Assembly: GCF_000744255.1 (NCBI RefSeq)
Contig: NZ_JQLO01000001.1
Span: 62,001 to 126,000, forward strand
DNA from: Carnobacterium divergens DSM 20623
GTDB lineage: Bacteria; Bacillota; Bacilli; Lactobacillales; Carnobacteriaceae
Length of the DNA: 64,000 nucleotides
Direction of reading: 5' to 3'
Shown: in pieces, positions 1 to 64,000 of the stretch
Position numbering within the stretch: position 1 is the stretch's first letter
How the letters are laid out: each line of letters begins with the position of its first letter
Made by a program: the position numbers and the translations under genes
The notes under the pieces: model-generated
What the model was told of the DNA's origin: nothing
Seen by the model: the letters and a program-made list of their open reading frames with translations, nothing else
The model's database searches: none

Positions 1-219
1 AGCTAGACCAAGTAGCAATAAGACGTGAAATAAATCAGAAAAAAGAACTTGCCCCTTTCCGACAATTGCATCAATCGCCTTTCCAGTATAATAAGTTGCA
101 CTAACGGAAGCGACTCCTCCGATTAATCCACAAAGGAGTGCCCAGCTGATTGAGCTACGATAATGGAGTAAATAAGGCAAGACACGTTTGATATCAGTTG
201 TTTTTATTTTTTTAAGCAT
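1..219 (-). CDS. ABC transporter ATP-binding/permease, second subunit (partial, runs off the left edge)
   Basis: N-terminal 73 residues of an ABC exporter half-transporter, starting MLKKIKTTDIKRVLPYLL; the rest lies beyond base 1. A good GGAGGTG ribosome binding site precedes the ATG, and the start overlaps the stop of the upstream ABC gene by 8 bases, implying translational coupling. The visible part is the first cytoplasmic helix and first membrane segments of a type IV exporter fold. By context it is the partner of the adjacent half-transporter in a heterodimeric multidrug exporter of the LmrCD/BmrCD type. The nucleotide-binding domain is not visible, so its catalytic state cannot be judged. 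Confidence 0.85.
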   Translation of the reverse strand, partial: MLKKIKTTDIKRVLPYLLHYRSSISWALLCGLIGGVASVSATYYTGKAIDAIVGKGQVLFSDLFHVLLLLGLA

Positions 220-1963
220 TATCAGCACCTCCGTTGGCTTCATTTTGAGAATAATAGAAGTCTTGATACATTTGAGAATGGGCTAATAAGTCTTGGTGTG
301 TTCCTTTTGCTGCCATTTTTCCATCATTTAAGACTAAAATTTCATCAGCAGATTGAATGGAACTAATTCGTTGCGACACAATAACCAAGGTAGTGTCGTT
401 TAAACGTTGACGCAAGGCTTGTCTTAAATTCAAATCGGTTTGATAATCCAATGCGCTTAAAGAATCATCTAAGATTAAAATAGCTGGTTTAGCAATTAAG
501 GCCCGAGCAATGGTCAACCGCTGACGTTGTCCACCTGAAAAATTCTTTCCTCCTTCAAAAACAGGAGAGTGGATTCCTTCTGGTAATTGATTGACGAAAT
601 CTGCGCTTTGTGCGATTTCTAATGCTTCTTGAATATCTTCATCTGTGGCATCTGCTTTCCCCCAACGAAGGTTTTCAGCAATTGATCCAGTAAATAAGCT
701 GCTGTTTTGTGGAACGATGCCGACTTGCTTTCTTAAAGATTCGAGAGAAAATTCTGAGACTGGCAAACCGTAAACATAGACACCCCCACTAGTAGCATTG
801 TAAAAGCGAGGAATCAAATTGATAAGTGTGCTTTTACCACTACCGGTAGGACCTGTAATACCTAAGACCTTACCTTTTAACAAATCAAATTTAATAGCAG
901 TTAACGCGTTTCCAGCATCCTGTTGATACGTAAAATCAACATTTTTAAAACGCACTGCATAAGAATGTTTCGCATGTAGTTTATTAGGAAATAATTTAGG
1001 TTGAGAAGGGTCAGTAACTGTAATAGGAGTATCCAGTACTTCGTTAATCCTTTGCGCAGAAGCAGAAGCTTTGGTAAAAAGGACGACTAAATTTGCAACA
1101 ATAATTAACGCTAACAACATTTGAGTGATATAGTTAATCAACGCCAGTACGTCTCCTTGGCTCATATTGCCACTATTTACTTGGAATCCCCCTGCGTACA
1201 AAATCACAATAATTCCAGTATTCATAATCAAGGAAGTTGCGGGCGTCATTAAAGCAGATAAGTTTCCTACTCGAATATAAGCTTTAGCTAAATCATCACT
1301 AACATCATGGGCACGTTTTTTTTCTGCATTACTTTTAGCAAAGGCACGAATCACCCGAACACCACTTAAATTTTCACCAACTACTTGAGCTAAGCGATCC
1401 ACTTTTTTTTGCACACGGCGATATAAAGGAATCGTTTTAGCCATAATAAAATACAAGATAACGCAAAATAAGGGCAATAAAATAGCAAAAACTAAAGCGA
1501 GCTTAGGATTAACATAAATCGCCATAATAATCGAACCAATACATAGAAATGGGGCACGAATTACTAGCCGAATTAGCATAGCTAAAGCCAACTGCATTTG
1601 ATTAATGTCATTTGTAGCACGAGTAATTAAAGTAGATGTTCCAAAGGCGTCAATTTCAGCATGAGAAAAAGAATTAATTTTCTTCATCAAAGTACTTCGT
1701 AATTCGGTTCCAAATCCCTGTGAAGCAATAGAAGCCGAATATTGGCAAATAAAAACAGAGATTAACCCAATGACTGACATCAAAAGCATTAAGCCTCCCA
1801 TTTTATAAATATAGACAGTGTCCCCTTTATTGATTCCGTTATCAATCAATTTAGCCATTAACAATGGAAGAAACAATTCAAAAATGGCTTCAATCAATTT
1901 GAAAATGGGGCCAATCACCATTTGAACACGATATTTTTTGGCGTATTTTAATAATGCAATCAA
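212..1963 (-). CDS. Heterodimeric multidrug ABC exporter, subunit with degenerate ATP site (LmrC/BmrC-like)
   Basis: Half-size ABC exporter: about six membrane segments in residues 1-310, then a nucleotide-binding domain. Walker A GPTGSGKST is at 371-379, signature FSGGQR at 475-480, Walker B ILILDD at 495-500. Asp500 stands where the catalytic Glu normally is, and the switch residue is Gln531 (VSQRIS) instead of His. These two substitutions are the known mark of the degenerate-site subunit of heterodimeric exporters such as LmrCD, BmrCD and TM287/288. The next gene downstream overlaps it by 8 bases and is the expected partner. Likely role: efflux of lipophilic drugs at the plasma membrane. 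Substrate range is inferred from family only. Confidence 0.9.
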   Translation of the reverse strand: MIALLKYAKKYRVQMVIGPIFKLIEAIFELFLPLLMAKLIDNGINKGDTVYIYKMGGLMLLMSVIGLISVFICQYSASIASQGFGTELRSTLMKKINSFSHAEIDAFGTSTLITRATNDINQMQLALAMLIRLVIRAPFLCIGSIIMAIYVNPKLALVFAILLPLFCVILYFIMAKTIPLYRRVQKKVDRLAQVVGENLSGVRVIRAFAKSNAEKKRAHDVSDDLAKAYIRVGNLSALMTPATSLIMNTGIIVILYAGGFQVNSGNMSQGDVLALINYITQMLLALIIVANLVVLFTKASASAQRINEVLDTPITVTDPSQPKLFPNKLHAKHSYAVRFKNVDFTYQQDAGNALTAIKFDLLKGKVLGITGPTGSGKSTLINLIPRFYNATSGGVYVYGLPVSEFSLESLRKQVGIVPQNSSLFTGSIAENLRWGKADATDEDIQEALEIAQSADFVNQLPEGIHSPVFEGGKNFSGGQRQRLTIARALIAKPAILILDDSLSALDYQTDLNLRQALRQRLNDTTLVIVSQRISSIQSADEILVLNDGKMAAKGTHQDLLAHSQMYQDFYYSQNEANGGADNA

Positions 1964-2103
1964 ATTATTAAACTTCCTTTCATATATATAGCATTTTATC
2001 TCTAAAGTATATCATAAAAGAAAACGATGCTAAAAGGTTGAAATTGATAAAAAAATCACAAAGTAGTATGATGAAGTTAAAAATAGTTTGAAGGAGTGAA
2101 AAT

Positions 2104-2850
2104 ATGGCAGTTTCTTTTCCACAAATAATGCTTTTATTTTTTGTTTATGCCGTAATTGGCTGGTTATGGGAGACGGTTTATTGTTCTTTAAAAGCTAGGA
2201 AATTTGTTTATCGAGGTTTTTTAATTGGCCCCTACTGTCCAATATACGGTTTTGGTGTGTTAGCTGTTTTGTATTTTATTGAACCTTATCAGAAAAATAT
2301 TATTTTTTTATATGTTATGTCAGCTATTGTTGTTACCGTGTTGGAGTATGTGACAAGTTATGGGCTAGAGAAAATTTTTCATACGACTTGGTGGGATTAT
2401 AAAGACGTTCCATTTAATATTAATGGACGGGTAGCTATTCCTATCTCGTTATTTTGGGGCTTAGGTTGTGTAGTAATTGTTAAGTGGATTCAACCGCTGG
2501 TGATGAAAATAGTCAATTATTTAATAACTGACTTTGGAAATAGCTTGCCATTGATTTTATTTGGACTCTTATTTATTGATTTTTGTTATTCAGTAGCGAG
2601 TATGAATGCGTTCCAAAAAGAAGTCGCTAAAATAAGTGAAGAATTAGAATCTAAAAAAGCCGAAATTAGCGAGGGGATTTCCGAATTAAAAGTAGAAGCA
2701 AAGCAAAAATTAAGTACCAATCATTTACGCTTCAATCAAAAAAGAATGTTAAATTCATATAGAAAAATCAATATGCCTGAAATTAAATATTTTAAAGAAA
2801 TAAAAGAATTGCAAAATCAAAAAAAGCCTACGAAAAAAACTTCCAATTAA
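2104..2850 (+). CDS. Putative ABC-transporter type IV / CmpB-family membrane protein
   Basis: 248 residues. The first ~165 contain about five hydrophobic segments with the motif run GWLWET, RGFLIGPYCPIYG and TTWWDY, typical of the PF06541 'putative ABC-transporter type IV' (CmpB, formerly DUF1113) family. The last ~80 residues are charged and predicted coiled-coil (KISEELESKKAEISEGISEL). The ATG follows a GAAGGAG site at good spacing. It stands alone, divergent from the ABC exporter genes and closed by a terminator. The biochemical role of the family is not established; no ATPase partner is adjacent. Confidence 0.75.
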   Translation: MAVSFPQIMLLFFVYAVIGWLWETVYCSLKARKFVYRGFLIGPYCPIYGFGVLAVLYFIEPYQKNIIFLYVMSAIVVTVLEYVTSYGLEKIFHTTWWDYKDVPFNINGRVAIPISLFWGLGCVVIVKWIQPLVMKIVNYLITDFGNSLPLILFGLLFIDFCYSVASMNAFQKEVAKISEELESKKAEISEGISELKVEAKQKLSTNHLRFNQKRMLNSYRKINMPEIKYFKEIKELQNQKKPTKKTSN

Positions 2851-2873
2851 ATCAGATAATTGGAAGTTTTTAT
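2834..2873 (+). terminator. Rho-independent terminator after the CmpB-family gene
   Basis: AAACTTCCAATTA pairs with TAATTGGAAGTTT around a short loop and runs into T-rich sequence; the left arm overlaps the end of the CDS. Confidence 0.85.
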
Positions 2874-2926
2874 TACAAAAAAAGATTACAAACCGTCATT
2901 TTTGTGTAATATTTCATCGTTTTCGT

Positions 2927-3403
2927 CTAAAATTCACGAATTTTTTTAATTAATTGCTCTGAATTTGAGAAAATCTCGCCATTTAATTTCACTAAACCAA
3001 CGGTATACAGATTCATATAAGAAAATTGAGATTCTCCAACAATTTGTAAAGCTGCTAGTTTTTTTTGATTGGTAGCACCTAATTGTCTAGAATCGGTATA
3101 CAAACCTAAAATGGGGATTCCTGCTTGATAAGCAACGCCAATTTCAGTAGCAACCCCCACATCAATAATAGCTCCATCCATTATTGCAATCATGAAATCA
3201 CTTGACAATAAAGCGTTTGTGTCGTATTTTGCAATTTGCATGGAATCTGCATAGGCATTTTTATCATTAATTTCCATTTGCTCTTGTGGTACATAAATTT
3301 CTAGTTCAGGATAATTGGTCCGTATTTTTTTTACAAGTTGTTCATTGTAAAGCAATTCCATTTCAGAAAATAAAGGACTCGCAAAATAAGCTTTTTTCTT
3401 CAT
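2927..3403 (-). CDS. Nucleoside 2-deoxyribosyltransferase
   Basis: 158 residues, the usual size for this family. It exchanges the base of 2'-deoxyribonucleosides in deoxynucleoside salvage in the cytoplasm. Visible family signatures are YFASPLF at the N-terminus, YVPQEQ, AKYDTNALLSSDF and DVGVATEIG; Glu87 in ATEIG corresponds to the catalytic Glu of lactobacillus enzymes. An AGGAGG site precedes the ATG. The gene is monocistronic, convergent with the upstream CmpB-family gene. Confidence 0.88.
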   Translation of the reverse strand: MKKKAYFASPLFSEMELLYNEQLVKKIRTNYPELEIYVPQEQMEINDKNAYADSMQIAKYDTNALLSSDFMIAIMDGAIIDVGVATEIGVAYQAGIPILGLYTDSRQLGATNQKKLAALQIVGESQFSYMNLYTVGLVKLNGEIFSNSEQLIKKIREF

Positions 3404-3539
3404 TTTAATTCCTCCTAATATCTTTTGTTACATTTTCAGTATACCTTAAAATTTGTTTGTAACAAAAAGTAACCTTTGTGAAATATATCGTTGCTCAATA
3501 TTCGTTATAATTGTGAGAGCAAAAAGGAAAACAAGAATT

Positions 3540-4655
3540 ATGAAAACTGAAAGGTGTTGTCACTCTGTGAAGATAAGAAAACTGGTTGCAAGTATGATAA
3601 TTGCATTCATCAGCATTAACTTAATTGCAAGCGTAGGTCATGCAGCTTCTCTTGATGAAATTTCAAAAGAGCAACAAGCAAAACAAAGTAGCATGGCAGC
3701 AGTAGATAGCCAAATCAGCGAAACATTGGTTTCTCTAAATGAAAAAAATAAAGAAATTGAAGATTTAAATACACAAATTGCAGATAAAAAAGCAAGCTTA
3801 TCAACAACAGCTACTCAAATCAAAGAAAAACAAGCAAGTGTAGATGAACGAATCGAGCAAGCTAAGAAACGTTTGCAAACTCTTCAAACGTCTGAAGTGA
3901 ATAAAAATATGGTTTTAGTTATGATGGAATCTGAAAGTGTAACAGATTTCTTCAATCGTGCAATCATGGTTGGAACGTTACAATCAGCTGATAACGATAA
4001 ATTAGAATTAGCAGTTAAAGAAAAAGAAGAACTAGCAAAATTAGAATCTAAATTAAAAACAGACGCAGTTGCTCTTGAAGAGAAAACAGTAGCTGTCGAT
4101 AAACAATCTAAAGAACTAAACACCAAAATGGTAAGTCTACAAAAAACAATGGACGATAACAAAGCGGCTTTAGATGAATTGGATAAACAAAAACAATCAG
4201 AACAAAAACGTGTAGACGATGAAGCTTCTGCTAAACAAGCAGCTGAAGCAGCGGCTAAACAAGCGGCAGAAACAAAAGCTGTTGCTGTTCCAGCTGCAGA
4301 TACTACACCTGTTGCCACTCCAGCAACACCGAATGCTCCAACTCCATCAACGGGTGGCGGTGCATCTTCAGGGAAAACCGTTATTGTTGAATCAACTGCT
4401 TACTCAGTTGCAGAAAGTGCATCAAGTTTTTATACGGCTTTAGGAATTGATCTACGTCAAAACCCAATGGTTATTGCAGTTGATCCTCGTGTGATTCCAT
4501 TAGGTTCACGTGTTGAAGTTTCTGGTTATGGCACAGCAATTGCAGGAGATACTGGTGGCGCGATCAAAGGAAATAAAATTGATGTTCACTTCTCAAGCGT
4601 AGCGCAATGTTTACAATGGGGACGTAGAACCGTTACTGTTAAAATTTTAGACTAA
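3540..4655 (+). CDS. Secreted coiled-coil protein with C-terminal 3D (double-psi beta-barrel) domain
   Basis: 371 residues from the ATG at 3540, chosen because an AAAGGA site lies 11 bases upstream; an in-frame extension further upstream has no such site. A signal peptide (hydrophobic stretch ending at SVGHAAS) is followed by a long coiled-coil of about 190 residues rich in K/E/Q, then an Ala/Pro/Thr linker, then a C-terminal ~85-residue 3D domain. That domain shows TAYSV, VIAVDPRVIPLGSRV, GDTGG and KIDVHF, with the conserved Asp residues. The layout resembles Firmicute wall remodelling proteins (YocH-like catalytic end, PcsB/CwlO-like coiled-coil). Probably acts on or binds peptidoglycan outside the cell; lytic transglycosylase activity is inferred only. 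The Ala/Lys-rich linker generates spurious overlapping open frames. Confidence 0.82.
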   Translation: MKTERCCHSVKIRKLVASMIIAFISINLIASVGHAASLDEISKEQQAKQSSMAAVDSQISETLVSLNEKNKEIEDLNTQIADKKASLSTTATQIKEKQASVDERIEQAKKRLQTLQTSEVNKNMVLVMMESESVTDFFNRAIMVGTLQSADNDKLELAVKEKEELAKLESKLKTDAVALEEKTVAVDKQSKELNTKMVSLQKTMDDNKAALDELDKQKQSEQKRVDDEASAKQAAEAAAKQAAETKAVAVPAADTTPVATPATPNAPTPSTGGGASSGKTVIVESTAYSVAESASSFYTALGIDLRQNPMVIAVDPRVIPLGSRVEVSGYGTAIAGDTGGAIKGNKIDVHFSSVAQCLQWGRRTVTVKILD

Positions 4656-4675
4656 ATAAAAAAGGTGTCCTGTAT

Positions 4676-4921
4676 ATGGTAGATATCGAGTTTTATAAAG
4701 AACAAGATGAAGAAGCCTTTTTAGAACGTTGGGAAGCAAAATTTGGTGAAATTGAAGATATCGATGCTTTTTATCAAACCATTGCAACTACCGTTCAAAA
4801 AGAATATGAACAAAATCAAGTCAAATTAGGTAATAAGTATGTTTATGAAGGTATCTTAGTTGGATATGTAGATTACAATACTTATAATAATTGGTTTTTG
4901 TTTAGTAGTTCAAAATTATAA
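4676..4921 (+). CDS. Conserved small protein of unknown function (81 aa)
   Basis: Begins 20 bases after the 3D-domain gene with an AAAGGTG site at good spacing, so it is likely cotranscribed with it, and it is followed by a strong terminator. The protein is acidic (many D/E in the first half), has no cysteine, no signal peptide and no membrane segment, and ends in an aromatic-rich segment (VDYNTYNNWFLF). I do not recognise a domain. The position suggests at most a link to the wall protein upstream. Confidence 0.7.
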   Translation: MVDIEFYKEQDEEAFLERWEAKFGEIEDIDAFYQTIATTVQKEYEQNQVKLGNKYVYEGILVGYVDYNTYNNWFLFSSSKL

Positions 4922-4922
4922 T

Positions 4923-4970
4923 AAACAAATAAAGAGCAAATCCATCAAAGGATTTGCTCTTTATTTGTTT
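4923..4970 (+). terminator. Strong terminator after the 81-aa gene
   Basis: A 21-base arm (AAACAAATAAAGAGCAAATC plus C) pairs perfectly with its complement across a 6-base loop, ending in TTTATTTGTTTT. Confidence 0.9.
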
Positions 4971-5049
4971 TAGATTAAAAAATTCAAATGAACCTAATGA
5001 TGAATAGTGTTAAAATAGATAAGGTAATTTTATATAAAAGGAGTCTAAA

Positions 5050-6285
5050 ATGAAGAATAATAATGAAGTACATAAAGCCTTTTTATTGGGGATTTCTCGT
5101 CAATTAATGTGGGGCTATGTTGCAATTGCGATATTTATGATTGGAAGTGGATTAGAGCAGGCATTTCTTTCAAAACAATTGATTGAAATGGGTTTTTTAG
5201 CAAATCAAGCAGCGTTCATTTTTACAATTTATGGAGTAGCTGTTGCAATTTCTGCGTGGCTTTCTGCTATTTTAGCAGAGTTGTTTGGTGCCAAAAAAAT
5301 TATGGTGTTTGGAACGATTACATGGTTGGTTTTTCAAATTGGATTTATTTTATTCGGGATTATTCCAGAAAATTACTTAATGATTGTCTTGATGTACGGA
5401 CTACGAGGGTTTAGTTTCCCATTATTTGTCTATGCGTTTATTAGCCTGATTACTCAAACTACTCCGATGAAGCAATTGCCAGGAGCAATGGGAGGGTTTT
5501 GGTTTGCCTATTCATTGGGATTAGGTGTATTTGGTTCCTATTTGCCTAGCTTTACGATTCCAAAGGTTGGTTATATTGGAACACTTTGGTTGGCGGTTCT
5601 TTTTGTTGGGCTAGGCGGTTTGATTAGTGTATTTGGTTTAAAAAATGTGAGGACTTTTGATCATTGTCAAATAGAAGAAGAGTCAAAAGAACCTTTTAAA
5701 GATAGCATAACCATTCTATTTCGCAAGCCAAAAATCTTTTTAGCAGCCATCGTAAAAATGATTAATCAATTGGCAGCAAATGGCTACGTTATTGCGATGC
5801 CTCTTTTTTTAACAAGTCATAAAATTGGCTTTACAATGTCAGAATGGCTTCAAATCTGGGGGTTAATGTATTTAGTTAATATTGCATTTAATTTGATTTG
5901 GGGAATGGTTGCCAATCATTTGCCGTGGCATCGAGTGGTGGAATGGTTTGGTTGTGTCGGAATGGCTCTTGCCTGTGTTTTATTTTATTATGTTCCGTAT
6001 TTATATGGTCCTAATTTAATAGCAATGTTTGGTGTAGCAGCGTTATTCGGTGCGGCATTAGCAGCTTTTACACCTATTTCAGCTATTTTTGTAGCGTTGG
6101 CACCTGAAGAAACAGGAGCGGCAATGTCGATCCATAATTTAGCCGGTGGGCTAAGTCAGTTTGTTGGATATGGGGTGACGGGCGTGTTGTTAAGCTTGTT
6201 TGATACTGCAGGCTTTGTTTGGAGTATGGCAGGCATTTATTTAATAGGAGCCGTTTGTGCTCACTTTTTAGCAGCTGAGGACTAG
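5050..6285 (+). CDS. MFS permease of the polyol/CsbX (RbtT-like) family
   Basis: 411 residues with about 12 hydrophobic segments and a central hydrophilic loop (RTFDHCQIEEESKEPFKDS) near residue 205, the standard two-bundle MFS layout. The N-terminal run (SRQLMWGYVAIAIFMIGSGLE) and GLRGFSFPLFVYAF match the CsbX/RbtT/DalT group of ribitol and arabitol permeases. Related proteins in other Firmicutes have been linked to alpha-ribazole uptake. An AAAGGAG site precedes the ATG. It stands alone between two terminators, without sugar kinase or dehydrogenase neighbours, so the substrate cannot be assigned from context. Confidence 0.75.
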   Translation: MKNNNEVHKAFLLGISRQLMWGYVAIAIFMIGSGLEQAFLSKQLIEMGFLANQAAFIFTIYGVAVAISAWLSAILAELFGAKKIMVFGTITWLVFQIGFILFGIIPENYLMIVLMYGLRGFSFPLFVYAFISLITQTTPMKQLPGAMGGFWFAYSLGLGVFGSYLPSFTIPKVGYIGTLWLAVLFVGLGGLISVFGLKNVRTFDHCQIEEESKEPFKDSITILFRKPKIFLAAIVKMINQLAANGYVIAMPLFLTSHKIGFTMSEWLQIWGLMYLVNIAFNLIWGMVANHLPWHRVVEWFGCVGMALACVLFYYVPYLYGPNLIAMFGVAALFGAALAAFTPISAIFVALAPEETGAAMSIHNLAGGLSQFVGYGVTGVLLSLFDTAGFVWSMAGIYLIGAVCAHFLAAED

Positions 6286-6290
6286 CAAAA

Positions 6291-6331
6291 AAATAACCAA
6301 ACTACGCTTAAACGTAGTTTGGTTATTTTTT
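6291..6331. terminator. Bidirectional terminator between the MFS gene and the amino-acid ABC operon
   Basis: AATAACCAAACTACG pairs with CGTAGTTTGGTTATT over a 6-base loop, with A-run on the left and T-run on the right, so it can serve both converging transcripts. Confidence 0.9.
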
Positions 6332-7058
6332 ATAGAACTTTTTCTAAGAAATTTTTAGTTCGCTCATTTTTAGGATGATCGAAGACTTCAGTAGGTGTTC
6401 CTTCTTCGACAATATAACCGCCATCCATAAAAATAACACGATCGGCCACTTCTTTAGCAAAGCCCATCTCATGCGTTACGACAATCATGGTCATTCCTTG
6501 TTTAGCTAAAGTTTGCATAACTTCTAAAACATCCCCAACCATTTCAGGGTCGAGAGCGCTTGTGGGCTCATCAAAGAGCATGATGTCTGGAGACATAGCT
6601 AAAGCTCTTGCAATCGCGACACGCTGTTTTTGACCACCTGAGAGGGATTTAGGATATGCATTGGCTTTATCTTTTAGACCAACCGTTTCTAACAAACTTA
6701 AAGCACGTTTTTTTGCAGAATCTTTTGTTTCTTTTTTTAGTTCAATTGGAGCTAATGTGATATTTTCTAAAATAGTTAAATGTGGAAAAAGATTAAAATG
6801 TTGGAAAACCATCCCGATATTTTGACGAACTTGATTGATGTCAATAGTTGGGTCCGTTAAATCGTAATCATCTACAATCACCGTTCCACCATTAATTTCT
6901 TCCAAGTGATTCATACAACGTAAGAAAGTACTCTTACCAGAACCAGATGGGCCAATCATACAGACAACTTCGCCTTCTTGAATTTCTAAATCCAAGCCCT
7001 TTAAGACTTCTAGACTGCCATAGCTTTTCTTTAAATTTTCAACTTTTAATTTAACCAT
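6330..7058 (-). CDS. glnQ: Amino-acid ABC transporter ATP-binding protein (GlnQ-like)
   Basis: 242 residues from the ATG at 7058, picked because AAAGGAG lies 8 bases ahead; an upstream in-frame ATG has no such site. Walker [11 protein letters not shown]-loop, signature LSGGQKQR, Walker [15 protein letters not shown] and the switch His in VVTHEM are all intact. [15 protein letters not shown] is typical of polar amino-acid importers. The start overlaps the fused binding protein/permease gene by 8 bases, so the two form one operon. Glutamine specificity is assumed from the family and not shown. Confidence 0.92.
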
Positions 7059-8493
7059 TGTTGATTCTCCTTTCAAGACGATTGGATACTTTTGTTAGGA
7101 ACGTAATCACGATAATATACATTAAGCCAATGATAAACCACATATTTGAATCGTAGGTTCTAGCGATAATGATTTTACCGGTTTGTGTTAATTCTACTAA
7201 TCCGATAATGGATAAAATTGATGTATCTTTTAGTGTAATAACAAATTGATTGATAAATGAAGGGATCATAATTTTAACTGCTTGAGGCAAGATAATTTTA
7301 CTCATTGATTTTCCATAAGGCAATCCGAGACTTCTAGCAGCCTCTAATTGACCATTGTCAACTGCATTGATACCACCACGAACAAGTTCGGCAATGTAAG
7401 CACCGGCATTTAAGCTTAAAATAATAATCGCAGCTAACGTAGCAGGCATTTTGATTCCTAGCATTTGTGGAATGGTAAAGTAGACGAAGAATGCAAATAC
7501 AATCATCGGTACGCCACGCATGATATCAACATAGATCATTGCAATCCCACGTAAAATTTTACTTGGTGTCACACTTAGTAAGCCAAAAAGAATGCCTAAA
7601 ACAGAAGCAATCGCAATTGAAATCAAGGTAATCAATAATGTTTTACCAAGTCCAGCCATTAATTGACCAGCATTTTCTTTTGCTAATGCTAACGTGCTTG
7701 TTTTTTCAACTTTCTTGTCAGCTTCGCCTAAATAACGATTTTGAATTTTTTCATACTCGCCATTGTTTTTAAGATTCGTTAAGCCATCATTGAACATTTT
7801 TAACAATTCTTGATTTTTGCCTTTATTAACAGCAAAGCCATATTGGCCGCCTTTTTCTTTATCTGTTACTAATTTTAAAGGTACATTTTGAGTAATCGCA
7901 TAAGCCATTACTGGATAATCTTCAAAAGCAGCATCAGAATTTCCAGCTTTAACGTCTTCGTACATATTAGAAGAATCATCAAAGGTCGTCACTTTAAAAC
8001 CATATTTATCTTTAATCGATTGAGCAAATTCAGCGCCCTGAGTTCCTGTTTTAACAGCTACTGTTTTGCCTTTTAAGTCGTCGTAGCCTTTTATGGTATC
8101 GTTTGTATCTGCGACCGCCATTACGACGCCACTTTCAAAGTAAGGGTCTGAGAAGTCGAATTTTTGTTTACGCTCATCGGTAATGCTCATTCCTGCAATA
8201 ACACCGTCAACTTGATCCGTTTCAAGAGCTTGAACTGCAGCATTGAAGCCAAGGGGTTTGATTTCAACCTCAAAACCTTGATCTTTTCCAATGGCTTTTA
8301 ACAAATCCATGTCAATTCCTACAAAATCACCTTTTTTATCTTGGAATTCAAAGGGGGCAAAGGTTACGTCCGTCCCGATAATGTATTTTTTAGTTGTTTC
8401 AGCAGCTGCTTTTTGTGGGGCTGCAAAGTTAAATAGCACACCTAATAGTAGTGTGATAGATAATAGAAATAAGTGTTTTCTATGTTGTTTCAT
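7051..8493 (-). CDS. glnP: Amino-acid ABC transporter, fused substrate-binding protein and permease (GlnPH type)
   Basis: 480 residues. A signal peptide (residues ~5-30) is followed by a periplasmic-binding-protein-3 domain (~36-255; [34 protein letters not shown]) and then a MetI-type permease domain (~280-475) with about five membrane segments and the EAA-like loop [14 protein letters not shown]. Fusion of the binding domain to the permease is known in Lactobacillales glutamine/glutamate transporters. Two ATG codons lie in tandem; the inner one (8493) sits at better distance from AGGAGGAG. Works with the downstream ATPase. Confidence 0.92.
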
Positions 8494-8565
8494 CATATCT
8501 CCTCCTGTTTAAGAATTCATTTTATTTCAAAATTAAAAAACATGCAACTAATATGTAATCACGTT

Positions 8566-8584
8566 ATGTCATAAGATATGACAT
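8566..8584. promoter_or_regulatory. Perfect 8-bp palindrome upstream of the amino-acid ABC operon (candidate operator)
   Basis: ATGTCATA-AGA-TATGACAT lies in the intergenic space about 75 bases ahead of the start at 8493. It does not resemble a CodY box. It could serve this operon or the divergent TetR side; no regulator can be named. Confidence 0.35.
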
Positions 8585-8661
8585 TCTTTGTAAGGAGTTT
8601 AGAGTGAAGCATTTAAGATACTTTAATGAATAGAATGAAAGCGTCAGAACTTATACTATAG

Positions 8662-8710
8662 TTGACAATTTTGATTATTTAAAATAAAATGAATGAAAGT
8701 CAGTCATTTT
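8662..8710 (+). promoter_or_regulatory. Promoter with overlapping TetR-type operator
   Basis: A textbook -35 TTGACA (8662-8667) and -10 TAAAAT (8685-8690) are separated by 17 bases. A near-perfect palindrome, AAAATGAATGA-AAG-TCAGTCATTTT (8686-8710, one mismatch per arm), starts inside the -10 and covers the transcription start. It lies just before the TetR gene, so autorepression is the simple reading. Confidence 0.75.
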
Positions 8711-8725
8711 TGATAGGAGGACTTT

Positions 8726-9307
8726 ATGAAAGATAAAAAACAAAAATTAATCGAAGCAGCGATTGCGATTTTTACGGAAAAAGGGTTAGAACAAACAAAA
8801 ATCTCTGACATTGTTAAGCATGCAGGCGTTGCACAAGGAACTTTTTATTTATACTTCCCTTCAAAATTAGCGATTATGCCGGCAATTGCAGAAGAAGTAG
8901 TGAAAGAAATTTTAGCGGTAGCCAAAAAAGAAGTCAATTCACGAGCAGCTTTTACAGAACAACTCAACCAACTGGTTGAGGTTAGTTTTACTTTGACGAA
9001 TCGATACTCTGAAGTGATAGCTCTGACGTATGCGGGTTTAGCTTCAAGTGATTATTTAACAGAATGGGAAACCATCTATGAACCTTATTATGAATTTGTT
9101 GCTGCTATTTTAGAAGAAGCCATTCAAAAAAAAGAAATGGATGTCACGTTAAATCCTAAACAAATGGCTAGATTAATTATTGGATTAACAGAATCAGCAG
9201 CAGAACAACTTTATTTATATGATACTAAACCAAGTCAACAATTGATTGAAGAACAACAACAAGCAACTGCAGAATTTATTAAACGAGCGTTACGAATAAC
9301 TATCTAA
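8726..9307 (+). CDS. TetR/AcrR family transcriptional regulator
   Basis: 193 residues. The N-terminal helix-turn-helix is clear (AAIAIFTEKGLEQTKISDI then GVAQGTFYLYFPSK, residues ~9-47); the C-terminal ligand domain is helical and family-specific. An AGGAGG site sits 5 bases before the ATG. The gene is followed 18 bases later by an acetyltransferase, giving a two-gene operon under a promoter that carries a palindrome overlapping the -10. Probable autorepressor that also controls the acetyltransferase; the inducing ligand is unknown. Confidence 0.9.
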   Translation: MKDKKQKLIEAAIAIFTEKGLEQTKISDIVKHAGVAQGTFYLYFPSKLAIMPAIAEEVVKEILAVAKKEVNSRAAFTEQLNQLVEVSFTLTNRYSEVIALTYAGLASSDYLTEWETIYEPYYEFVAAILEEAIQKKEMDVTLNPKQMARLIIGLTESAAEQLYLYDTKPSQQLIEEQQQATAEFIKRALRITI

Positions 9308-9325
9308 AGGAAAAGAGGAATAGCA

Positions 9326-9898
9326 ATGATTAGAAAAGCAACAAAAGCAGATGCAGCATCGATTGCGCCGATGATTATGGTGATTCTAGAAGATATGGAA
9401 TTAGATGTTTTTAAAACTTTATCAAGAGAACAGGTGATTGAATTATTGATTGCCGGTATTCAAACGGAAGATTATCGTTACAGCTACAATCATGGCCATG
9501 TATGGGAAAAGAACGGTGAGATAGCTGGGATTGTTTTTGGTTATCCAGGAGCAATTGAACCGCTAATTGATGCACCATTAACAGAAATTATTCAAGAAAA
9601 AGGGTTTGATACATCGATTCAACTATTTACAGAACCAGAAACATTTCCAAATGAATGGTACCTTGATTCAATTGTTACAAAAGAAGCTTTCCGTGGGCAA
9701 GGAGTTGGAACAGAGTTGTTAGCAGCTCTTCCAGATTTTGCTTTAGAAGACGGTCAAAAAGTAATTGGTTTAAATTGCGATCAACAAAACCCGCAAGCAC
9801 AAAAATTGTATGAGCGAATGGGCTTCAAAAAGAACGGTGAAGTGACAATCAGTGGACATCTGTACAATCATATGCAAAAAGAAATAACTGAAAAATAA
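9326..9898 (+). CDS. GNAT family N-acetyltransferase
   Basis: 190 residues. The acetyl-CoA binding motif A is visible as VTKEAFRGQGVGTELLAAL (~residues 113-131), followed by NPQAQKLYERMGF, the usual motif B end. AAAGAGG precedes the ATG. Cotranscribed with the TetR gene just upstream and closed by a terminator, which suggests detoxification or resistance-type acetylation under TetR control. The acceptor substrate is not predictable. Confidence 0.85.
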   Translation: MIRKATKADAASIAPMIMVILEDMELDVFKTLSREQVIELLIAGIQTEDYRYSYNHGHVWEKNGEIAGIVFGYPGAIEPLIDAPLTEIIQEKGFDTSIQLFTEPETFPNEWYLDSIVTKEAFRGQGVGTELLAALPDFALEDGQKVIGLNCDQQNPQAQKLYERMGFKKNGEVTISGHLYNHMQKEITEK

Positions 9899-9935
9899 AA
9901 AAACCGTTAAATCACTTAGTGGTTTAACGGTTTTT
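9897..9935. terminator. Bidirectional terminator
   Basis: CCGTTAAATCAC pairs with GTGGTTTAACGG (one G-T pair) and is flanked by A-run and T-run; it serves the TetR/GNAT operon and the converging gene. Confidence 0.9.
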
Positions 9936-9957
9936 AGTAAGTTTAGAAAAAAGAGTC

Positions 9958-10473
9958 TTAATACGGTTGAAAAGAAATACGGCGATTTCGAACCTTTTGA
10001 GGAAGTCGATTGAGCAATAAATGATCTAGTATTACTGCGATACATAAGCAAATCGGAGCATCTTTAGGATCTTCAATGGATAGGGCGTAAAAGTCTCCAG
10101 TAGGCAAATAACTTTTTTCCATCGTCATAATTAACTGGTGTCCTTTTTTTATTTGGTAATGATGATTGTAAAAATCCCCAGTCACCAGCCAGTGAAGCTT
10201 GCTTACTTTAAAAAAAGGCATTTTTAAGCCGTAATGTTTAGATAAGCTTCCTACTTTTTGATCTGCAAGATACAAATCGAATTTAGGCAAAATTGACAGT
10301 AGGGTTTGCTTTGCTTCAGCAACTAATGTACCGTCAATTTTATATAGATAAAGACCATCGCCAACATTTCCCCATTTTCCAATGAGTAGATAGCAATCTT
10401 TTCCAGACTCGTCTTTAATAATAATACGCTCTTGCATGGATACAAATTGTTGTTTCATATATAAATGAATCAT
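9958..10473 (-). CDS. LURP-one-related (YxjI-like) family protein
   Basis: 171 residues with the beta-rich pattern of the LURP-one-related/Tubby-like family (PF04525): MKQQFVSMQERIIIKDESG at the start, then repeated strands such as YLYKIDGTLVAEAKQ and HYQIKKGHQLIMTMEKS. No signal peptide. A GAGGTGG site precedes the ATG at 10473. The function of bacterial members is not established, though they are thought to bind lipid or membrane. Monocistronic. Confidence 0.75.
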   Translation of the reverse strand: MIHLYMKQQFVSMQERIIIKDESGKDCYLLIGKWGNVGDGLYLYKIDGTLVAEAKQTLLSILPKFDLYLADQKVGSLSKHYGLKMPFFKVSKLHWLVTGDFYNHHYQIKKGHQLIMTMEKSYLPTGDFYALSIEDPKDAPICLCIAVILDHLLLNRLPQKVRNRRISFQPY

Positions 10474-10662
10474 AATTATCCACCTCTATGGATAGAATAG
10501 CACAAAACCAAGATTAAATCAGTTACGAAAAGCATAAGATTTTTTCAATTTTAGGTGTAAAAAAATATTAAAATAACCTAAATATCGTAATGTGTTAGTA
10601 TTCAAATGAGGGAGAATGTGCTAAAGTAAAAAAAGAAAATTTCACGAAATGAGGAAGAGAAG

Positions 10663-11652
10663 ATGAAGTTAATTGCGTATAATGTTCGAGAAGATGAAAG
10701 GAAATATATCGAAAAATGGGCAAAACGCAATAAAATCGAAGTAGCAATGACGGATGCAAGGATTACTGCAGAAACAGCTTTTCTAGCTAAAGGCTATGAT
10801 GGTATTTGTGCGTTACAAACGAGCGCTTATGAAGCAGAAATGTTCCAATCAATAGCTCAATTAGGTATTCACAGTTTTGCAATTCGTTCGGTTGGCTATG
10901 ACAGTGTAGACATCGAAGCTGCTAAAAAAAATAACGTGAAAGTGACCAATGTACCAGGATACTCACCGAGTGCAATTGCGGAATTTTCAGTTAGCCAAGC
11001 ATTGCAATTAATTCGTCGTGTCCCTGCATTTAATCAACGTATGGAAGAGCAAGATTTTCGTTGGAGTGGTTTAATTTCAAAGGAATTGAAGCATATGACA
11101 GTTGGCGTGATTGGCACTGGTCGAATTGGCCAGAGTGCAATTGATATTTATCAAGGATTTGGAAGCAAAATTTTAGCGTATGACGTTTATCAAAATCCTG
11201 ATTTAAAGGATCGCGTTACTTATGTAGAAGAAATAGCAGAGCTTTTCCAACAATCTGATTTAATCACCTTACATGCACCAGCTCTAGAAAGTAATTTTCA
11301 CATGATTAACGAAGCCGCAATCAATCAAATGAAACAAGGTGTTTATCTTGTTAACACTGCACGAGGCAGCTTAGTTGATACGGATGCTTTATTGTCAGGT
11401 TTAAATAGTGGGAAAGTGGCAGGAGCTGCTTTGGATACCTATGAAAATGAAACAGCTTATTTTTCTCATGATTGGCGTGGCAAAACAATAGAAGACACAA
11501 GATTACAAGAATTATTAGATCGTAGTGACGTACTGTTAACGCCACATATTGCTTTTTATACAGAAAAAGCAGTTGAAAATATGGTAGATATTTCTCTAGA
11601 TAGTGTAAAAGAACTTGTTGAAATAGGAAAAAGCAGAAATGAAATTTATTAA
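10663..11652 (+). CDS. ldhD: D-lactate dehydrogenase (D-2-hydroxyacid dehydrogenase)
   Basis: 329 residues, typical length. Reduces pyruvate to D-lactate with NADH. The Rossmann motif GVIGTGRIGQ is near residue 147, and the catalytic triad is visible in order as Arg (NTARGSLVD), Glu (DTYENE) and His (TPHIAFYT). FAIRSVGYDSVD and the long DTYENETAYFSHD stretch favour D-lactate dehydrogenase over other hydroxyacid dehydrogenases such as VanH or D-HicDH. GAGGAAGAGAAG precedes the ATG. A distant inverted pair TTTAGGT...ACCTAAA lies upstream (10550-10582) without a known regulator. Confidence 0.9.
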   Translation: MKLIAYNVREDERKYIEKWAKRNKIEVAMTDARITAETAFLAKGYDGICALQTSAYEAEMFQSIAQLGIHSFAIRSVGYDSVDIEAAKKNNVKVTNVPGYSPSAIAEFSVSQALQLIRRVPAFNQRMEEQDFRWSGLISKELKHMTVGVIGTGRIGQSAIDIYQGFGSKILAYDVYQNPDLKDRVTYVEEIAELFQQSDLITLHAPALESNFHMINEAAINQMKQGVYLVNTARGSLVDTDALLSGLNSGKVAGAALDTYENETAYFSHDWRGKTIEDTRLQELLDRSDVLLTPHIAFYTEKAVENMVDISLDSVKELVEIGKSRNEIY

Positions 11653-11673
11653 CTTTCATTTCTGCTTTTTTTT
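11628..11673. terminator. Terminator overlapping the end of ldhD
   Basis: AAAGCAGAAATGAAA pairs with TTTCATTTCTGCTTT; the loop contains the ldhD stop codon. A- and T-runs on both sides let it also serve the converging pdxK. Confidence 0.88.
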
Positions 11674-11681
11674 ATGAGAAC

Positions 11682-12506
11682 TTAAATTTTATCTTGTTTT
11701 GTTAAACGATAGCCACCATGGAAAACAGGGCCAACATACTCGTTGAAATCAAAGCCACTACGGATTGCTTCTGAAACAAAGTCTTTTGCTTTTAAAACAG
11801 CGTCTTTAACAGAAAGACCGTTTGCTAGTCCAGCAGTAATTGCAGCTGCAAACGTACAACCAGCTCCATGGTTATGGGCCGGGGTGATTTTTTCTGTTTC
11901 TAACACAGTAAATTCAGAACCGTCATAAAAAAGGTCGATGGCTTTATCACCAGCTAAGGCTTTTCCGCCTTTAATCACCACGTTTTTCGCACCCCGTGCA
12001 TGGATTTTTTCAGCAGCTTTTTTCATGTCCTCTAGATTGGTTAATTTACCTAAACCAGATAAAACACCCGCTTCAAATAAATTAGGTGTAGTGATAGTTG
12101 CTAAGGGAATCAACTGATCTCTTAATGCATCGGCACTATCTGGATTTAAGACCTCATCCTCACCTTTACAAACCATTACTGGATCAATCACGATATTTTC
12201 TAACTGATGCGTTTTAATCGTTTCAGCAACTAAGTCAATAATAGGAACCGTTCCAAGCATTCCTGTTTTCATTGCATCGATTTTTCCACCTGCTAAATTT
12301 GTTTTTAGCTGTTCCTTCACGATAGCAACGTCAATTGGAAAGACATTGTGATGCCAATCGTTGTCAGGATCCATGGTAACAATGGTTGTTAGAGCAGACA
12401 AACCATAGGTGCTATATTCTTCAAATGTTTTTAAATCGGCTTGGATACCAGCGCCACCACTTGAATCACTACCGGCAATTGTTAATGTTTTTGGAATAAC
12501 TGTCAT
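11682..12506 (-). CDS. pdxK: Pyridoxal/pyridoxine kinase (ThiD-like PdxK)
   Basis: 274 residues. Ribokinase-fold kinase that phosphorylates B6 vitamers. TIAGSDSSGGAGIQADLKTF at the N-terminus and the anion hole/catalytic motif NHGAGCTFAAAI near residue 217 are intact. The internal text VTMDPDN.W.H.VFPID, VVIDPVMVCKG and the tail FNEYVGPVFHG follow the Bacillus subtilis PdxK pattern more closely than true ThiD, and no thiamine genes are nearby. An AAGGAGG site precedes the ATG. Often auto-annotated as hydroxymethylpyrimidine kinase. Confidence 0.85.
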   Translation of the reverse strand: MTVIPKTLTIAGSDSSGGAGIQADLKTFEEYSTYGLSALTTIVTMDPDNDWHHNVFPIDVAIVKEQLKTNLAGGKIDAMKTGMLGTVPIIDLVAETIKTHQLENIVIDPVMVCKGEDEVLNPDSADALRDQLIPLATITTPNLFEAGVLSGLGKLTNLEDMKKAAEKIHARGAKNVVIKGGKALAGDKAIDLFYDGSEFTVLETEKITPAHNHGAGCTFAAAITAGLANGLSVKDAVLKAKDFVSEAIRSGFDFNEYVGPVFHGGYRLTKQDKI

Positions 12507-12591
12507 TTGGGAATTTCCTCCTTATATATCGGGTGTAGCATAAGTTGTTATTTTATTTTTACGTTAAATCCGTCTTATTGTCAATAGAAAA

Positions 12592-13461
12592 TTATAAGTT
12601 TTCATTGATACTGCGCATAATGGCTTCAGCGACACCATTTTCATTGTTATTAGAAGTCAGGTGTTTCGCATGTTTTTTAACGTCTTCTTCCGCATTTTCC
12701 ATCGCAAAGCTAACACCCGCAACATCTAGCATGGAGACATCGTTAAAATTATCGCCAATTGCCATCACGTTTTCTAATGGAATCCCTAATTTTTTAGCGG
12801 TTCGTTTTAAAGCAATGCCTTTTTGAGCGTTTTTATGATTGATTTCGATATTGTTGATAAATGAAGATGTAATCGCTAATGTTCCTAAGCTTTCAAGTTG
12901 CTCTTTGATTGGTTGCAAGGTACGTTGACCATCATCGCTAAAGGCGATTAATTTTAAAACTTCAATTGACTCATCATTTACAAGTTCTTGATAATCATCA
13001 ACATAGTTAATATTCATTAATTCTAAACGAGCAGCAGCGAGAACAACGCCCATTTTATAAGTGGTATCAGGATTTAAATTGACTAGTAAAGAAGCCACAG
13101 ATTCAATCCGTTTAACTTTACTTTCTGAATAGATTCCTTTTGAAGTGACCATTTCGGCATAGATATTGTGTTCTTTTAATGTTTTTAAAATAGCATGGAC
13201 TGTTGCTTTATCAATTCCGATATTGTCAATAATTTGACCAAATTCATCGTAAACTTGCGCGCCGTTAAGTGTAATCATCGGACAACTAATTCCTACTTCA
13301 GCCAGTAAAGGATGAGCTTCAGTATAGCCACGCCCAGTTGAGACCATAAAACGAATGCCACGACGTTCTGCTTCAGCAATCGCTTCAGCGTTGGTTTTTG
13401 AAATAACCATTTTTTCATTTAACAAAGTTCCGTCCATATCTGATGCAATAAGTTCTATCAT
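12592..13461 (-). CDS. Cof-type HAD-IIB sugar-phosphate phosphatase (YidA-like)
   Basis: 289 residues. HAD motif I DMDGTLL (residues 8-14), motif II STGRGY, and motif III/IV GDNFNDVSMLDVAG near residue 238 with the C2B cap between, all intact. Members dephosphorylate sugar phosphates or flavin precursors in the cytoplasm; the substrate cannot be read from sequence. GGGGGATACATC precedes the ATG. Monocistronic. Confidence 0.88.
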   Translation of the reverse strand: MIELIASDMDGTLLNEKMVISKTNAEAIAEAERRGIRFMVSTGRGYTEAHPLLAEVGISCPMITLNGAQVYDEFGQIIDNIGIDKATVHAILKTLKEHNIYAEMVTSKGIYSESKVKRIESVASLLVNLNPDTTYKMGVVLAAARLELMNINYVDDYQELVNDESIEVLKLIAFSDDGQRTLQPIKEQLESLGTLAITSSFINNIEINHKNAQKGIALKRTAKKLGIPLENVMAIGDNFNDVSMLDVAGVSFAMENAEEDVKKHAKHLTSNNNENGVAEAIMRSINENL

Positions 13462-13660
13462 GATGTATCCCCCAATATGTTAGATTCATTTTAAGTTTAC
13501 CATTAAATGACTGAAAAGAAACTTAAAAAGTTTGATAAAGAGGTTTTTTTACGTTATAAAAAGGAGAATGGCAATTTATAATAATATTAAATAACGATTG
13601 ATACAATACGGTTTTTTTAGTAGAATTTAAGTAGTAGCCTAATTAAAGGAGGATAAAAGA

Positions 13661-14341
13661 ATGAAAGAACTTATTCATAATGAGTGGCAAGAGGTGTTAA
13701 AAGATGAATTTGAAGCGCCTTATTATCAACAATTAAGACAATTTTTAAAAAAAGAATATCAAGAACAAGTTATTTTTCCAGAGATGAACCACATTTGGGA
13801 GGCTTTTGAATGGACGCCTTATGATAAAGTCAAAGTAGTGATTTTAGGACAAGATCCTTATCATGGACCTAACCAAGCTCATGGATTAAGCTTTTCAGTT
13901 CAACCAACAATCAAAACGCCCCCTTCTTTGGTAAATATATACAAAGAGTTGCAATCGGATTTAGGGATTCCTCCTGTGAATCACGGGTATTTGAAAGCAT
14001 GGGCTGAGCAAGGCGTCTTGTTATTAAATACAGTTCTAACAGTTCGAAATGGACAAGCAAATTCTCATCGTGGTCAAGGATGGGAAACATTGACAGATGC
14101 TGTGATTAAAAAATTAAATGAACGAGCAACGCCGATTGTGTTTATTTTATGGGGAAAACCATCTATTTCTAAACTAAAATTAATCGATACAACAAGGCAC
14201 GCAGTCATAACAGCGCCACATCCAAGTCCATTATCGGCTTACAGAGGATTTTTTGGTTCAAAACCTTTCTCAAAAACGAACGAAGCATTAATAAAATTTG
14301 GCGAAACCCCAATCAATTGGCAGCTACCAGAAACTGTGTAA
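13661..14341 (+). CDS. ung: Uracil-DNA glycosylase, family 1
   Basis: 226 residues. Base-excision repair enzyme removing uracil from DNA. The water-activating loop GQDPYHG has the catalytic Asp65; the uracil pocket LLNTVLTV and the leucine loop [13 protein letters not shown] are complete. AAAGGAGG precedes the ATG. It sits directly upstream of pta, an order common in Lactobacillales. Confidence 0.97.
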
Positions 14342-14505
14342 CACTTTTTGGGTGATACTATATAGAAACTGTATTAGTTTTAATTTAAGAATATTTGTTC
14401 TTTAGGGATTTCTTATAGAAAACAGCTGAAAAAACTGTTATTTTTTTTTTGAATAAGATATGGTAGAATAGAAGAAAATATGATAATTTGCTGGAGGTAA
14501 GTATT

Positions 14506-15486
14506 GTGGAGTTATTTGATAGTCTAAAGTTTAAAATTGTAAGAAAAAAAATTCGTGTGGTATTTCCTGAAGGAACTGAGCCTCGTATTATTGGTGCTGC
14601 TGTTCGTTTAGCATCTGAAGAATTGGTTTCTCCTGTGTTGATTGGGAGTGTTGAAGCAGTTTCTGAAGCGGCTAAAAAACGTGGCTTTAACGTTGACAAT
14701 ATCGAAATCATCGACCCTGCAAATTATGCAGAAATTGACGCTATGGTAGCATCATTAGTTGAACGTCGTAAAGGAAAAGTATCAGAAGAACAAGCTAGAG
14801 AATTATTAAAAGACGAAAATTACTTTGGAACAATGTTGACTTACATGGGCTTAACAGATGGTTTAGTAAGTGGTGCGGTTCATTCAACAGGAGATACGGT
14901 TCGTCCAGCATTGCAAATTATTAAAACAAAACCAGGCGTTTCACGTACAAGTGGTGCATTCATCATGTTACGTGGCCGCGATAACGAAAAATATTTATTC
15001 TCAGATTGCGCAATCAATGTGAACCCAAATGCTCAAGAATTAGCTGAAATCGCTGTTGAAAGTGCAAAAACAGCCGCTTTATTCGATATCGATCCAAAGG
15101 TAGCAATGCTAAGCTTCTCAACAAAAGGATCAGCAAATGCTCCTGAAGCTAAAAAAGTAGAAGAAGCAACAAAAATTGCTCAAGAATTGGCTCCAGATGT
15201 TTTAATTGATGGAGAATTACAATTTGATGCAGCTTATATCGCTTCTGTAGGACAACAAAAAGCACCTGATTCAAAAGTAGCAGGTCAAGCAACTGTCTTT
15301 GTTTTCCCAGAATTACAATCAGGAAACATTGGCTACAAAATTGCACAGCGTTTTGGAAACTTCGAAGCCATTGGTCCAATCTTGCAAGGTTTAAACAAAC
15401 CAGTTTCAGATCTGTCTCGTGGATGTAACGAAGAAGATGTATACAAATTATCAATCATTACAGCTGCACAAAGCTTGATGAACTAA
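14506..15486 (+). CDS. pta: Phosphate acetyltransferase
   Basis: 326 residues from a GTG start at 14506, chosen because GGAGG lies 8 bases upstream and because homologues begin (M)ELFDSLKFK. Interconverts acetyl-CoA and acetyl phosphate, the step feeding acetate kinase. PEGTEPRIIGAA, SGAVHSTGDTVRPALQ and KGSANAPEA are standard Pta motifs. A short-form Pta without the N-terminal regulatory domain. With the PFOR gene elsewhere in this window it would complete pyruvate-to-acetyl-phosphate flux. Confidence 0.96.
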   Translation: MELFDSLKFKIVRKKIRVVFPEGTEPRIIGAAVRLASEELVSPVLIGSVEAVSEAAKKRGFNVDNIEIIDPANYAEIDAMVASLVERRKGKVSEEQARELLKDENYFGTMLTYMGLTDGLVSGAVHSTGDTVRPALQIIKTKPGVSRTSGAFIMLRGRDNEKYLFSDCAINVNPNAQELAEIAVESAKTAALFDIDPKVAMLSFSTKGSANAPEAKKVEEATKIAQELAPDVLIDGELQFDAAYIASVGQQKAPDSKVAGQATVFVFPELQSGNIGYKIAQRFGNFEAIGPILQGLNKPVSDLSRGCNEEDVYKLSIITAAQSLMN

Positions 15487-15545
15487 AAGAGCGTATTAGC
15501 ATAGTGCTAATTAAATGCACTAAACTTAAAATTGTAGAATTTCTA

Positions 15546-15573
15546 TAGAGCGAATCTTTCGCTCTATTTTTTT
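15546..15573 (+). terminator. pta terminator
   Basis: TAGAGCGAA pairs with TTCGCTCTA across a 3-base loop, followed by a T-run. Confidence 0.9.
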
Positions 15574-15741
15574 ATTTTATTTTCTATACACTAGCTGAAT
15601 TCTTTATGTATGAGGTTAGTATTAAACGTTTTTTTTATGATCAATAAGAAAGGATAGAACGAGAAAAAAGAGCTAATCAAATGATGCAAATTCCACATCA
15701 TTGACCGAGCTCAATTAAAATAGTTAAGGATATCAAAATTT

Positions 15742-15771
15742 TAAAAAAACCTAAAATATTAATTTTTTAGG
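15742..15771 (-). terminator. Terminator of the secreted-protein gene
   Basis: On the minus strand CCTAAAA pairs with TTTTAGG and is followed by seven T. Confidence 0.75.
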
Positions 15772-15798
15772 AATGCTTTTTAGTTCTAAGAAGTTTTT

Positions 15799-16278
15799 TT
15801 ATTGCATGTGTATTGTAGCAGACGCATAACTTCTTTCTATTGGTCCGTTACCTTGCCAATCTGCATAGAGGCTAACTTCCAATTCATCATCAATAATATC
15901 TTTGTTGTCTAAAATAATATCTACGCTAGGAATCTGTTCCAAAATACCTGCTGATTTGCTGTAATATGATTTTCCTGTTTGTTTTCCAACTACATCTAAA
16001 TGGCTTTCAAAAACGATACCTGCTACACTATATAAACTATTACCATGTATCTCCACTTGATTTGTATCCATATTTCTCCAAGCTTTGACAGGGTTTGGAT
16101 CTAAATAATCATGTTCCCATTCTCCACCATAAGAATCAACCTTTAATTCTGTGATATTATTTTTTACAGTTGCTTGTTGATTTTCTTGTAATTCTGAAGC
16201 ACCGACACTTTGACCAATCATTGTTGAACTTCCTAAAATAATCATAGATAAACACAGTACTGAAATACTTTTTTTCAT
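15799..16278 (-). CDS. Secreted protein of unknown function (159 aa)
   Basis: The inner of two tandem ATGs (16278) has AAGGAG at better spacing than the outer (16281). A clear signal peptide (KKSISVLCLSMIILGSSTM..., cleavage probably after VGA or nearby) is followed by a ~130-residue mature part with no cysteines. It is acidic, with several aromatic and Gly-rich beta-type stretches (YGGEWEHDYLDP, YSVAGIVFES, SLYADWQGNG). No anchor motif (LPXTG) or wall-binding repeat is seen. I do not recognise the family. It interrupts the usual ung-pta-tsaE neighbourhood together with the next gene, suggesting an accessory insertion. Confidence 0.8.
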   Translation of the reverse strand: MKKSISVLCLSMIILGSSTMIGQSVGASELQENQQATVKNNITELKVDSYGGEWEHDYLDPNPVKAWRNMDTNQVEIHGNSLYSVAGIVFESHLDVVGKQTGKSYYSKSAGILEQIPSVDIILDNKDIIDDELEVSLYADWQGNGPIERSYASATIHMQ

Positions 16279-16582
16279 CATACCTTCTCCTTTTAATATA
16301 AATTTAATTATCATAAATCTATTTTATATTATCATTTATAGAATTTATATAATAGTTAAATAGCACAATAGTGATAAAAATCATCGCATTTGTAATTTAT
16401 AAGTAAAATAAATATTCAAAAATGAAATGTGGTTTAAGTTGTTCATTTAAATGGAGAAATCGATGAATAAAGGTAGCTAGAGATAACTTAAAAAAATTCT
16501 ATTTACCTCATTTCAGTTAAAAGGTATAATGAATGTTATCTAGCGATTAAAAAAATTACTAAAGAAATGTTGAGGGAATTTA
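16279..16582. other. AT-rich divergent intergenic region
   Basis: About 300 very AT-rich bases between the divergently transcribed secreted-protein gene and the 143-aa gene. A TATAAT -10 candidate lies at 16525-16530 on the plus strand, about 50 bases before the start at 16583. No ORF or structured RNA is evident. Confidence 0.45.
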
Positions 16583-17014
16583 ATGAAAGCAAATCCAAAT
16601 TTTTACATTCAAACCGTGAATACAGCAATTACAGATACGGAAGACAATGGCGAACGTTTAAGTGAATACTTTGAAGTGTTACGTGGAGCGTTAGACAAGA
16701 AAGATTTAGCAGCTATTTCAACAGAAGAATTAAGCACCATTAAAGAAAACTTTGCAGAGGGTACCCAAAAATACGTTGCAATCGAAGCAAAATTAAAAGG
16801 TTTAAAAGCACCAATCAAATTATTGGGTGTAAATAGTCAATTATTAAAAGCGTACAAAGAATTTGTTGAAGGCTGTCAAGCAATGACCGACAGTATCGAT
16901 GTAGCGAAGCATGAGGTTGATATCGCAGCCTTTGATCAAGCAGAAAATATGCAAGATCAAGCAACGGGCGCTTTAATGAAAGCTGTGGAACGCATTACAA
17001 AAATGATGTTTTAA
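16583..17014 (+). CDS. Conserved hypothetical helical protein (143 aa)
   Basis: Predicted almost wholly helical, soluble and mildly charged, with no signal peptide and one internal Cys in EFVEGCQAMTDS. The layout (long amphipathic helices, Asp/Glu/Lys-rich, tail VERITKMMF) looks like a small conserved Lactobacillales protein, but I cannot name a domain. TGAGGG precedes the ATG; a terminator follows directly, so it is monocistronic. Confidence 0.75.
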   Translation: MKANPNFYIQTVNTAITDTEDNGERLSEYFEVLRGALDKKDLAAISTEELSTIKENFAEGTQKYVAIEAKLKGLKAPIKLLGVNSQLLKAYKEFVEGCQAMTDSIDVAKHEVDIAAFDQAENMQDQATGALMKAVERITKMMF

Positions 17015-17017
17015 GAG

Positions 17018-17050
17018 AAAAGGTCTATTTTTTAATAGGCCTTTTTTATT
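17018..17050 (+). terminator. Terminator after the 143-aa gene
   Basis: AAAAGGTCTATT pairs imperfectly with AATAGGCCTTTT around a T-rich loop, ending in a T-run. Confidence 0.8.
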
Positions 17051-17166
17051 AGCAGAAACTTCTTATATGGTAAAGAAGTTAATAGAAATTTCTTTAGACT
17101 TTCGTTATACTACTTATTAAAGGATTGAGAACGTTACGTTTCTCCATTTGAAAAGGAGCGGAGCCA

Positions 17167-17634
17167 ATGCGTACAAAACATGCGAAAAACGAAGCAGAAA
17201 CAAAGGAAATCGCTAAAAGCTTAGCGGATTTTTTAAAAGAAGGCAGTGTTCTTTTATTAGAAGGAAATCTTGGTGCTGGTAAAACAACATTTACTAAAGG
17301 CATCGCAGAAGGTTTAGGTATTAAAGAAGTCATTAAAAGTCCAACTTATACCTTGATTCGAGAATACCAATCAGGTCGATTGCCACTTTATCATATGGAC
17401 GTTTACCGTTTAGAAGAAGTGGGCGGAGATGAGTTAGGATTGGAAGAATATTTTCAAGGAGAAGGCGTGTCGATTGTTGAATGGGCGACCTTTATCCCAG
17501 AAGATTTGCCAAAGGAATTTTTAAAAATTAAATTGGTGCCGATGGGGGAAGATTTTTCTGAACGAAATCTTGTTTTTGAACCAGTGGGAGCACAGTACGA
17601 ACAAATAGTAGCTAATTATTTTGAAGATAAATGA
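17167..17634 (+). CDS. tsaE: tRNA threonylcarbamoyladenosine biosynthesis ATPase TsaE
   Basis: 155 residues, family length. P-loop ATPase that works with TsaB and TsaD in t6A37 synthesis on ANN-decoding tRNAs. Walker A GNLGAGKT (33-40), the switch region SPTYTLIREY, and HMDVYRLE are intact, as is VEWATFIPEDLP. GGAGCGGAGCC precedes the ATG. An acetyltransferase gene follows 21 bases later, a conserved pairing in this order (often a RimI-like protein). Confidence 0.95.
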   Translation: MRTKHAKNEAETKEIAKSLADFLKEGSVLLLEGNLGAGKTTFTKGIAEGLGIKEVIKSPTYTLIREYQSGRLPLYHMDVYRLEEVGGDELGLEEYFQGEGVSIVEWATFIPEDLPKEFLKIKLVPMGEDFSERNLVFEPVGAQYEQIVANYFEDK

Positions 17635-17655
17635 TACCAAAAGGAGCGACACACG

Positions 17656-18183
17656 ATGAAAAAAGAAAAAATCGATATTGTAATCAGAGAAGCGATTCCA
17701 GATGATGCAAAAGAGGTGTTGCGCTTTTTAGAAGGTGTTGCGACAGAAACAGGCTTTCTTTCTTATGGTGCAGAAGGGTTAGCGATATCTGAAGAAGATG
17801 AAAAATATTTTATTGAAAACATTTTGAATTCTGAAAACAATTTATTGTTAGTAGCCATACTAGGTGAGCAAATAATCGGAACGGCAAGCGTTAAAGCGGA
17901 AGCAAAACCTAAAATGAAACATATAGGAGAAATTGGAATCTCGATTTCTAAGGATTTTTGGGGCTTTGGGCTAGGTACGATGCTGATGGAAGAACTCATT
18001 ATTTGGGCGGAAGAATCAAAGGTCATCAGACGCTTAGAATTGACGGTACAAGACCGAAACCAACGAGCTATTCATCTCTATGAGAAAATGGGCTTTGAGC
18101 AAGAGGGGCTATTAAAACGTGGTGTCTATGATGATGGGGAATATTTAGATGTTCAACTAATGAGCAAAATGATTGATGCCTAA
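17656..18183 (+). CDS. GNAT family N-acetyltransferase
   Basis: 175 residues. Acetyl-CoA motif SISKDFWGFGLGTMLMEELI and the RimI/RimL-like motif QDRNQRAIHLYEKMGFEQEG are clear; the tail YDDGEYLDVQLMSK is typical of RimL-like members. AAAGGAG precedes the ATG. In an operon with tsaE and closed by a terminator. Could modify a ribosomal protein or a small molecule; the acceptor is not determined. Confidence 0.88.
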   Translation: MKKEKIDIVIREAIPDDAKEVLRFLEGVATETGFLSYGAEGLAISEEDEKYFIENILNSENNLLLVAILGEQIIGTASVKAEAKPKMKHIGEIGISISKDFWGFGLGTMLMEELIIWAEESKVIRRLELTVQDRNQRAIHLYEKMGFEQEGLLKRGVYDDGEYLDVQLMSKMIDA

Positions 18184-18221
18184 AAAAACGACCAAATCTT
18201 TGAGATTTGGTCGTTTTTTTT
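18184..18221. terminator. Bidirectional terminator after the tsaE operon
   Basis: AAACGACCAAATCT pairs with AGATTTGGTCGTTT and is bounded by A- and T-runs; also ends the converging exonuclease gene. Confidence 0.92.
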
Positions 18222-18753
18222 ATACGTGTTTTACTAATTTTTTTAAAGGTTCTGTGCCAAAATTATTTTCTAAATGCAATAAAATAGTCGCACAAGCATT
18301 GCTGTCATCTAATGCATAGTGGTGATTTTCTAAGTTGATACCAAAATGATCACAGACAGTGTTTAGCTTATGATTAGGTAGTTCCGTTAAGAGTCTACGA
18401 CTTGATTGAACGGTACATAGTGTTTGGAAATGAGGGCGTTCAATTTCATAGTAGTCAAGACAGCCATTTAAAACCCCTTGATCAAAAGGTAAATTATGAG
18501 CTACAATCAATTTGTTTTCTTTGAAACAGGGCTTCATATCGTCCCATACTTTTGCAAAGTTTGGCGCATTTGCTACATCCCGTTCGTGGATGCCGTGAAC
18601 TTGGACATTACGCCAGAAAAAAGGAGTCTCAGGTTTAATCAGTGTGTAATAGTTATCAACGATTTGACTGTTACGAACCACTGTTAAAGCTACTGAACAA
18701 GCACTATGTCGTTCATGGTTAGCTGTTTCAAAATCCAGTGCAACAAAATTCAT
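18220..18753 (-). CDS. DnaQ-like DEDDh 3'-5' exonuclease
   Basis: 177 residues from the ATG at 18753, which has GAGGTG 7 bases ahead; an upstream ATG would add 10 residues without such a site. Exo I FVALDFETAN (Asp, Glu), Exo II IVAHNLPFD, and Exo III HYALDDSNACA (His, Asp) give the full DEDDh set. A stand-alone exonuclease domain like those of the epsilon-subunit family or a small RNase T-like enzyme. Role in DNA repair or RNA trimming not resolved. Confidence 0.88.
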   Translation of the reverse strand: MNFVALDFETANHERHSACSVALTVVRNSQIVDNYYTLIKPETPFFWRNVQVHGIHERDVANAPNFAKVWDDMKPCFKENKLIVAHNLPFDQGVLNGCLDYYEIERPHFQTLCTVQSSRRLLTELPNHKLNTVCDHFGINLENHHYALDDSNACATILLHLENNFGTEPLKKLVKHV

Positions 18754-18844
18754 TTTTTTCACCTCAAAACAAGTTTCTTTCATACCTAATAGTATAAACT
18801 TTTTACTAAGGAAATACTAGTTATGAAAAAGAAAAGAACCACGT

Positions 18845-19147
18845 CTAGCGATTAAATTTCTTATGAGGATAGTGTAAACCTTTATATTGAAATGAGGTAG
18901 TTAATTTTTGTTTAAGTTGATACTGTTTAACAACTAATTGTTTTCGTTCGTTAGGAAGAACTTCTAGTAGCAAAAAACTTCCATTTTTCACTTCATATAG
19001 AAAGTTAAAGGCTTTTTGTCCAGCAATCAAGCAATTATAAGGTTTATCTTTATGCTCCAAAGTAAAACGAGCGAAAGGCGTACCAGTTGAAGTACTGATG
19101 ATTTTGATATCCGAAATAACTTTCCCGTGGATTTGATAGGTTTTCAT
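18845..19147 (-). CDS. Small single-stranded DNA-binding (SSB-like OB-fold) protein
   Basis: 100 residues from the ATG at 19147, which follows AGGAGGAACTCAT. IHGKVISDIKIISTSTGTPFARFTLEH matches the first strands of SSB OB-folds, but the protein lacks the long acidic C-terminal tail of housekeeping SSB. It instead ends in a basic segment (KGLHYPHKKFNR). Monocistronic, next to the exonuclease gene in the same orientation. Possibly an auxiliary SSB. Confidence 0.65.
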   Translation of the reverse strand: MKTYQIHGKVISDIKIISTSTGTPFARFTLEHKDKPYNCLIAGQKAFNFLYEVKNGSFLLLEVLPNERKQLVVKQYQLKQKLTTSFQYKGLHYPHKKFNR

Positions 19148-19247
19148 ATGAGTTCCTCCTAACAAGTTAAAATAGTTAAAACTATTATACGAACAAACGT
19201 TCCTTTTGTAAAGCGAAATCCTAAAAAATTTTTATTTGAAATGTTCC

Positions 19248-19278
19248 TTGACATGTAATGCATTACACAGATTATAGT
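19248..19278 (+). promoter_or_regulatory. Promoter with perfect 14-bp palindromic operator (GH4 gene)
   Basis: -35 TTGACA (19248-19253), palindrome TGTAATGCATTACA (19254-19267) in the spacer, and -10 TATAGT (19273-19278); the spacer is 19 bases. Very similar to the promoter at 42436. A repressor bound here would block RNA polymerase. Confidence 0.75.
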
Positions 19279-19289
19279 AAAGACAGGAA

Positions 19290-19303
19290 AGAAAACGCTT
19301 TAA
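19290..19303 (+). promoter_or_regulatory. Candidate cre (CcpA) site before the GH4 gene
   Basis: AGAAAACGCTTTAA matches the cre consensus TGWAANCGNTNWCA at 12 of 14 positions and lies between the -10 and the start codon, as expected for roadblock catabolite repression. Confidence 0.55.
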
Positions 19304-19319
19304 TAATAGGAGGATTTTT

Positions 19320-20714
19320 ATGACAAGAGATGCATTGAAGATTGTAACTATTGGTGGCGGTTCAAGTTATACACCAGAATTGATTGAAGGGTATATTAAA
19401 CGTAAAGATGAATTACCCATTAAAGAAATTTGGCTTGTAGATATTGAAGAAGGCAAAGAAAAGCTTGCAATTGTTGGTGAGATGGCTAAACGGATGGTAA
19501 AAGCAGCGGGGCTTCCTTGGACAGTTCATTTAACATTAAACCGTCGTGAAGCTTTAAAAGATGCCGATTATGTTTCAACACAATTCCGTGTGGGTTTATT
19601 AAATGCTCGAATCAAAGATGAACGAATTCCTTTATCTCATGGTGTTTTAGGTCAAGAAACCAATGGCGCGGGTGGAATGTTCAAAGCCTTTAGAACGATT
19701 CCAGTGATTTTAGATATTATTAAAGATATGGAAGAATTATGTCCAGACGCATGGTTGGTGAACTTTACTAATCCAGCTGGAATGGTGACAGAAGCAGCAA
19801 TCAAGCATGGTGGATGGAAAAAAACAGCTGGCTTATGTAATGTTCCGATTGGACATCGTAAACAAGCTGCTGAAAAATTAAATTTACCAGAAGATGAGTT
19901 GTTCTTTAAATTTGCAGGAATTAATCATTTCCATTGGCATCGTGTTTGGGATAAAACAGGAAAAGAACGGACAGCTGAATTGATTGATCTGATTTATGGA
20001 CCGCAAAGTGAAACAGAAAGTCATTTGAAAAACATTCACAACGTGCCATTCCATTATGAACAAATTAAAGATTTAGGAATGTTGCCATGTGGCTATCATC
20101 GTTATTACTATATTGAAGACGAAATGTTAGAACATTCAATTGAAGAATTTAAAAAGGGTGAGACAAGAGCACAAGTGGTCAAAGCAACAGAGGCTCGTTT
20201 ATTTGAACTTTATAAAGATCCTAATTTAGATTATAAACCGAAAGAATTAGAAGAACGTGGGGGTACTCACTATAGTGATGCTGCTTGTGAACTGATTGCT
20301 TCGATTCAAAATGACAAACGTACAGATATGGTTGTTTCAACAGCTAATAATGGAACGATTACAGATTTACCATATGATTGTATTGTTGAAGTATCGGGAC
20401 CCGTTACAAGTCACGGACCAGAGCCTTACAACTGGGGAGCGTTCCCACCAGCAGCAAGAGGTATTATTCAAATGATGAAAGGGATGGAAGAAACCGTTAT
20501 TCGTGCCGCGATTGATGGCGATTATGGCACAGCGTTACATGCCTTTACAGTGAATCCCTTAGTACCAGGTGGAGTGATGGCTAAAACATTATTGGATGAA
20601 TTATTAGTTGCCCATAAGGAACATTTGCCACAATTTGCTGAAAAAATTAATGAAATTGAAGCAACACAACCTGAAACAGTAGCGTATGTTTCTCATCTAA
20701 TGGAAAGTAATTAA
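19320..20714 (+). CDS. licH: 6-phospho-beta-glucosidase, glycoside hydrolase family 4
   Basis: 464 residues, typical GH4 length. Hydrolyses PTS-imported phospho-beta-glucosides by an NAD- and divalent-metal-dependent redox mechanism. N-terminal dinucleotide fold VTIGGGSSYTPELIEG; metal-binding Cys in GLCNVPIGH and His in INHFHWHRVW; QETNGAGGMFKAFRTIPV and NFTNPAGM are GH4 hallmarks of the CelF/LicH subgroup. AGGAGG precedes the ATG. No PTS genes adjoin, so substrate entry is encoded elsewhere. Its promoter carries an operator-like palindrome and a cre-like site, suggesting specific induction and glucose repression. Confidence 0.92.
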   Translation: MTRDALKIVTIGGGSSYTPELIEGYIKRKDELPIKEIWLVDIEEGKEKLAIVGEMAKRMVKAAGLPWTVHLTLNRREALKDADYVSTQFRVGLLNARIKDERIPLSHGVLGQETNGAGGMFKAFRTIPVILDIIKDMEELCPDAWLVNFTNPAGMVTEAAIKHGGWKKTAGLCNVPIGHRKQAAEKLNLPEDELFFKFAGINHFHWHRVWDKTGKERTAELIDLIYGPQSETESHLKNIHNVPFHYEQIKDLGMLPCGYHRYYYIEDEMLEHSIEEFKKGETRAQVVKATEARLFELYKDPNLDYKPKELEERGGTHYSDAACELIASIQNDKRTDMVVSTANNGTITDLPYDCIVEVSGPVTSHGPEPYNWGAFPPAARGIIQMMKGMEETVIRAAIDGDYGTALHAFTVNPLVPGGVMAKTLLDELLVAHKEHLPQFAEKINEIEATQPETVAYVSHLMESN

Positions 20715-20715
20715 A

Positions 20716-20757
20716 AAAAAATCCTGTTCGTGAAATTTCACGAACAGGATTTTTTTA
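20716..20757. terminator. Bidirectional terminator
   Basis: AAATCCTGTTCGTGAAA pairs with TTTCACGAACAGGATTT, a perfect stem flanked by A- and T-runs; serves licH and the P-type ATPase. Confidence 0.95.
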
Positions 20758-23388
20758 TTTAAGTTTATTTGTAATGATTTTTGTAATTTCCATTAAAATG
20801 ACAGCTCCAAGTGCAAGACCAGCAGCAACAAGCCATTGATCCCAACCAAAGTTCGCTGGAATAGAGAAGATTTCACGAACACCTGGTAAGACAGTAAAGG
20901 CGTAAAGTACCGAACAAACCCCAACTGCTAATAAAACATATTTGTTACTGAAGAAACCAGCACCAAAAGCTGTTTGAGTATTTGAACGTGCTGCAAAAGT
21001 TTGTAACGTTCTTGCTAAAATCAAGGTTGTAAAGGCCATTGCGATACTCATTTCATTGGAATAACTTAGTCCAATGTATTGTGAAATAATCACGGCAATC
21101 CCAATCAAGATTCCACGATAAAGGACAGATTTTAAGGTGTCACCAGCAAAGATGCCTTCATTTACATCTCTTGGCTTACGGTCCATTACGTCAGGCTCAG
21201 CTTTTTCCATTCCTAGTGCAATTGCAGGTAAGGAATCATTTACTAAGTTAATAAATAGAAGTTGAAGAGCAGTAAACGGGTTCACCCAATCCATTACTAA
21301 AGCCGCAATGATTGCAATAATTGCCCCTAAGTTTCCTGCGAATAGATAGGCAATGGCTTTTTTGATGTTATCAAAGACATTTCGTCCAACTTCAACAGCA
21401 CTGATAATTGAAACAAAGTTATCATCTGTTAACACCATTGCTGCAGCGTCCTTAGCAACGTCTGTTCCACTACCCATTGCAATTCCGATGTCTGCTTGTT
21501 TTAAAGCAGGAGCGTCGTTTACACCATCACCAGTCATTGCAGTGATATTGCCTTTTTTCTGCCAAGCACGAACAATTCTTATTTTATTTTCAGGAGAAAC
21601 ACGGGCATAGACAGAAATTTTTTCTAATTTAGCATCCAATTCATCATCAGATAAAGCATCTAATTCTTGACCTGTTAAGGCGATATCATCCTCTGCCATT
21701 AAACCAATTTCACGTCCAATTGCTTTAGCAGTCGTTTTATGGTCACCTGTAATCATAACGGTGTGGATACCGGCTTTATTCGCTTCGTCAATCGCTGCAT
21801 AAACGGCTTCACGAGGAGGATCAATCATTGCCGTAATCCCAACTAAGATTAAGTCGTGTTCGGCATCTGCATCTAAAGTATTGTCTTTGCTGAACGGTTT
21901 GTAAGCATAAGCTAAGACACGCAACGCACGATTTGAAAATTCTTCATTTTGTGTTGAAAAACGAGTTAATAATTCATCTGTCAAAGGCACCACTTCGCCG
22001 TCTAATAAGACACTAGTACAACGATTAAAGACCACGTCAGGTCCACCTTTAGTCAATAAAACGCGTTCGTTGTCAATCGTATGAATAGTGGACATCAATT
22101 TACGATCTGAATCAAAAGGCAATTCATCTTCACGAGGGAATTTTGAACGTAAGTTTTGGTAAGGTAAATTCAATTTATTGCTGTATGCAATTAAGGCTAC
22201 CTCTGTGGGGTCTCCAATTTCTTGACCTTCTTCACTGATACCAGAGTCATTACATAAAACCGCAATTTCGATTAAACGATTTTCTGAAATAGACCACGAA
22301 GTAGGATCAGCGTTGAAATCACCTGTTTGACCATTTGGTAAATAATAATCTACGACAGTCATTTTATTTTGAGTTAGGGTTCCTGTTTTATCTGTACAAA
22401 TGACACTAGTTGAGCCTAATGTTTCAACAGCAGGTAACTTACGAATAATCGCATGTTTTTTTGCCATTTTATTAGTACCGACTGAAAGAACAATTGTAAC
22501 AATTGATTGCAATGCTTCAGGAATTGCTGCAACAGCTACGGCAACAGCAAACATAAAGGCATGGATGATTTCAGTTGTTAAATCTTTTGGCTCACCAAGA
22601 TAAATACGAACAGCTTGGATGGCAAAAATCAAAACACATAAAACTAAAATTCCAACCCCTAATTTTTTACTAAAAGCATCTAATTTAACTTGTAGAGGAG
22701 TAGCTTTATTACTAGCGCTATCAAGCAGACTTGCAACTTTACCAATCTCGGTATTATTAGCAGTACCGGTTACAACGAAAAGTCCACGACCATAAACGAC
22801 CATTGAACCACTATAAACCATATTAAAGCGGTCGCCTAATGGCACTTCACCTTCAATTGTTTTAGTGTCTTTTTCGACGGGAACAGATTCACCTGTCAGC
22901 ATGCCTTCATCCACACGCAAAGAACCGGATTCTAACAAGCGACCGTCTGCAGGTACATAATCGCCAGCATCTAGAAGAACAATATCACCAACTACGATTT
23001 CTCTAGCAGGAATAACTTCTTTAACGCCATTACGTACGACTTTTGCAAGAGGAGCGGACAGTTGTTTTAAAGCATCTAGTGAACCTTCAGCTTTCTTTGT
23101 TTGAATCACACTTACAATTGAATTAACCATCAGTACTGCAAAAATAATCAAAGACTCCATTACATCTCCAAGTGCCATTTGAATGACTGCTACAATTAGT
23201 AAGACAATTACCATTGCATCCTTGAAAGTACCTAGAAATAATTTTAAAGCAGAATCGGTTGTTTTAGTTTTTAGTTCATTGAAACCATCTTTTTCTTGAC
23301 GTTTTTTAACCGCGCTGTTTTGTAGTCCGTCAATAGAACTAGTTAGATCTTTTAATATTTTTTCCTCATCTTGTTGATAAAATGACAA
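20755..23388 (-). CDS. Cation-transporting P-type ATPase, calcium (P2A) type
   Basis: About 877 residues. All P2-type landmarks are present: N-terminal cation ATPase domain, TGES-type actuator motif (LTGESVPVE), the phosphorylated Asp in DKTGTLTQNKM, KGGPDVV nucleotide site, TGDH and GDGVNDAPALK hinge, and ten predicted membrane helices. The M4 motif reads IPEALQS. The best fit is SERCA/PMR1-like bacterial Ca2+ pumps such as Listeria LMCA1. Start: a GTG at 23397 abuts its AAAGG site, so the TTG at 23388, seven bases downstream of AAAGGG, is preferred. Likely exports Ca2+ (or Mn2+). Monocistronic. Confidence 0.88.
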   Translation of the reverse strand: MSFYQQDEEKILKDLTSSIDGLQNSAVKKRQEKDGFNELKTKTTDSALKLFLGTFKDAMVIVLLIVAVIQMALGDVMESLIIFAVLMVNSIVSVIQTKKAEGSLDALKQLSAPLAKVVRNGVKEVIPAREIVVGDIVLLDAGDYVPADGRLLESGSLRVDEGMLTGESVPVEKDTKTIEGEVPLGDRFNMVYSGSMVVYGRGLFVVTGTANNTEIGKVASLLDSASNKATPLQVKLDAFSKKLGVGILVLCVLIFAIQAVRIYLGEPKDLTTEIIHAFMFAVAVAVAAIPEALQSIVTIVLSVGTNKMAKKHAIIRKLPAVETLGSTSVICTDKTGTLTQNKMTVVDYYLPNGQTGDFNADPTSWSISENRLIEIAVLCNDSGISEEGQEIGDPTEVALIAYSNKLNLPYQNLRSKFPREDELPFDSDRKLMSTIHTIDNERVLLTKGGPDVVFNRCTSVLLDGEVVPLTDELLTRFSTQNEEFSNRALRVLAYAYKPFSKDNTLDADAEHDLILVGITAMIDPPREAVYAAIDEANKAGIHTVMITGDHKTTAKAIGREIGLMAEDDIALTGQELDALSDDELDAKLEKISVYARVSPENKIRIVRAWQKKGNITAMTGDGVNDAPALKQADIGIAMGSGTDVAKDAAAMVLTDDNFVSIISAVEVGRNVFDNIKKAIAYLFAGNLGAIIAIIAALVMDWVNPFTALQLLFINLVNDSLPAIALGMEKAEPDVMDRKPRDVNEGIFAGDTLKSVLYRGILIGIAVIISQYIGLSYSNEMSIAMAFTTLILARTLQTFAARSNTQTAFGAGFFSNKYVLLAVGVCSVLYAFTVLPGVREIFSIPANFGWDQWLVAAGLALGAVILMEITKIITNKLK

Positions 23389-23558
23389 ATGGGACACCCT
23401 TTCAAAAATAATATTTTGGTTTGTACTGATAAATAAAAAGCTTACCTAAAAACATCAAGTTAATCGAAAAATAATCCAAACAATTAGTTTCTAATTATCA
23501 ATCGTATTATTTTTACCGCATAAGAAATACTATCATATAAAAGCAGTAGAAACAAGCT

Positions 23559-23583
23559 ATATTCCTTAGTTAATAAGGAATAT
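23559..23583. repeat. Perfect 10-bp inverted repeat upstream of the P-type ATPase
   Basis: ATATTCCTTA-GTTAA-TAAGGAATAT lies ~175 bases upstream of the ATPase start. No T-run follows on either strand, so it is more likely an operator or chance AT-rich palindrome than a terminator. Confidence 0.4.
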
Positions 23584-23629
23584 CTTACAGATAAAGAATA
23601 GGTTAATTGATTAAAAATAAACGATGTTT

Positions 23630-23667
23630 ATAAAAATAAGATTCGAGAGGGTTCTCAAATCTTATTT
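23630..23667 (-). terminator. exoIII terminator
   Basis: On the minus strand AAATAAGATTTGAGA pairs with TCTCGAATCTTATTT (one mismatch), followed by T-rich sequence; lies right after the stop. Confidence 0.8.
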
Positions 23668-24423
23668 CTATAAGTTGATTTCCAATTCAACTGGGCAATG
23701 ATCGCTGCCTAAAATGTCATTGTGGATTTTTGCTGAAATTAATTGAGCTTTTAATTTTTCAGAGACACAGAAATAATCGATGCGCCATCCGGCGTTGTTT
23801 GCCCTTGCATTGAAGCGATAGCTCCACCAAGAATAAGCGCCCTCTAGATCTGGATAAAAATAACGGAATGTGTCAATAAATCCTTCGTTTAAAAAATCAG
23901 TGAATTTTTGACGTTCTTCATCAGAAAATCCAGCATTTTTTCGATTGGTTTTCCAATTTTTTAAATCAATATTTTCGTGGGCTACATTTAAATCGCCACA
24001 CATAATAACGGGTTTGTCTTGATTTAAGGTTAATAAGTATGCTAAAAAGTCTTCTTCCCACGTCATGCGATAATCTAAACGTTTGAGTTCGTTTTGTGAA
24101 TTAGGCGTATAGACAGTTACAACATAATAGTCAGAATAACGCAGTGTGATAACGCGGCCCTCTTGATCATGCTCTTCTTTTCCTAAGCCGTAAAAAACTT
24201 CTAAAGGTTCATGTTTGGTGAAAATGGCAGTTCCTGAATAGCCTTTTTTAACCGCATAGTTCCAATATTGGAAATAGCCTGGTAAGTCCAAATCAATTTG
24301 TCCTTCTTGAAGTTTTGTTTCTTGTAAGCAGAAAAAATCGGCATCAAGTGTATTAAAAATATCAACAAAGCCTTTTTTGACTACAGCACGTAACCCGTTG
24401 ACGTTCCATGAAATCAATTTCAT
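23668..24423 (-). CDS. exoA: Exodeoxyribonuclease III / AP endonuclease
   Basis: 251 residues from the ATG at 24423, preceded by AAGAGGTG; a longer in-frame start lacks a site. Repairs abasic sites in [20 protein letters not shown] (metal-binding Glu), [34 protein letters not shown] and the catalytic tail [10 protein letters not shown] cover all ExoIII motifs and match the Gram-positive ExoA subgroup. Monocistronic. Confidence 0.95.
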
Positions 24424-24605
24424 TTTGGCACCTCTTTTATATAGTAATAAGTTTATTGTATTTAAAGAGAGAAAAGAATGCAAAGTAATAATGGAGCTCC
24501 AACAAACAAAATTAATGTCACATGAATTAATTCTATTATTGTTTCACTAAATAATTTGGTAGAATAAAGAGAACGGTAGTATAGTTAGAAATGAGGATGA
24601 AAAAA

Positions 24606-25523
24606 ATGAAAAAAATAGGTGTAATTGGATTAGGTGGAATTGCTCAGAAGGCTTATTTACCAGTAATGATGACGATGAGTGATGAAGTCGATTGGCATTT
24701 TTATACACGAAATCAAGAAAAATTAGCAAAAATTGGCAAACAGTACCGTGTGGAGAAGCTTTATTCAACCATTGAACAGCTGATTGAAAGTGGTATTACA
24801 ATGGCATTTGTTCATACGGCTACCGAAACCCACGGTCAAATAATCAAACAATTACTAGAAAATAAGATTCATGTGTATGTGGATAAACCGATTAGTGAGA
24901 ACCTTGAAGAAGTAAAAGAATTGATGGAATTAGCTTCTGAAAAAAAAGTGCAATTAGTAACAGGTTTTAATCGTCGCTTTGCGCCAATGATTCAAAAACT
25001 AAAAGCCGTACCAGAAAAAAATATGCTCTTTATTCAAAAGAACAAAACGAACAGTCAAACAAAAGTGCAACGAGGAATTTATGATATGTTTATCCATGTG
25101 TTAGATACAGCCGTTTATTTATTAGATGAACCGATTTTAAAAACATCGTATCATTTGAAAACAGAAGGAGAGTATCTCAAAAATTGTGTAATGGAAATCA
25201 TTACTGAAAATTCAATTTGCATAGCCTCTATGAACTACATGTCGGGAGCGAATACAGAAACAGCTGAAGTGATGTCAACTGTTGGTGGAACCCATCGAGT
25301 GGTTAATTTAACGGAATATGAAGGCAATCAGAATGGTGAAAAAACGATAATTGAATTTGGCGATTGGGAAACAACTTTGGAAAAAAGAGGATTTGCTCCA
25401 ATTATTCGTAAATTTATTGAAGGAGTTGAAACGGGTGAAGCAGCTGTGTCAATGGATTCAGCGTTAACTAGTCATCAACTGTGTCAAAAAATTGTGAATG
25501 GAGAAATTAAACATACGTTATAA
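24606..25523 (+). CDS. Gfo/Idh/MocA family NAD(P)-dependent oxidoreductase
   Basis: 305 residues; the ATG at 24606 is favoured because GAGGA sits 8 bases upstream, while earlier in-frame ATGs overlap that site. N-terminal Rossmann motif IGVIGLGGIAQKAYLP, then VHTATETHGQ and the EKP-like motif VYVDKPISEN, then the C-terminal dehydrogenase domain starting at GFNRRFAPM. Members oxidise sugars, inositols or related compounds; the substrate is not predictable. Monocistronic. Confidence 0.85.
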   Translation: MKKIGVIGLGGIAQKAYLPVMMTMSDEVDWHFYTRNQEKLAKIGKQYRVEKLYSTIEQLIESGITMAFVHTATETHGQIIKQLLENKIHVYVDKPISENLEEVKELMELASEKKVQLVTGFNRRFAPMIQKLKAVPEKNMLFIQKNKTNSQTKVQRGIYDMFIHVLDTAVYLLDEPILKTSYHLKTEGEYLKNCVMEIITENSICIASMNYMSGANTETAEVMSTVGGTHRVVNLTEYEGNQNGEKTIIEFGDWETTLEKRGFAPIIRKFIEGVETGEAAVSMDSALTSHQLCQKIVNGEIKHTL

Positions 25524-25527
25524 ACCT

Positions 25528-25577
25528 GTAAAAGCCTTTATGATTTCGCTCTAAAAAGAAATCATGGAGGCTTTTAC
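25528..25577. terminator. Long hairpin between converging genes
   Basis: GTAAAAGCCTTTATGATTTC pairs with GAAATCATGGAGGCTTTTAC (20-base arms, two mismatches), overlapping the end of the YdcF-like gene. T-runs are poor on both sides, so termination efficiency is uncertain. Confidence 0.6.
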
Positions 25578-26143
25578 CAATCCTTCAAAATCCCATAAGG
25601 CAATGCTAAAAATTCACGACAATAGCTTTTAAAGGTAGCAGAGCTAGTTGATTTTGCAGGCAGTCCGCTAGCATTGATACCTGCACGCTTAGCCAACATC
25701 AACGCGCGGTACATGTGGAAATCACTTGTTACGATTACAACATGATTTGAATGGAGCCATTTTTTTGAATTAGCGATATTTTCTTCTGTGCGTGTTGAGC
25801 GGTCTTCTTTTTGAATACGTTTTTCGTCAATACCATGAGCAATTAAATACTGCTCCATCACGTTTGCTTCGGTATCTGATTCATCAGGTCCTTGTCCACC
25901 GCTGACAATAACTTTAGTAGTGGGGTTTTCTTTTAAATAGGGAAGACTAGCATCTAATCTTTCTTGTAGCACTTTGCTTGGTACTGCTGGATTTCCTCGA
26001 ACTTGTGCACCTAAAATAAGCATGGTTTCTATATTTTTTTCGGGTATTTTTCTTGTTCCTGAAAAAATTAAACTTCCTATTATTATTAAAATTACTAGTA
26101 ATAGAGGGATTCCAAAAAGAAAGATTTTTTTTATCCATTTCAT
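25574..26143 (-). CDS. YdcF/SanA-like DUF218 envelope protein
   Basis: 189 residues from the ATG at 26143 (AGGTGG upstream; an upstream GTG overlaps that site). One N-terminal membrane segment (residues ~6-25) followed by a DUF218 domain: ILGAQVRGNPAVPSKVLQERLDAS, VSGGQGPDESDTEA, DRSTRTEENI, VVIVTSDFHMYRAL. SanA/YdcF members affect envelope barrier functions and vancomycin sensitivity at high temperature in enterobacteria; the enzymatic role is unproven. Likely extracytoplasmic domain anchored by the N-terminus. Confidence 0.85.
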   Translation of the reverse strand: MKWIKKIFLFGIPLLLVILIIIGSLIFSGTRKIPEKNIETMLILGAQVRGNPAVPSKVLQERLDASLPYLKENPTTKVIVSGGQGPDESDTEANVMEQYLIAHGIDEKRIQKEDRSTRTEENIANSKKWLHSNHVVIVTSDFHMYRALMLAKRAGINASGLPAKSTSSATFKSYCREFLALPYGILKDW

Positions 26144-26333
26144 TATTTCCACCTACTTATCTGTTTTTCTCTATAGTTTAACAAATAAATTTAAAGAAAA
26201 ACATAAGATATTTTAATTTAGACTAAAAGGTTTCCTTTTCTAAAGAATTACAAAGAAATGGTAGAGATTCTTTTCAAAGCAGAAGCAAAATGGTACTATT
26301 ATATGGATGAAACTAAGAGTGGAGAGGTAAATC

Positions 26334-27242
26334 ATGTCAATTAAACAAATAAAAAAACAATTTCCCAATGTGACGATGAAAGAAAATGAACCTTTAGCCA
26401 ATTACACGTATACTGAAACCGGCGGACCAGCTGATTTACTTATTTTCCCAAAGACTGAAAAAGAAGTGGTAGAGCTTGTGACGTGGATCAAGGAATTTGA
26501 TTTGCCTTTAACAGTACTTGGTAATGCTAGCAATTTGATTGTAAAAGACGGTGGGATTCGTGGAGTCGTGATGATTTTGACGGACATGAAAGCTATTGTT
26601 GTGGAAGGCAATCGAGTCATTGCTCAAAGTGGTGCTAAGTTAATCGATACTTCCTATGCTGGTCTAAAAGCAAGTTTAACGGGTTTGGAATTTGCATGTG
26701 GCATTCCAGGTAGTATTGGTGGAGCGGTATTTATGAATGCAGGAGCTTATGAAGGTGAAGTTAGTGAAGTGCTAGAAAGCGCGCTTGTTTTAACATCTGA
26801 AGGTGAAGTAAAGCGATTATCGAATCAAGAATTAGAGTTTAGCTATCGCCACAGCGCGCTACAAGCAAATGGCAGTATTATTTTAGAAGCCGTTTTTGCT
26901 TTGAAAAAAGGCGATCATGAAATGATTCAAAAACGAATGGAAGAATTGACGTTTTTACGTGAATCGAAGCAACCGTTAGAATACCCATCTTGCGGGAGTG
27001 TTTTTAAACGACCAACAGGCTATTTTACTGGAAAATTGATTCAAGAAGCAGGATTACAAGGTAAGATTTGGGGGGGCGCTCAAATTTCTGAAAAACATGC
27101 AGGTTTTATTGTGAATATTAATCAAGCAACGGCTACTGATTATATTGAATTGATTGCTCATATCCAAGAAGTCATTTTAAAAAATGCTGGTGTTGAATTG
27201 GAGACCGAAGTTCGAATTATCGGGGAAGATCCAATTGTATAA
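26334..27242 (+). CDS. murB: UDP-N-acetylenolpyruvoylglucosamine reductase
   Basis: 302 residues, type II MurB. Reduces UDP-GlcNAc-enolpyruvate to UDP-MurNAc using FAD and NADPH in peptidoglycan precursor synthesis. TGGPADLLIFP and LGNASNLIVKDGG form the FAD site; YRHSALQ, SCGSVFKRP (active-site Ser) and KHAGFIVN complete the set. GAGAGG precedes the ATG. Monocistronic; a weak T-rich element follows at 27252-27291. Confidence 0.95.
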   Translation: MSIKQIKKQFPNVTMKENEPLANYTYTETGGPADLLIFPKTEKEVVELVTWIKEFDLPLTVLGNASNLIVKDGGIRGVVMILTDMKAIVVEGNRVIAQSGAKLIDTSYAGLKASLTGLEFACGIPGSIGGAVFMNAGAYEGEVSEVLESALVLTSEGEVKRLSNQELEFSYRHSALQANGSIILEAVFALKKGDHEMIQKRMEELTFLRESKQPLEYPSCGSVFKRPTGYFTGKLIQEAGLQGKIWGGAQISEKHAGFIVNINQATATDYIELIAHIQEVILKNAGVELETEVRIIGEDPIV

Positions 27243-27326
27243 TGACCGAACTAGAAGTGCTACTATTGAATGATGGGGCCTTCTTTTTTTTGAGCTCATT
27301 AAAATGAAGATTTGAATGACTATTAG

Positions 27327-27355
27327 TTGACTATTTAAAGCGACAACTTTAAAAT
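27327..27355 (+). promoter_or_regulatory. Promoter of the SAM hydrolase-ECF operon
   Basis: -35 TTGACT (27327-27332), 17-base spacer, -10 TAAAAT (27350-27355). The ~85-base leader that follows shows no recognisable S-box or SMK riboswitch. Confidence 0.65.
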
Positions 27356-27439
27356 GAAATAGATTAGAAAAAAATGAAAAAAATCTAATAATCATAAACA
27401 CTTAAACTAGTTATTAAGTATAAATGGGGGATGACAATA

Positions 27440-28297
27440 ATGGGGAAATATTTAGTATTGCAAACAGATTTTGGTTTAGGCGATGGAGCCGTTAGTGCGA
27501 TGTATGGTGTAGCGCATATGGTAAGTGATGAAGTGGTTGTGGAGAATTTAACCCATGATATTCCACCTTACGATATTTGGGTGGCTTCTTATCGATTGTA
27601 TCAAACCGTACAATATTGGCCAAAGGGAACAGTTTTTGTTTCAGTTGTAGATCCTGGAGTTGGCAGTGATCGTAGAAGTATTGTGTGTAAAACGGAATCA
27701 GGTCACTATATCATCACGCCAGATAATGGTTCATTAACACATATTAAGCACTATCAAGGGTTAGCAGAAGTACGTCGAATTGATGAATTAACCAGCCGTT
27801 TGCCTCATTCTGAGGAAAGTCATACTTTCCACGGTCGGGATATTTATGCCTATAACGGTGCACGATTAGCGAGTGGTGAAATCAATTTTGAAGATTTAGG
27901 TGAAGTAGTGGAGCCAGAAACGTTGCAACAGTTAGAATTAGTAGATGCAAATGAAGCAAAAGGGATTTTAACAGGTAGCATCGATGTATTGGATATTCGT
28001 TTTGGTTCTTTATGGACGAATATTCCATTAGCGCTATTTAAAGAAGCTGGAATTGTCCATGGCGATTCAATTCAAGTGTCTATTTTTCATGAAGGCAACC
28101 AAGTGTATCAAAATATTATGATGTTTGCTAAATCATTTGCAGATGTTCATATTGGGGAACCGCTCGTTTATGTTAATTCATTAGTAAATATGGGTGTAGC
28201 TGTTAATCAAGATTCATTTTCACGCTTGTATCACATTGGAACCGGGTCTTCTTGGACGATTCAATTGCGTAAGGCACCAAAAGTAATTTTTGACTAA
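27440..28297 (+). CDS. SAM hydrolase (DUF62, S-adenosyl-L-methionine hydroxide adenosyltransferase)
   Basis: 285 residues from the ATG at 27440 (GGGGG nine bases upstream; the ATG at 27431 abuts that site). LQTDFGLGDGAVSAM at the N-terminus with the Asp near the active site, VSVVDPGVGSDR and HTFHGRDIYA are family signatures. Known DUF62 enzymes split SAM into adenosine and methionine using water. The gene is followed 21 bases later by an ECF transporter S component, ATPase and T component, a combination that points to handling of a SAM-, adenosine- or methionine-related compound. Confidence 0.88.
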   Translation: MGKYLVLQTDFGLGDGAVSAMYGVAHMVSDEVVVENLTHDIPPYDIWVASYRLYQTVQYWPKGTVFVSVVDPGVGSDRRSIVCKTESGHYIITPDNGSLTHIKHYQGLAEVRRIDELTSRLPHSEESHTFHGRDIYAYNGARLASGEINFEDLGEVVEPETLQQLELVDANEAKGILTGSIDVLDIRFGSLWTNIPLALFKEAGIVHGDSIQVSIFHEGNQVYQNIMMFAKSFADVHIGEPLVYVNSLVNMGVAVNQDSFSRLYHIGTGSSWTIQLRKAPKVIFD

Positions 28298-28318
28298 AAG
28301 AAAATTGGAGGAAAAGAA

Positions 28319-28870
28319 ATGAAAAAAGAATTATCAGTAAAAACCATTGTAGCAATTGGAATCGGTTCGGCATTATTTGTTATTTTAGGTCGTTTTGCAG
28401 TGATTCCAACAGGTATTCCAAATACAAACTTAGAAACAACCTATCCATTTTTAGCGTTGATGGCAGTTTTATTTGGTCCGATTGCAGGTGGTTTGATTGG
28501 TTTGATTGGTCATACACTTAAGGATTTCACAACGTATGGTGGAGCTTGGTGGAGTTGGATTGTGTGTTCAGGAATTATTGGCGTGATTTATGGTCTTGCA
28601 GGAAGTAAAATTAGACTGGCAGCAGGTGAATTTGGAAAGAAAGAAATATTCCGCTTTAATGTGTATCAAGTAATTGGGAATATTATTGTTTGGGCAGGAA
28701 TTGCACCCGTTTTAGATATTTTAATATACAGTGAACCGGCGAATAAAGTCTTTGCACAAGGCGTCTTAGCGAGTGTTTTGAATATTATTTCAGTGGGAAT
28801 CATAGGCACGCTAATGATGGTTGTATATGCTGCTACTCGTACGAAAAAAGGGAGTTTGAAAAAAGACTAG
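28319..28870 (+). CDS. ECF transporter substrate-binding (S) component, UPF0397 family
   Basis: 183 residues with five or six hydrophobic segments. [29 protein letters not shown] and [18 protein letters not shown] are the UPF0397 (PF07155) signature, including the Ala/Gly motif that docks onto the T subunit. GGAGG precedes the ATG. Comparative-genomics annotation links UPF0397 with methionine-regulated ECF systems (MtsA-type); the actual ligand is unproven. The SAM hydrolase just upstream supports a methionine/SAM-related substrate. Confidence 0.82.
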
Positions 28871-28895
28871 TATTAGTGGTAAAATCTAATTGTGA

Positions 28896-28928
28896 AGCTG
28901 AGTGGAAAACAAGCCCTCAGTTTTTTTA
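28896..28928 (+). terminator. Hairpin with T-run inside the ECF operon (partial terminator or attenuator)
   Basis: CTGAG(T)GG pairs with CC(C)CTCAG, a short stem followed by seven T, lying between the S-component and ATPase genes. No second strong promoter is obvious after it. Confidence 0.6.
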
Positions 28929-28976
28929 ATATTAATAGGTACTTAAATTTATAAATAATGGAAGTGGAGAATTAAA

Positions 28977-30686
28977 ATGAAGAAACCATTGATCACATTT
29001 GAAAACTTTACGTTCCAATACCATAGTCAATCAGAGCCGACTTTATATGATCTTGATTTAACCATTTATGAAGGGGAAAAAGTCTTGGTTGTTGGGCCAA
29101 GTGGTTCAGGAAAGTCAACTTTTGCTCAATGCATAAATGGGTTGATTCCGAATATGTATGAAGGAACAATAAACGGTTCCGTAATGGTAAATGGAAAAAA
29201 TTTAAAAGATAGCAGTGTTGTAGACTTGTCTTTTGATGTAGGAACGGTTTTGCAAGATCCAGATGGTCAATTCATTGGGCTGACGGTGGCTGAAGATATT
29301 GCCTTTTCTTTGGAAAATGATGCAGTCTCACAAAGTTCAATGAAGCAAGTTGTTCAAAAATGGTCAAAAGTAGTGGAGATTTCATCACATTTAGACAGCC
29401 GACCACAAGATTTATCGGGAGGCCAAAAACAGCGAGTGTCGATGGCTGGGGTATTAGTAGATGAAGTGCCAATTTTATTATTTGACGAGCCGCTAGCTAA
29501 TTTAGATCCAGCTGCTGGAAAGCAAGCAATTGAATTAATCGACCAAATTCATCAAGAATCGAAGACAACTGTTTTAATTATTGAGCATCGTTTAGAAGAT
29601 GTGTTGTATTGTGATGTTGACCGTATTTTGGTTTTTTCAGAAGGACGAATCATTTCAGATTGTGGGCCAGATGAACTGCTACGCACAGATATTTTAACGG
29701 AAACGGGAATTCGCGAGCCATTATATGTCACTGCTATGAAATACGCTGGAGTTGATTTAGAAGCATTGCCAGATTTAGCGAATTTAAAAAAATTACACAG
29801 TCCGTATTTGAAAGAGGAAATGGAACAGTGGTTGAATGCAATCCCTGAAATTCGTATTCCAAAGCATGAAACGCCGTTATTGACGTTAGAAGATCTTTCG
29901 TATCGTTATCGTAAAGACAAGCCCTTTGTGTTAGATGACGTTTCAGTGACGTTTAATAAGGGAGAGATGTTAAGTATTGTTGGGAAAAATGGTGCGGGTA
30001 AATCAACGCTATCGAAGGCTATTTGTGGATTTATCAAGCCAAGTTTTAAGGAGATGCGTTGGGAAGGGACTGATTTTTCAACATTGTCTATTAAGGAGCG
30101 AGCAGATCATATTGGGTATGTGATGCAGAATCCAAATCAAATGATTTCTAAGACGATGATTTTTGATGAGGTAGCGTTAGGTCTAGTATTGCGAGGCGTT
30201 TCAGAAGAAGAAATTAAAAAACGAGTTGAAAAAGTTTTAAAAATTTGTGGACTGTATTCTTACCGGAATTGGCCTATTTCAGCGTTGAGTTTTGGACAAA
30301 AAAAACGCGTGACGATTGCAGCTATTTTAGTATTAAATCCAGAAATGATTATTTTGGATGAACCGACAGCGGGACAAGATTTTAAACATTACACAGAGAT
30401 GATGACATTTTTAGAAAAGCTTAATCGGCTAGGTGTAAGTGTTGTGATGATCACTCATGACATGCATTTGATGTTAGAATATACCAATCGTGCGCTAGTT
30501 GTAGCAGATGGAGAAATTTTAGCAGATACAGAGTCCGTTAATGTTTTGACAGATCAAGAATTAATTAAAAAGGCATCGTTAAAAGAAACCACTTTATTTA
30601 CTTTTGCTAAAGTTCTTGGAATGGCGGATCCATTTAGTTTTACGAAGAAATTTATAGCTTATGATCGTGAGGTGCGTCTAAAATGA
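28977..30686 (+). CDS. ECF transporter ATPase with two fused nucleotide-binding domains (YkoD-like)
   Basis: 569 residues. First domain: Walker [10 protein letters not shown], signature LSGGQKQRV, Walker [15 protein letters not shown]-loop IIEHRLED. Second domain: Walker [10 protein letters not shown], signature LSFGQKKRV, Walker [14 protein letters not shown]-loop ITHDMH. A fused pair replaces the separate EcfA/EcfA' subunits, as in dedicated (group I-like) ECF systems. TGGAG precedes the ATG. It overlaps the T-component gene by 4 bases (ATGA). Confidence 0.92.
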
Positions 30687-31516
30687 GTGACCAACAAATT
30701 TTAGGATATATTCCAGAGAACACACCTATTCACCGCTTAAATGGTGCGTCTAAATTAATTTGTTTAATTTTACTTTCAGTTGCTTGTATGACGACCTTTG
30801 ATACGCGTTTTTTAATTTTTATGAGTCTATTTTCGTTAGCTTTATTTAAGGTGTCACATATTAAATGGCGTCAAATCTCTTTTGTTTTAAAATTTATTTT
30901 CTTTTTTTCATTGTTGAATATTGTGGCAGTTTACCTGTTTTCACCAGAATATGGAGTCGATTTATATGGATCTAGAACGGTTTTGGTTGAAGGTATTGGG
31001 AGGTATACGATTACAAGTGAGCAATTATTTTATGAATTTAATCTGATTTTGAAATACTTCTGTACGATTCCGTTGGCACTGATTTTCTTATTAACTACGA
31101 ATCCAAGTGAATTTGCTTCAAGCTTGAATCGAATTGGGATTAGTTATAAGATCAGCTATGCTGTGGCGTTAGCGATGCGTTATATTCCAGATATCCAAGA
31201 AGATTTTTATAGCATTTCTCAAGCACAGCAAGCAAGAGGGTTTGAGATGTCAAAAAAAGGGCGTTTGCTCTCTAGAATCAAAGGGATTGCACGAATTATT
31301 TTGCCGTTGATTTTTTCAAGTCTGGATCGGATTGAAGTTATTAGCACAGCAATGGAATTGAGGCGTTTTGGTAAGAATAAAAAACGTACGTGGTATGCGG
31401 AAAGGCCCTATCAAAAGATGGATTATTTTGTAGTAATTGTTGCAATTGTTATTTCAATCATAAGTTTTAGCCTGTTTTATGTAAATGGCAGTCGATTTTA
31501 TAATCCGTTTCATTGA
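30683..31516 (+). CDS. ECF transporter transmembrane (T) component
   Basis: 277 residues with about five membrane helices, starting within the ATPase stop (ATGA). Coupling-helix motifs typical of EcfT are visible: AQQARGFEM and later AMELRRFG (the two Ala-Arg-Gly-like signatures that contact the ATPases). Completes the S-AA-T set of this operon, giving a dedicated importer rather than one sharing the general EcfAA'T module. Confidence 0.9.
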
Positions 31517-31550
31517 AAAAATTGTGAAGCTTGTCTTCACGATTTTTTTC
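31516..31550 (+). terminator. Terminator of the ECF operon
   Basis: AATTGTGAAG pairs with CTTCACGATT across CTTGT with one mismatch and runs into TTTTTTC. Confidence 0.85.
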
Positions 31551-31716
31551 TTTTTAATGGTCGTTAATTAAAGAAATTCTCATAAAAATACCATTGAAAA
31601 ATGAAGTTCCTTTTATAACGAAAAAAAAGAAAGAATAAAATAGCTTGATATAAAAGGAAAGCAGAGGATGAAATTCAATTTTTTTCGAACTTTATAAAAA
31701 CAATCCTGTATTTTTA

Positions 31717-31725
31717 TGCTATAAT
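31717..31725 (+). promoter_or_regulatory. Extended -10 promoter of the antiporter gene
   Basis: TGCTATAAT, an extended -10, lies ~48 bases before the start codon; no good -35 is seen. Confidence 0.55.
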
Positions 31726-31773
31726 TTACACTAGTGATTAAAATAAAAAACTTATAAGGAAGTGAATAGACCT

Positions 31774-33879
31774 TTGCCAATTTTAGAAGGAGCCATTATT
31801 TTATTTGTCCTAGTTGTGGTGTCTAATATTATCAGCCATTACATTGTTTCAATTCCAACAGCCCTAATTCAAGTCGCATTAGGCTTGATGGCCGCATTAT
31901 TTTTTGGAATTCAAATTGAACTGGAGACAAGTTGGTTTATGCTCTTGTTTGTTGCCCCACTTCTATATAATGACGGAAGGCACTATCCTAAACGGGATTT
32001 ATGGAAATTAAGAATCCCTATTTTTGGGAATTCAATTCTTTTAGTTTTTCTAACGACAATTGTTGGTGGGTATATTATTACTGCCATGACTGATAATAAA
32101 ATTCCATTGGCGGCAGCGTTTGCCTTAGCTGCTATTTTATCGCCAACCGATCCAGTAGCGGTAAACGGGATTGCAGAGCAAGTAAAACTTCCAACTGGAA
32201 TTTTGCGCCTTGTTCGTGGAGAAAGTTTAGTTAATGATGCCAGTGGTTTGATTGCCTTTAAATATGCAATTGCAGCAACTGTGACAGGTGCGTTTTCTTT
32301 AAAAGAAGCTACGCTTGATTTTTTCTATATGGCAATTGTGGGAATGATTCTTGGGATTGTTCTAGAGCTTTTGCTGTATGCGTTGAAAAATTGGTTAAGC
32401 AGCCAAGGGATTAAAGACGTTGTCTTGCATACCTTGATTCAAATCTTAACCCCATTTATGATTTACTTAATTGTTGAAGATTTATTCCACGCATCAGGTG
32501 TTATTGCAGTAGTAGCCGCAGGTGTTGTGGCGAATAACAAGCAAGTGTTAGTAGAAAATCGAATGGCTGAAGTTCGAATTGTAACGGAGCGGACATGGGA
32601 CGTGATTATTTACTTGTTAAATGGATTGGTGTTCTTGATTCTTGGAATCGAGCTGCCATTTGCCATGCGTTCAGCTTTAAAGAACCCATTGATGGGAAAT
32701 TTTCTGCTAGTAGAATATGTAATCATTCTTTGGTTAGTGATTTTGATTTTAAGAATTTTATGGACGTACAGTTACATGTGGTTTGATTTTTCATTTGGGA
32801 AACACAAAAAAGAAGTGAAACCAAGTTTTAAAATTGCGTTGATGTCAGGTTTGACAGGAGTTCGTGGTGCTGTGACAATGGCCGGTATTTTATCTGTCCC
32901 ATATGTATTGAACTCTGGTGAGGCTTTCCCTGGCAGAGCAATTATGTTATTTTTAGCATCTGGCGTAATTGTAGCAACCTTGATTGCCGCAACAGTTGCA
33001 TTGCCTTTCTTAACAAAATCGAAACGCCGTTTAGTGACTTCAGGGGATGAACTAGCTGATTATCCTGAAGAGGAAACAGATAGCTCTGCAGATGATGATT
33101 TAAAGGAAGCGCAAGCTAGAATTCATATTATGCAAGTTGCGATTCGTACGATTGAACAAGAAAGTCGGCCGGAAAATCGAATGGCCTCCTATGATTTAAT
33201 TCATGAGTACAACCATATGATCCGTCGCTTACAAATGGAGTACAACAGCCAAGAAACGATTACTCGCTTTTTAAAAGATGAGGTGAGTATTCGCTTAATT
33301 GCAATTGCAGCAGAAGTTGAAAAAGTGAAGGAACTAAAAGAGAATGGGTCAGTTGATAAAGAAACAGCTGAACAATATTTACAAGTTCTTGCTAGACGTC
33401 AAAACGGTTTAAATAGTGATATTGGTTCGCGTTTAAATCACGGTTGGATTTTATTGAAACGAACCTACCGTAAAAGTTTACGTGGTCTTTTAAGACTAAA
33501 AAAAGGAGCCTCGTATCAAGAGCAGTATCGTAAACGCCTTGCTTTAGAAAAAGAAGCGGCTAAAAGTGCGATACGTAAACTATCAGAGTACATGAAAAAA
33601 GAATTGAAAAAAGATGGGAAGGTGGATAAGACCATCGCTTACCATTTGATTGTTGAATACCGTAATAAAATTGAACGGATCAAACGCTTTGGTGAAGATT
33701 ATTCAGAAGAATATGAAAAACAATTGCAAGAGTTGCGTTTAAAAGCTTTAAATTCAGAAAGAACCGACATCCAAAAAATGTTTGAGAATGGTGAAATCAG
33801 CCGTGAATTAGCGAATTTATTGCGCCGTTTTGTAAACTATACAGAAAGCTCGGTCATGGATATTGGAAATGAAGAGTAA
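31774..33879 (+). CDS. Cation:proton antiporter, CPA1/NhaP family
   Basis: 701 residues from a TTG at 31774; the Shine-Dalgarno match AAGGAAGTGAA spans 31756-31766, giving 7-base spacing, whereas the GTG at 31762 lies inside it. About 12 membrane helices in the first ~420 residues, with the ion-binding motif SPTDPVAV and GESLVNDASG, then FLILGIELPF and GVRGAVTMA. The C-terminal ~280 residues are a cytoplasmic, highly charged, helical region with repeated helical hairpins, likely regulatory. Exchanges Na+ (or K+) for H+. Monocistronic. Confidence 0.9.
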   Translation: MPILEGAIILFVLVVVSNIISHYIVSIPTALIQVALGLMAALFFGIQIELETSWFMLLFVAPLLYNDGRHYPKRDLWKLRIPIFGNSILLVFLTTIVGGYIITAMTDNKIPLAAAFALAAILSPTDPVAVNGIAEQVKLPTGILRLVRGESLVNDASGLIAFKYAIAATVTGAFSLKEATLDFFYMAIVGMILGIVLELLLYALKNWLSSQGIKDVVLHTLIQILTPFMIYLIVEDLFHASGVIAVVAAGVVANNKQVLVENRMAEVRIVTERTWDVIIYLLNGLVFLILGIELPFAMRSALKNPLMGNFLLVEYVIILWLVILILRILWTYSYMWFDFSFGKHKKEVKPSFKIALMSGLTGVRGAVTMAGILSVPYVLNSGEAFPGRAIMLFLASGVIVATLIAATVALPFLTKSKRRLVTSGDELADYPEEETDSSADDDLKEAQARIHIMQVAIRTIEQESRPENRMASYDLIHEYNHMIRRLQMEYNSQETITRFLKDEVSIRLIAIAAEVEKVKELKENGSVDKETAEQYLQVLARRQNGLNSDIGSRLNHGWILLKRTYRKSLRGLLRLKKGASYQEQYRKRLALEKEAAKSAIRKLSEYMKKELKKDGKVDKTIAYHLIVEYRNKIERIKRFGEDYSEEYEKQLQELRLKALNSERTDIQKMFENGEISRELANLLRRFVNYTESSVMDIGNEE

Positions 33880-33913
33880 CTGTTATTTTATTAAATGAAA
33901 CTATTCAGAAAAG

Positions 33914-33957
33914 AACCCAAAAATAATTGATTTTTTTCAATTATTTTTGGGTTTTTT
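33914..33957 (+). terminator. Terminator after the antiporter gene
   Basis: AACCCAAAAATAATTGA pairs with TCAATTATTTTTGGGTT, ending in a T-run. Confidence 0.92.
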
Positions 33958-33959
33958 TC

Positions 33960-33987
33960 TTGTTTTTTTAGAAAAACGCGTTATAAT
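33960..33987 (+). promoter_or_regulatory. Promoter of the pot regulator/transporter operon
   Basis: -35 TTGTTT (33960-33965), 16-base spacer, perfect -10 TATAAT (33982-33987), placed directly after the upstream terminator T-tract. Confidence 0.65.
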
Positions 33988-33995
33988 ATATAAGG

Positions 33996-34066
33996 TTTAA
34001 GTAAACTTAATACTTAGTATAAGTAAACAATTGTCGTTTGAAGTTTAGTAAAAGTAAACTTCAAAC
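33996..34066 (+). promoter_or_regulatory. Series of three palindromes in the pot leader (candidate operator array)
   Basis: Downstream of the -10: TTAAGT-AA-ACTTAA (33997-34010), TACTTA-GTA-TAAGTA (34011-34025) and GTTTGAAGTTTA-GTAAAAG-TAAACTTCAAAC (34036-34066). They share AAGTAAAC-like half-sites. They sit between promoter and the regulator gene, as for an autoregulatory site; the last could also fold as an RNA hairpin. Confidence 0.6.
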
Positions 34067-34109
34067 TAAACAGATTCAAGAAAACCAATGGAACTAAAGG
34101 AGAATTTTA

Positions 34110-34652
34110 ATGGAAATTGGCAAGCGAATCAAAAATTTACGAATTCAAAAAAATTTAACGCAAGAAGAACTGGGAGAACGAACTGATTTAAGTAAAGGAT
34201 ATATCTCTCAATTAGAGCGAGATTTAAGCTCACCATCAATGGAGACTTTTTTTGATATTTTAGAAGTGTTAGGATGCAGTCCTAAAGACTTTTTTGAAGA
34301 AGGACAAAAAGAACAACGTGTGGTTTATTCAGCAGAGGAAATGACGGATTTTGAAGATGAAGAAAAGGGTTATCAAATGAAATGGCTCGTTCCTGAATCA
34401 AATGAAAATGAAATGGAACCTGTGTTGCTTACGTTTAAAGAATCAGGAGAGTTTAAAAAATTTGCGCCCTCTCTTTCAGAAACGTTTGGGTATGTAACGA
34501 AAGGCGCGATTTGTATTGAAATAGGCTTGAAACGTTATTATGCGAAAAAAGGCGAATCGATTTATTTTCATGGTACAAAAGAACATCAATTAAAAAATGA
34601 TTTTAATGGCGAAAGCCAGCTGTTACTTGTGGTAACGAACTCTTACTTATAA
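34110..34652 (+). CDS. XRE-family regulator with cupin domain, polyamine-linked (PuuR-like)
   Basis: 180 residues. N-terminal XRE helix-turn-helix (KRIKNLRIQKNLTQEELGERTDLSKGYISQLERD, residues ~5-40) followed by a C-terminal cupin (~105-178; ETFGYVTKGAICIEIG, GESIYFHGTKEHQLKN). AAAGGAG precedes the ATG. It is the first gene of an operon with potABCD, so it probably senses a polyamine through the cupin and controls its uptake. The three leader palindromes are the likely binding sites. Confidence 0.88.
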   Translation: MEIGKRIKNLRIQKNLTQEELGERTDLSKGYISQLERDLSSPSMETFFDILEVLGCSPKDFFEEGQKEQRVVYSAEEMTDFEDEEKGYQMKWLVPESNENEMEPVLLTFKESGEFKKFAPSLSETFGYVTKGAICIEIGLKRYYAKKGESIYFHGTKEHQLKNDFNGESQLLLVVTNSYL

Positions 34653-34679
34653 TGAAATCACCTAAAGGAGTTATTTAAA

Positions 34680-35774
34680 ATGACAAAAAATTCAATTATC
34701 GCATTTGAACATGTGGTGAAGCAATACGACGAGGATGAGCCGGTTTTAAAGCAAATTGATTTTGAAATTGAACGTGGCAAATTTTATACCTTATTAGGAC
34801 CATCTGGTTGTGGGAAAACAACGATTTTAAAATTGATTGCAGGGTTTATTGAAGCCTCAGAAGGAACGATTTTGTTAGATGGAAAAAAGGTTAACGATGT
34901 TCCAGCAAACAAGCGAAAAGTAAATACGGTTTTCCAAGACTACGCGTTATTTCCTCATATGAATGTCTTTGAAAATATCGCTTTTGGGCTAACGATTAAA
35001 AAAATGGATAAGACTTTGATTAAAGAGAAAGTAAAAGATGTACTAAAAATGGTTCAATTATCTGGTTATGAAAATCGTGGGATTAGTGAAATGTCAGGTG
35101 GTCAACGTCAGCGAGTAGCCATTGCACGAGCGTTAGTAAACGAACCAGAGGTCCTTTTATTAGATGAACCTTTATCAGCGTTAGATTTAAAGTTGAGAAC
35201 AGAAATGCAATATGAATTAAGAGCACTGCAACGTCGTTTAGGAATTACATTTGTATTTGTGACCCATGATCAAGAAGAAGCCTTGGCGATGAGCGATGAG
35301 ATTTTTGTAATGAACAAAGGGGAAATTATTCAAAGTGGAACGCCAGTGGATATTTATGACGAACCGATTAATCGCTTTGTTGCGAATTTTATTGGCGAAA
35401 GCAATATTGTAAAAGGTCATATGGTTGCTGATTACGAAGTGAAATTTGTCGGACATACCTTTGAATGTGTGGATGCAGGGATGAGAGATAATGAAGCCGT
35501 TGAGATCGTGATTCGCCCAGAAGATTTAGCCATTACATCAGTTGAAAAAGGCAAGCTGGCTGCAACCGTTGATACACAATTGTTCCGCGGCGTTCACTAT
35601 GAAATTATTTGTCATGATAGCGAAGCCAATGAGTGGGTGGTTCATTCGACTAAAAAAGCAACAATTGGAGCAAAAGTTGGCTTGTTTTTTGAAGCAGAGG
35701 ACATTCATGTTATGCGCTTTAATGAGACAGAAGAAGAATTTGATGCACGTTTAGAAAGTTACGAGGAAGATTAA
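34680..35774 (+). CDS. potA: Spermidine/putrescine ABC transporter ATP-binding protein
   Basis: 364 residues. Walker [10 protein letters not shown], signature MSGGQRQRV, Walker [17 protein letters not shown], switch His in [10 protein letters not shown]-terminal TOBE-type domain from ~residue 235 ([22 protein letters not shown]). Energises polyamine import. AAAGGAG precedes the ATG 27 bases after the regulator gene. Followed closely by potB, potC and potD. Confidence 0.95.
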
Positions 35775-35785
35775 GGAGGGGTGTT

Positions 35786-36601
35786 ATGACAAAGCAAACA
35801 AAAACGTTTTATTTTATTCCCTATGTTTTTTGGCTATTGCTATTTGTAATTGCCCCGCTATTATTGATTTTATATCAATCTTTTTTCAATGTAGATGGTC
35901 AGTTTACGCTGGAAAATTATCAAACGTATTTTACTTCAGGTACGTATTTAAAAATGACCTTTAATTCCGTTTGGTATGCCTTTTTAATTACCTTATTTAC
36001 GTTATTAATTAGCTATCCTACGGCGTATTTTTTAAATAAAACGAAGCACAAGCAATTATGGCTAATGTTGATTATTTTGCCGACTTGGATTAATTTGCTT
36101 TTGAAGGCTTATGCTTTTATTGGAATATTTAGCATGAATGGGAGTGTCAATCACTTTTTAGAATTTATTGGCATTGGCAGACATCAAATTTTATTTACAG
36201 ACGTGAGCTTTATGTTTGTTGCAGCCTATATTGAACTGCCTTTTATGATTTTGCCAATTTTTAATGCAATTGAAGAATTGAATCCTTCTTACATTAGCGC
36301 TAGCCGTGATCTAGGGGCGAATAATTTTGAAACCTTTAGACGAGTTATTTTTCCTTTAACACTAAACGGTGTGAAAAGTGGTGTTCAAGCAGTCTTTATT
36401 CCTTCACTATCCTTATTTATGCTAACGCGTTTAATTGGGGGGAATCGAGTGATTACCCTTGGAACTGCAATTGAGCAACATTTCTTAGTAACACAAAACT
36501 GGGGAATGGGCTCAACGATTGGCGTGGTTTTAATTGTTGCCATGATTTTAATTATGCTGTTAACAGGGGAAAAGAAAAAGAAAGGGGGCAAACTTAAATG
36601 A
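35786..36601 (+). CDS. potB: Spermidine/putrescine ABC transporter permease
   Basis: 271 residues, about six membrane helices; the EAA coupling loop is SASRDLGANNFETFRRVIFPL. AGGAGGGG precedes the ATG. Overlaps potC by 4 bases. Pairs with PotC to form the channel of the polyamine importer. Confidence 0.93.
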   Translation: MTKQTKTFYFIPYVFWLLLFVIAPLLLILYQSFFNVDGQFTLENYQTYFTSGTYLKMTFNSVWYAFLITLFTLLISYPTAYFLNKTKHKQLWLMLIILPTWINLLLKAYAFIGIFSMNGSVNHFLEFIGIGRHQILFTDVSFMFVAAYIELPFMILPIFNAIEELNPSYISASRDLGANNFETFRRVIFPLTLNGVKSGVQAVFIPSLSLFMLTRLIGGNRVITLGTAIEQHFLVTQNWGMGSTIGVVLIVAMILIMLLTGEKKKKGGKLK

Positions 36602-37431
36602 AAAAAGGCTTGTTAAAAGGTTCAAATTTGTATTTAATCGCTGTTTTTAGTTTATTGTATGCGCCCATCTTTTATTTGATTTTTTATTCCTTTAACGCAG
36701 GCGGCGATATGAATGGCTTCTCAGGCTTTACTTGGGAACATTATTTAGCGGTTTTTGAAGACAAACGGTTGATTACAATTGTCTTGAATACCTTATTGGT
36801 AGCCTTTCTGTCAGCATTGATTGCAACGATGATTGGAACTTTTGGGGCAATGGGCATTTATTATACGAAAAACAGAAAAACAAGAAATACGTTGCTTAGC
36901 TTCAATAATATTTTAATGGTTTCTCCTGACGTCATCATTGGGGCAAGTTTTTTGATCTTCTTTACCTTTTTAGGTTTAGGACTAGGGTTTGGTTCAGTTT
37001 TGCTTTCTCACATTGCCTTTAGCATTCCAATTGTCGTGTTAATGGTCTTGCCAAAAATGCAAGAAATGAATGACTCGATGATTATGGCTGCGCGAGATTT
37101 AGGAGCAAATAGCCTTCAAGTGCTAAGTCGTATTGTTTTGCCAAGTATCACGCCAGGTATTTTAGCAGGCTTTTTTATGGCTTTTACCTATTCGCTTGAT
37201 GACTTTGCAGTGACCTTTTTTGTAACAGGAAATGGATTTAGTACGTTGTCTGTAGAAATTTATTCACGGGCCAGACAAGGGGTTAGTTTGGAAATCAACG
37301 CTTTAAGTGCATTGATGTTTGTTTTCTCACTAGCACTAGTTTCAGGTTATTATTTTATTCAACAACACAACTACAGCAAAAAACAAAAGCTAAGACATAA
37401 GCAGCATGCTGAGGCGGTGGATATGATATGA
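36598..37431 (+). CDS. potC: Spermidine/putrescine ABC transporter permease
   Basis: 277 residues, about six membrane helices, EAA loop MAARDLGANSLQVLSRIVLP, and SLDDFAVTFFVTG typical of PotC. Starts within the potB stop (ATGA) and in turn overlaps potD by 4 bases, so the three are translationally coupled. Confidence 0.93.
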   Translation: MKKGLLKGSNLYLIAVFSLLYAPIFYLIFYSFNAGGDMNGFSGFTWEHYLAVFEDKRLITIVLNTLLVAFLSALIATMIGTFGAMGIYYTKNRKTRNTLLSFNNILMVSPDVIIGASFLIFFTFLGLGLGFGSVLLSHIAFSIPIVVLMVLPKMQEMNDSMIMAARDLGANSLQVLSRIVLPSITPGILAGFFMAFTYSLDDFAVTFFVTGNGFSTLSVEIYSRARQGVSLEINALSALMFVFSLALVSGYYFIQQHNYSKKQKLRHKQHAEAVDMI

Positions 37432-38501
37432 AAAAATTAGGAACCTTAATGGCAGCTATTTTAATTCTATGTGGTGGACTTTACGCCTATGCAAAGCATT
37501 TAGAAAAAGCACAAGGATTTTCAGGGAACAATACGATTACCCTCTATAATTGGGGAGATTACATTGACCCCTCTTTAATAAAGAAATTTGAAAAAGAAAC
37601 AAACTATAAAATTTCCTATGAAACATTTGATTCAAATGAAGCCATGTTTACAAAAATCAAACAAGGTGGAACAGCCTATGATTTAACAATTCCTAGCGAA
37701 TATATGATTCAAAAAATGATCAAAGAAAAAATGTTAGTGCCGCTAGACAAATCAAAAATCAAAGGTCTAAACCATATCGACCCGCGTTTTATGGATTTAG
37801 CTTTCGATCAAAAAAATACCTATTCGATTCCTTATTTTTGGGGAACATTAGGAATTATTTACAATGATAAATATATAAAAGCGAGTGATATGCAACATTG
37901 GAATGATTTATGGCGACCAGAACTAAAAAATAATTTAATGTTGATTGATGGTGCTAGAGAAGTAATGGGGCTGTCGTTAAATAGTTTAGGCTATTCTCTA
38001 AATAGTAAAAATCAAACGGAGCTAGACAAGGCTGCAGCAAAATTAAGTACCTTAACCCCAAATGTCAAAGCCATCGTAGCCGACGAAATTAAAATGTATA
38101 TGATTCAAGAAGAAAGTGCTGCTGCAGTGACTTTTTCTGGAGAAGCCAGTGAAATGTTAGACAACAATGAACATCTGCATTACGTGATTCCAAGTGAAGG
38201 ATCTAATCTTTGGTTTGATAATTTTGTTATTCCTAAAACCGCTAAAAATAAAGAAGGAGCCTACGCCTTCATTAATTTTATGCTAGAGCCTAAAAATGCA
38301 GCACAAAATGCTGAATATATCGGATATTCTACGCCGAATAAGGATGCCATGAAGTATTTACCAAAAGAAATCGCGAATGATAAACAATTTTATCCAAGCG
38401 ATGAAACGATGTCCCATTTAGAAGTGTATCAAGATTTAGGTGCGGACTATTTAGCGATTTACAATGATTTGTTTTTAGAGTTTAAGATGTACCGCCGATG
38501 A
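37428..38501 (+). CDS. potD: Spermidine/putrescine-binding extracellular protein
   Basis: 357 residues. An N-terminal hydrophobic segment (residues ~5-22, with Cys15 in a poor lipobox, ILILC) anchors or exports it; then the PotD fold: TLYNWGDYIDPSLIKKFEKET, YDLTIPSEYMIQKM, SIPYFWGTLGIIYN, VTFSGEASEML, NLWFDNFVIPK. Captures polyamines for PotABC. Last gene of the operon. Lipid attachment is doubtful because the lipobox lacks Gly/Ala before Cys. Confidence 0.92.
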   Translation: MKKLGTLMAAILILCGGLYAYAKHLEKAQGFSGNNTITLYNWGDYIDPSLIKKFEKETNYKISYETFDSNEAMFTKIKQGGTAYDLTIPSEYMIQKMIKEKMLVPLDKSKIKGLNHIDPRFMDLAFDQKNTYSIPYFWGTLGIIYNDKYIKASDMQHWNDLWRPELKNNLMLIDGAREVMGLSLNSLGYSLNSKNQTELDKAAAKLSTLTPNVKAIVADEIKMYMIQEESAAAVTFSGEASEMLDNNEHLHYVIPSEGSNLWFDNFVIPKTAKNKEGAYAFINFMLEPKNAAQNAEYIGYSTPNKDAMKYLPKEIANDKQFYPSDETMSHLEVYQDLGADYLAIYNDLFLEFKMYRR

Positions 38502-38580
38502 TTGGAAAACTCAGTAAAAACGCGTTAAATCAACAAAAATTCAGGAGAATAAGCCACCGTTTTTACTGCCAGTTTTCCAA
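38502..38580. repeat. Large inverted repeat directly after potD
   Basis: TTGGAAAACT-CAGTAAAAACG (38502-38522) is complementary to CGTTTTTACTG-CC-AGTTTTCCAA (38558-38580): 21 matching bases with only a 2-base bulge, enclosing a 35-base loop. It begins at the potD stop and precedes the terminator at 38587. May be an RNA-stabilising hairpin or a palindromic element remnant. Confidence 0.75.
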
Positions 38581-38586
38581 AATTCT

Positions 38587-38619
38587 ACCAAAAGCGACGA
38601 AATTGTCGCTTTTTTTGGT
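38587..38619 (+). terminator. Terminator of the pot operon
   Basis: ACCAAAAGCGAC pairs with GTCGCTTTTTTTGGT (one-base slip in the A/T run) around GAAATT. Confidence 0.8.
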
Positions 38620-38867
38620 GTTTTCTACCAGAGAATTCTACCAGAGATTTTTAGTTGGAAAGCTTGATTTATGTAAGGATGAGCGTAGATATTTTTTTAA
38701 TAGAAAAATCATCATTTTAAAAGGAGTGTTAAAAATTGCTTTTTTTATCTAGAAAAAGGCTACTAAAAACATCTACTGCAAACGGTGAAAATGTTCATAT
38801 TCTATTACTAAAAAAGATTAGAAATAAATAATTAGTTTGTTCTAGTTAATAATGTTGTATCCTGTGA

Positions 38868-39176
38868 ATTCTATCATTTGAAGAAAATCGTTACTTTTAC
38901 GCGACCCTAAATCGAAAAGACTACAAAAAGAATGAACCTTTAGATGAAGATATCGCGATTATTAGACCTGGAAAAGTTCGTTCTTTGCTAGACTTAATTT
39001 TTAAAAATCACTTATTTTCATTAAATGATATTCTAAATGACTATTATATTGACCGTTCATTTTTAGAATCTCTATTTGGGATTGAAAATAAATTTCTAAG
39101 CAAGTACTCTGAAGAGTCTAATAGAGAATATTTTAATAACTCAAATGTTGTTTCTTTGTTCGCTAAGGAAAACTAA
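38868..39176 (+). pseudogene. 3' fragment of a lost gene (about 102 codons, no start)
   Basis: Open frame from just after a stop at 38865 to TAA at 39176, without a start codon preceded by a ribosome binding site. The translation has normal protein character (FEENRYFYATLNRKDYKK, then IAIIRPGKVRSLLDLIF, ending NNSNVVSLFAKEN), and a terminator follows, so it looks like the true C-terminus of a truncated gene. The helical tail ending in VVSL recalls C-termini of XRE/ImmA-IrrE type regulators of prophages and mobile elements, but the metalloprotease motif is absent and this is only a weak impression. Confidence 0.55.
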
Positions 39177-39184
39177 TTAATATT

Positions 39185-39213
39185 GAAGGACGTTCTTATT
39201 AAGACGTCTTTTT
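39185..39213 (+). terminator. Terminator after the gene fragment
   Basis: AGGACGT pairs with ACGTCTT (one G-T pair) around TCTTATTAAG, followed by a T-run. Confidence 0.75.
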
Positions 39214-39479
39214 TTTTCGATTAAATTATAAGTGAACTTCGCAACAATGGAGATTGAAATAGCAATAAAATAAGGAGTCTTACTCTCGTTTTCCGAAACT
39301 ATTAATCAACTTAAAGAGACAAAATAAATGAATAAAGAAGAGGCAAAACGAGTATATTGTTATAGTTTTTTTAAATACTAGAGAAAATTATTAAGAAGTA
39401 TTTATGAATGATTTTTGAGGGAGAAATGAACAAATTTTGAAAGAAATTTAGAGGAATATAGGAAGGTGTAGGCTTAAAA

Positions 39480-39508
39480 TTGAGGATAAAATAAGGATAT
39501 AAGATAAT
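39480..39508 (+). promoter_or_regulatory. Candidate promoter of the lysin operon
   Basis: TTGAGG (39480-39485), 17-base spacer, GATAAT (39503-39508), ending ~36 bases before the first lysin ATG. Confidence 0.45.
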
Positions 39509-39544
39509 AACTAAACATTATTATTGAAAGAAAGGAGGAAGAAA

Positions 39545-40207
39545 ATGGGGAAAATAGAATCAGTAATTAATTGGTTTCAAATAAGAAAAGGGAAAGTAAC
39601 TTATTCAATGACGAATCGTTATGGTCCAAACAGCTATGATTGTAGTTCTGCTGTGTATTATGCATTAATGCAGGGAGGTTTTGTAGCTGAGGGAACGTTT
39701 CCTGGAAATACAGAAAGTTTGTACCAGTTGGAAGGTAAGTTGTTAACACCGATTAGTCGCGGTGAAGTTCGACGAGGAGATATTTTTGTTGCAGGTATAA
39801 AGGGGAATAGTAGTGGTTCAAATGGTCATACGGGTGTTTTTTTGAGTAATCAAACTATTATTCACTGTACTGGTGGTCGAGGAATTGTTGAAACTCAAGC
39901 ATCGGGATGGATTGGAGGTCCACCAGTTTATTTTTATCGCTTAAAAGGATCAGAAGATAATGAAGGAACAAGTAAACCTAAAAAAGGAGAGACAACTATG
40001 CAATGTTTTTATCAAATTAAAGGAAATCCAGGGATTTATTATTTCGATGGAAAGAATCTTACAGGATTGAATGATATGGATGAACTAAATATTTTAAATC
40101 AGATTTACAAAGCAAATAATGACAATGATATGCCGCGTATTATTACTGATGGAGCTTGGTTTAAAAGGTTAGTAGATATGGCAAAACGTCCAGTAAATAA
40201 TGTTTAA
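39545..40207 (+). CDS. Phage-type peptidoglycan hydrolase (Amidase_5 / NlpC-P60 fold) with C-terminal binding domain
   Basis: 220 residues from the ATG at 39545 (AAAGGAGG upstream; an in-frame codon at 39524 lies before that site). Residues ~1-140 match the bacteriophage peptidoglycan hydrolase family (PF05382, as in phage Dp-1 Pal): Cys33 in SYDCSSAVYYAL, His95 in NGHTGVFL and His107 in IIHCTG. A linker (~141-151) leads to a 69-residue C-terminal domain starting MQCFYQIKG, shared with the next gene. That domain has its own AGGAG site and ATG (39998). No signal peptide, so release would need a holin, lysis or another route. No phage genes adjoin. Confidence 0.85.
   Translation: MGKIESVINWFQIRKGKVTYSMTNRYGPNSYDCSSAVYYALMQGGFVAEGTFPGNTESLYQLEGKLLTPISRGEVRRGDIFVAGIKGNSSGSNGHTGVFLSNQTIIHCTGGRGIVETQASGWIGGPPVYFYRLKGSEDNEGTSKPKKGETTMQCFYQIKGNPGIYYFDGKNLTGLNDMDELNILNQIYKANNDNDMPRIITDGAWFKRLVDMAKRPVNNV
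39985..40000 (+). promoter_or_regulatory. Internal ribosome binding site and in-frame start inside lysin 1
   Basis: AGGAG (39985-39989) sits 8 bases before an in-frame ATG (39998) that begins MQCFYQIKG exactly at the domain boundary. Would yield a free 69-residue binding domain. Confidence 0.75.
39998..40207 (+). repeat. Duplicated binding-domain segment, copy 1
   Basis: Homologous in sequence and length (69 codons plus stop) to 40793-41002. The encoded domains differ at 12 of 69 positions by my count; the nucleotide match extends upstream into the internal ribosome binding site. Confidence 0.9.
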
Positions 40208-40267
40208 AATAAGATGGATTATTCAATTTTTTTGAATTTTAAGAGTCAAAATGAAAGGAATTGGACT

Positions 40268-41002
40268 ATGGTAAATTTTACATCAACTCAATTAGAAACA
40301 GCAAAAACAGTATGGAATACACTAAAACAGTTTGGCTATAATGATAATTCCACGGCAGGTATTATCGGTAATCTATATGCAGAGTCAGCTCTCAATCCAA
40401 ATGTAAATGAACACAGTGGAGGCGGAGGTTATGGATTAGGTCAGTGGACTCCAAAAAGTAATCTATATATGCAAGCAAGCATTTGTGGGATTTCGAACAG
40501 TGAAGCAGAAACAGTACAAGGGCAAGCAAAGATAATCGCACAAGGAGATACAACAGGTCAATGGTTGGCTTATGGGAATACGGCCTATCATCCGACTGTA
40601 AAAAATTATCAAGTGCTGTCAGAATTCAAAAAAATAGCTGATTTAACAGCAGCAGCAGCAGCAGCGAATTTTTGTGCGCATTGGGAAAGGCCTAATGTAA
40701 AGTATGCGCATATGGATATTCGAATAGATGCTACTAACAGTATTTATGAATTATTAGGAACAACTCAAAAAAATAATAAAGGAGAGGTTACAATGCAGTG
40801 TTTTTATCAAGTTAAAGGAAGTGCGGGGGTTTACTATTTTGATGGAAAGAATCTTACAGGATTGAACGACATGGATGAATTAAATATTTTAAATAGAATT
40901 TATAAAGAAAATAATGAAAAAGATATGCCTTATATTGTTACAGATGGGGCTTGGTTTAAGAGATTGACTGATATGGCAAAACGCCCAGTAAATAATATCT
41001 AA
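40268..41002 (+). CDS. Phage-tail-lysozyme-type peptidoglycan hydrolase with the same C-terminal binding domain
   Basis: 244 residues from the ATG at 40268 (AAAGG upstream; a longer in-frame start lacks a site). Residues ~1-165 match the phage tail lysozyme fold (PF18013): FTSTQLETAKTVWNTL, GIIGNLYAESALNPN with the likely catalytic Glu39, GGYGLGQWTP, and NFCAHWERPN. The C-terminal 69 residues (176-244, MQCFYQVKG...) copy the binding domain of the preceding lysin, again with an internal AAAGGAGAGG and ATG at 40793. Expected to cut glycan strands, complementing the amidase/endopeptidase of the first gene. No signal peptide. Confidence 0.85.
   Translation: MVNFTSTQLETAKTVWNTLKQFGYNDNSTAGIIGNLYAESALNPNVNEHSGGGGYGLGQWTPKSNLYMQASICGISNSEAETVQGQAKIIAQGDTTGQWLAYGNTAYHPTVKNYQVLSEFKKIADLTAAAAAANFCAHWERPNVKYAHMDIRIDATNSIYELLGTTQKNNKGEVTMQCFYQVKGSAGVYYFDGKNLTGLNDMDELNILNRIYKENNEKDMPYIVTDGAWFKRLTDMAKRPVNNI
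40778..40795 (+). promoter_or_regulatory. Internal ribosome binding site and in-frame start inside lysin 2
   Basis: AAAGGAGAGG (40778-40787) precedes an in-frame ATG (40793) that opens the C-terminal binding domain, at the same position as in lysin 1. Confidence 0.75.
40793..41002 (+). repeat. Duplicated binding-domain segment, copy 2
   Basis: Second copy of the 210-base segment at 39998-40207; direct orientation, 795 bases apart. Recombination between copies would delete the lysozyme domain. Confidence 0.9.
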
Positions 41003-41056
41003 AAATTAATTTAAATAGTTAGCGAATTAGCTTTAATAGAAAAAATAATAATTTCT

Positions 41057-41087
41057 ATCGAGTAGAATCTTCTACTCGATTTTTTTT
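41057..41087 (+). terminator. Terminator of the lysin operon
   Basis: ATCGAGTAGAA pairs with TTCTACTCGAT, followed by eight T. Confidence 0.92.
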
Positions 41088-41112
41088 GTAAGCAATAAGA
41101 GAAAGGGAGTAG

Positions 41113-41170
41113 TTGACAATTAAAAATCAACATGATAGTATGATAAATACATAAAACGTAACGATTACGA
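41113..41170 (+). promoter_or_regulatory. Promoter and Zur-type operator of the zinc-starvation operon
   Basis: -35 TTGACA (41113-41118) with a -10 near 41136-41144, then ACGTAA-CGA-TTACGA (41156-41170), close to the Gram-positive Zur box TCGTAATNATTACGA (right half exact, left half one change). The downstream genes (S14 paralogue, ZinT) are classic Zur targets, supporting the call. Confidence 0.72.
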
Positions 41171-41215
41171 TTTAAACCTAATAAAGGAAATTTAATTATT
41201 AAAGGAGAGAAGACA

Positions 41216-41485
41216 ATGGCAAAAAAATCAAAAATAGTAAAAGCAGAAAAACAACGTCAACTGGTTAGTGACTATGCCTCAATTCGTAAAGAATTAAAAA
41301 AACAAAGAAATTATCAAGCATTAGCAAAATTACCAAAAGATTCAAATCCGAATCGCTTAAGAAATCGAGATCAACTAGATGGCCGTCCCAGAGGATATTT
41401 ACGAAAATTTGGCTTATCTAGAATTAACTTTCGAGAATTGGCATTGAAGGGTCAAATTCCAGGTGTGAAAAAAGCAAGCTGGTAG
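41216..41485 (+). CDS. rpsN: 30S ribosomal protein S14, zinc-independent paralogue
   Basis: 89 residues, no cysteine at all, so it lacks the CXXC zinc ribbon of the primary S14. [26 protein letters not shown] and [16 protein letters not shown] are conserved S14 sequences. In Bacillus the equivalent paralogue replaces the zinc-binding form during zinc starvation under Zur control. AAAGGAG precedes the ATG, and a Zur-like box lies upstream. First gene of an operon with a 45-aa basic protein and a ZinT lipoprotein. Confidence 0.93.
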
Positions 41486-41534
41486 ACTATTTTTAGGTAG
41501 TCACAAAATAATAAAATGACAGGAGAGACTCTAT

Positions 41535-41672
41535 ATGGAAAAACAAGATTTATCAAGCGCCTATCGCCGTTTAGTTAAAAGTACAAATAGAAAAACACGA
41601 AAAAGAGCATTAAAACTTATCCATGAACATAAAAGAAAGAGAACCAAACAATTGATACAGCTGACAAAATAA
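41535..41672 (+). CDS. Small basic protein in the zinc-starvation operon (45 aa)
   Basis: Short gene starting MEKQDLSSAYRRLVKSTN, with AGGAGAG 7 bases upstream of the ATG. More than a third of residues are Lys/Arg and no cysteine is present; predicted helical. It lies 49 bases after the S14 gene and 65 before zinT in the same orientation. The sequence recalls a family of tiny Lactobacillales proteins that I remember as 'putative metal homeostasis protein', but I cannot verify the match. It could be an accessory ribosomal or RNA-binding peptide made when zinc is scarce. Confidence 0.75.
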   Translation: MEKQDLSSAYRRLVKSTNRKTRKRALKLIHEHKRKRTKQLIQLTK

Positions 41673-41737
41673 TTTTAGTTGCATTAATTGAACGAACAAA
41701 GACACTAAAATAAGCAAGAGTTAAAAAGGGGAGCATT

Positions 41738-42421
41738 ATGAAAAAAAAGATGGCATTGGTTTTAGTAATGATAGTTGCAATTGTAAGTACGGGATGTATA
41801 AAAAATGAAAAAACAAAAAAAACGGAGACGTCTTCTAGTCAATTAGAAAAAAAAGAAACCGAAACACACTCTCACCATCACGCTACAAAAGCAAGCGAGG
41901 GAATTTTTGAAGATAATGAAGTCAAAGAACGTTCCATTTCAGATTGGCAAGGCTCTTGGAAATCGATTTATCCCTATTTAGTGGATGGTTCACTAGATGA
42001 AGTATTTAAAGAAAAAGCTAAGACGGGGGATAAAACTGTCGATGAATACAAAAAATATTATGAATCAGGCTATAAATCAGACATAGAAGCCATTGATGTT
42101 TACAATAACAAAATGGCGTATCTTGTTAACGGTGAGTGGCAAGAGGCAGAGTATGAATCTGCAGGCTATCAAATTTTAACCTATGAATCGGGTAAAAAAG
42201 GAGTTCGTTATCTTTTTACTTCTAAGACAGAAGAAACACAGGCTCCAAAGTATGTTCAATTTAGCGATCACCTTATAGAACCTCATAAGAGTGGTCATTT
42301 TCATATCTACATGGGAAATGAGAGTCACGAAGCGTTGTTGACGGAAATGACTAATTGGCCGACGTTCTTCCCAAGTAAAATGAGTAAAAAAGAGATTATT
42401 CACGATATGCTGTATCATTAA
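41738..42421 (+). CDS. zinT: Zinc-binding lipoprotein, ZinT (YodA) family
   Basis: 227 residues. Lipoprotein signal peptide with Cys20 in VSTGC; a charged linker contains a metal-binding HSHHH cluster (~46-50). The ZinT domain (~60-227) shows SDWQGSWKSIYPYL, YKKYYESGYKSDI and the C-terminal metal ligands EPHKSGHFHIYMGNESHEAL. Scavenges zinc at the cell surface for an AdcABC-type importer. A plain GGGGAG site precedes the ATG. Third gene of the Zur-boxed operon; no terminator is visible before the next promoter. Confidence 0.9.
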   Translation: MKKKMALVLVMIVAIVSTGCIKNEKTKKTETSSSQLEKKETETHSHHHATKASEGIFEDNEVKERSISDWQGSWKSIYPYLVDGSLDEVFKEKAKTGDKTVDEYKKYYESGYKSDIEAIDVYNNKMAYLVNGEWQEAEYESAGYQILTYESGKKGVRYLFTSKTEETQAPKYVQFSDHLIEPHKSGHFHIYMGNESHEALLTEMTNWPTFFPSKMSKKEIIHDMLYH

Positions 42422-42435
42422 TATCAAAAATCCCC

Positions 42436-42466
42436 TTGACATGAAATGCATTCCATACTCTATAGT
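42436..42466 (+). promoter_or_regulatory. Promoter with palindrome matching that of the GH4 gene
   Basis: -35 TTGACA (42436-42441), TGAAATGCATTCCA (42442-42455), -10 TATAGT (42461-42466), 19-base spacer. Differs from the licH promoter palindrome by two bases and has the identical -35, -10 and spacing. Confidence 0.75.
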
Positions 42467-42492
42467 AATTATAGGAGCAACGATTACTATAG
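42460..42492 (+). repeat. 10-bp inverted repeat spanning -10 and leader
   Basis: CTATAGTAAT (42460-42469) is complementary to ATTACTATAG (42483-42492). The left arm includes the -10, so this is more likely a second DNA-level operator than an RNA hairpin. Confidence 0.5.
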
Positions 42493-42507
42493 AAATGGGG
42501 AGACAAG

Positions 42508-43350
42508 ATGAGTCATACGATTATTTTTATGGATGTAGATGGGACGCTTTGTGATGATACCGGACGTGTACCAGAATCAGCCGCAATGGCGATTAAAGCA
42601 GCAAGAAAGAATGGACATTTGGTCTATTTATGTACAGGACGTTCAAAATCAGAGCTTAATGAAGAGATCATGTCGATTGGCTTTGATGGCTTAATAGGAG
42701 CTGGCGGAGGATATGTTGAAAGCAATGGTGAAGTTCTAAGTCATTTAAAATTTGAAAAAGAGACAATGTTAGATTTAATTGATTTTTTAGATGAAAATGG
42801 TGTGGCGTATTATTTAGAATCAAATGATGGATTATTTTCTAGTAAAAACTGTGTATCAACAATGAATGAAATTGTCTTTTCGGACATAGATCAAGCAAGT
42901 GAGGATTATCAAAGTTTAAGATCAACCTTAGATGTCTTTTGTAGTTATTTGACTGAAAAAAATGATTCTATCGATTATTCTACTATTAATAAAGTTTCCT
43001 TTATCAACAACCAAGTTCCTTTTGGAGTGGTTCAAGAAAAATTTGGTACTGAATTTAATGTGATGCGAAGTACGGTTCCAGTTTTTGGAAAAAACAGTGG
43101 CGAAATCGTCTTGAAAGGAATTCACAAAGGCGTTGCCATTACTCAATTGCTTGAACACCTTAATGAAGAGGTTTCAAGAACCATGGCGTATGGCGATGCT
43201 CATAATGATATTGAGATGTTTGAGTTGGTAAATGTTGGAGTAGCAATGGGAAATGCTAGCGAAGATTTGAAAAAAATTGCGGATGATTTAACGACAGCTC
43301 ATAATCAAGATGGTATCTATCAAAGTTTTAAAAAATATCAATTAATTTAA
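42508..43350 (+). CDS. Cof-type HAD-IIB family phosphatase
   Basis: 280 residues. Motif I DVDGTLCDD, motif II CTGRSKSEL, Lys in the motif III region, and motif IV GDAHNDIEMFELVNVGVAMGNA are complete. Probably a sugar-phosphate phosphatase. GGGGAGAC precedes the ATG. It is linked to the GH4 phospho-glucosidase by an almost identical promoter/operator, which hints at a shared carbohydrate signal although the two genes are 23 kb apart. Confidence 0.87.
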   Translation: MSHTIIFMDVDGTLCDDTGRVPESAAMAIKAARKNGHLVYLCTGRSKSELNEEIMSIGFDGLIGAGGGYVESNGEVLSHLKFEKETMLDLIDFLDENGVAYYLESNDGLFSSKNCVSTMNEIVFSDIDQASEDYQSLRSTLDVFCSYLTEKNDSIDYSTINKVSFINNQVPFGVVQEKFGTEFNVMRSTVPVFGKNSGEIVLKGIHKGVAITQLLEHLNEEVSRTMAYGDAHNDIEMFELVNVGVAMGNASEDLKKIADDLTTAHNQDGIYQSFKKYQLI

Positions 43351-43361
43351 GGAATGAAGAT

Positions 43362-43394
43362 GGCCCCTTAGAGTTTTATAAGGGGTATTTTTTT
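43362..43394 (+). terminator. Terminator after the HAD gene
   Basis: CCCCTTA pairs with TAAGGGG, followed by TATTTTTTTA. Confidence 0.85.
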
Positions 43395-43522
43395 ATTTCT
43401 TTTTTATTAGTTTTAATTGGTATAATTGTGAATGATTAAATATACTTTTTTATAAATAGAATTAAGTAATAATTAAAGGGATATCTTTAGACAACATTAT
43501 AACATTATGTTAATATTCATTT

Positions 43523-43536
43523 TGTAAGCGGAAACA
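43523..43536 (+). promoter_or_regulatory. cre (CcpA) site before the first LPMO gene
   Basis: TGTAAGCGGAAACA matches the cre consensus TGWAANCGNTNWCA at all positions but one and lies 27 bases before the start codon. Confidence 0.7.
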
Positions 43537-43562
43537 AAAAATAAGGATGAGGAGATGTTCTA

Positions 43563-44150
43563 ATGAAGAATCGGTTAATAAAATTTATTTTGGTGGCAGC
43601 GTTAGTTGTTGGAGGATTAGGTGTTTTCACAGCTTCAGCATCGGCACATGGATATGTATCATCACCAGGCAGTCGTGCCTATAAAGGCAGTAACTTAGGT
43701 GGCAATTTAAACACAAATGTTGGACAAGCTCAATGGGAACCACAAAGTATTGAAACATTAAAAAATACCTTTATTTCAGGTAAGCTAGCAAGTGCTGGTT
43801 TAACTCAATTTGCACCATTAGATGAACAAACTGCAACCAGATGGCATAAAACAGACATTAAAACAGGCGTTCAACCTATTACGTGGACATTAACAGCAAA
43901 ACACAGCACAACTAATTGGAAATACTTTATGACAAAAGAAGGCTGGAACCCAAATCAACCATTAGACATTAAAAACTTTGATTTAATTGGTCAAGTGAAT
44001 GATAATGGTGCGATTCCGACTTCACCAACTACCCACAATGTAACCATTCCAGCAAATCGCACAGGCTATCATGTAATCTATGCAGTTTGGACAATCAATG
44101 ATACAGCAAATGCATTTTATCAAGCAATTGATGTGAATGTAGTAAAATAA
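43563..44150 (+). CDS. Lytic polysaccharide monooxygenase, AA10 (chitin-active type)
   Basis: 195 residues. Signal peptide 1-28 ends SASA, so the mature protein begins with His29 (HGYVSSPGSR). His29 and His114 (TAKHSTTNW) form the copper histidine brace. The domain is single, without a carbohydrate-binding module. YVSSPGSRAY, EPQSIE, TGVQPITW and the tail FYQAIDVNVV are standard AA10 text. Copper-dependent oxidative cleavage of chitin (or cellulose) outside the cell. AGGATGAGGAG precedes the ATG. A near-consensus cre site lies upstream. A paralogue follows. Confidence 0.93.
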   Translation: MKNRLIKFILVAALVVGGLGVFTASASAHGYVSSPGSRAYKGSNLGGNLNTNVGQAQWEPQSIETLKNTFISGKLASAGLTQFAPLDEQTATRWHKTDIKTGVQPITWTLTAKHSTTNWKYFMTKEGWNPNQPLDIKNFDLIGQVNDNGAIPTSPTTHNVTIPANRTGYHVIYAVWTINDTANAFYQAIDVNVVK

Positions 44151-44163
44151 ATAAATCAATCAA

Positions 44164-44194
44164 TGCCATCTCTTAATTAGAGATGGTTTTTTTT
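44164..44194 (+). terminator. Terminator after the first LPMO gene
   Basis: CCATCTCT pairs with AGAGATGG around TAATT and runs into eight T. Confidence 0.92.
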
Positions 44195-44529
44195 ATTTAA
44201 GAATAGAAAAGAAATATAGTTCAGAAGAAATGTTTTTTAATCTGAATTTAATTTATGTGTTGTTGTTATATAAAAATTGGTATTTTTATTTCTGTATTAA
44301 GAAAAAAACAAATAGTATAAAAAGAGTTAGATAAATGATAAAATCCGTTAAAAAAAATGATACACAACTTCTGAAAAATAAAGAACAGTGGATTTAGAAA
44401 AAATTGGTCTAATGATAATAAAAAATAAGTATCAAATAAAAAATAAAAATAATTTAATTTTTATAATTATAAAAATGTAGGTATGCTATTCTTAAAAAGT
44501 AACAAAATAGAATAAAAGGAGAAGTGATT
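44195..44529. other. AT-rich leader of the second LPMO gene
   Basis: About 335 bases with no supported gene. Contains a perfect 18-bp palindrome TTTTTATAATTATAAAAA (44458-44475) and an extended -10-like TGCTATTCT shortly after. No cre site comparable to that of the first LPMO was found. Confidence 0.5.
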
Positions 44530-45117
44530 ATGAAAAAGAATCTATTAAAATTTGTTTTAACGGTTACATTGGTATTAGGAGGAGTTGCAGCATACGCATC
44601 AACAGCTTCAGCACATGGATATGTTTCTTCACCTGCAAGTCGCGTTTTTAAAGGAACTGAACTAGGTGGAAAGTTAAACGAAAATATTGGCGATGCGGCA
44701 TATGAACCACAAAGTATTGAAACCTTCAAAGACACTTTTGTGACTGGTAAATTAGCAAATGCAGGAATTTCTCGTTTTTCATTATTAGATGAACAAACAG
44801 CTGAAAGATGGAACAAAACAGATATTAAAACAGGAGTTCAACCTTTTACTTGGCATTTAACAGCTCCACATTCAACAACGACTTGGGATTATTACATGAC
44901 AAAACAAGGTTGGGACCCAAATCAACCATTAGATATTAAAAACTTTGAATTAGTAACACAACAAGATGATCATCATGCTATTCCAGTTGAAAATCCTACA
45001 CAACTTGTAACGATTCCAGCTGATCGTTCTGGATATCATGTTATTTTAGCAGTTTGGAATATTTTTGATACACCAAATGCATTTTACCAAGCAATTGATG
45101 TAAATGTAGTCAAATAA
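44530..45117 (+). CDS. Second AA10 lytic polysaccharide monooxygenase
   Basis: 195 residues from the ATG at 44530 (AGGAG eight bases upstream; an earlier in-frame ATG is too close). Same plan as the preceding gene: signal peptide 1-28, mature His29, second brace residue His114 (TAPHSTTTW), ending FYQAIDVNVVK. By eye the two mature proteins are about two thirds identical, so this is a tandem duplication that has diverged. Own leader and terminator show it is separately transcribed. Secreted, copper-dependent. Confidence 0.93.
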   Translation: MKKNLLKFVLTVTLVLGGVAAYASTASAHGYVSSPASRVFKGTELGGKLNENIGDAAYEPQSIETFKDTFVTGKLANAGISRFSLLDEQTAERWNKTDIKTGVQPFTWHLTAPHSTTTWDYYMTKQGWDPNQPLDIKNFELVTQQDDHHAIPVENPTQLVTIPADRSGYHVILAVWNIFDTPNAFYQAIDVNVVK

Positions 45118-45123
45118 ATAAAA

Positions 45124-45163
45124 AAAGAGCGCCTAATTCAAAAAAATTAGGTGCTCCTTTTTT
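45124..45163. terminator. Terminator between LPMO 2 and the nucleoside phosphorylase
   Basis: GAGCGCCTAATT pairs with AATTAGGTGCTC (one mismatch), A-run before and T-run after; can serve both strands. Confidence 0.88.
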
Positions 45164-45184
45164 ATTTATTTCCTGGGAAATGAG

Positions 45185-45925
45185 CTACATTAAACAAGCT
45201 TTTAAAACCAGTTCAGCAGCATTTTGATGAAGAATTTCATAGTCTGTATCTTCTATTTTTTCAAGATTCATACGACTAAGATGTACCACTAAACAATTAG
45301 CAGCAGGAATTTGATAGAGAGAGGCTAATAAATAAAGCACAGCCGTTTCCATATCGCAGTTTAACACATGACGCTCTTGCCAGTAAGACATGAAAGCAGA
45401 ATCTACTTTGGGTCCATTAGAAAGTTGAGGGTCTCTCCCTTGACCTAAATAATAAGATTGCGTGGTCATACCTAATCCAACATGACTAGTAAAGCCTTCT
45501 TTTATTGCTTTTTCAGTTAGTTTTGCTAATAAAATTGGATCAGCAGTTGCAGGATAAGTATCAGGTGCATAGTTGGCTAGCATTCCTTTGTCTCGGACCA
45601 TCCCATGGTTAAACATTAAATCACCAGCTTGAATGTCGTTACTCCAAGCACCACATCCTCCTAAACGAACAAATTGTTTAGCACCACTTTGAATCAACTC
45701 AATTACAGCAATTTCAGTCGATCCAACTCCCATTCCAGTAGAACAAATGGAAACTCTTTTGCCCTTCCATAAGCCACTGACTAAAGTGAGTTCTCGATTT
45801 TGAGAGACGATTCGTGTCTGTTCCCAATTCTGAGAGATGAGTGCCACGCGAGCGGGGTCTCCTACTAAAAGAGTAAGCTCACCGAGATCATCGGAAGTGA
45901 CGGTTTTTAAATGAGTGGTATTCAT
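45185..45925 (-). CDS. Nucleoside phosphorylase (uridine phosphorylase-like, PNP/UDP family 1)
   Basis: 246 residues. Phosphorolysis of nucleosides to base and ribose-1-phosphate. LLVGDPARVALIS and the phosphate-binding Arg, STGMGVGSTEI, RLGGCGAW, and the ribose-binding CDMETAVLYLLA are all intact. Uridine phosphorylase-like features outweigh purine ones, but substrate specificity within the family is hard to read. GGAGGATATCT precedes the ATG. Monocistronic. Confidence 0.85.
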   Translation of the reverse strand: MNTTHLKTVTSDDLGELTLLVGDPARVALISQNWEQTRIVSQNRELTLVSGLWKGKRVSICSTGMGVGSTEIAVIELIQSGAKQFVRLGGCGAWSNDIQAGDLMFNHGMVRDKGMLANYAPDTYPATADPILLAKLTEKAIKEGFTSHVGLGMTTQSYYLGQGRDPQLSNGPKVDSAFMSYWQERHVLNCDMETAVLYLLASLYQIPAANCLVVHLSRMNLEKIEDTDYEILHQNAAELVLKACLM

Positions 45926-46189
45926 AGATATCCTCCAATTTTAGTATGATTAAAGAAATCAAACATATGATAAATTCCTACCTATTCTAACAAAAGTAAG
46001 GACTATTAGCAAAAAAGCACTAATTGTATTATTTCTTAATCTTATATGAAGTAATAATTCATGATGTTTTCGTGAAAAAACCTTCATTCACTTGTATTTA
46101 TGATCTAAGAACATTAAAATAAAAGGGTTAATAGAAATTTATTTTTGCACAAACTTAGTTAAAACAACAAATTGAAAAGAGGAGAAGAC

Positions 46190-49100
46190 ATGAGAAAGCA
46201 AAAAACAATGGATGGGAATACGGCAGCGGCCTATATTTCATATGCGTTCACTGAAGTTGCAGCGATTTACCCAATTACCCCCAGTTCAACAATGGCCGAA
46301 TTAGTGGATCAATGGTCATCAGATGGCAAGAAAAATTTATTTGGGCAAGAAGTGAAAGTCGTTGAAATGCAATCAGAAGCAGGCGCGGCAGGAGTTGTTC
46401 ATGGGTCGTTAAAAACCGGAACGTTAACCTCGACTTACACAGCTTCACAAGGCTTGCTGTTGATGATTCCCAATATGTATAAAATCGCAGGCGAATTGTT
46501 GCCAACTGTTTTTCACGTTGCCAGTCGCGCAGTCACAACGAATGCGCTAAATATTTTTGGCGATCATAGTGACGTAATGGCAGCTCGCCAAACCGGTTTT
46601 GCCATGCTTTGTGAAGGCAGTGTTCAAGAAGTGATGGATTTATCAGCTGTTGCACATTTAGCAACACTAGAAAGTTCATTACCCTTTGTAAACTTTTTTG
46701 ATGGCTTTCGTACAAGTCATGAGATTCAAAAAATCGATGTCTTAGAATACGATGAATTAAAAGGTCTTATGAACAAAGACGCTCTGACAGTCTTTCGTCA
46801 TAATGGGATGAATCCAAATCATCCAACGGTTAGCGGAACAAACCAAAATCCTGATATTCATTTTCAACAAAGAGAAACGATTAATAGTCATTATGAAACT
46901 GTTCCAACGATCGTGAAACACTACATGGATGAAATCAACCAGTTGCGAGGAACGAATTATGATTTGGTGAATTATTATGGGCATGCTGAAGCAACAGAAG
47001 TTCTTGTTGCAATGGGCTCTGTGACGCCGGTTATTGAAGAAGTTGTGGACTATTTAAATAGTCAAGGCAAGCAAGTGGGCTTGATGAATATTCGCTTGTA
47101 TCGTCCATTTCCAGTTGCAAGCTTTATTGAGCAGTTGCCAAAAACAGTCGAAAGAATTGCTGTTTTAGATCGTACAAAAGAACCAGGAGCAGGTGGAGAG
47201 CCACTTTTATTAGATGTTCAAAGTGCCCTTTATGATTCAGCGATACGTCCAAAAGTAATTGGTGGACGATATGGTCTAGGATCAAAAGACGTGACGTCAA
47301 GCGATATTTTAGGAATTTTTGATCATTTAAGTCAAGATAAAACGTCATTGAAACCGAGATTTACAGTTGGAATTGTGGATGATGTGACGCATTTATCCTT
47401 GCCTAAAGGGGAAAAAATTGATTTAACACCAGCTGGAACGTATCAAGCAAAATTCTGGGGCTTTGGTAGTGATGGAACGGTGGGAGCGAATAAATCAGCC
47501 ATCAAATTGATTGGGGATCATACTGATTTGTATGCACAAGGGTACTTTTCCTATGATTCTAAAAAGTCTGGCGGATTGACCGTTTCCCATTTACGCTTTG
47601 GTCAAGAGCCAATCAAATCAAGCTTTTTAATTGAAACAGCTGATTTTGTTGCCTGCCATACTGCGGCGTATTTAAATCAATACGATCTAGTTAAAGGCTT
47701 GAAAAAAGGCGGTATTTTCTTGTTAAATACAGCTTGGGACGAAGAGCAACTTAGCAAAATGCTGCCAACTAAATTAAAGAAATACCTAATTGAAAATGAT
47801 ATCCAATTTTATACAATTAATGCGGTTAAGTTAGCGAATGAAGTTGGATTAGGCCGACGGATCAATACAATTATGCAAACTGCTTTTTTCAAGGTAACAG
47901 AAATTATGCCGTTTGAGGAAGTCGTGAATTTGATGAAGGCTGATGCAATGGCGGTTTATGGAAAAAAATCCATTAAAATTGCAGAGACCAACCAAAAGGC
48001 GATTGATGCAGCAGTCGAATTAGTTCATAAAGTGACGATTCCTGAAACATGGGCAACGGAAGAAGTTAGTGAAGAAGAGCGAGACACAAGTCATTTGCCA
48101 AAATTTGTTTTCAATATTTTAGAACCGATGAATCGTCAAGAAGGAGATTCTTTAACAGTTAAAAATTTAATCGATAACAAGATGACAAGTGGCGAAATCC
48201 CAGTTGGTATGGCTGCTTATGAAAAACGTGGGGTTGCTTTAGAAGTCCCAGAATGGATTCCTGAAAATTGTACCATGTGTAATGAATGTGCCTTTGTTTG
48301 TCCTCATGCAGCGATTCGTCCGTTTTTAGCAGATGAAGAAGAAATGGAAGAAGCACCAGCTGGCTATATTGTACGAGATATCCATGGAGCAGACGGACTG
48401 AACTATCGCATTCAAGTAGCAGTAGATGATTGTACAGGTTGTGGGTTATGTGTGGCCGCTTGTCCGGCTAAAGAAAAAGCCATTCAAATGCGTCCATATG
48501 AAGAACAAAAAGAGCAAGCTGTTAACTGGGCTTTCTCAATGACGTTAAAAGCAAAAGCAAACCCATTTAAGAAAAATACAGTTAGAGGATCACAATTTGA
48601 ACAACCGTTAATGGAATTTTCAGGCGCTTGTTCTGGTTGTGGTGAAACCCCTTATGTGAAATTGTTGACGCAATTATTTGGCGATCGAATGATGATTGCT
48701 AATGCAACAGGCTGTTCTTCTATTTGGGGAGGATCAAGTCCTGCAACTCCTTATACAACGAATAGTGAAGGTTGTGGCCCTGCGTGGTCAAACTCTTTAT
48801 TAGAAGACAATGCTGAATATGGTTACGGAATGCATTTAGCAAATCAATCAAGACGGGAAGGCATTGCCCTTAAAATGATTGAAGCCATTGAAGCGGGTAT
48901 TCCAAGTGATGGGTTAAAAGAAGCTTTTGAAAATTGGATGAATGGTATGCTTGAAGGTGAAGGGACTAAGGAACGTGCCAATGAGCTGTTATTTGCTCTG
49001 CTTCAAGAAAAAGAACAAGCGCCAATTTTGGAAGAGATTTATCAAGAGCGGAATCTTTTCATTAAACCGAGTCAATGGATGATTGGCGGCGACGGCTGGG

Positions 49101-49750
49101 CTTATGATATCGGCTTTGGCGGAATCGATCACGTTTTAGCAAGTGGCGAAGATGTAAATATGTTGGTGATGGATAACGAAGTTTACTCGAATACAGGCGG
49201 TCAAACATCAAAAGCAACCCCAACTTCTGCGATTGCAAAATTTGCAGCTAGTGGAAAGTACGCTTCTAAAAAAGATTTAGGGATGATGGCGATGAGTTAT
49301 GGGAATGTATACGTGGCACAAATCGCTTTAGGAGCGAACCAAGCTCAAACGATTAAAGCTTTTGAAGAAGCTGAAAAATTCCCAGGCCCATCATTGATTA
49401 TTGCATATACGCCGTGTATTGTTCATGGTTTAGTAGGCGGTATGGGCAACGCCTTGAAGGAAACGAAGGAAGCAGTCGATTCTGGCTATTGGTCATTGTA
49501 TCGCTTTAATCCGTTGTTAAGTGAAAAAGGGAAGATTCCGATGATTCTTGATTACAAAAAGCCTCAATTTGCGGATATGAAAGAATTTATGATGACACAA
49601 ACGCGCTTCTCATCTCTTTCAAAAGCCAATCCTAGCGTTGCGGAGCATTTATTTGAAAAAACGGTGGAAGATGCTAAAATACGTTTTTATAATTACGCTA
49701 GAATGACAGGTCAAGAAGAAAAAATTAGATCAAAACTCGAAAAAGAATAA
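46190..49750 (+). CDS. nifJ: Pyruvate:ferredoxin (flavodoxin) oxidoreductase
   Basis: 1186 residues from the ATG at 46190 (GAGGAG upstream), a single-chain PFOR. Domain order: pyruvate-binding PP-like domain at the N-terminus (DGNTAAAYISYAFTEVAAIYPITPSS), gamma domain (~410-600), two [4Fe-4S] clusters of the ferredoxin-like domain (CTMCNECAFVCPH and CTGCGLCVAACP), the proximal-cluster CSGCGETPY, and the TPP domain (GGDGWAYDIGFGGIDH, NATGCSSIWGGSSP). Converts pyruvate and CoA to acetyl-CoA, CO2 and reduced flavodoxin/ferredoxin under anoxic conditions; oxygen-sensitive. Monocistronic. Would feed pta. Confidence 0.96.
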   Translation: MRKQKTMDGNTAAAYISYAFTEVAAIYPITPSSTMAELVDQWSSDGKKNLFGQEVKVVEMQSEAGAAGVVHGSLKTGTLTSTYTASQGLLLMIPNMYKIAGELLPTVFHVASRAVTTNALNIFGDHSDVMAARQTGFAMLCEGSVQEVMDLSAVAHLATLESSLPFVNFFDGFRTSHEIQKIDVLEYDELKGLMNKDALTVFRHNGMNPNHPTVSGTNQNPDIHFQQRETINSHYETVPTIVKHYMDEINQLRGTNYDLVNYYGHAEATEVLVAMGSVTPVIEEVVDYLNSQGKQVGLMNIRLYRPFPVASFIEQLPKTVERIAVLDRTKEPGAGGEPLLLDVQSALYDSAIRPKVIGGRYGLGSKDVTSSDILGIFDHLSQDKTSLKPRFTVGIVDDVTHLSLPKGEKIDLTPAGTYQAKFWGFGSDGTVGANKSAIKLIGDHTDLYAQGYFSYDSKKSGGLTVSHLRFGQEPIKSSFLIETADFVACHTAAYLNQYDLVKGLKKGGIFLLNTAWDEEQLSKMLPTKLKKYLIENDIQFYTINAVKLANEVGLGRRINTIMQTAFFKVTEIMPFEEVVNLMKADAMAVYGKKSIKIAETNQKAIDAAVELVHKVTIPETWATEEVSEEERDTSHLPKFVFNILEPMNRQEGDSLTVKNLIDNKMTSGEIPVGMAAYEKRGVALEVPEWIPENCTMCNECAFVCPHAAIRPFLADEEEMEEAPAGYIVRDIHGADGLNYRIQVAVDDCTGCGLCVAACPAKEKAIQMRPYEEQKEQAVNWAFSMTLKAKANPFKKNTVRGSQFEQPLMEFSGACSGCGETPYVKLLTQLFGDRMMIANATGCSSIWGGSSPATPYTTNSEGCGPAWSNSLLEDNAEYGYGMHLANQSRREGIALKMIEAIEAGIPSDGLKEAFENWMNGMLEGEGTKERANELLFALLQEKEQAPILEEIYQERNLFIKPSQWMIGGDGWAYDIGFGGIDHVLASGEDVNMLVMDNEVYSNTGGQTSKATPTSAIAKFAASGKYASKKDLGMMAMSYGNVYVAQIALGANQAQTIKAFEEAEKFPGPSLIIAYTPCIVHGLVGGMGNALKETKEAVDSGYWSLYRFNPLLSEKGKIPMILDYKKPQFADMKEFMMTQTRFSSLSKANPSVAEHLFEKTVEDAKIRFYNYARMTGQEEKIRSKLEKE

Positions 49751-49756
49751 GAAGGA

Positions 49757-49791
49757 AAAGCTTCAAGTCTAAAAGATTTGAAGCTTTTTTA
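49757..49791 (+). terminator. PFOR terminator
   Basis: AAAGCTTCAAGTCT pairs with AGATTTGAAGCTTT (one mismatch), followed by a T-run. Confidence 0.9.
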
Positions 49792-49985
49792 TTGGGGTAC
49801 AATATAAGCGGAATCTTCATTATCAGAGATTATCTCCTATCCTTGAAAAAAATATGGTACAATAAAAATGGTCTTAAAGAAAATTTAATAAAATAACTAA
49901 CACGTCCTAGTAAAGTAATAGGATTTATTTTATTGATTCACGACGCAATGTGTTATTAGTTGCGAAAGAAAGAATGGTGTTTGAT

Positions 49986-50444
49986 ATGGAAAATGAATCC
50001 GCGAAACAGCTTTGGCAGAATTTTAAATTACAAAATCCAAACGTACCTGATACTTACTCTGTTTGGGCATTTGGCGACTCAAAAGAAATGGCCGATGAAC
50101 TTTCAGCATTGGTGCTTTCAGGGTTAAAAACAGCTACTTGTAGTGCGTTGCATGGTTATAAATTAGAAAACGAGCCGATTCCAAAAGCTGGTGATTATTC
50201 AGTTATTTTGGATGGAAATGGTGAAGCAATGGGGATTGTTCAAAATCGTAAAGTAACAATTTACTCTTTTGAAGAAGTTCCAGAAACCATCGCTTATGAA
50301 GAAGGGGAAGGCGATCGAACCTTAGCCTACTGGCGTGAAGAACATGAAGCATTTTTCAGACGTGCATACGCTGAAATGGATTGGGAGTTTAGCCCATCAA
50401 TGGAGATTGTGTGTGAACAATTTGAATTGGTTTATGCGGCTTAA
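49986..50444 (+). CDS. ASCH domain protein
   Basis: 152 residues from the ATG at 49986 (GGTG six bases upstream); an ATG at 49974 is an alternative with an equally weak site. YSVWAFGDSKEMADELSALVLSGLKTATCSA and the C-terminal Y/WREEHEAFFR are characteristic of ASCH, a PUA-like RNA-binding fold; some members are N4-acetylcytidine amidohydrolases or ribonucleases. Cytoplasmic. Followed 32 bases later by rpiA, possibly one transcript. Confidence 0.82.
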   Translation: MENESAKQLWQNFKLQNPNVPDTYSVWAFGDSKEMADELSALVLSGLKTATCSALHGYKLENEPIPKAGDYSVILDGNGEAMGIVQNRKVTIYSFEEVPETIAYEEGEGDRTLAYWREEHEAFFRRAYAEMDWEFSPSMEIVCEQFELVYAA

Positions 50445-50476
50445 AATAAATAGATAACTTTTAGGAGGAACGAGAC

Positions 50477-51148
50477 GTGAATTTAAAGCAAATGGTTGGA
50501 GAAAAAGCAGCTGAATACATCAAAGAGGGTATGGTAGTTGGATTAGGAACAGGGTCTACTGCTTACTACATGGTGGAAGCTTTAGGACGTAGAGTGAATG
50601 AAGGTTTGAATATTATTGGTGTAACGACGTCAACAAGAACGAAGGAACAGGCTGAAGGCTTAGGTATTCCACTGAAAAGTGTAGACGAAGTAGATGTGAT
50701 TGACATTACAATTGATGGAGCAGATGAAATCAGTCGTGACTTTCAAGGCATTAAAGGCGGCGGCGGTGCACTGTTATTTGAAAAAATCGTAGCAGATTAT
50801 TCTAAAAAAGTGATTTGGATTGTAGACGAAAGCAAAATGGTTGATGAATTAGGCGCGTTCCCCTTGCCAATCGAAGTCATGCCTTATGGAAGTCTTCAAT
50901 TATTTAAAATTTTTGAGGCAAAAGGCTATCAACCAGAATTTCGCTTAGATGAAGCTGGTGAAAAATATGTAACAGATGGCGGTCACTTATTGATTGATTT
51001 AAACATGAAAGAAATCAAGGAGCCACATGCCTTAGCAACATGGTTAGATGGCTTAACAGGCGTGGTAGAGCATGGCTTGTTTTTAGATCGTGTGAATACT
51101 GTCATTGTGGGTTATGAGAATGGTCCAGTTGTGAAAGAAGTGCGTTAA
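50477..51148 (+). CDS. rpiA: Ribose-5-phosphate isomerase A
   Basis: 223 residues from a GTG at 50477 with AGGAGG upstream. Interconverts ribose 5-phosphate and ribulose 5-phosphate in the pentose phosphate pathway. [26 protein letters not shown] with the catalytic Asp pair, [14 protein letters not shown] and ESKMV are the conserved motifs. Terminated by a very strong hairpin. Confidence 0.96.
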
Positions 51149-51160
51149 TTCAACTAGTTA

Positions 51161-51211
51161 AAAGAGATTGACAAAAACGATTCATTAGTCGTTTTTGTCA
51201 ATCTCTTTTTT
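51161..51211 (+). terminator. rpiA terminator
   Basis: AGAGATTGACAAAAACGA pairs perfectly with TCGTTTTTGTCAATCTCT across 8 bases and ends in a T-run. Confidence 0.95.
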
Positions 51212-51355
51212 GAATCCACTTTTTATTAAATCTTGTGAAAAAAAACACAAAAAAGATTGTAATTTCAAAAAAATCAAGTAAAATAAGAAAGTATTAGAAC
51301 TTATAAATGATAAAATACGATTCAATTAATTAATCAGTAGGAGTGAAATGAAACG

Positions 51356-52114
51356 ATGTACACACCAGATGAAATTCTAGACATTACCATCCAAATGGGC
51401 AAAAAGAAAATTGCCAAACCATTATCAAGTAAGCTATTACTTGGATTTGTAGGAGGGGCGATGATTTCGTTAGGCTATTTAGCTTATATTCGGGTTGCCT
51501 CTTCAATGATTGAAGAATGGGGCAGTTTTGCAAGCTTTATTGGCGCTTGTGTTTTCCCAATCGGTTTGATTGTGATTCTTTTAGGTGGAGGCGAGTTGAT
51601 TACAGGAAATATGATGGCTGTTTCGGCTGCTTGGTTGGATAAAAAGGTAACAATGAAAGAATTGCTTATCAATTGGTTGACGATTACAGTAGCTAACATT
51701 GTTGGAGCACTTTTCGTAGCGTACTTTTTTGGTCATATCGTAGGCTTAACAAGTTCAGGTGCTTTTTTACATGAAACAGTCACTTTAGCTCAAGGGAAAG
51801 TTGCGGCTAGTCCGCTGCAAGCCTTTATTTCAGGAATCGGCTGTAATTGGTTTGTAGGATTAGCTTTATGGTTATGTTACGGTGCTAAAGATGCATCAGG
51901 TAAGATGTTAGGGATTTGGTTTCCTGTCATGACCTTTGTTGCGATTGGGTTTCAACATAGTGTGGCTAATTTGTTCGTGATTCCAGCTGCGATCTTTGAA
52001 GGTGGTGCAACTTGGAGTCAACTGATTCAAAATTTTGTTCCAGTTTATTTAGGCAATATTGTTGGTGGATCTGTATTTGTCTCAGCGTTATACTACAAAG
52101 CCTTAAAACATTAA
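51356..52114 (+). CDS. Formate/nitrite transporter (FNT) family channel
   Basis: 252 residues, six membrane helices. GGAMISLGYLAYI, GELITGNMM, the break motif GIGCNWFVGLALWL, and GFQHSVANLFVIP are FNT signatures; the central His is in GFQHSVAN. Exports or imports formate, nitrite or lactate-type anions as a homopentamer; YrhG/FocA-like. GGAGTG precedes the ATG. Formate handling would fit an anaerobic mixed-acid metabolism, but no pyruvate-formate lyase is in the window. Confidence 0.9.
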   Translation: MYTPDEILDITIQMGKKKIAKPLSSKLLLGFVGGAMISLGYLAYIRVASSMIEEWGSFASFIGACVFPIGLIVILLGGGELITGNMMAVSAAWLDKKVTMKELLINWLTITVANIVGALFVAYFFGHIVGLTSSGAFLHETVTLAQGKVAASPLQAFISGIGCNWFVGLALWLCYGAKDASGKMLGIWFPVMTFVAIGFQHSVANLFVIPAAIFEGGATWSQLIQNFVPVYLGNIVGGSVFVSALYYKALKH

Positions 52115-52115
52115 T

Positions 52116-52152
52116 AAAAAAACGAATTCCATTATTGGAATTCGTTTTTTTT
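52116..52152. terminator. Bidirectional terminator after the FNT gene
   Basis: AAACGAATTCC pairs with GGAATTCGTTT with A-run and T-run on the two sides; also closes the converging 68-aa gene. Confidence 0.93.
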
Positions 52153-52358
52153 TATTTATCTGGATTTGCAAAAAAGAAACGGATAATTGATACAAATATA
52201 AAGAAAAAGCCGCCAATTAAAATTAAATCCATAATGACATGAATGTAGATCATCAAGCCACCGCTTTTTACTGCATTTTCAAGAAAAGGCATTGTTAAGT
52301 AACAAATAAAATAAATAATACTAATCAACCAAGCGCTATAAACGATTTTTTTTAACAT
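52152..52358 (-). CDS. Small two-helix membrane protein of unknown function (68 aa)
   Basis: The ATG at 52358 follows AAGGGA at long spacing; an ATG at 52379 would add MKGTIHF but has no site. Two hydrophobic segments (IVYSAWLISIIYFICYL and VIMDLILIGGFFFIFV) separated by a short loop, ending RFFFANPDK. No family recognised. Lies alone between FNT and gpmA on the opposite strand. Confidence 0.6.
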   Translation of the reverse strand: MLKKIVYSAWLISIIYFICYLTMPFLENAVKSGGLMIYIHVIMDLILIGGFFFIFVSIIRFFFANPDK

Positions 52359-52520
52359 AAAATGAATCGTTCCCTTCATTCAAAATGATAGAGTATTTGT
52401 TGGAAAAGGACTCTTTACGTATCATAGCAAATCTCTTTTCGTTCTACAAATAAAATTTTCGCATATTCTAGTATTTAGGTGTACAATAGTTGTATCAACA
52501 AGAGGAAAGTAGGGATTTTA

Positions 52521-53204
52521 ATGAAATTAGTTTTTGTACGTCACGGACTTAGTGATTGGAATGCCTTGAATCAATTTACCGGTTGGGTGGATGTTGATTT
52601 AAGTGAAGCAGGATTAGCAGAAGCAACGGAAGCAGGTCGTAAAATCAAAGAAGCAGGCCTTGAATTTGATGTTGCCTTTACTTCTGTCTTAAAAAGAGCC
52701 ATTAAAACCTGTCACATCGTGTTAGAAGAATCTGACCAATTATGGGTTCCAGAAGTAAAATCTTGGCGCTTAAATGAACGTCATTATGGAGCGTTACAGG
52801 GCTTAAATAAAAAAGAAACAGCTGAAAAATATGGTGCAGACCAAGTTCAATTATGGCGTCGTTCGTATGATACCTTGCCACCATTATTGGCACCAACGGA
52901 TCCAGGATCTGCAACAAATGACCGTCGCTATGCAAACTTACAAAAAAGTCGTATTCCAATGGGTGAAAATTTGAAAGTAACGCTAGAACGCGTTATTCCT
53001 TTCTGGGAAGATCAAATCGCTCCAGCTATCTTGGATCACAAAACTGTTTTAGTAGCAGCACATGGCAATTCATTACGTGCCTTAGCAAAATACATTGAGG
53101 GCATTTCAGATGACGATATTATGGCATTGGAAATTCCAACAGGTCAACCGTTAGTTTATGAATTAAATGAAGATTTATCGGTTAGTAAAAAATATTATTT
53201 ATAA
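52521..53204 (+). CDS. gpmA: 2,3-bisphosphoglycerate-dependent phosphoglycerate mutase
   Basis: 227 residues from the ATG at 52521 (GAGGAAAGTAGGG upstream). Glycolytic interconversion of 3- and 2-phosphoglycerate. Catalytic RHG ([10 protein letters not shown]), [22 protein letters not shown] and the second catalytic His [10 protein letters not shown] are intact. Monocistronic with a strong terminator. Confidence 0.95.
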
Positions 53205-53216
53205 GGGAATAGATTG

Positions 53217-53253
53217 GAACAGTCTTGATAAAAATCAAGACTGTTCTTTTTTT
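53217..53253 (+). terminator. gpmA terminator
   Basis: GAACAGTCTTGAT pairs perfectly with ATCAAGACTGTTC across AAAA, followed by seven T. Confidence 0.95.
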
Positions 53254-53286
53254 ATTAAAAATAAATGAAAAAAAGATGAGATTTTA

Positions 53287-53295
53287 TGCTATAAT
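53287..53295 (+). promoter_or_regulatory. Extended -10 promoter of azlCD
   Basis: TGCTATAAT (TG-n-TATAAT), about 30 bases before the azlC ATG; no clear -35. Confidence 0.6.
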
Positions 53296-53324
53296 GGCAG
53301 ATACAATTGGGGGGATACATAAAT

Positions 53325-54032
53325 ATGAGAAAGCAAGAATGGTTAGAGGCAATAAAGGTCATTTATCCAGTAACAATTGGTTTTGTACCATTGGGAATGG
53401 CTTGTGGAATGGTGTTGTATGATGCTGGATTCAGCCCGTTAAGTATTTTATTAATGAGCTTGCTTGTATATGCAGGAGCTTCGCAATTTATGGTGGCTTC
53501 GATGCTTGTAATGGGGGCAACGGTGCCGGCGATGATTATGATGACGTTTTTTTTGAATTTAAGACATGTTCTAATGAGTTCAAGTATGTCAACGCATTTT
53601 AAAAATAGTTCGATTCCAATGATTTTCTTGTACACACACTCCTTAGCAGATGAGAGCTATGCAGTGAATTACAATCAATTTCATAATCATGAATGGAGTG
53701 AAACGAAAGCTTTGAAAACAGGGCTTATTCCGTATGTAGTTTGGGGAATAAGTACTTTTGTAGGAGGAATTATTGGCAGTAATTTAAGCATTAATACAAC
53801 GATTATGAACTATGTGCTGATTGCGATGTTTATTTGCTTATTAGTGATGCAGTTTGTTTCCCCATTATTTTTAGTGGTAGGGATTGTTGCAGGCTTTTTT
53901 TCTGTGGTGTTAATGATTTTATTGAAGCATAATATTGCCTTAGTTATTGCGGCTATTCTAGCGTCTTTTGTGGGATTTTTCATAGATCAGTATTTGACTT
54001 CAAAAAAAGGAGCGGTGTCTGATGAGTCGTGA
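53325..54032 (+). CDS. azlC: AzlC-family branched-chain amino-acid exporter, large subunit
   Basis: 235 residues from the ATG at 53325 (GGGGGG upstream; an upstream TTG overlaps that site). About seven membrane helices; PVTIGFVPLGMACGM, YAGASQFMVASML, NLRHVLMSSS and YTHSLADESYAVN are AzlC motifs. Works with AzlD, whose gene overlaps the 3' end by 11 bases. Exports branched-chain or other amino acids; the substrate is family-based. Confidence 0.93.
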   Translation: MRKQEWLEAIKVIYPVTIGFVPLGMACGMVLYDAGFSPLSILLMSLLVYAGASQFMVASMLVMGATVPAMIMMTFFLNLRHVLMSSSMSTHFKNSSIPMIFLYTHSLADESYAVNYNQFHNHEWSETKALKTGLIPYVVWGISTFVGGIIGSNLSINTTIMNYVLIAMFICLLVMQFVSPLFLVVGIVAGFFSVVLMILLKHNIALVIAAILASFVGFFIDQYLTSKKGAVSDES

Positions 54033-54345
54033 ACAGCTTTATTTAATTTTGGGAATGGCAGTAGTAACCTATTTACCAAGAATGTTGCCGATGTTGCTAT
54101 TAAGCAATCGGGAAATTCCACCTAAGTTTGTAAAATGGATGTCCTTTATTCCAGTTTCTATTTTTTCTGCGCTAATTTGTTCAGATATCTTTTTCTGGCA
54201 AGGAGCGTTTTCGATAAATCCGGTTATGAATTTAAAATTATTACCTGCCGTACTTGTTTTGTTTGTCGCTTATTGGACTAAAAATATTATGTGGTCGATT
54301 CTTTTTGGCGTTGCAGGGATTTCTTTAATGGTTTCTCTTTTTTAA
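54022..54345 (+). CDS. azlD: AzlD-family branched-chain amino-acid exporter, small subunit
   Basis: 107 residues, four membrane helices; VVTYLPRMLPMLLLS and KWMSFIPVSIFSALIC are AzlD signatures. Start lies inside azlC, preceded by AAAGGAG within that gene, so translation is coupled. Completes the two-part exporter. Confidence 0.92.
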   Translation: MSREQLYLILGMAVVTYLPRMLPMLLLSNREIPPKFVKWMSFIPVSIFSALICSDIFFWQGAFSINPVMNLKLLPAVLVLFVAYWTKNIMWSILFGVAGISLMVSLF

Positions 54346-54351
54346 TCAATA

Positions 54352-54387
54352 AAAAGACAGCTCTTTTTTGAGAGGGCTGTCTTCTTG
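54352..54387. terminator. Terminator between azlD and the SGNH hydrolase
   Basis: AAGACAGC(TCT) pairs with (AGA)GGGCTGTCTT; the T-run is better on the minus strand, so it mainly ends the SGNH gene. Confidence 0.75.
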
Positions 54388-54388
54388 T

Positions 54389-54943
54389 CTATGCTTTGAT
54401 GGCTTTTGCAATTTCCTCGGCTAAAACGTCATAGCCGACCTCGCTAAAGTGAAAACCGTCCTCTTGAAGGCAATCTAAATAATTAGGTCGGTCCAGCATA
54501 GCCAATTGCAATTCAGCTAGCTTTGTTTGGTATTGAGTTGCCAATTCACGGACGATATTTCCATAATGGATTAAGCGACTATTTGGGCGTTCTGCTTGTT
54601 GGAGTGCCTGATTGCTTAAAGCAGGTGTGATTAAAATTACTTTTGACGCTCCAATGGTTTCAATCATCTTAGTTAGATGGAGTCGATACTCGTCAATTTG
54701 CACCAGTAGACCAGTGGATGCGTCGTTTGAACCAAAGAATACAGTAACTAAATCTGGTTGTTTGCTTAAAACGTGTTTTTCTAAGCGAGCAATGCCATCG
54801 ACTGTCGTGTCTCCAGGGATTCCGACATTTAGAATTGTTTCTTCTGGAAAATAGGTAGCTAATTTTTTAGTTAAAATGGGAGAAACAAAATCATTGGCAT
54901 AGCCAGCCGTAATACTGTCTCCAAATAAAATAAGTTTACGCAT
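54389..54943 (-). CDS. SGNH/GDSL hydrolase (esterase)
   Basis: 184 residues. Block I LFGDSITAGY (catalytic Ser), block II Gly in VGIPGDTT, block III FFGSNDAS, block V DGFHFSEVGYDVLA (Asp, His). No signal peptide, so cytoplasmic. Resembles lysophospholipase/arylesterase-type bacterial GDSL enzymes; the physiological ester is unknown. GGAGAT precedes the ATG. Monocistronic. Confidence 0.88.
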   Translation of the reverse strand: MRKLILFGDSITAGYANDFVSPILTKKLATYFPEETILNVGIPGDTTVDGIARLEKHVLSKQPDLVTVFFGSNDASTGLLVQIDEYRLHLTKMIETIGASKVILITPALSNQALQQAERPNSRLIHYGNIVRELATQYQTKLAELQLAMLDRPNYLDCLQEDGFHFSEVGYDVLAEEIAKAIKA

Positions 54944-55085
54944 AAAGGATCTCCTCTCTCTGATTTTTATTATAGAGGAGTTTAAAAAAATCTGCTAGTT
55001 TATTTGAAGGCAATTAAAGGGAATTTTAAAAGGAAATAATGATATAATAAGTAAGAAGGAATCAACTATTGGAGGAATCAGGATC

Positions 55086-55625
55086 ATGAATCAAGAAACA
55101 AAGCGTTTAACAAAAACTTGTGGGGAGTCAAGAGTTGTTCAAACTCATCGTGTTTTTCCCTATGATTTAAATCAACATAAGACCTTATTTGGTGGAAAAT
55201 TAATGAGTCTGATTGATGACACAGCATCTATTTCGGCTACTCGTCATAGCAGAGCCGTTTGTGTAACAGCGTCAACCGATTCGCTTGATTTTTTACATCC
55301 TATTTTTGAGGATCATTCTGTTTGTGTTGAAACCTATGTTACAGGAGTAGGTAAACGGTCGATGGAGATTTTTGCAAAAGTGATGGGAGAAGAGTTGTTA
55401 ACTGGAAAGCGTTATTTAGCGGCAACAAGCTTTATGACTTTTGTGGCTGTTCCAACAGCTGAGCATCCAACGATTGTTGTGCCACTGATTGAGGCTTCTA
55501 CAAAAGAAGAAAAAATGGTCTGTAGTGGATATGAAGAGCGTCGTCAAAAAAGAATCGCAAACCATCAATTTAATGAAGCGTTTGCGGATAGTATGACAAC
55601 CAACACACCATGGTCAGCTACTTGA
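55086..55625 (+). CDS. Acyl-CoA thioesterase, hotdog fold (YkhA-like)
   Basis: 179 residues. THRVFPYDLNQHKTLFGGKLMSLIDDTASISATRHS contains the hotdog helix and the active-site Asn/Asp region; TDSLDFLHPIFEDHSVCVETYVTGVG follows. This matches the BACH/YkhA acyl-CoA hydrolase type. GGAGG precedes the ATG. It heads a cluster of three genes (thioesterase, GNAT, peptidase E) spaced 15-21 bases apart, probably one transcript. Confidence 0.87.
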   Translation: MNQETKRLTKTCGESRVVQTHRVFPYDLNQHKTLFGGKLMSLIDDTASISATRHSRAVCVTASTDSLDFLHPIFEDHSVCVETYVTGVGKRSMEIFAKVMGEELLTGKRYLAATSFMTFVAVPTAEHPTIVVPLIEASTKEEKMVCSGYEERRQKRIANHQFNEAFADSMTTNTPWSAT

Positions 55626-55646
55626 TAAAAAAGGGGAGGGGCTTTT

Positions 55647-56423
55647 TTGCTTAGAAAATGCACAGAAAAAGATAAAAAGCGGTTATTAGACTACTTAGAA
55701 AAAGAACCAGCGCTAAATTTGTTTACAATAGGGGATATTGAGATGTATGGCTTTGAATCGTCGAGTCAAGACGTTTGGTGTTATGAAAATGGGGCGTTGG
55801 AAATTGAAGGCGTTCTATTACGGTATAAAAAGAATCTCATCCCTACCCATAGTATTGATTTTTCTGGCATCGAGGAATTTATTTCTTTGATTCGAACCAT
55901 TGATTTTACTTATTTATCAGGAAAACAAGCGATTTTAAAAGACTATCAAGAGGCTTTTCCATCATTGATTGCCACAAGTACTTATTTTGCTGAATGTCAG
56001 AAGTTAGCGGAAAAAGTGGATACGACAAGAGTGGAGGATTTAGAAGTTGAAGGTATTTCCGAGTATTTTCAATTGATGCGTACTTGCTTTAATAAGTGTG
56101 AGCTTGTTGCAGAAGAAGTAGTGGAGAAAATTAAATCAGGAAAAGCAGTGATGAAAATTGTTAAAAATCAAGCTGGTAAAATTGTAGCGGGTGGAGAGGT
56201 CTCGGTTGAAAGCCAGACTTCTGGAATGATTATTGGCGTAGGGACGTTACCTGAAGAGCGTGGTCATGGTTTTGCCTCAGCGGTGGTGTCAGAGTTAGTT
56301 AACCATTGCCATGAGCAAGGAAAATCGGCTTGTTTGTTTTATCATAATCCAATAGCGGGGAAAATCTATAAACGATTAGGATTTCAAGATTTAGATCAAT
56401 GGATGATGTTGAAGAAAAAGTAG
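55647..56423 (+). CDS. GNAT family acetyltransferase with N-terminal extension
   Basis: 258 residues from a TTG at 55647 (GGGAGGGG five bases upstream). The N-terminal half (~1-120) resembles a degenerate GNAT-like domain; the C-terminal half is an FR47-type GNAT with IIGVGTLPEERGHGFASAVVSELVN and FYHNPIAGKIYKRLGFQ. Substrate unknown. Second gene of the thioesterase cluster. Confidence 0.82.
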   Translation: MLRKCTEKDKKRLLDYLEKEPALNLFTIGDIEMYGFESSSQDVWCYENGALEIEGVLLRYKKNLIPTHSIDFSGIEEFISLIRTIDFTYLSGKQAILKDYQEAFPSLIATSTYFAECQKLAEKVDTTRVEDLEVEGISEYFQLMRTCFNKCELVAEEVVEKIKSGKAVMKIVKNQAGKIVAGGEVSVESQTSGMIIGVGTLPEERGHGFASAVVSELVNHCHEQGKSACLFYHNPIAGKIYKRLGFQDLDQWMMLKKK

Positions 56424-56438
56424 AGAGTAGGCGCATCG

Positions 56439-57101
56439 ATGATGAATAAAAAAGTGAAAAAGATTATTTTAGGTGGTGGAACACCGCCGCCAAGTAAGGA
56501 AATCATTGATTATGCGACAGAAGGTTTATCCTCAGGGGCGCGAATTTTATATTTAACGGTTCGAGTAGGTGGAGCGGTAAAATATCAGGAACAATGCCGT
56601 CAGCTATTTTATGAAGCCGGCTTTACTCATTTTGAAACGATTTGTGGAGATGATGTGGAAAAAGAGATTCTCATAAAAGCTATCCAGTCAGCAGAGTTGA
56701 TTTTGATTGGCTCTGGGAATACTTTGAAATATCACCGGATTTACAGCAAAGGCGAAGTGAAAAAAGTGTTAATTGAAGCCTATTACTCAGGCGTTCCTTT
56801 AGTAGGATTTTCAGCGGGAAGCTTGATTATGCCAGAAACAATGTTGGTTTCCTATAAGGATAACCTGTTTGGAATCCGTGTAAAAAAAGGATTGGGACTA
56901 GTAACGGATTGCGTCATTAGTGCGCATTATTCAAAATGGCGGGAACACCGAATGTTACGAGCAGGACTAAAAAAAGCCAAGGTGCCAATTGGCTATGGTA
57001 TCAATGATGACAGTTATCTCGTTTTTGAAAACAATCGTCCCCGTTTTTTTGGGACGATTTATATCGAACGAAACCATCAAATAAAAAAAAGCCTCGTCTA
57101 A
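56439..57101 (+). CDS. Peptidase E-like (family S51) protein
   Basis: 220 residues. Class I glutamine-amidotransferase-like fold with the Ser nucleophile in GFSAGSLIMPE, GSGNTLKYHRI, and the His of SAHYSKWREHR. Family S51 includes aspartyl dipeptidase and cyanophycinase; the Bacillus YgaJ type is the closest impression. A weak site precedes two tandem ATGs. Third gene of its cluster. Confidence 0.83.
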   Translation: MMNKKVKKIILGGGTPPPSKEIIDYATEGLSSGARILYLTVRVGGAVKYQEQCRQLFYEAGFTHFETICGDDVEKEILIKAIQSAELILIGSGNTLKYHRIYSKGEVKKVLIEAYYSGVPLVGFSAGSLIMPETMLVSYKDNLFGIRVKKGLGLVTDCVISAHYSKWREHRMLRAGLKKAKVPIGYGINDDSYLVFENNRPRFFGTIYIERNHQIKKSLV

Positions 57102-57119
57102 CGAAAACGTTAGGCGAGA
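57092..57119. terminator. Terminator overlapping the end of the peptidase E-like gene
   Basis: CTCGTCTAACG pairs with CGTTAGGCGAG (one mismatch) around AAAA; A-run upstream favours use by the converging oxidoreductase gene. Confidence 0.75.
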
Positions 57120-57128
57120 CTCTTTAGC

Positions 57129-58124
57129 TTAATGAATTTTTACTAAAGTACGACCAGTCATTTCACCGGATAAAATTTTGTTAAAGGCAGTAGGCAATTC
57201 GTTCAAGGTAATTTCATTGTCAATCATCATTTCTAAATGATCGGGTTTCATAGTAGTTGCAAGGCGATTCCAAAGGCTTTTTCTTAACGCCATAGGACAA
57301 CTTACTGAATCAATTCCTGTTAAGTGAATCCCTCTTAGAATAAATGGAAGAACGGTTGAATCAAAGTGAAGGCCTCCAGTATTACCGCTTAAAGCGAGTG
57401 TCCCACCGTAGCTTAATTGGGCTAACCATTGAGTAAGTCCATGACCACCAACAGGATCGATGATTCCTTGCCAAAGTTGTTTTTCTAACGGTTTGATTTT
57501 TTCCAATTGAAGTTCAGCAGGTGTTGTAACGGTTGTTGCTCCAATGTTGTGTAAATAGTCTGTCGAAGCAGTAGCTTTTCGAGAGGCAGCAGTGATTTGT
57601 TGATAGCCTAGTTTGTTTAGCATCGCAATAGCCATACTTCCAACGCCTCCTGTAGCGCCAGTCACAAGAATCGAATCAGTTACTGCCAATGGATTTTGCT
57701 CCAACGCGTGAATGGATAACGCAGCCGTAAAGCCAGCTGTTCCAATAATCATCGCCTCTTTTAACGTTAAGCCCGTTGGTAATGGGACAATCCATTTACT
57801 AGGGACGCAGGCATACTCGCTAAATCCACCAAAATGAGCAGTTCCTAGCTGATAGCCAGTGACCAATACTTTGTCTCCAATGTTAAAATTGGCATCTGTA
57901 GAAGAAACAATTTCACCGCTTAAATCGATTCCAGGTATCATCGGGTAGATCCGAACGACCCCACCGCCTTTTTTTGTGGCTAAGGCGTCTTTATAGTTTA
58001 CGCTAGAATAATGAACTTTAATAAGGCACTCTCCTGTAGGTAAATCGCTTAAAGTAAGTTCTTCAATTGCTGTTTGGATGGTCTCCGATTCATTTTTTGC
58101 CAGCAAAGCTTTAAAGTTAGTCAA
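57129..58124 (-). CDS. YhdH/AcuI-type NADPH-dependent acryloyl-CoA reductase/quinone oxidoreductase
   Basis: 331 residues from a TTG at 58124: AGGAG lies 10 bases upstream and homologues start (M)xxFKALL; an upstream ATG at 58145 precedes that site. Medium-chain dehydrogenase without zinc ligands: SSVNYKDALATK, PGIDLSGEIVSS, VTGATGGVGSMAIAML (NADP site), and GIDSVSCP typical of YhdH/YhfP. Probably reduces acrylyl-type enones or quinones. Monocistronic. Confidence 0.88.
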   Translation of the reverse strand: MTNFKALLAKNESETIQTAIEELTLSDLPTGECLIKVHYSSVNYKDALATKKGGGVVRIYPMIPGIDLSGEIVSSTDANFNIGDKVLVTGYQLGTAHFGGFSEYACVPSKWIVPLPTGLTLKEAMIIGTAGFTAALSIHALEQNPLAVTDSILVTGATGGVGSMAIAMLNKLGYQQITAASRKATASTDYLHNIGATTVTTPAELQLEKIKPLEKQLWQGIIDPVGGHGLTQWLAQLSYGGTLALSGNTGGLHFDSTVLPFILRGIHLTGIDSVSCPMALRKSLWNRLATTMKPDHLEMMIDNEITLNELPTAFNKILSGEMTGRTLVKIH

Positions 58125-58214
58125 ATGTATCACGCTCCTAATCATTGTTTATACTCTCTTTACTATAAAGGGAAATGATAGAAAATGCGAGGATAAAAAG
58201 AAAGGAAGAGATAG

Positions 58215-58676
58215 ATGATACACTTTCAATCAATTGAAAAAAAGAAGCGAGACCCTTATTTTGACCTGTTGTTGATTGGAGATGAGGGGGTTACTGAAGT
58301 TGAAAAGTACCTTGACAAGGGAGAGCTATTGTTAGTGTTAATGGATCAGTTTGCGATAGGTGTGATGTTATTTATTCCAGTTGATCAAACAACAATTGAA
58401 TTGAAAAACTTTGGTCTTTTACCTGAATGGCAAAGGAAAGGTTTTGGTGGACAGGCATTAATGCTAGCGATAGCTTATTATCGTGAACGCTATCAAAAAA
58501 TGGAAGTAGGGACAGGGAACTCTAGCTTAGACAATTTAGCATTTTATCAAAAATGTGGATTTCGGATGGTAGCAATTAAATCAAATTTTTTTAGCAACTA
58601 TGCAGAACCCATTTACGAAAACGGCATTCGGTGTTTGGATTTGGTTGTTTTTGAAAAAACGATTGAGAACAACTAA
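58215..58676 (+). CDS. GNAT family N-acetyltransferase
   Basis: 153 residues. NFGLLPEWQRKGFGGQALMLAIAYY is the acetyl-CoA loop; SSLDNLAFYQKCGFRM is motif B. The C-terminus (NGIRCLDLVVFEK) fits small GNATs of the YjcF-like kind. GGAAGAG precedes the ATG. Monocistronic, convergent with the mevalonate operon. Confidence 0.87.
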   Translation: MIHFQSIEKKKRDPYFDLLLIGDEGVTEVEKYLDKGELLLVLMDQFAIGVMLFIPVDQTTIELKNFGLLPEWQRKGFGGQALMLAIAYYRERYQKMEVGTGNSSLDNLAFYQKCGFRMVAIKSNFFSNYAEPIYENGIRCLDLVVFEKTIENN

Positions 58677-58737
58677 AAATTGAATAGTTGGATGATGTAT
58701 AAAATTCCCAATACAATTTTCTTTTTTGTTATTTTTT

Positions 58738-59793
58738 TTAAGATCGCTTCGCAAACTGCTGGTAATCAATTTCTCTAGCTAGACACCAATCACGAACAGA
58801 TCCACTAATAATAAGATCGGTTTCTTGCAATTCAGGAATTGTCTTTTTACCAAGGAGCGTCATCATGAGTTTTAGTTCTTCTTGCCAATTTTCAATCGTT
58901 TGAATGGTTGAATCAACGCCATCGTTTAAAATAGAATGTAGGAAGAATCCTGATGCACCAACTGCTTTGGCACCTAAAGAAAGAGATTTAATAATGTCGA
59001 AGGAATTTCGTACGCCACCAGAAGCAAGTAGATTCATTTTCGTTAAGAAAGATTGAGCTTCCAATAAGGAAATAATTGTTGATTGTCCCCAATTTTCTAA
59101 GAAATCAAGAGAATGAGAAGCACGACGAACATTTTCAATTGCAGCAAAATTAGTACCGCCTCGTCCACTTAGATCAACGGTTTCTACACCAATTTCATTT
59201 AACAACGAAAGGGTATTGCGGCTCATTCCAAAGCCAACTTCTTTGACAATCACAGGCACATCCACTTGTTTCACGACGGCCTCGATTGAGGTTAGCCAAT
59301 GATGGAAATCACGATCGCCTTCAGGCATAATCAGCTCTTGAGGGGCATTTACGTGTAATTGAATCGCATTTGCTTGAAGCATGTCAATGGCGCGAAGTGC
59401 ATTTTCAACCGAATGATCTGCACCAAGGTTTGCAAAAATAAGACCAGCTGGATTGTATTGGCGCAACACCTTGAAGGAACTAGTGACGTTAGGGTCTTTT
59501 AAAGCAGCGCTTTGTGAGCCAGAAGCAATCGCAACACCAGTAGCTGCCGCTACTTGAGCAAGCTGGGCATTAATTTTTTCTGTTTTTTCACTTCCGCCAG
59601 TCATTGCATTGATATAAAAAGGAGAGGACATATGAAAATCTAAAAAGGAAGTACGAATATCCACATCATTAACAGACATTTCAGGAAAAGATTGATGGAC
59701 AAAGGCTAGTGAATCATAGTCTGATTGTTTTGGTTTGTTGAAAAATTTTTCAGCAATTTCAACATGTTCATTTTTACGATTTAATTGGGACAC
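58738..59793 (-). CDS. fni: Isopentenyl-diphosphate delta-isomerase, type 2 (FMN-dependent)
   Basis: 351 residues from a GTG at 59793 with AGGAGG upstream. Interconverts IPP and DMAPP. FMN TIM barrel: MTGGSEKTEKIN, ASGSQSAAL, QLHVNAPQELIMPEGDRDF, VKEVGFGMS, DLSGRGGTNFA, and SGGVRNSFDIIKSLSLGAKAVG. Last gene of the mevalonate operon, 22 bases after mvaK2. Confidence 0.95.
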   Translation of the reverse strand: MSQLNRKNEHVEIAEKFFNKPKQSDYDSLAFVHQSFPEMSVNDVDIRTSFLDFHMSSPFYINAMTGGSEKTEKINAQLAQVAAATGVAIASGSQSAALKDPNVTSSFKVLRQYNPAGLIFANLGADHSVENALRAIDMLQANAIQLHVNAPQELIMPEGDRDFHHWLTSIEAVVKQVDVPVIVKEVGFGMSRNTLSLLNEIGVETVDLSGRGGTNFAAIENVRRASHSLDFLENWGQSTIISLLEAQSFLTKMNLLASGGVRNSFDIIKSLSLGAKAVGASGFFLHSILNDGVDSTIQTIENWQEELKLMMTLLGKKTIPELQETDLIISGSVRDWCLAREIDYQQFAKRS

Positions 59794-59815
59794 TGTACAT
59801 TCCTCCTAGCTGAAT

Positions 59816-60904
59816 TTATTTTTTTGAGGTGCCATTTTTTTCTGTAAAAACATGGAGAGGTAGCGTCGTGATTCCTACTTCTTCCCAAGCTGTCACTAAT
59901 GGAAGCAAGCCTTCTTTTTGTTGGAAAACGACAATTCCGCAATCTCCTCCGCCTGCACCAGATGATTTTGCAGCGCCATTAAAGGTTTCTGCTAGATCAC
60001 AAAGTTTTTTCAAGGCGGGTGTTTCAATTATGACGTTCGTTTTGGCGCTCATTGAAAGCAGTAATTGACGATTTACCCGAATTTGTTTTTGAATGATTTC
60101 GATATCGCCATTTTGAAAAGCTTCGATAATAGCATTAACGCAGTTTGTGCTGTTTTTTAAAAAGGTTTCGTAGGCAGTCACATCAAGTTTACGTTGATCA
60201 TTCACCTTATCAACAAGATTTGAAGTTGACGCAGGTGAACCTGTCCAGCCAATGATGAGACGCAAGTCACGTGGAGGCGTTAAAGGCAAAATGGATAAAG
60301 AGGGCCAGTCTAATTTTAAAAGTTCGCTTAGACTTAATTCTTTTTCTTTTGCTAAGACCCAATCACGATCAAAGGTTTTAAAGGCAATCCAACCGCCATA
60401 GACGCTTGCAGCAATATCTCCACAAGAACCGTTCCCTTGTACAAATAAATGAGCTAAAGCAGCGATTTTAAAGATTTGTTCTTTTGATAAGTTCAATTCA
60501 TAATATTTCGAAAGTGCTTTAACAGTTGCCACGGTTACGGCGCCACTTGAGCCTAAACCGTATTTCTTCCCATTTGAATTGTCTAATTCACTTGTGACAG
60601 TCAGCTCATAAAAAGATAATTCTTTGCCTTGCTCCTTTGCAAAACGTTCAGTTAAATTCATCGCTTCTAAAATATAATGAAAAGGATTCTCGCGTTTGTC
60701 TAATACGAGTTCTCCATTTTGTCTTGTCCAAAGAATAGGGAGTTCGCCATATTGAAAAGAGCGAATGCTTCCATAATTTTCTGCGTGAGTTAAACGAACC
60801 GTAATAAATTGGTCAACGGCGACAATAATTGCAGGATGTCCTGCTTCTACGACGGCGTATTCTCCAGCAATATACAACTTGCCGGGGGCTGAAGCTTCAA
60901 TCAT
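59816..60904 (-). CDS. mvaK2: Phosphomevalonate kinase
   Basis: 362 residues. GHMP kinase; APGKLYIAGEYAVVEAGHPAI, the glycine-rich loop KYGLGSSGAVTVATVKAL, and the C-terminal KSSGAGGGDCGIVVF are intact. Phosphorylates mevalonate 5-phosphate. AAGGGA lies somewhat far from the ATG. Third gene of the operon. Confidence 0.95.
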   Translation of the reverse strand: MIEASAPGKLYIAGEYAVVEAGHPAIIVAVDQFITVRLTHAENYGSIRSFQYGELPILWTRQNGELVLDKRENPFHYILEAMNLTERFAKEQGKELSFYELTVTSELDNSNGKKYGLGSSGAVTVATVKALSKYYELNLSKEQIFKIAALAHLFVQGNGSCGDIAASVYGGWIAFKTFDRDWVLAKEKELSLSELLKLDWPSLSILPLTPPRDLRLIIGWTGSPASTSNLVDKVNDQRKLDVTAYETFLKNSTNCVNAIIEAFQNGDIEIIQKQIRVNRQLLLSMSAKTNVIIETPALKKLCDLAETFNGAAKSSGAGGGDCGIVVFQQKEGLLPLVTAWEEVGITTLPLHVFTEKNGTSKK

Positions 60905-60942
60905 AAAATTAAACTTCCCTTCAAATTAAATAAAATCTAGAT

Positions 60943-61914
60943 TTAGAGTAAACGAATACCAGGACCAACGCCTGCTGAAATTAATTGTTCTTCTTTAAAT
61001 AGTTGACTAAAACGAGCTTTGACTAATGATAGCTCAGATTTTTTACATAGCACTTTTACATTTGGACCAGCATCCATTGTAAAATAACACTGAAGTCCTG
61101 CATGACGTAGCTCACGAACGAGTTGCATGGCTTTGATGCTATCTGATTCCCAATAAGAAAAGGGAGGGTTAGCGCCAAGCATGGTGCCGTGCATTTTCAA
61201 ACCATTTCGTTCTGTAATTTCGCCAACTTTTTGGAAATCATGTTCTTGAATGGCTTGTTTCATTTCTGCTAAATCAAGTGGCGTTGTTTCAAGCCAGCCT
61301 GGATAGAAAGGGGATGTCTCAACCGTGCGTTTCATACCAACACGGCTTGATACGGCTTTTTCATGTTTGTTGACGACAACGATTAGCATAGCAAGATCCC
61401 AATTGGCATCATCAACGGGAACAGCATAGGACGTTTCATCGCTATCTCCCATTTGCCATTCTACAAAGCCGCCAAAAATACTTCGTGAAGCAGAACCTGA
61501 CCCCCTTCTAGCTAAGCGAGATAGTTCAGTTGGCGTTAAGTTTAAATCACAAGCTTGACTGCTAGCACCAGCTAAAGCGGCTAAGCCTGAAGCAGATGAA
61601 GCCAAACCTGCTGCTGTTGGAACATGGTTGGTACTATGGATGATTGCAGACGTTGAAATGGCTGCTTTTTCACGAACTAAATCTAAAAAACGGCTGACTT
61701 TTTGAGTTGCCAGTTCATCTTGAAGCTGTTCGTTTAAGTAAAATTGATCGTTTTTAAGTGTTGAATCAAAGGTAACTTTTGTATCTGTGTAAAAGGCATC
61801 TAACGTTAGAGAAAGACTGCTATTCATTGGTAAAATTAGAGCATCGTCTTTTTTTCCCCAATATTTAATTAAGGCAATATTGGTATGTGCGATCGCGCGA
61901 CCACTATTTTTCAA
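60943..61914 (-). CDS. mvaD: Diphosphomevalonate decarboxylase
   Basis: 323 residues from a TTG at 61914 (GGGAG nine bases upstream), matching homologues that start near KNSGRAIAHTNIALIKYWGK. GHMP fold: AAGLASSASGLAALA phosphate loop, RRGSGSASRSIFGGFVEW, and the catalytic Asp in TMDAGPNVKVL. Decarboxylates mevalonate diphosphate to IPP. Its start overlaps the mvaK1 stop by 11 bases, so translation is likely coupled. Confidence 0.95.
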   Translation of the reverse strand: MKNSGRAIAHTNIALIKYWGKKDDALILPMNSSLSLTLDAFYTDTKVTFDSTLKNDQFYLNEQLQDELATQKVSRFLDLVREKAAISTSAIIHSTNHVPTAAGLASSASGLAALAGASSQACDLNLTPTELSRLARRGSGSASRSIFGGFVEWQMGDSDETSYAVPVDDANWDLAMLIVVVNKHEKAVSSRVGMKRTVETSPFYPGWLETTPLDLAEMKQAIQEHDFQKVGEITERNGLKMHGTMLGANPPFSYWESDSIKAMQLVRELRHAGLQCYFTMDAGPNVKVLCKKSELSLVKARFSQLFKEEQLISAGVGPGIRLL

Positions 61915-62860
61915 TTTGATTTGCTCCCATCTGATAAATCCACGTATTTTTAGCACCGTTTTGCTTTAATTTTAGTGCAATCCAGTCAGCATCAGTTTGT
62001 GTTTCTGCTAAGGCAATCATGCAACCGCCTAAACCACCACCGGTTAATTTTGCACCAAATGCGCCATTCTCAATTGCCGTATCCACCAGTAAATCTAAGG
62101 TTGAATTGCTAACACCTAACTGTTGAAGTAAATGATGTGCTTGGTTCATACTTTCGCCAAGCGTTTCTTTATCATTGCTGCTTAATGCTAGTTTTGCTTG
62201 TTTTGAAAGAGTTCCTAGTTGGGTGATTTTTTGTTGAGTAGCTGCTTGATGGGTGATAAATTGCTCTTCAATTAGTTGAATCGCTTTTTTTGTTTGTCCC
62301 GTAATGCCAGTATCTGCAACAATCAAGCAGCCATTAAGATTTAAATCAAAGGCTTCAAAAGCTTGGTTTTTCACATAATAAAGGGGTGTAGTCCCACTCG
62401 TCATGGCAGCATCTAAGCCACTGGGATTGCCATGAGCGATCGTTTCAGCAACATCAATTAGATGCATTAATTGTTCTCTTTCAAGAGGCTGATTGAAATA
62501 ATCATACAAAGCTCTGATTGTCGCAACGGCAACGGCAGCACTTGACCCCATGCCACGTTCCGGTGGAACCATACTTGTAATTGTAATTGAAAAATCAACA
62601 GCAGATTTCTTTAAAACGGCAAGTGTTTCAGAAATGGCTGTTAATAAACTGTTGAGTCGTAATGGAGCCTCTTGTAATAAGCCACGATAAAAGGTGCAGT
62701 CAAGAGTTGCAGGTCCAATTTTTTGTTCAATTGTTGTTTGGATGGAAACTGCTGGAAAAGGAATTGCAATCGCTGGCTCTCCGTAAACGACAGCGTGTTC
62801 TCCCATTAAGATAATTTTTCCATTAGCTGTCCCGAATCCCTTTTTTGGCTCTTGATTCAT
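61904..62860 (-). CDS. mvaK1: Mevalonate kinase
   Basis: 318 residues. GTANGKIILMGEHAVVYGEPAIA, the GHMP loop PPERGMGSSAAVAVATIRAL and KLTGGGLGGCMIAL are complete; Asp in GNPSGLDAAM is the catalytic base. First step of the lower mevalonate pathway. TAGGAG precedes the ATG. First gene of the operon mvaK1-mvaD-mvaK2-fni, the usual Gram-positive order. Confidence 0.96.
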   Translation of the reverse strand: MNQEPKKGFGTANGKIILMGEHAVVYGEPAIAIPFPAVSIQTTIEQKIGPATLDCTFYRGLLQEAPLRLNSLLTAISETLAVLKKSAVDFSITITSMVPPERGMGSSAAVAVATIRALYDYFNQPLEREQLMHLIDVAETIAHGNPSGLDAAMTSGTTPLYYVKNQAFEAFDLNLNGCLIVADTGITGQTKKAIQLIEEQFITHQAATQQKITQLGTLSKQAKLALSSNDKETLGESMNQAHHLLQQLGVSNSTLDLLVDTAIENGAFGAKLTGGGLGGCMIALAETQTDADWIALKLKQNGAKNTWIYQMGANQIEK

Positions 62861-63239
62861 TGCAAGAACTCCTATCCTATATAATCAATCTTATTTTCTA
62901 CATTAATATAGTAGAAACAGGCAAAACGTATTAAAAAGCATACCGCCAAAAATTTTAACATAGAATAACTGATTTTACTATTATATCTCAATATTTAAGG
63001 AAATTTTAATGCTTAGGATAAATCTAGTGAACCAGTCTATTTTATCGAATAAATGGCAAATAGTAAATTGAATGACTTAAATTTTAGAAATTCTTCGTGA
63101 AACTAAGAAAAACTTAACAGGAACTCAAGGTTAAACTTAAGAAATAAAAGAAATCAAAAAAACTTGTGGGAAAACTATATAAATGACTGCTTTTTTGGTA
63201 CAATAATCAAGAAGTTAACCCTAGGAGGATCCAATTGTT
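62861..63239. other. Divergent leader between the mevalonate operon and coaA
   Basis: About 380 AT-rich bases holding the promoters of both transcripts. TTTCTAC...GTAGAAA forms a small inverted repeat (62893-62915) near the mvaK1 side. On the coaA side an extended -10 TGGTACAAT lies at 63196-63204. No ORF or known riboswitch was recognised. Confidence 0.5.
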
Positions 63240-64000
63240 ATGAAGGAATCAGCGACATATCATATAATTGAGCGGGATGAATGGCAAGAATTTTATCAAA
63301 ATAGTGTCGCTCCTTTGACGAAAATAGAATTAGAACAGCTAAAAGGATTAAATGATCGAATATCTTTGACGGATGTTGAAGAAGTGTATATCCCTATCGC
63401 TCATTTAGTTGATATTTATTTAAAGCAATATGAAGATCTACAAGAAAATAAACTGCGTTTCTTAAAGAAAAATGTAGAGAAAAAGCCGTTCATTATTGGC
63501 ATTGCAGGAAGTGTAGCAGTAGGAAAGAGCACGACAGCACGTCTCTTACAGATGATTTTATCGCGTGTTTATAAAACCAAGCGTGTTGAATTGATTACGA
63601 CGGATGGCTTTTTATACCCTAATCATGAGCTAGAAAAACGTGGCATTATGGATAAAAAGGGATTTCCTGAAAGTTATGATATGAATCGCTTGATTAACTT
63701 TTTAGGAGACGTGAAAAATGGCGTTCCTCATGTTGGGGCACCACTTTATTCACATGAGATCTACGACATTATTCCAGAGGAATTTGAATATATTGACCAA
63801 CCCGATATTTTGATTGTAGAAGGCATCAACGTGTTACAATTGCCTCAAAATCAACAAATTTACGTCAGCGACTTTTTTGATTTTTCCATTTTTGTGGATG
63901 CGGAGCCAGATTTAATTGAACAGTGGTATTTAGAACGGTTTGGCTTATTGCTTAAAACAGCCTTTAAAGACCCGACAAACTACTATTACTCCTATGCCAT
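63240..64000 (+). CDS. coaA: Pantothenate kinase, type I (partial, runs off the right edge)
   Basis: First ~253 residues. ATG at 63240 with AGGAGG 11 bases upstream. First step of CoA synthesis. Walker A GIAGSVAVGKSTTARLL, TTDGFLYPN, KKGFPESYDMNRL, YSHEIYDI and EGINVLQ are CoaA type I motifs. The C-terminus lies beyond the window. Confidence 0.96.
   Translation, partial: MKESATYHIIERDEWQEFYQNSVAPLTKIELEQLKGLNDRISLTDVEEVYIPIAHLVDIYLKQYEDLQENKLRFLKKNVEKKPFIIGIAGSVAVGKSTTARLLQMILSRVYKTKRVELITTDGFLYPNHELEKRGIMDKKGFPESYDMNRLINFLGDVKNGVPHVGAPLYSHEIYDIIPEEFEYIDQPDILIVEGINVLQLPQNQQIYVSDFFDFSIFVDAEPDLIEQWYLERFGLLLKTAFKDPTNYYYSYA

Follow-up and report, generated by a model that had tools for sequence, protein, structure and literature searches.

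A chromosomal pair of lysin genes with matching binding domains and predicted internal starts, a candidate module built on shared binding subunits

The closest described systems are multimeric lysins, which have been described with one enzyme gene per ring. In Lys170 of phage F170/08, an internal ribosome-binding site and ATG at the domain boundary give free binding domains that join the full-length enzyme, and LysIME-EF1 likewise has an internal ribosome-binding site and ATG whose free domains join the enzyme. Such free domains are reported as proven for Lys170, LysIME-EF1, three clostridial lysins, and others (PMC9430671), and PMC7098653 also reports proven internal starts in lysins of this kind; according to PMC9430671, an internal start need not lead to assembly, LysJavan488 being the case given. 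According to PMC12203907, structure 7D55 belongs to the Lys170 domain study, to which PMC9862828 also ties it while naming the phage phiM1EF22. A Lys170-type complex combines one full-length chain with three free domains, although PMC12203907 calls these complexes pentamers. In PlyC (PlyCA and a PlyCB octamer), the enzyme sits on a ring of small binding subunits that have their own gene, and one kind of catalytic polypeptide is described. Two activities also occur together in other forms. The fused lysin PlyCYU (PMC12442389) is reported to hold a peptide or amide cutter and a glycan cutter in one polypeptide, and enterococcal phages are reported with cassettes of two endolysins, described with different binding domains (PMC10630273, PMC11428236, PMC10054541). 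The main texts of these three papers do not use the word "internal" and so discuss no internal start under that word; PMC10054541 does mention the added ribosome site of Lys170.

The locus analyzed here lies in a window of 64,000 nucleotides, part of a 2.62-Mb single-contig genome (G000:C1:62001-126000). It resembles Lys170 and LysIME-EF1 in its internal start signals and differs from these phage-encoded systems, each described with one enzyme gene, in being chromosomal and in having two enzymes of predicted different activities side by side. As in PlyC, each enzyme would be carried on a ring of small binding subunits; the window domain, however, is encoded inside both enzyme genes. We consider it reasonably probable that the locus is a two-enzyme lysin module whose enzymes are both supplied from a common pool of binding subunits. 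The open-access literature searched gave no account of such sharing between two enzymes, which is no proof of absence, subscription papers being outside the scope of the search; the author of the sequence-only reading from which the analysis started likewise knew of no such arrangement. The features of the locus are as follows.

39407..39540, + strand: leader of the pair, with a promoter-like TTGAGG-17-GATAAT at 39480-39508 (by scan)
39545..40207, + strand: gene 1, Amidase_5 (NlpC/P60-type) hydrolase with C-terminal binding domain, 220 aa (PF05382, E 2.5e-45, residues 4-139)
39985..39989, + strand: internal ribosome-binding site 1, AGGAG with 8-base spacer (read from the sequence; Shine-Dalgarno [SD] pairing)
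39998..40207, + strand: predicted free binding subunit 1, 69 aa, internal ATG 39998-40000 (sequence; homology to 7d55)
40268..41002, + strand: gene 2, Phage_lysozyme2 hydrolase with C-terminal binding domain, 244 aa (PF18013, E 5.5e-30, residues 10-163)
40780..40784, + strand: internal ribosome-binding site 2, AGGAG with 8-base spacer (read from the sequence; SD pairing)
40793..41002, + strand: predicted free binding subunit 2, 69 aa, internal ATG 40793-40795 (57/69 identity to subunit 1; AF2 model)
41057..41080, + strand: terminator-like hairpin after gene 2 (by scan)

Two enzymes with one kind of binding domain

Pfam bears out the claim that these are tandem lysins with different catalytic domains, gene 1 also matching NLPC_P60. 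Amidase_5, CHAP, and M23 enzymes cut peptide or amide bonds, and Phage_lysozyme2 and Phage_lysozyme enzymes cut glycan. For gene 2, ATG 40268 is the most plausible start; a further ATG in the same frame lies upstream at 40214. The two products end in domains of 69 residues for which our recount gave exactly the 57 identities claimed. Between these copies dN is 0.09 and dS 0.79 by NG86, or 0.11 and 0.70 by YN00; judged by these distances, the copies are no recent duplicates, and a dS of 0.7 to 0.8 implies that the internal site has outlasted substantial synonymous change.

A third related lysin is encoded in the same genome (G000:C1:1447257-1447985, or L010:1489-2235), with a Phage_lysozyme2 domain, its own internal SD and ATG, and a divergent binding domain. 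Compared with gene 2, it shares 135 of 173 residues in the catalytic part and just 28 of 68 in the binding domain, so that relatives of this kind do not have matching domains as a matter of course. Upstream of it lie reading frames that look broken by eye. A LexA-like box, CGAACGTATGTTCC, stands at -50 of this gene and was reached by 0 of 200 shuffles; genome-wide, LexA-like sites with at most one mismatch are not commoner than a reversed control (31 by strand versus 27).

Neither 69-residue domain taken alone matched Pfam, and the gene 1 domain had no match in PHROGs. Searched against the PDB, a profile built from 12 relatives hit a single sequence, 7d55 (E 7.9e-15), titled "lys170 CBD" in Foldseek. 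The AF2 model of subunit 2, made from 15 alignment rows (pLDDT 77, pTM 0.58), has its best fold match in the same entry (Foldseek E 1.6e-3; VIA Z 8.8, rmsd 1.9, 63 residues aligned); LysIME-EF1 (6ist, Z 6.8), a similar fold and a weaker match, and PlyCB (Z 6.5 to 6.7) come next in VIA, and each of the three functions as a ring-forming binding domain. In the model, only the 7d55 match stands clear of a common arrangement, that to PlyCB lying under the level that distinguishes kin. Since both the profile and the fold lead to 7d55, the window domain is homologous to the binding domain of Lys170, which forms tetramers; the likeness goes beyond analogy, and the Lys170-type mechanism proposed in the sequence-only reading now has homology behind it. 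By profile and by VIA, the pair thus carries a homologue of the oligomerizing domain of a Lys170-type multimeric endolysin. Searching by a protein pattern from the window domain alone gave no relatives in viral contigs and one spurious short match in genome contigs (L019). The assembled lysin LysP7951, whose internal start is proven, came into consideration as a homologue through its alignment with the phage lysin Javan237, and was set aside because its C-terminal part looks unrelated by eye; in phage AM8 the binding domain was not seen by eye.

Internal starts at the domain boundary

The sequence-only reading had placed an AGGAG-type site and an in-frame ATG, at 39998 and 40793, exactly at the domain boundary of both genes. 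Both are there, with a spacer of 8 bases in each case, so that each gene has the in-frame SD and ATG typical of Lys170-type lysins. The neighboring linkers do differ, as had been said: in blocks of 15 bases, the DNA of genes 1 and 2 is identical at no more than 8 positions upstream of position -15, at 11 in the SD block, and at 9 to 14 in the domain blocks.

These signals were compared across 50 genes with the domain, comprising 24 genes in pair loci, 17 single bacterial or prophage genes, and 9 from phages or viral contigs, a set hand-picked from the loci retrieved, so that its counts describe no random sample. Near copies (L024, L111, L114, L141) were dropped before counting, as were the phage lysins Javan237, RG-TP1, and 63302, the fragment L149, and weak matches in G103 and G780; of 24 IMG/VR loci, only L044, L046, L047, and L048 were used. 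An ATG stands at the domain start in 45 of the 50 genes. Pairing with the anti-SD sequence reaches -7 kcal/mol or better at 40 of these 45 ATGs versus 10 of 194 other in-frame internal ATGs in the set, controls that include some true gene starts, which if anything raises their count. The boundary signals are therefore above chance. For comparison, the genes' own starts reach this level in 26 of the 37 genes with a true start codon set. Two Lactococcus phage genes pair more weakly at the domain start (-5.8 and -6.4). ATG and SD motif occur together in 43 of the 50 genes, across at least six catalytic kinds by Pfam; the kinds found on this binding domain are Amidase_5, Phage_lysozyme2, CHAP, M23, Phage_lysozyme, and Glyco_hydro_25.

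It could be argued that the AGGAG and the ATG are by-products of the linker peptide K-G-E and of the conserved first Met of the domain, and that no free domain is made. The peptide itself does favor an SD, a median of 23% of synonymous recodings pairing as well as the real linker. Nevertheless, mean pairing is -9.1 observed versus -6.7 recoded, and among the 43 motif-bearing genes the motif falls in one reading phase in 32 and in another, where it encodes other peptides, in 11, which points to the nucleotide motif itself. Moreover, median pairing at the 45 internal ATGs comes near that of the 37 true starts (-9.0 versus -9.6), and the homologous Lys170 has a reported internal start. We regard this explanation as very improbable. 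In our judgment, the internal starts are in all likelihood used, and the free domains, as in the homologues, likely assemble with full-length chains.

Recurrence of the pair and sources of the free domain

Within the order, which is Lactobacillales-like, the domain turned up in 16 of 395 sampled genomes; it was also found in 21 of 105 genomes of a neighboring family (f2), and 3 of 398 drawn from the class; in the window's own family (f1), 1 of 18 genomes has it, namely the window genome itself. The search for the same pair with a conserved internal ribosome-binding site, proposed with the sequence-only reading, gave 11 pair loci (L100-L106 and L138-L141) spread over 10 of the 105 f2 genomes, and further ones on Enterococcus raffinosus megaplasmids (L023, L024), the E. 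raffinosus-type genomes being of family f2. By these predicted gene pairs, the two-enzyme design is not unique to the window genome. L141 (genome G407) looks identical to the plasmid locus L023. We count 12 pair loci, with L023 standing for L024 and L141, and 10 distinct ones when L023, L139, and L140 are taken as one. Their enzymes combine as follows.

Amidase_5 + Phage_lysozyme2: window, L100, L101, L103, E. raffinosus (Pfam)
CHAP + Phage_lysozyme: L102, L104 (Pfam)
M23 + Phage_lysozyme2: L105 (Pfam)
M23 + Phage_lysozyme: L106 (Pfam)
CHAP-like by eye (no Pfam match at 1e-3) + Phage_lysozyme: L138

All nine distinct loci in which both enzymes are assigned by Pfam join a peptide or amide cutter to a glycan cutter, for which random matching of the 18 enzymes gives a probability of 0.011 if the loci are independent; the first gene of L138, with no Pfam assignment, was left out of this count. 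The order of the two kinds varies. The same binding domain, with internal SD and ATG, also occurs on fused bifunctional lysins, L144 (4302-5513, Amidase_5 and Glucosaminidase) and L148 (4264-5583, M23 and Glucosaminidase), which like PlyCYU join in one polypeptide a peptide or amide cutter and a glycan cutter, activities that the window pair divides between two genes. By eye, no capsid or tail genes were recognized in 12 loci read for this purpose (stretches of 5 to 13 kb), and phage-like genes surround several single lysins (L107, L109, L110, L117, L143). In L139, a third, Amidase_5-like lysin (5109-5801) follows the pair; its binding part matches the domain weakly (E 0.0018), and it was left out of the counts.

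The sequence-only reading had staked its case on conservation of the internal ATG and ribosome-binding site among homologues. This conservation fails in 7 of the 24 pair genes: the ATG is absent from 5 (gene 1 of L023, L139, and L140, and both enzymes of L138), and 2 have the ATG without an SD motif (L102a, L106b). What stands is that every locus concerned keeps another source of free domain, as a shared pool predicts: in L138 this is a stand-alone domain gene, elsewhere it is the partner gene. Such absences are confined to the pair genes, all 26 remaining genes of the set having both signals (Fisher 0.0035; 5/20 versus 0/26, Fisher 0.011, when related E. raffinosus-type loci are collapsed), the absences being few and the loci partly related. 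The stand-alone gene of L138, a separate subunit gene as in PlyC, has its own AGGAGG before the ATG and lies between the two enzymes that lack the domain-start ATG; its product is identical to their domains at 64 and 66 of 68 residues. Three of the ATG-less genes still pair well with the anti-SD (L139a -7.3, L140a -7.9, L138a -7.4), the SD of L023 gene 1 being weak (-4.3), and in the E. raffinosus-type gene 1 and in L138b alternative in-frame ATGs occur close to the boundary, none with an SD in a good position. We infer that starts were lost rather than never present.

Partner domains are also matched. Over the 10 distinct loci, domain identity averages 0.83 within loci (0.45 to 1.00) versus 0.39 between them (up to 0.83), a match reached 1 time in 20,001 under permutation of partners, and the partner is the best match in 8 of 10 loci; the exceptions, L101b and L106a, each come closer to a domain from a different locus. 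The L104 copies are identical, those of L106 agree at 30 of 67 residues, and those of the E. raffinosus-type loci are 57 to 64% identical. In a domain tree of 71 columns, with many forks unresolved, the two window domains join (99/98), as do the partners in L100, L102, and L105 and the L138 trio; L103 and L106 are unresolved, L101b groups with L100 rather than with L101a, and the gene 1 and gene 2 domains of the E. raffinosus-type loci form separate groups and have thus not evolved in concert. A shared wall ligand or gene conversion might alone account for the likeness of partner domains.

This leads to the view that the pair consists of two independent Lys170-type lysins with the same wall ligand, each with its own domains and rings, alike through gene conversion or selection for the ligand, and mixing incidentally. 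It fits the full internal start kept by both window genes, so that sharing is not needed to explain the window pair, the 12 residues by which domains of such age differ, and the existence of single-gene lysins of the family, all 17 examined having the internal start. It sits less well with the restriction of missing ATGs or SDs to pair genes, where every locus retains some source, and with the stand-alone domain gene of L138; ring-forming domains 83% identical in one cell would, moreover, probably mix. We hold independent lysins to be unlikely, though the most serious of the alternatives weighed here. The claim that the two enzymes share one pool thus finds comparative support in recurrent pairs, one-sided absence of the start, and a stand-alone domain gene, and that sharing has a functional effect appears an even matter from these comparisons.

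Genomic setting and proposed mechanism

Both lysin genes sit between a potD-like gene ending at 38501 and an rpsN-like gene starting at 41216 (names given by eye). No phage genes and no holin were recognized by eye among the open reading frames overlapping 30000-48000, a genome-wide search for the PF04860 portal family found none, and BhlA, the one holin family sought genome-wide, gave no match over its cut-off. The window pair is chromosomal, and these inspections and searches recognized beside it neither the holin nor the phage structural genes that mark the lysis cassette of a phage or prophage. In G002, a close genome without the pair, the potD-rpsN interval has 73% DNA identity to 39407-39527 and holds the related leader and a 63-aa open reading frame with no Pfam match (L071:6850-7041, - strand); in G001, potD is followed by unrelated DNA with an LXG/DUF3958 gene set (L072:4681-6745, - strand), so the place after potD is variable. 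By eye, the 63-aa frame resembles a broken-looking frame upstream of the third lysin. Elsewhere in the window, two adjacent genes (43563-44150 and 44524-45117) look by eye like chitin-active LPMOs, and each cross-matches the other's G002 counterpart at 71 to 72% DNA identity.

A terminator-like hairpin was found by scan after gene 2 and none between the genes, so both are probably on one transcript. The promoter-like site in the leader is of a kind no more frequent across the stretch than in shuffles. No competence box, SOS pattern, or strict sigma-70 pattern was found in the 300 bases before the pair; the best LexA-type box upstream of it agrees at 10 of 14 positions and was equalled in 147 of 200 shuffles, and a supposed regulator remnant at 38877-39176 has no Pfam match.

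Elsewhere, a near-invariant leader, TATACTAACGTTGTAAGATCTTACAAAA, with a perfect 16-bp palindrome, precedes lysin genes in L100, L101, L104, L108, and L138 and occurs at L150, L152, L155, L157, L158, and L159; in some pairs, separate copies precede each gene. Allowing up to 3 mismatches, it was found in 5 of 12 genomes searched, at 10 sites each just before a lysin-like start, versus 0 for the reversed pattern, with two sites (G212:C51 and G378:C13) judged by eye and the pattern drawn from four of the loci later found. It looks like the mark of a lysin regulon and is absent from the window's genome. As a hairpin, it was rejected, folding just moderately better than shuffles (z -1.7 to -2.3, four leaders).

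Compact lysis islands were also observed. The E. raffinosus-type island (L023:3537-6933; also L139, L140, L141), in which no capsid genes were recognized, has Peptidase_M78-type (5.5e-06) and HTH_3 (4.3e-12) genes facing a DUF722-like gene (E 0.042, under its cut-off), together with a BhlA holin (3.1e-08) and the two lysins. Another, L142:2824-5060, combines Phage_holin_4_1 and an Amidase_5-like lysin bearing this binding domain with genes related to the HTH and DUF722-like ones.

The setting bears on whether the pair is the remnant of a decaying prophage lysis cassette, with no present function and signals persisting by descent. Such decay could account for the lack of recognized holin and phage genes beside the pair, for the 63-aa frame and related leader at the same place in the close genome, and for the broken-looking frames upstream of the third lysin. 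Set against this, both window frames are intact, with a dN/dS of about 0.12 to 0.15 between the domain copies, pairs recur without recognized phage structural genes (by eye) in 10 genomes of another family, and the palindromic leader precedes lysin genes in those 5 of 12 genomes. We judge a mere remnant to be quite improbable.

Returning to the shared module, we propose a model in which one transcript would give an Amidase_5 enzyme, acting on peptide or amide bonds, and a lysozyme-like enzyme, acting on glycan chains. The internal ATG in each gene would, as in homologues, give a free 8-kDa Lys170-type binding domain; these domains would form a ring, of four as in Lys170 and LysIME-EF1, and a full-length chain of either enzyme would sit among free domains from either gene, resulting in one pool and mixed rings. 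No signal peptide or other export signal was seen by eye in either product, and hence the enzymes may be released by lysis of some cells.

More broadly, and as a tentative proposal that falls somewhat short of even likelihood, such loci may represent combinatorial lysins of bacteria rather than of phages, with two bond specificities on one shared ring, mixed rings having both activities, and subunits coming from both genes, from one, or from a dedicated gene; in some enterococcus-like genomes they may form a regulon marked by the palindromic leader. If true, two complementary hydrolases on interchangeable subunits would account for the cutting of both bond types at a single site in the wall, and the natural variants, with the subunit encoded in both genes, in one, or separately, would be available for testing assembly. 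Phage-type lysins would then have been kept by bacteria outside recognizable prophages.
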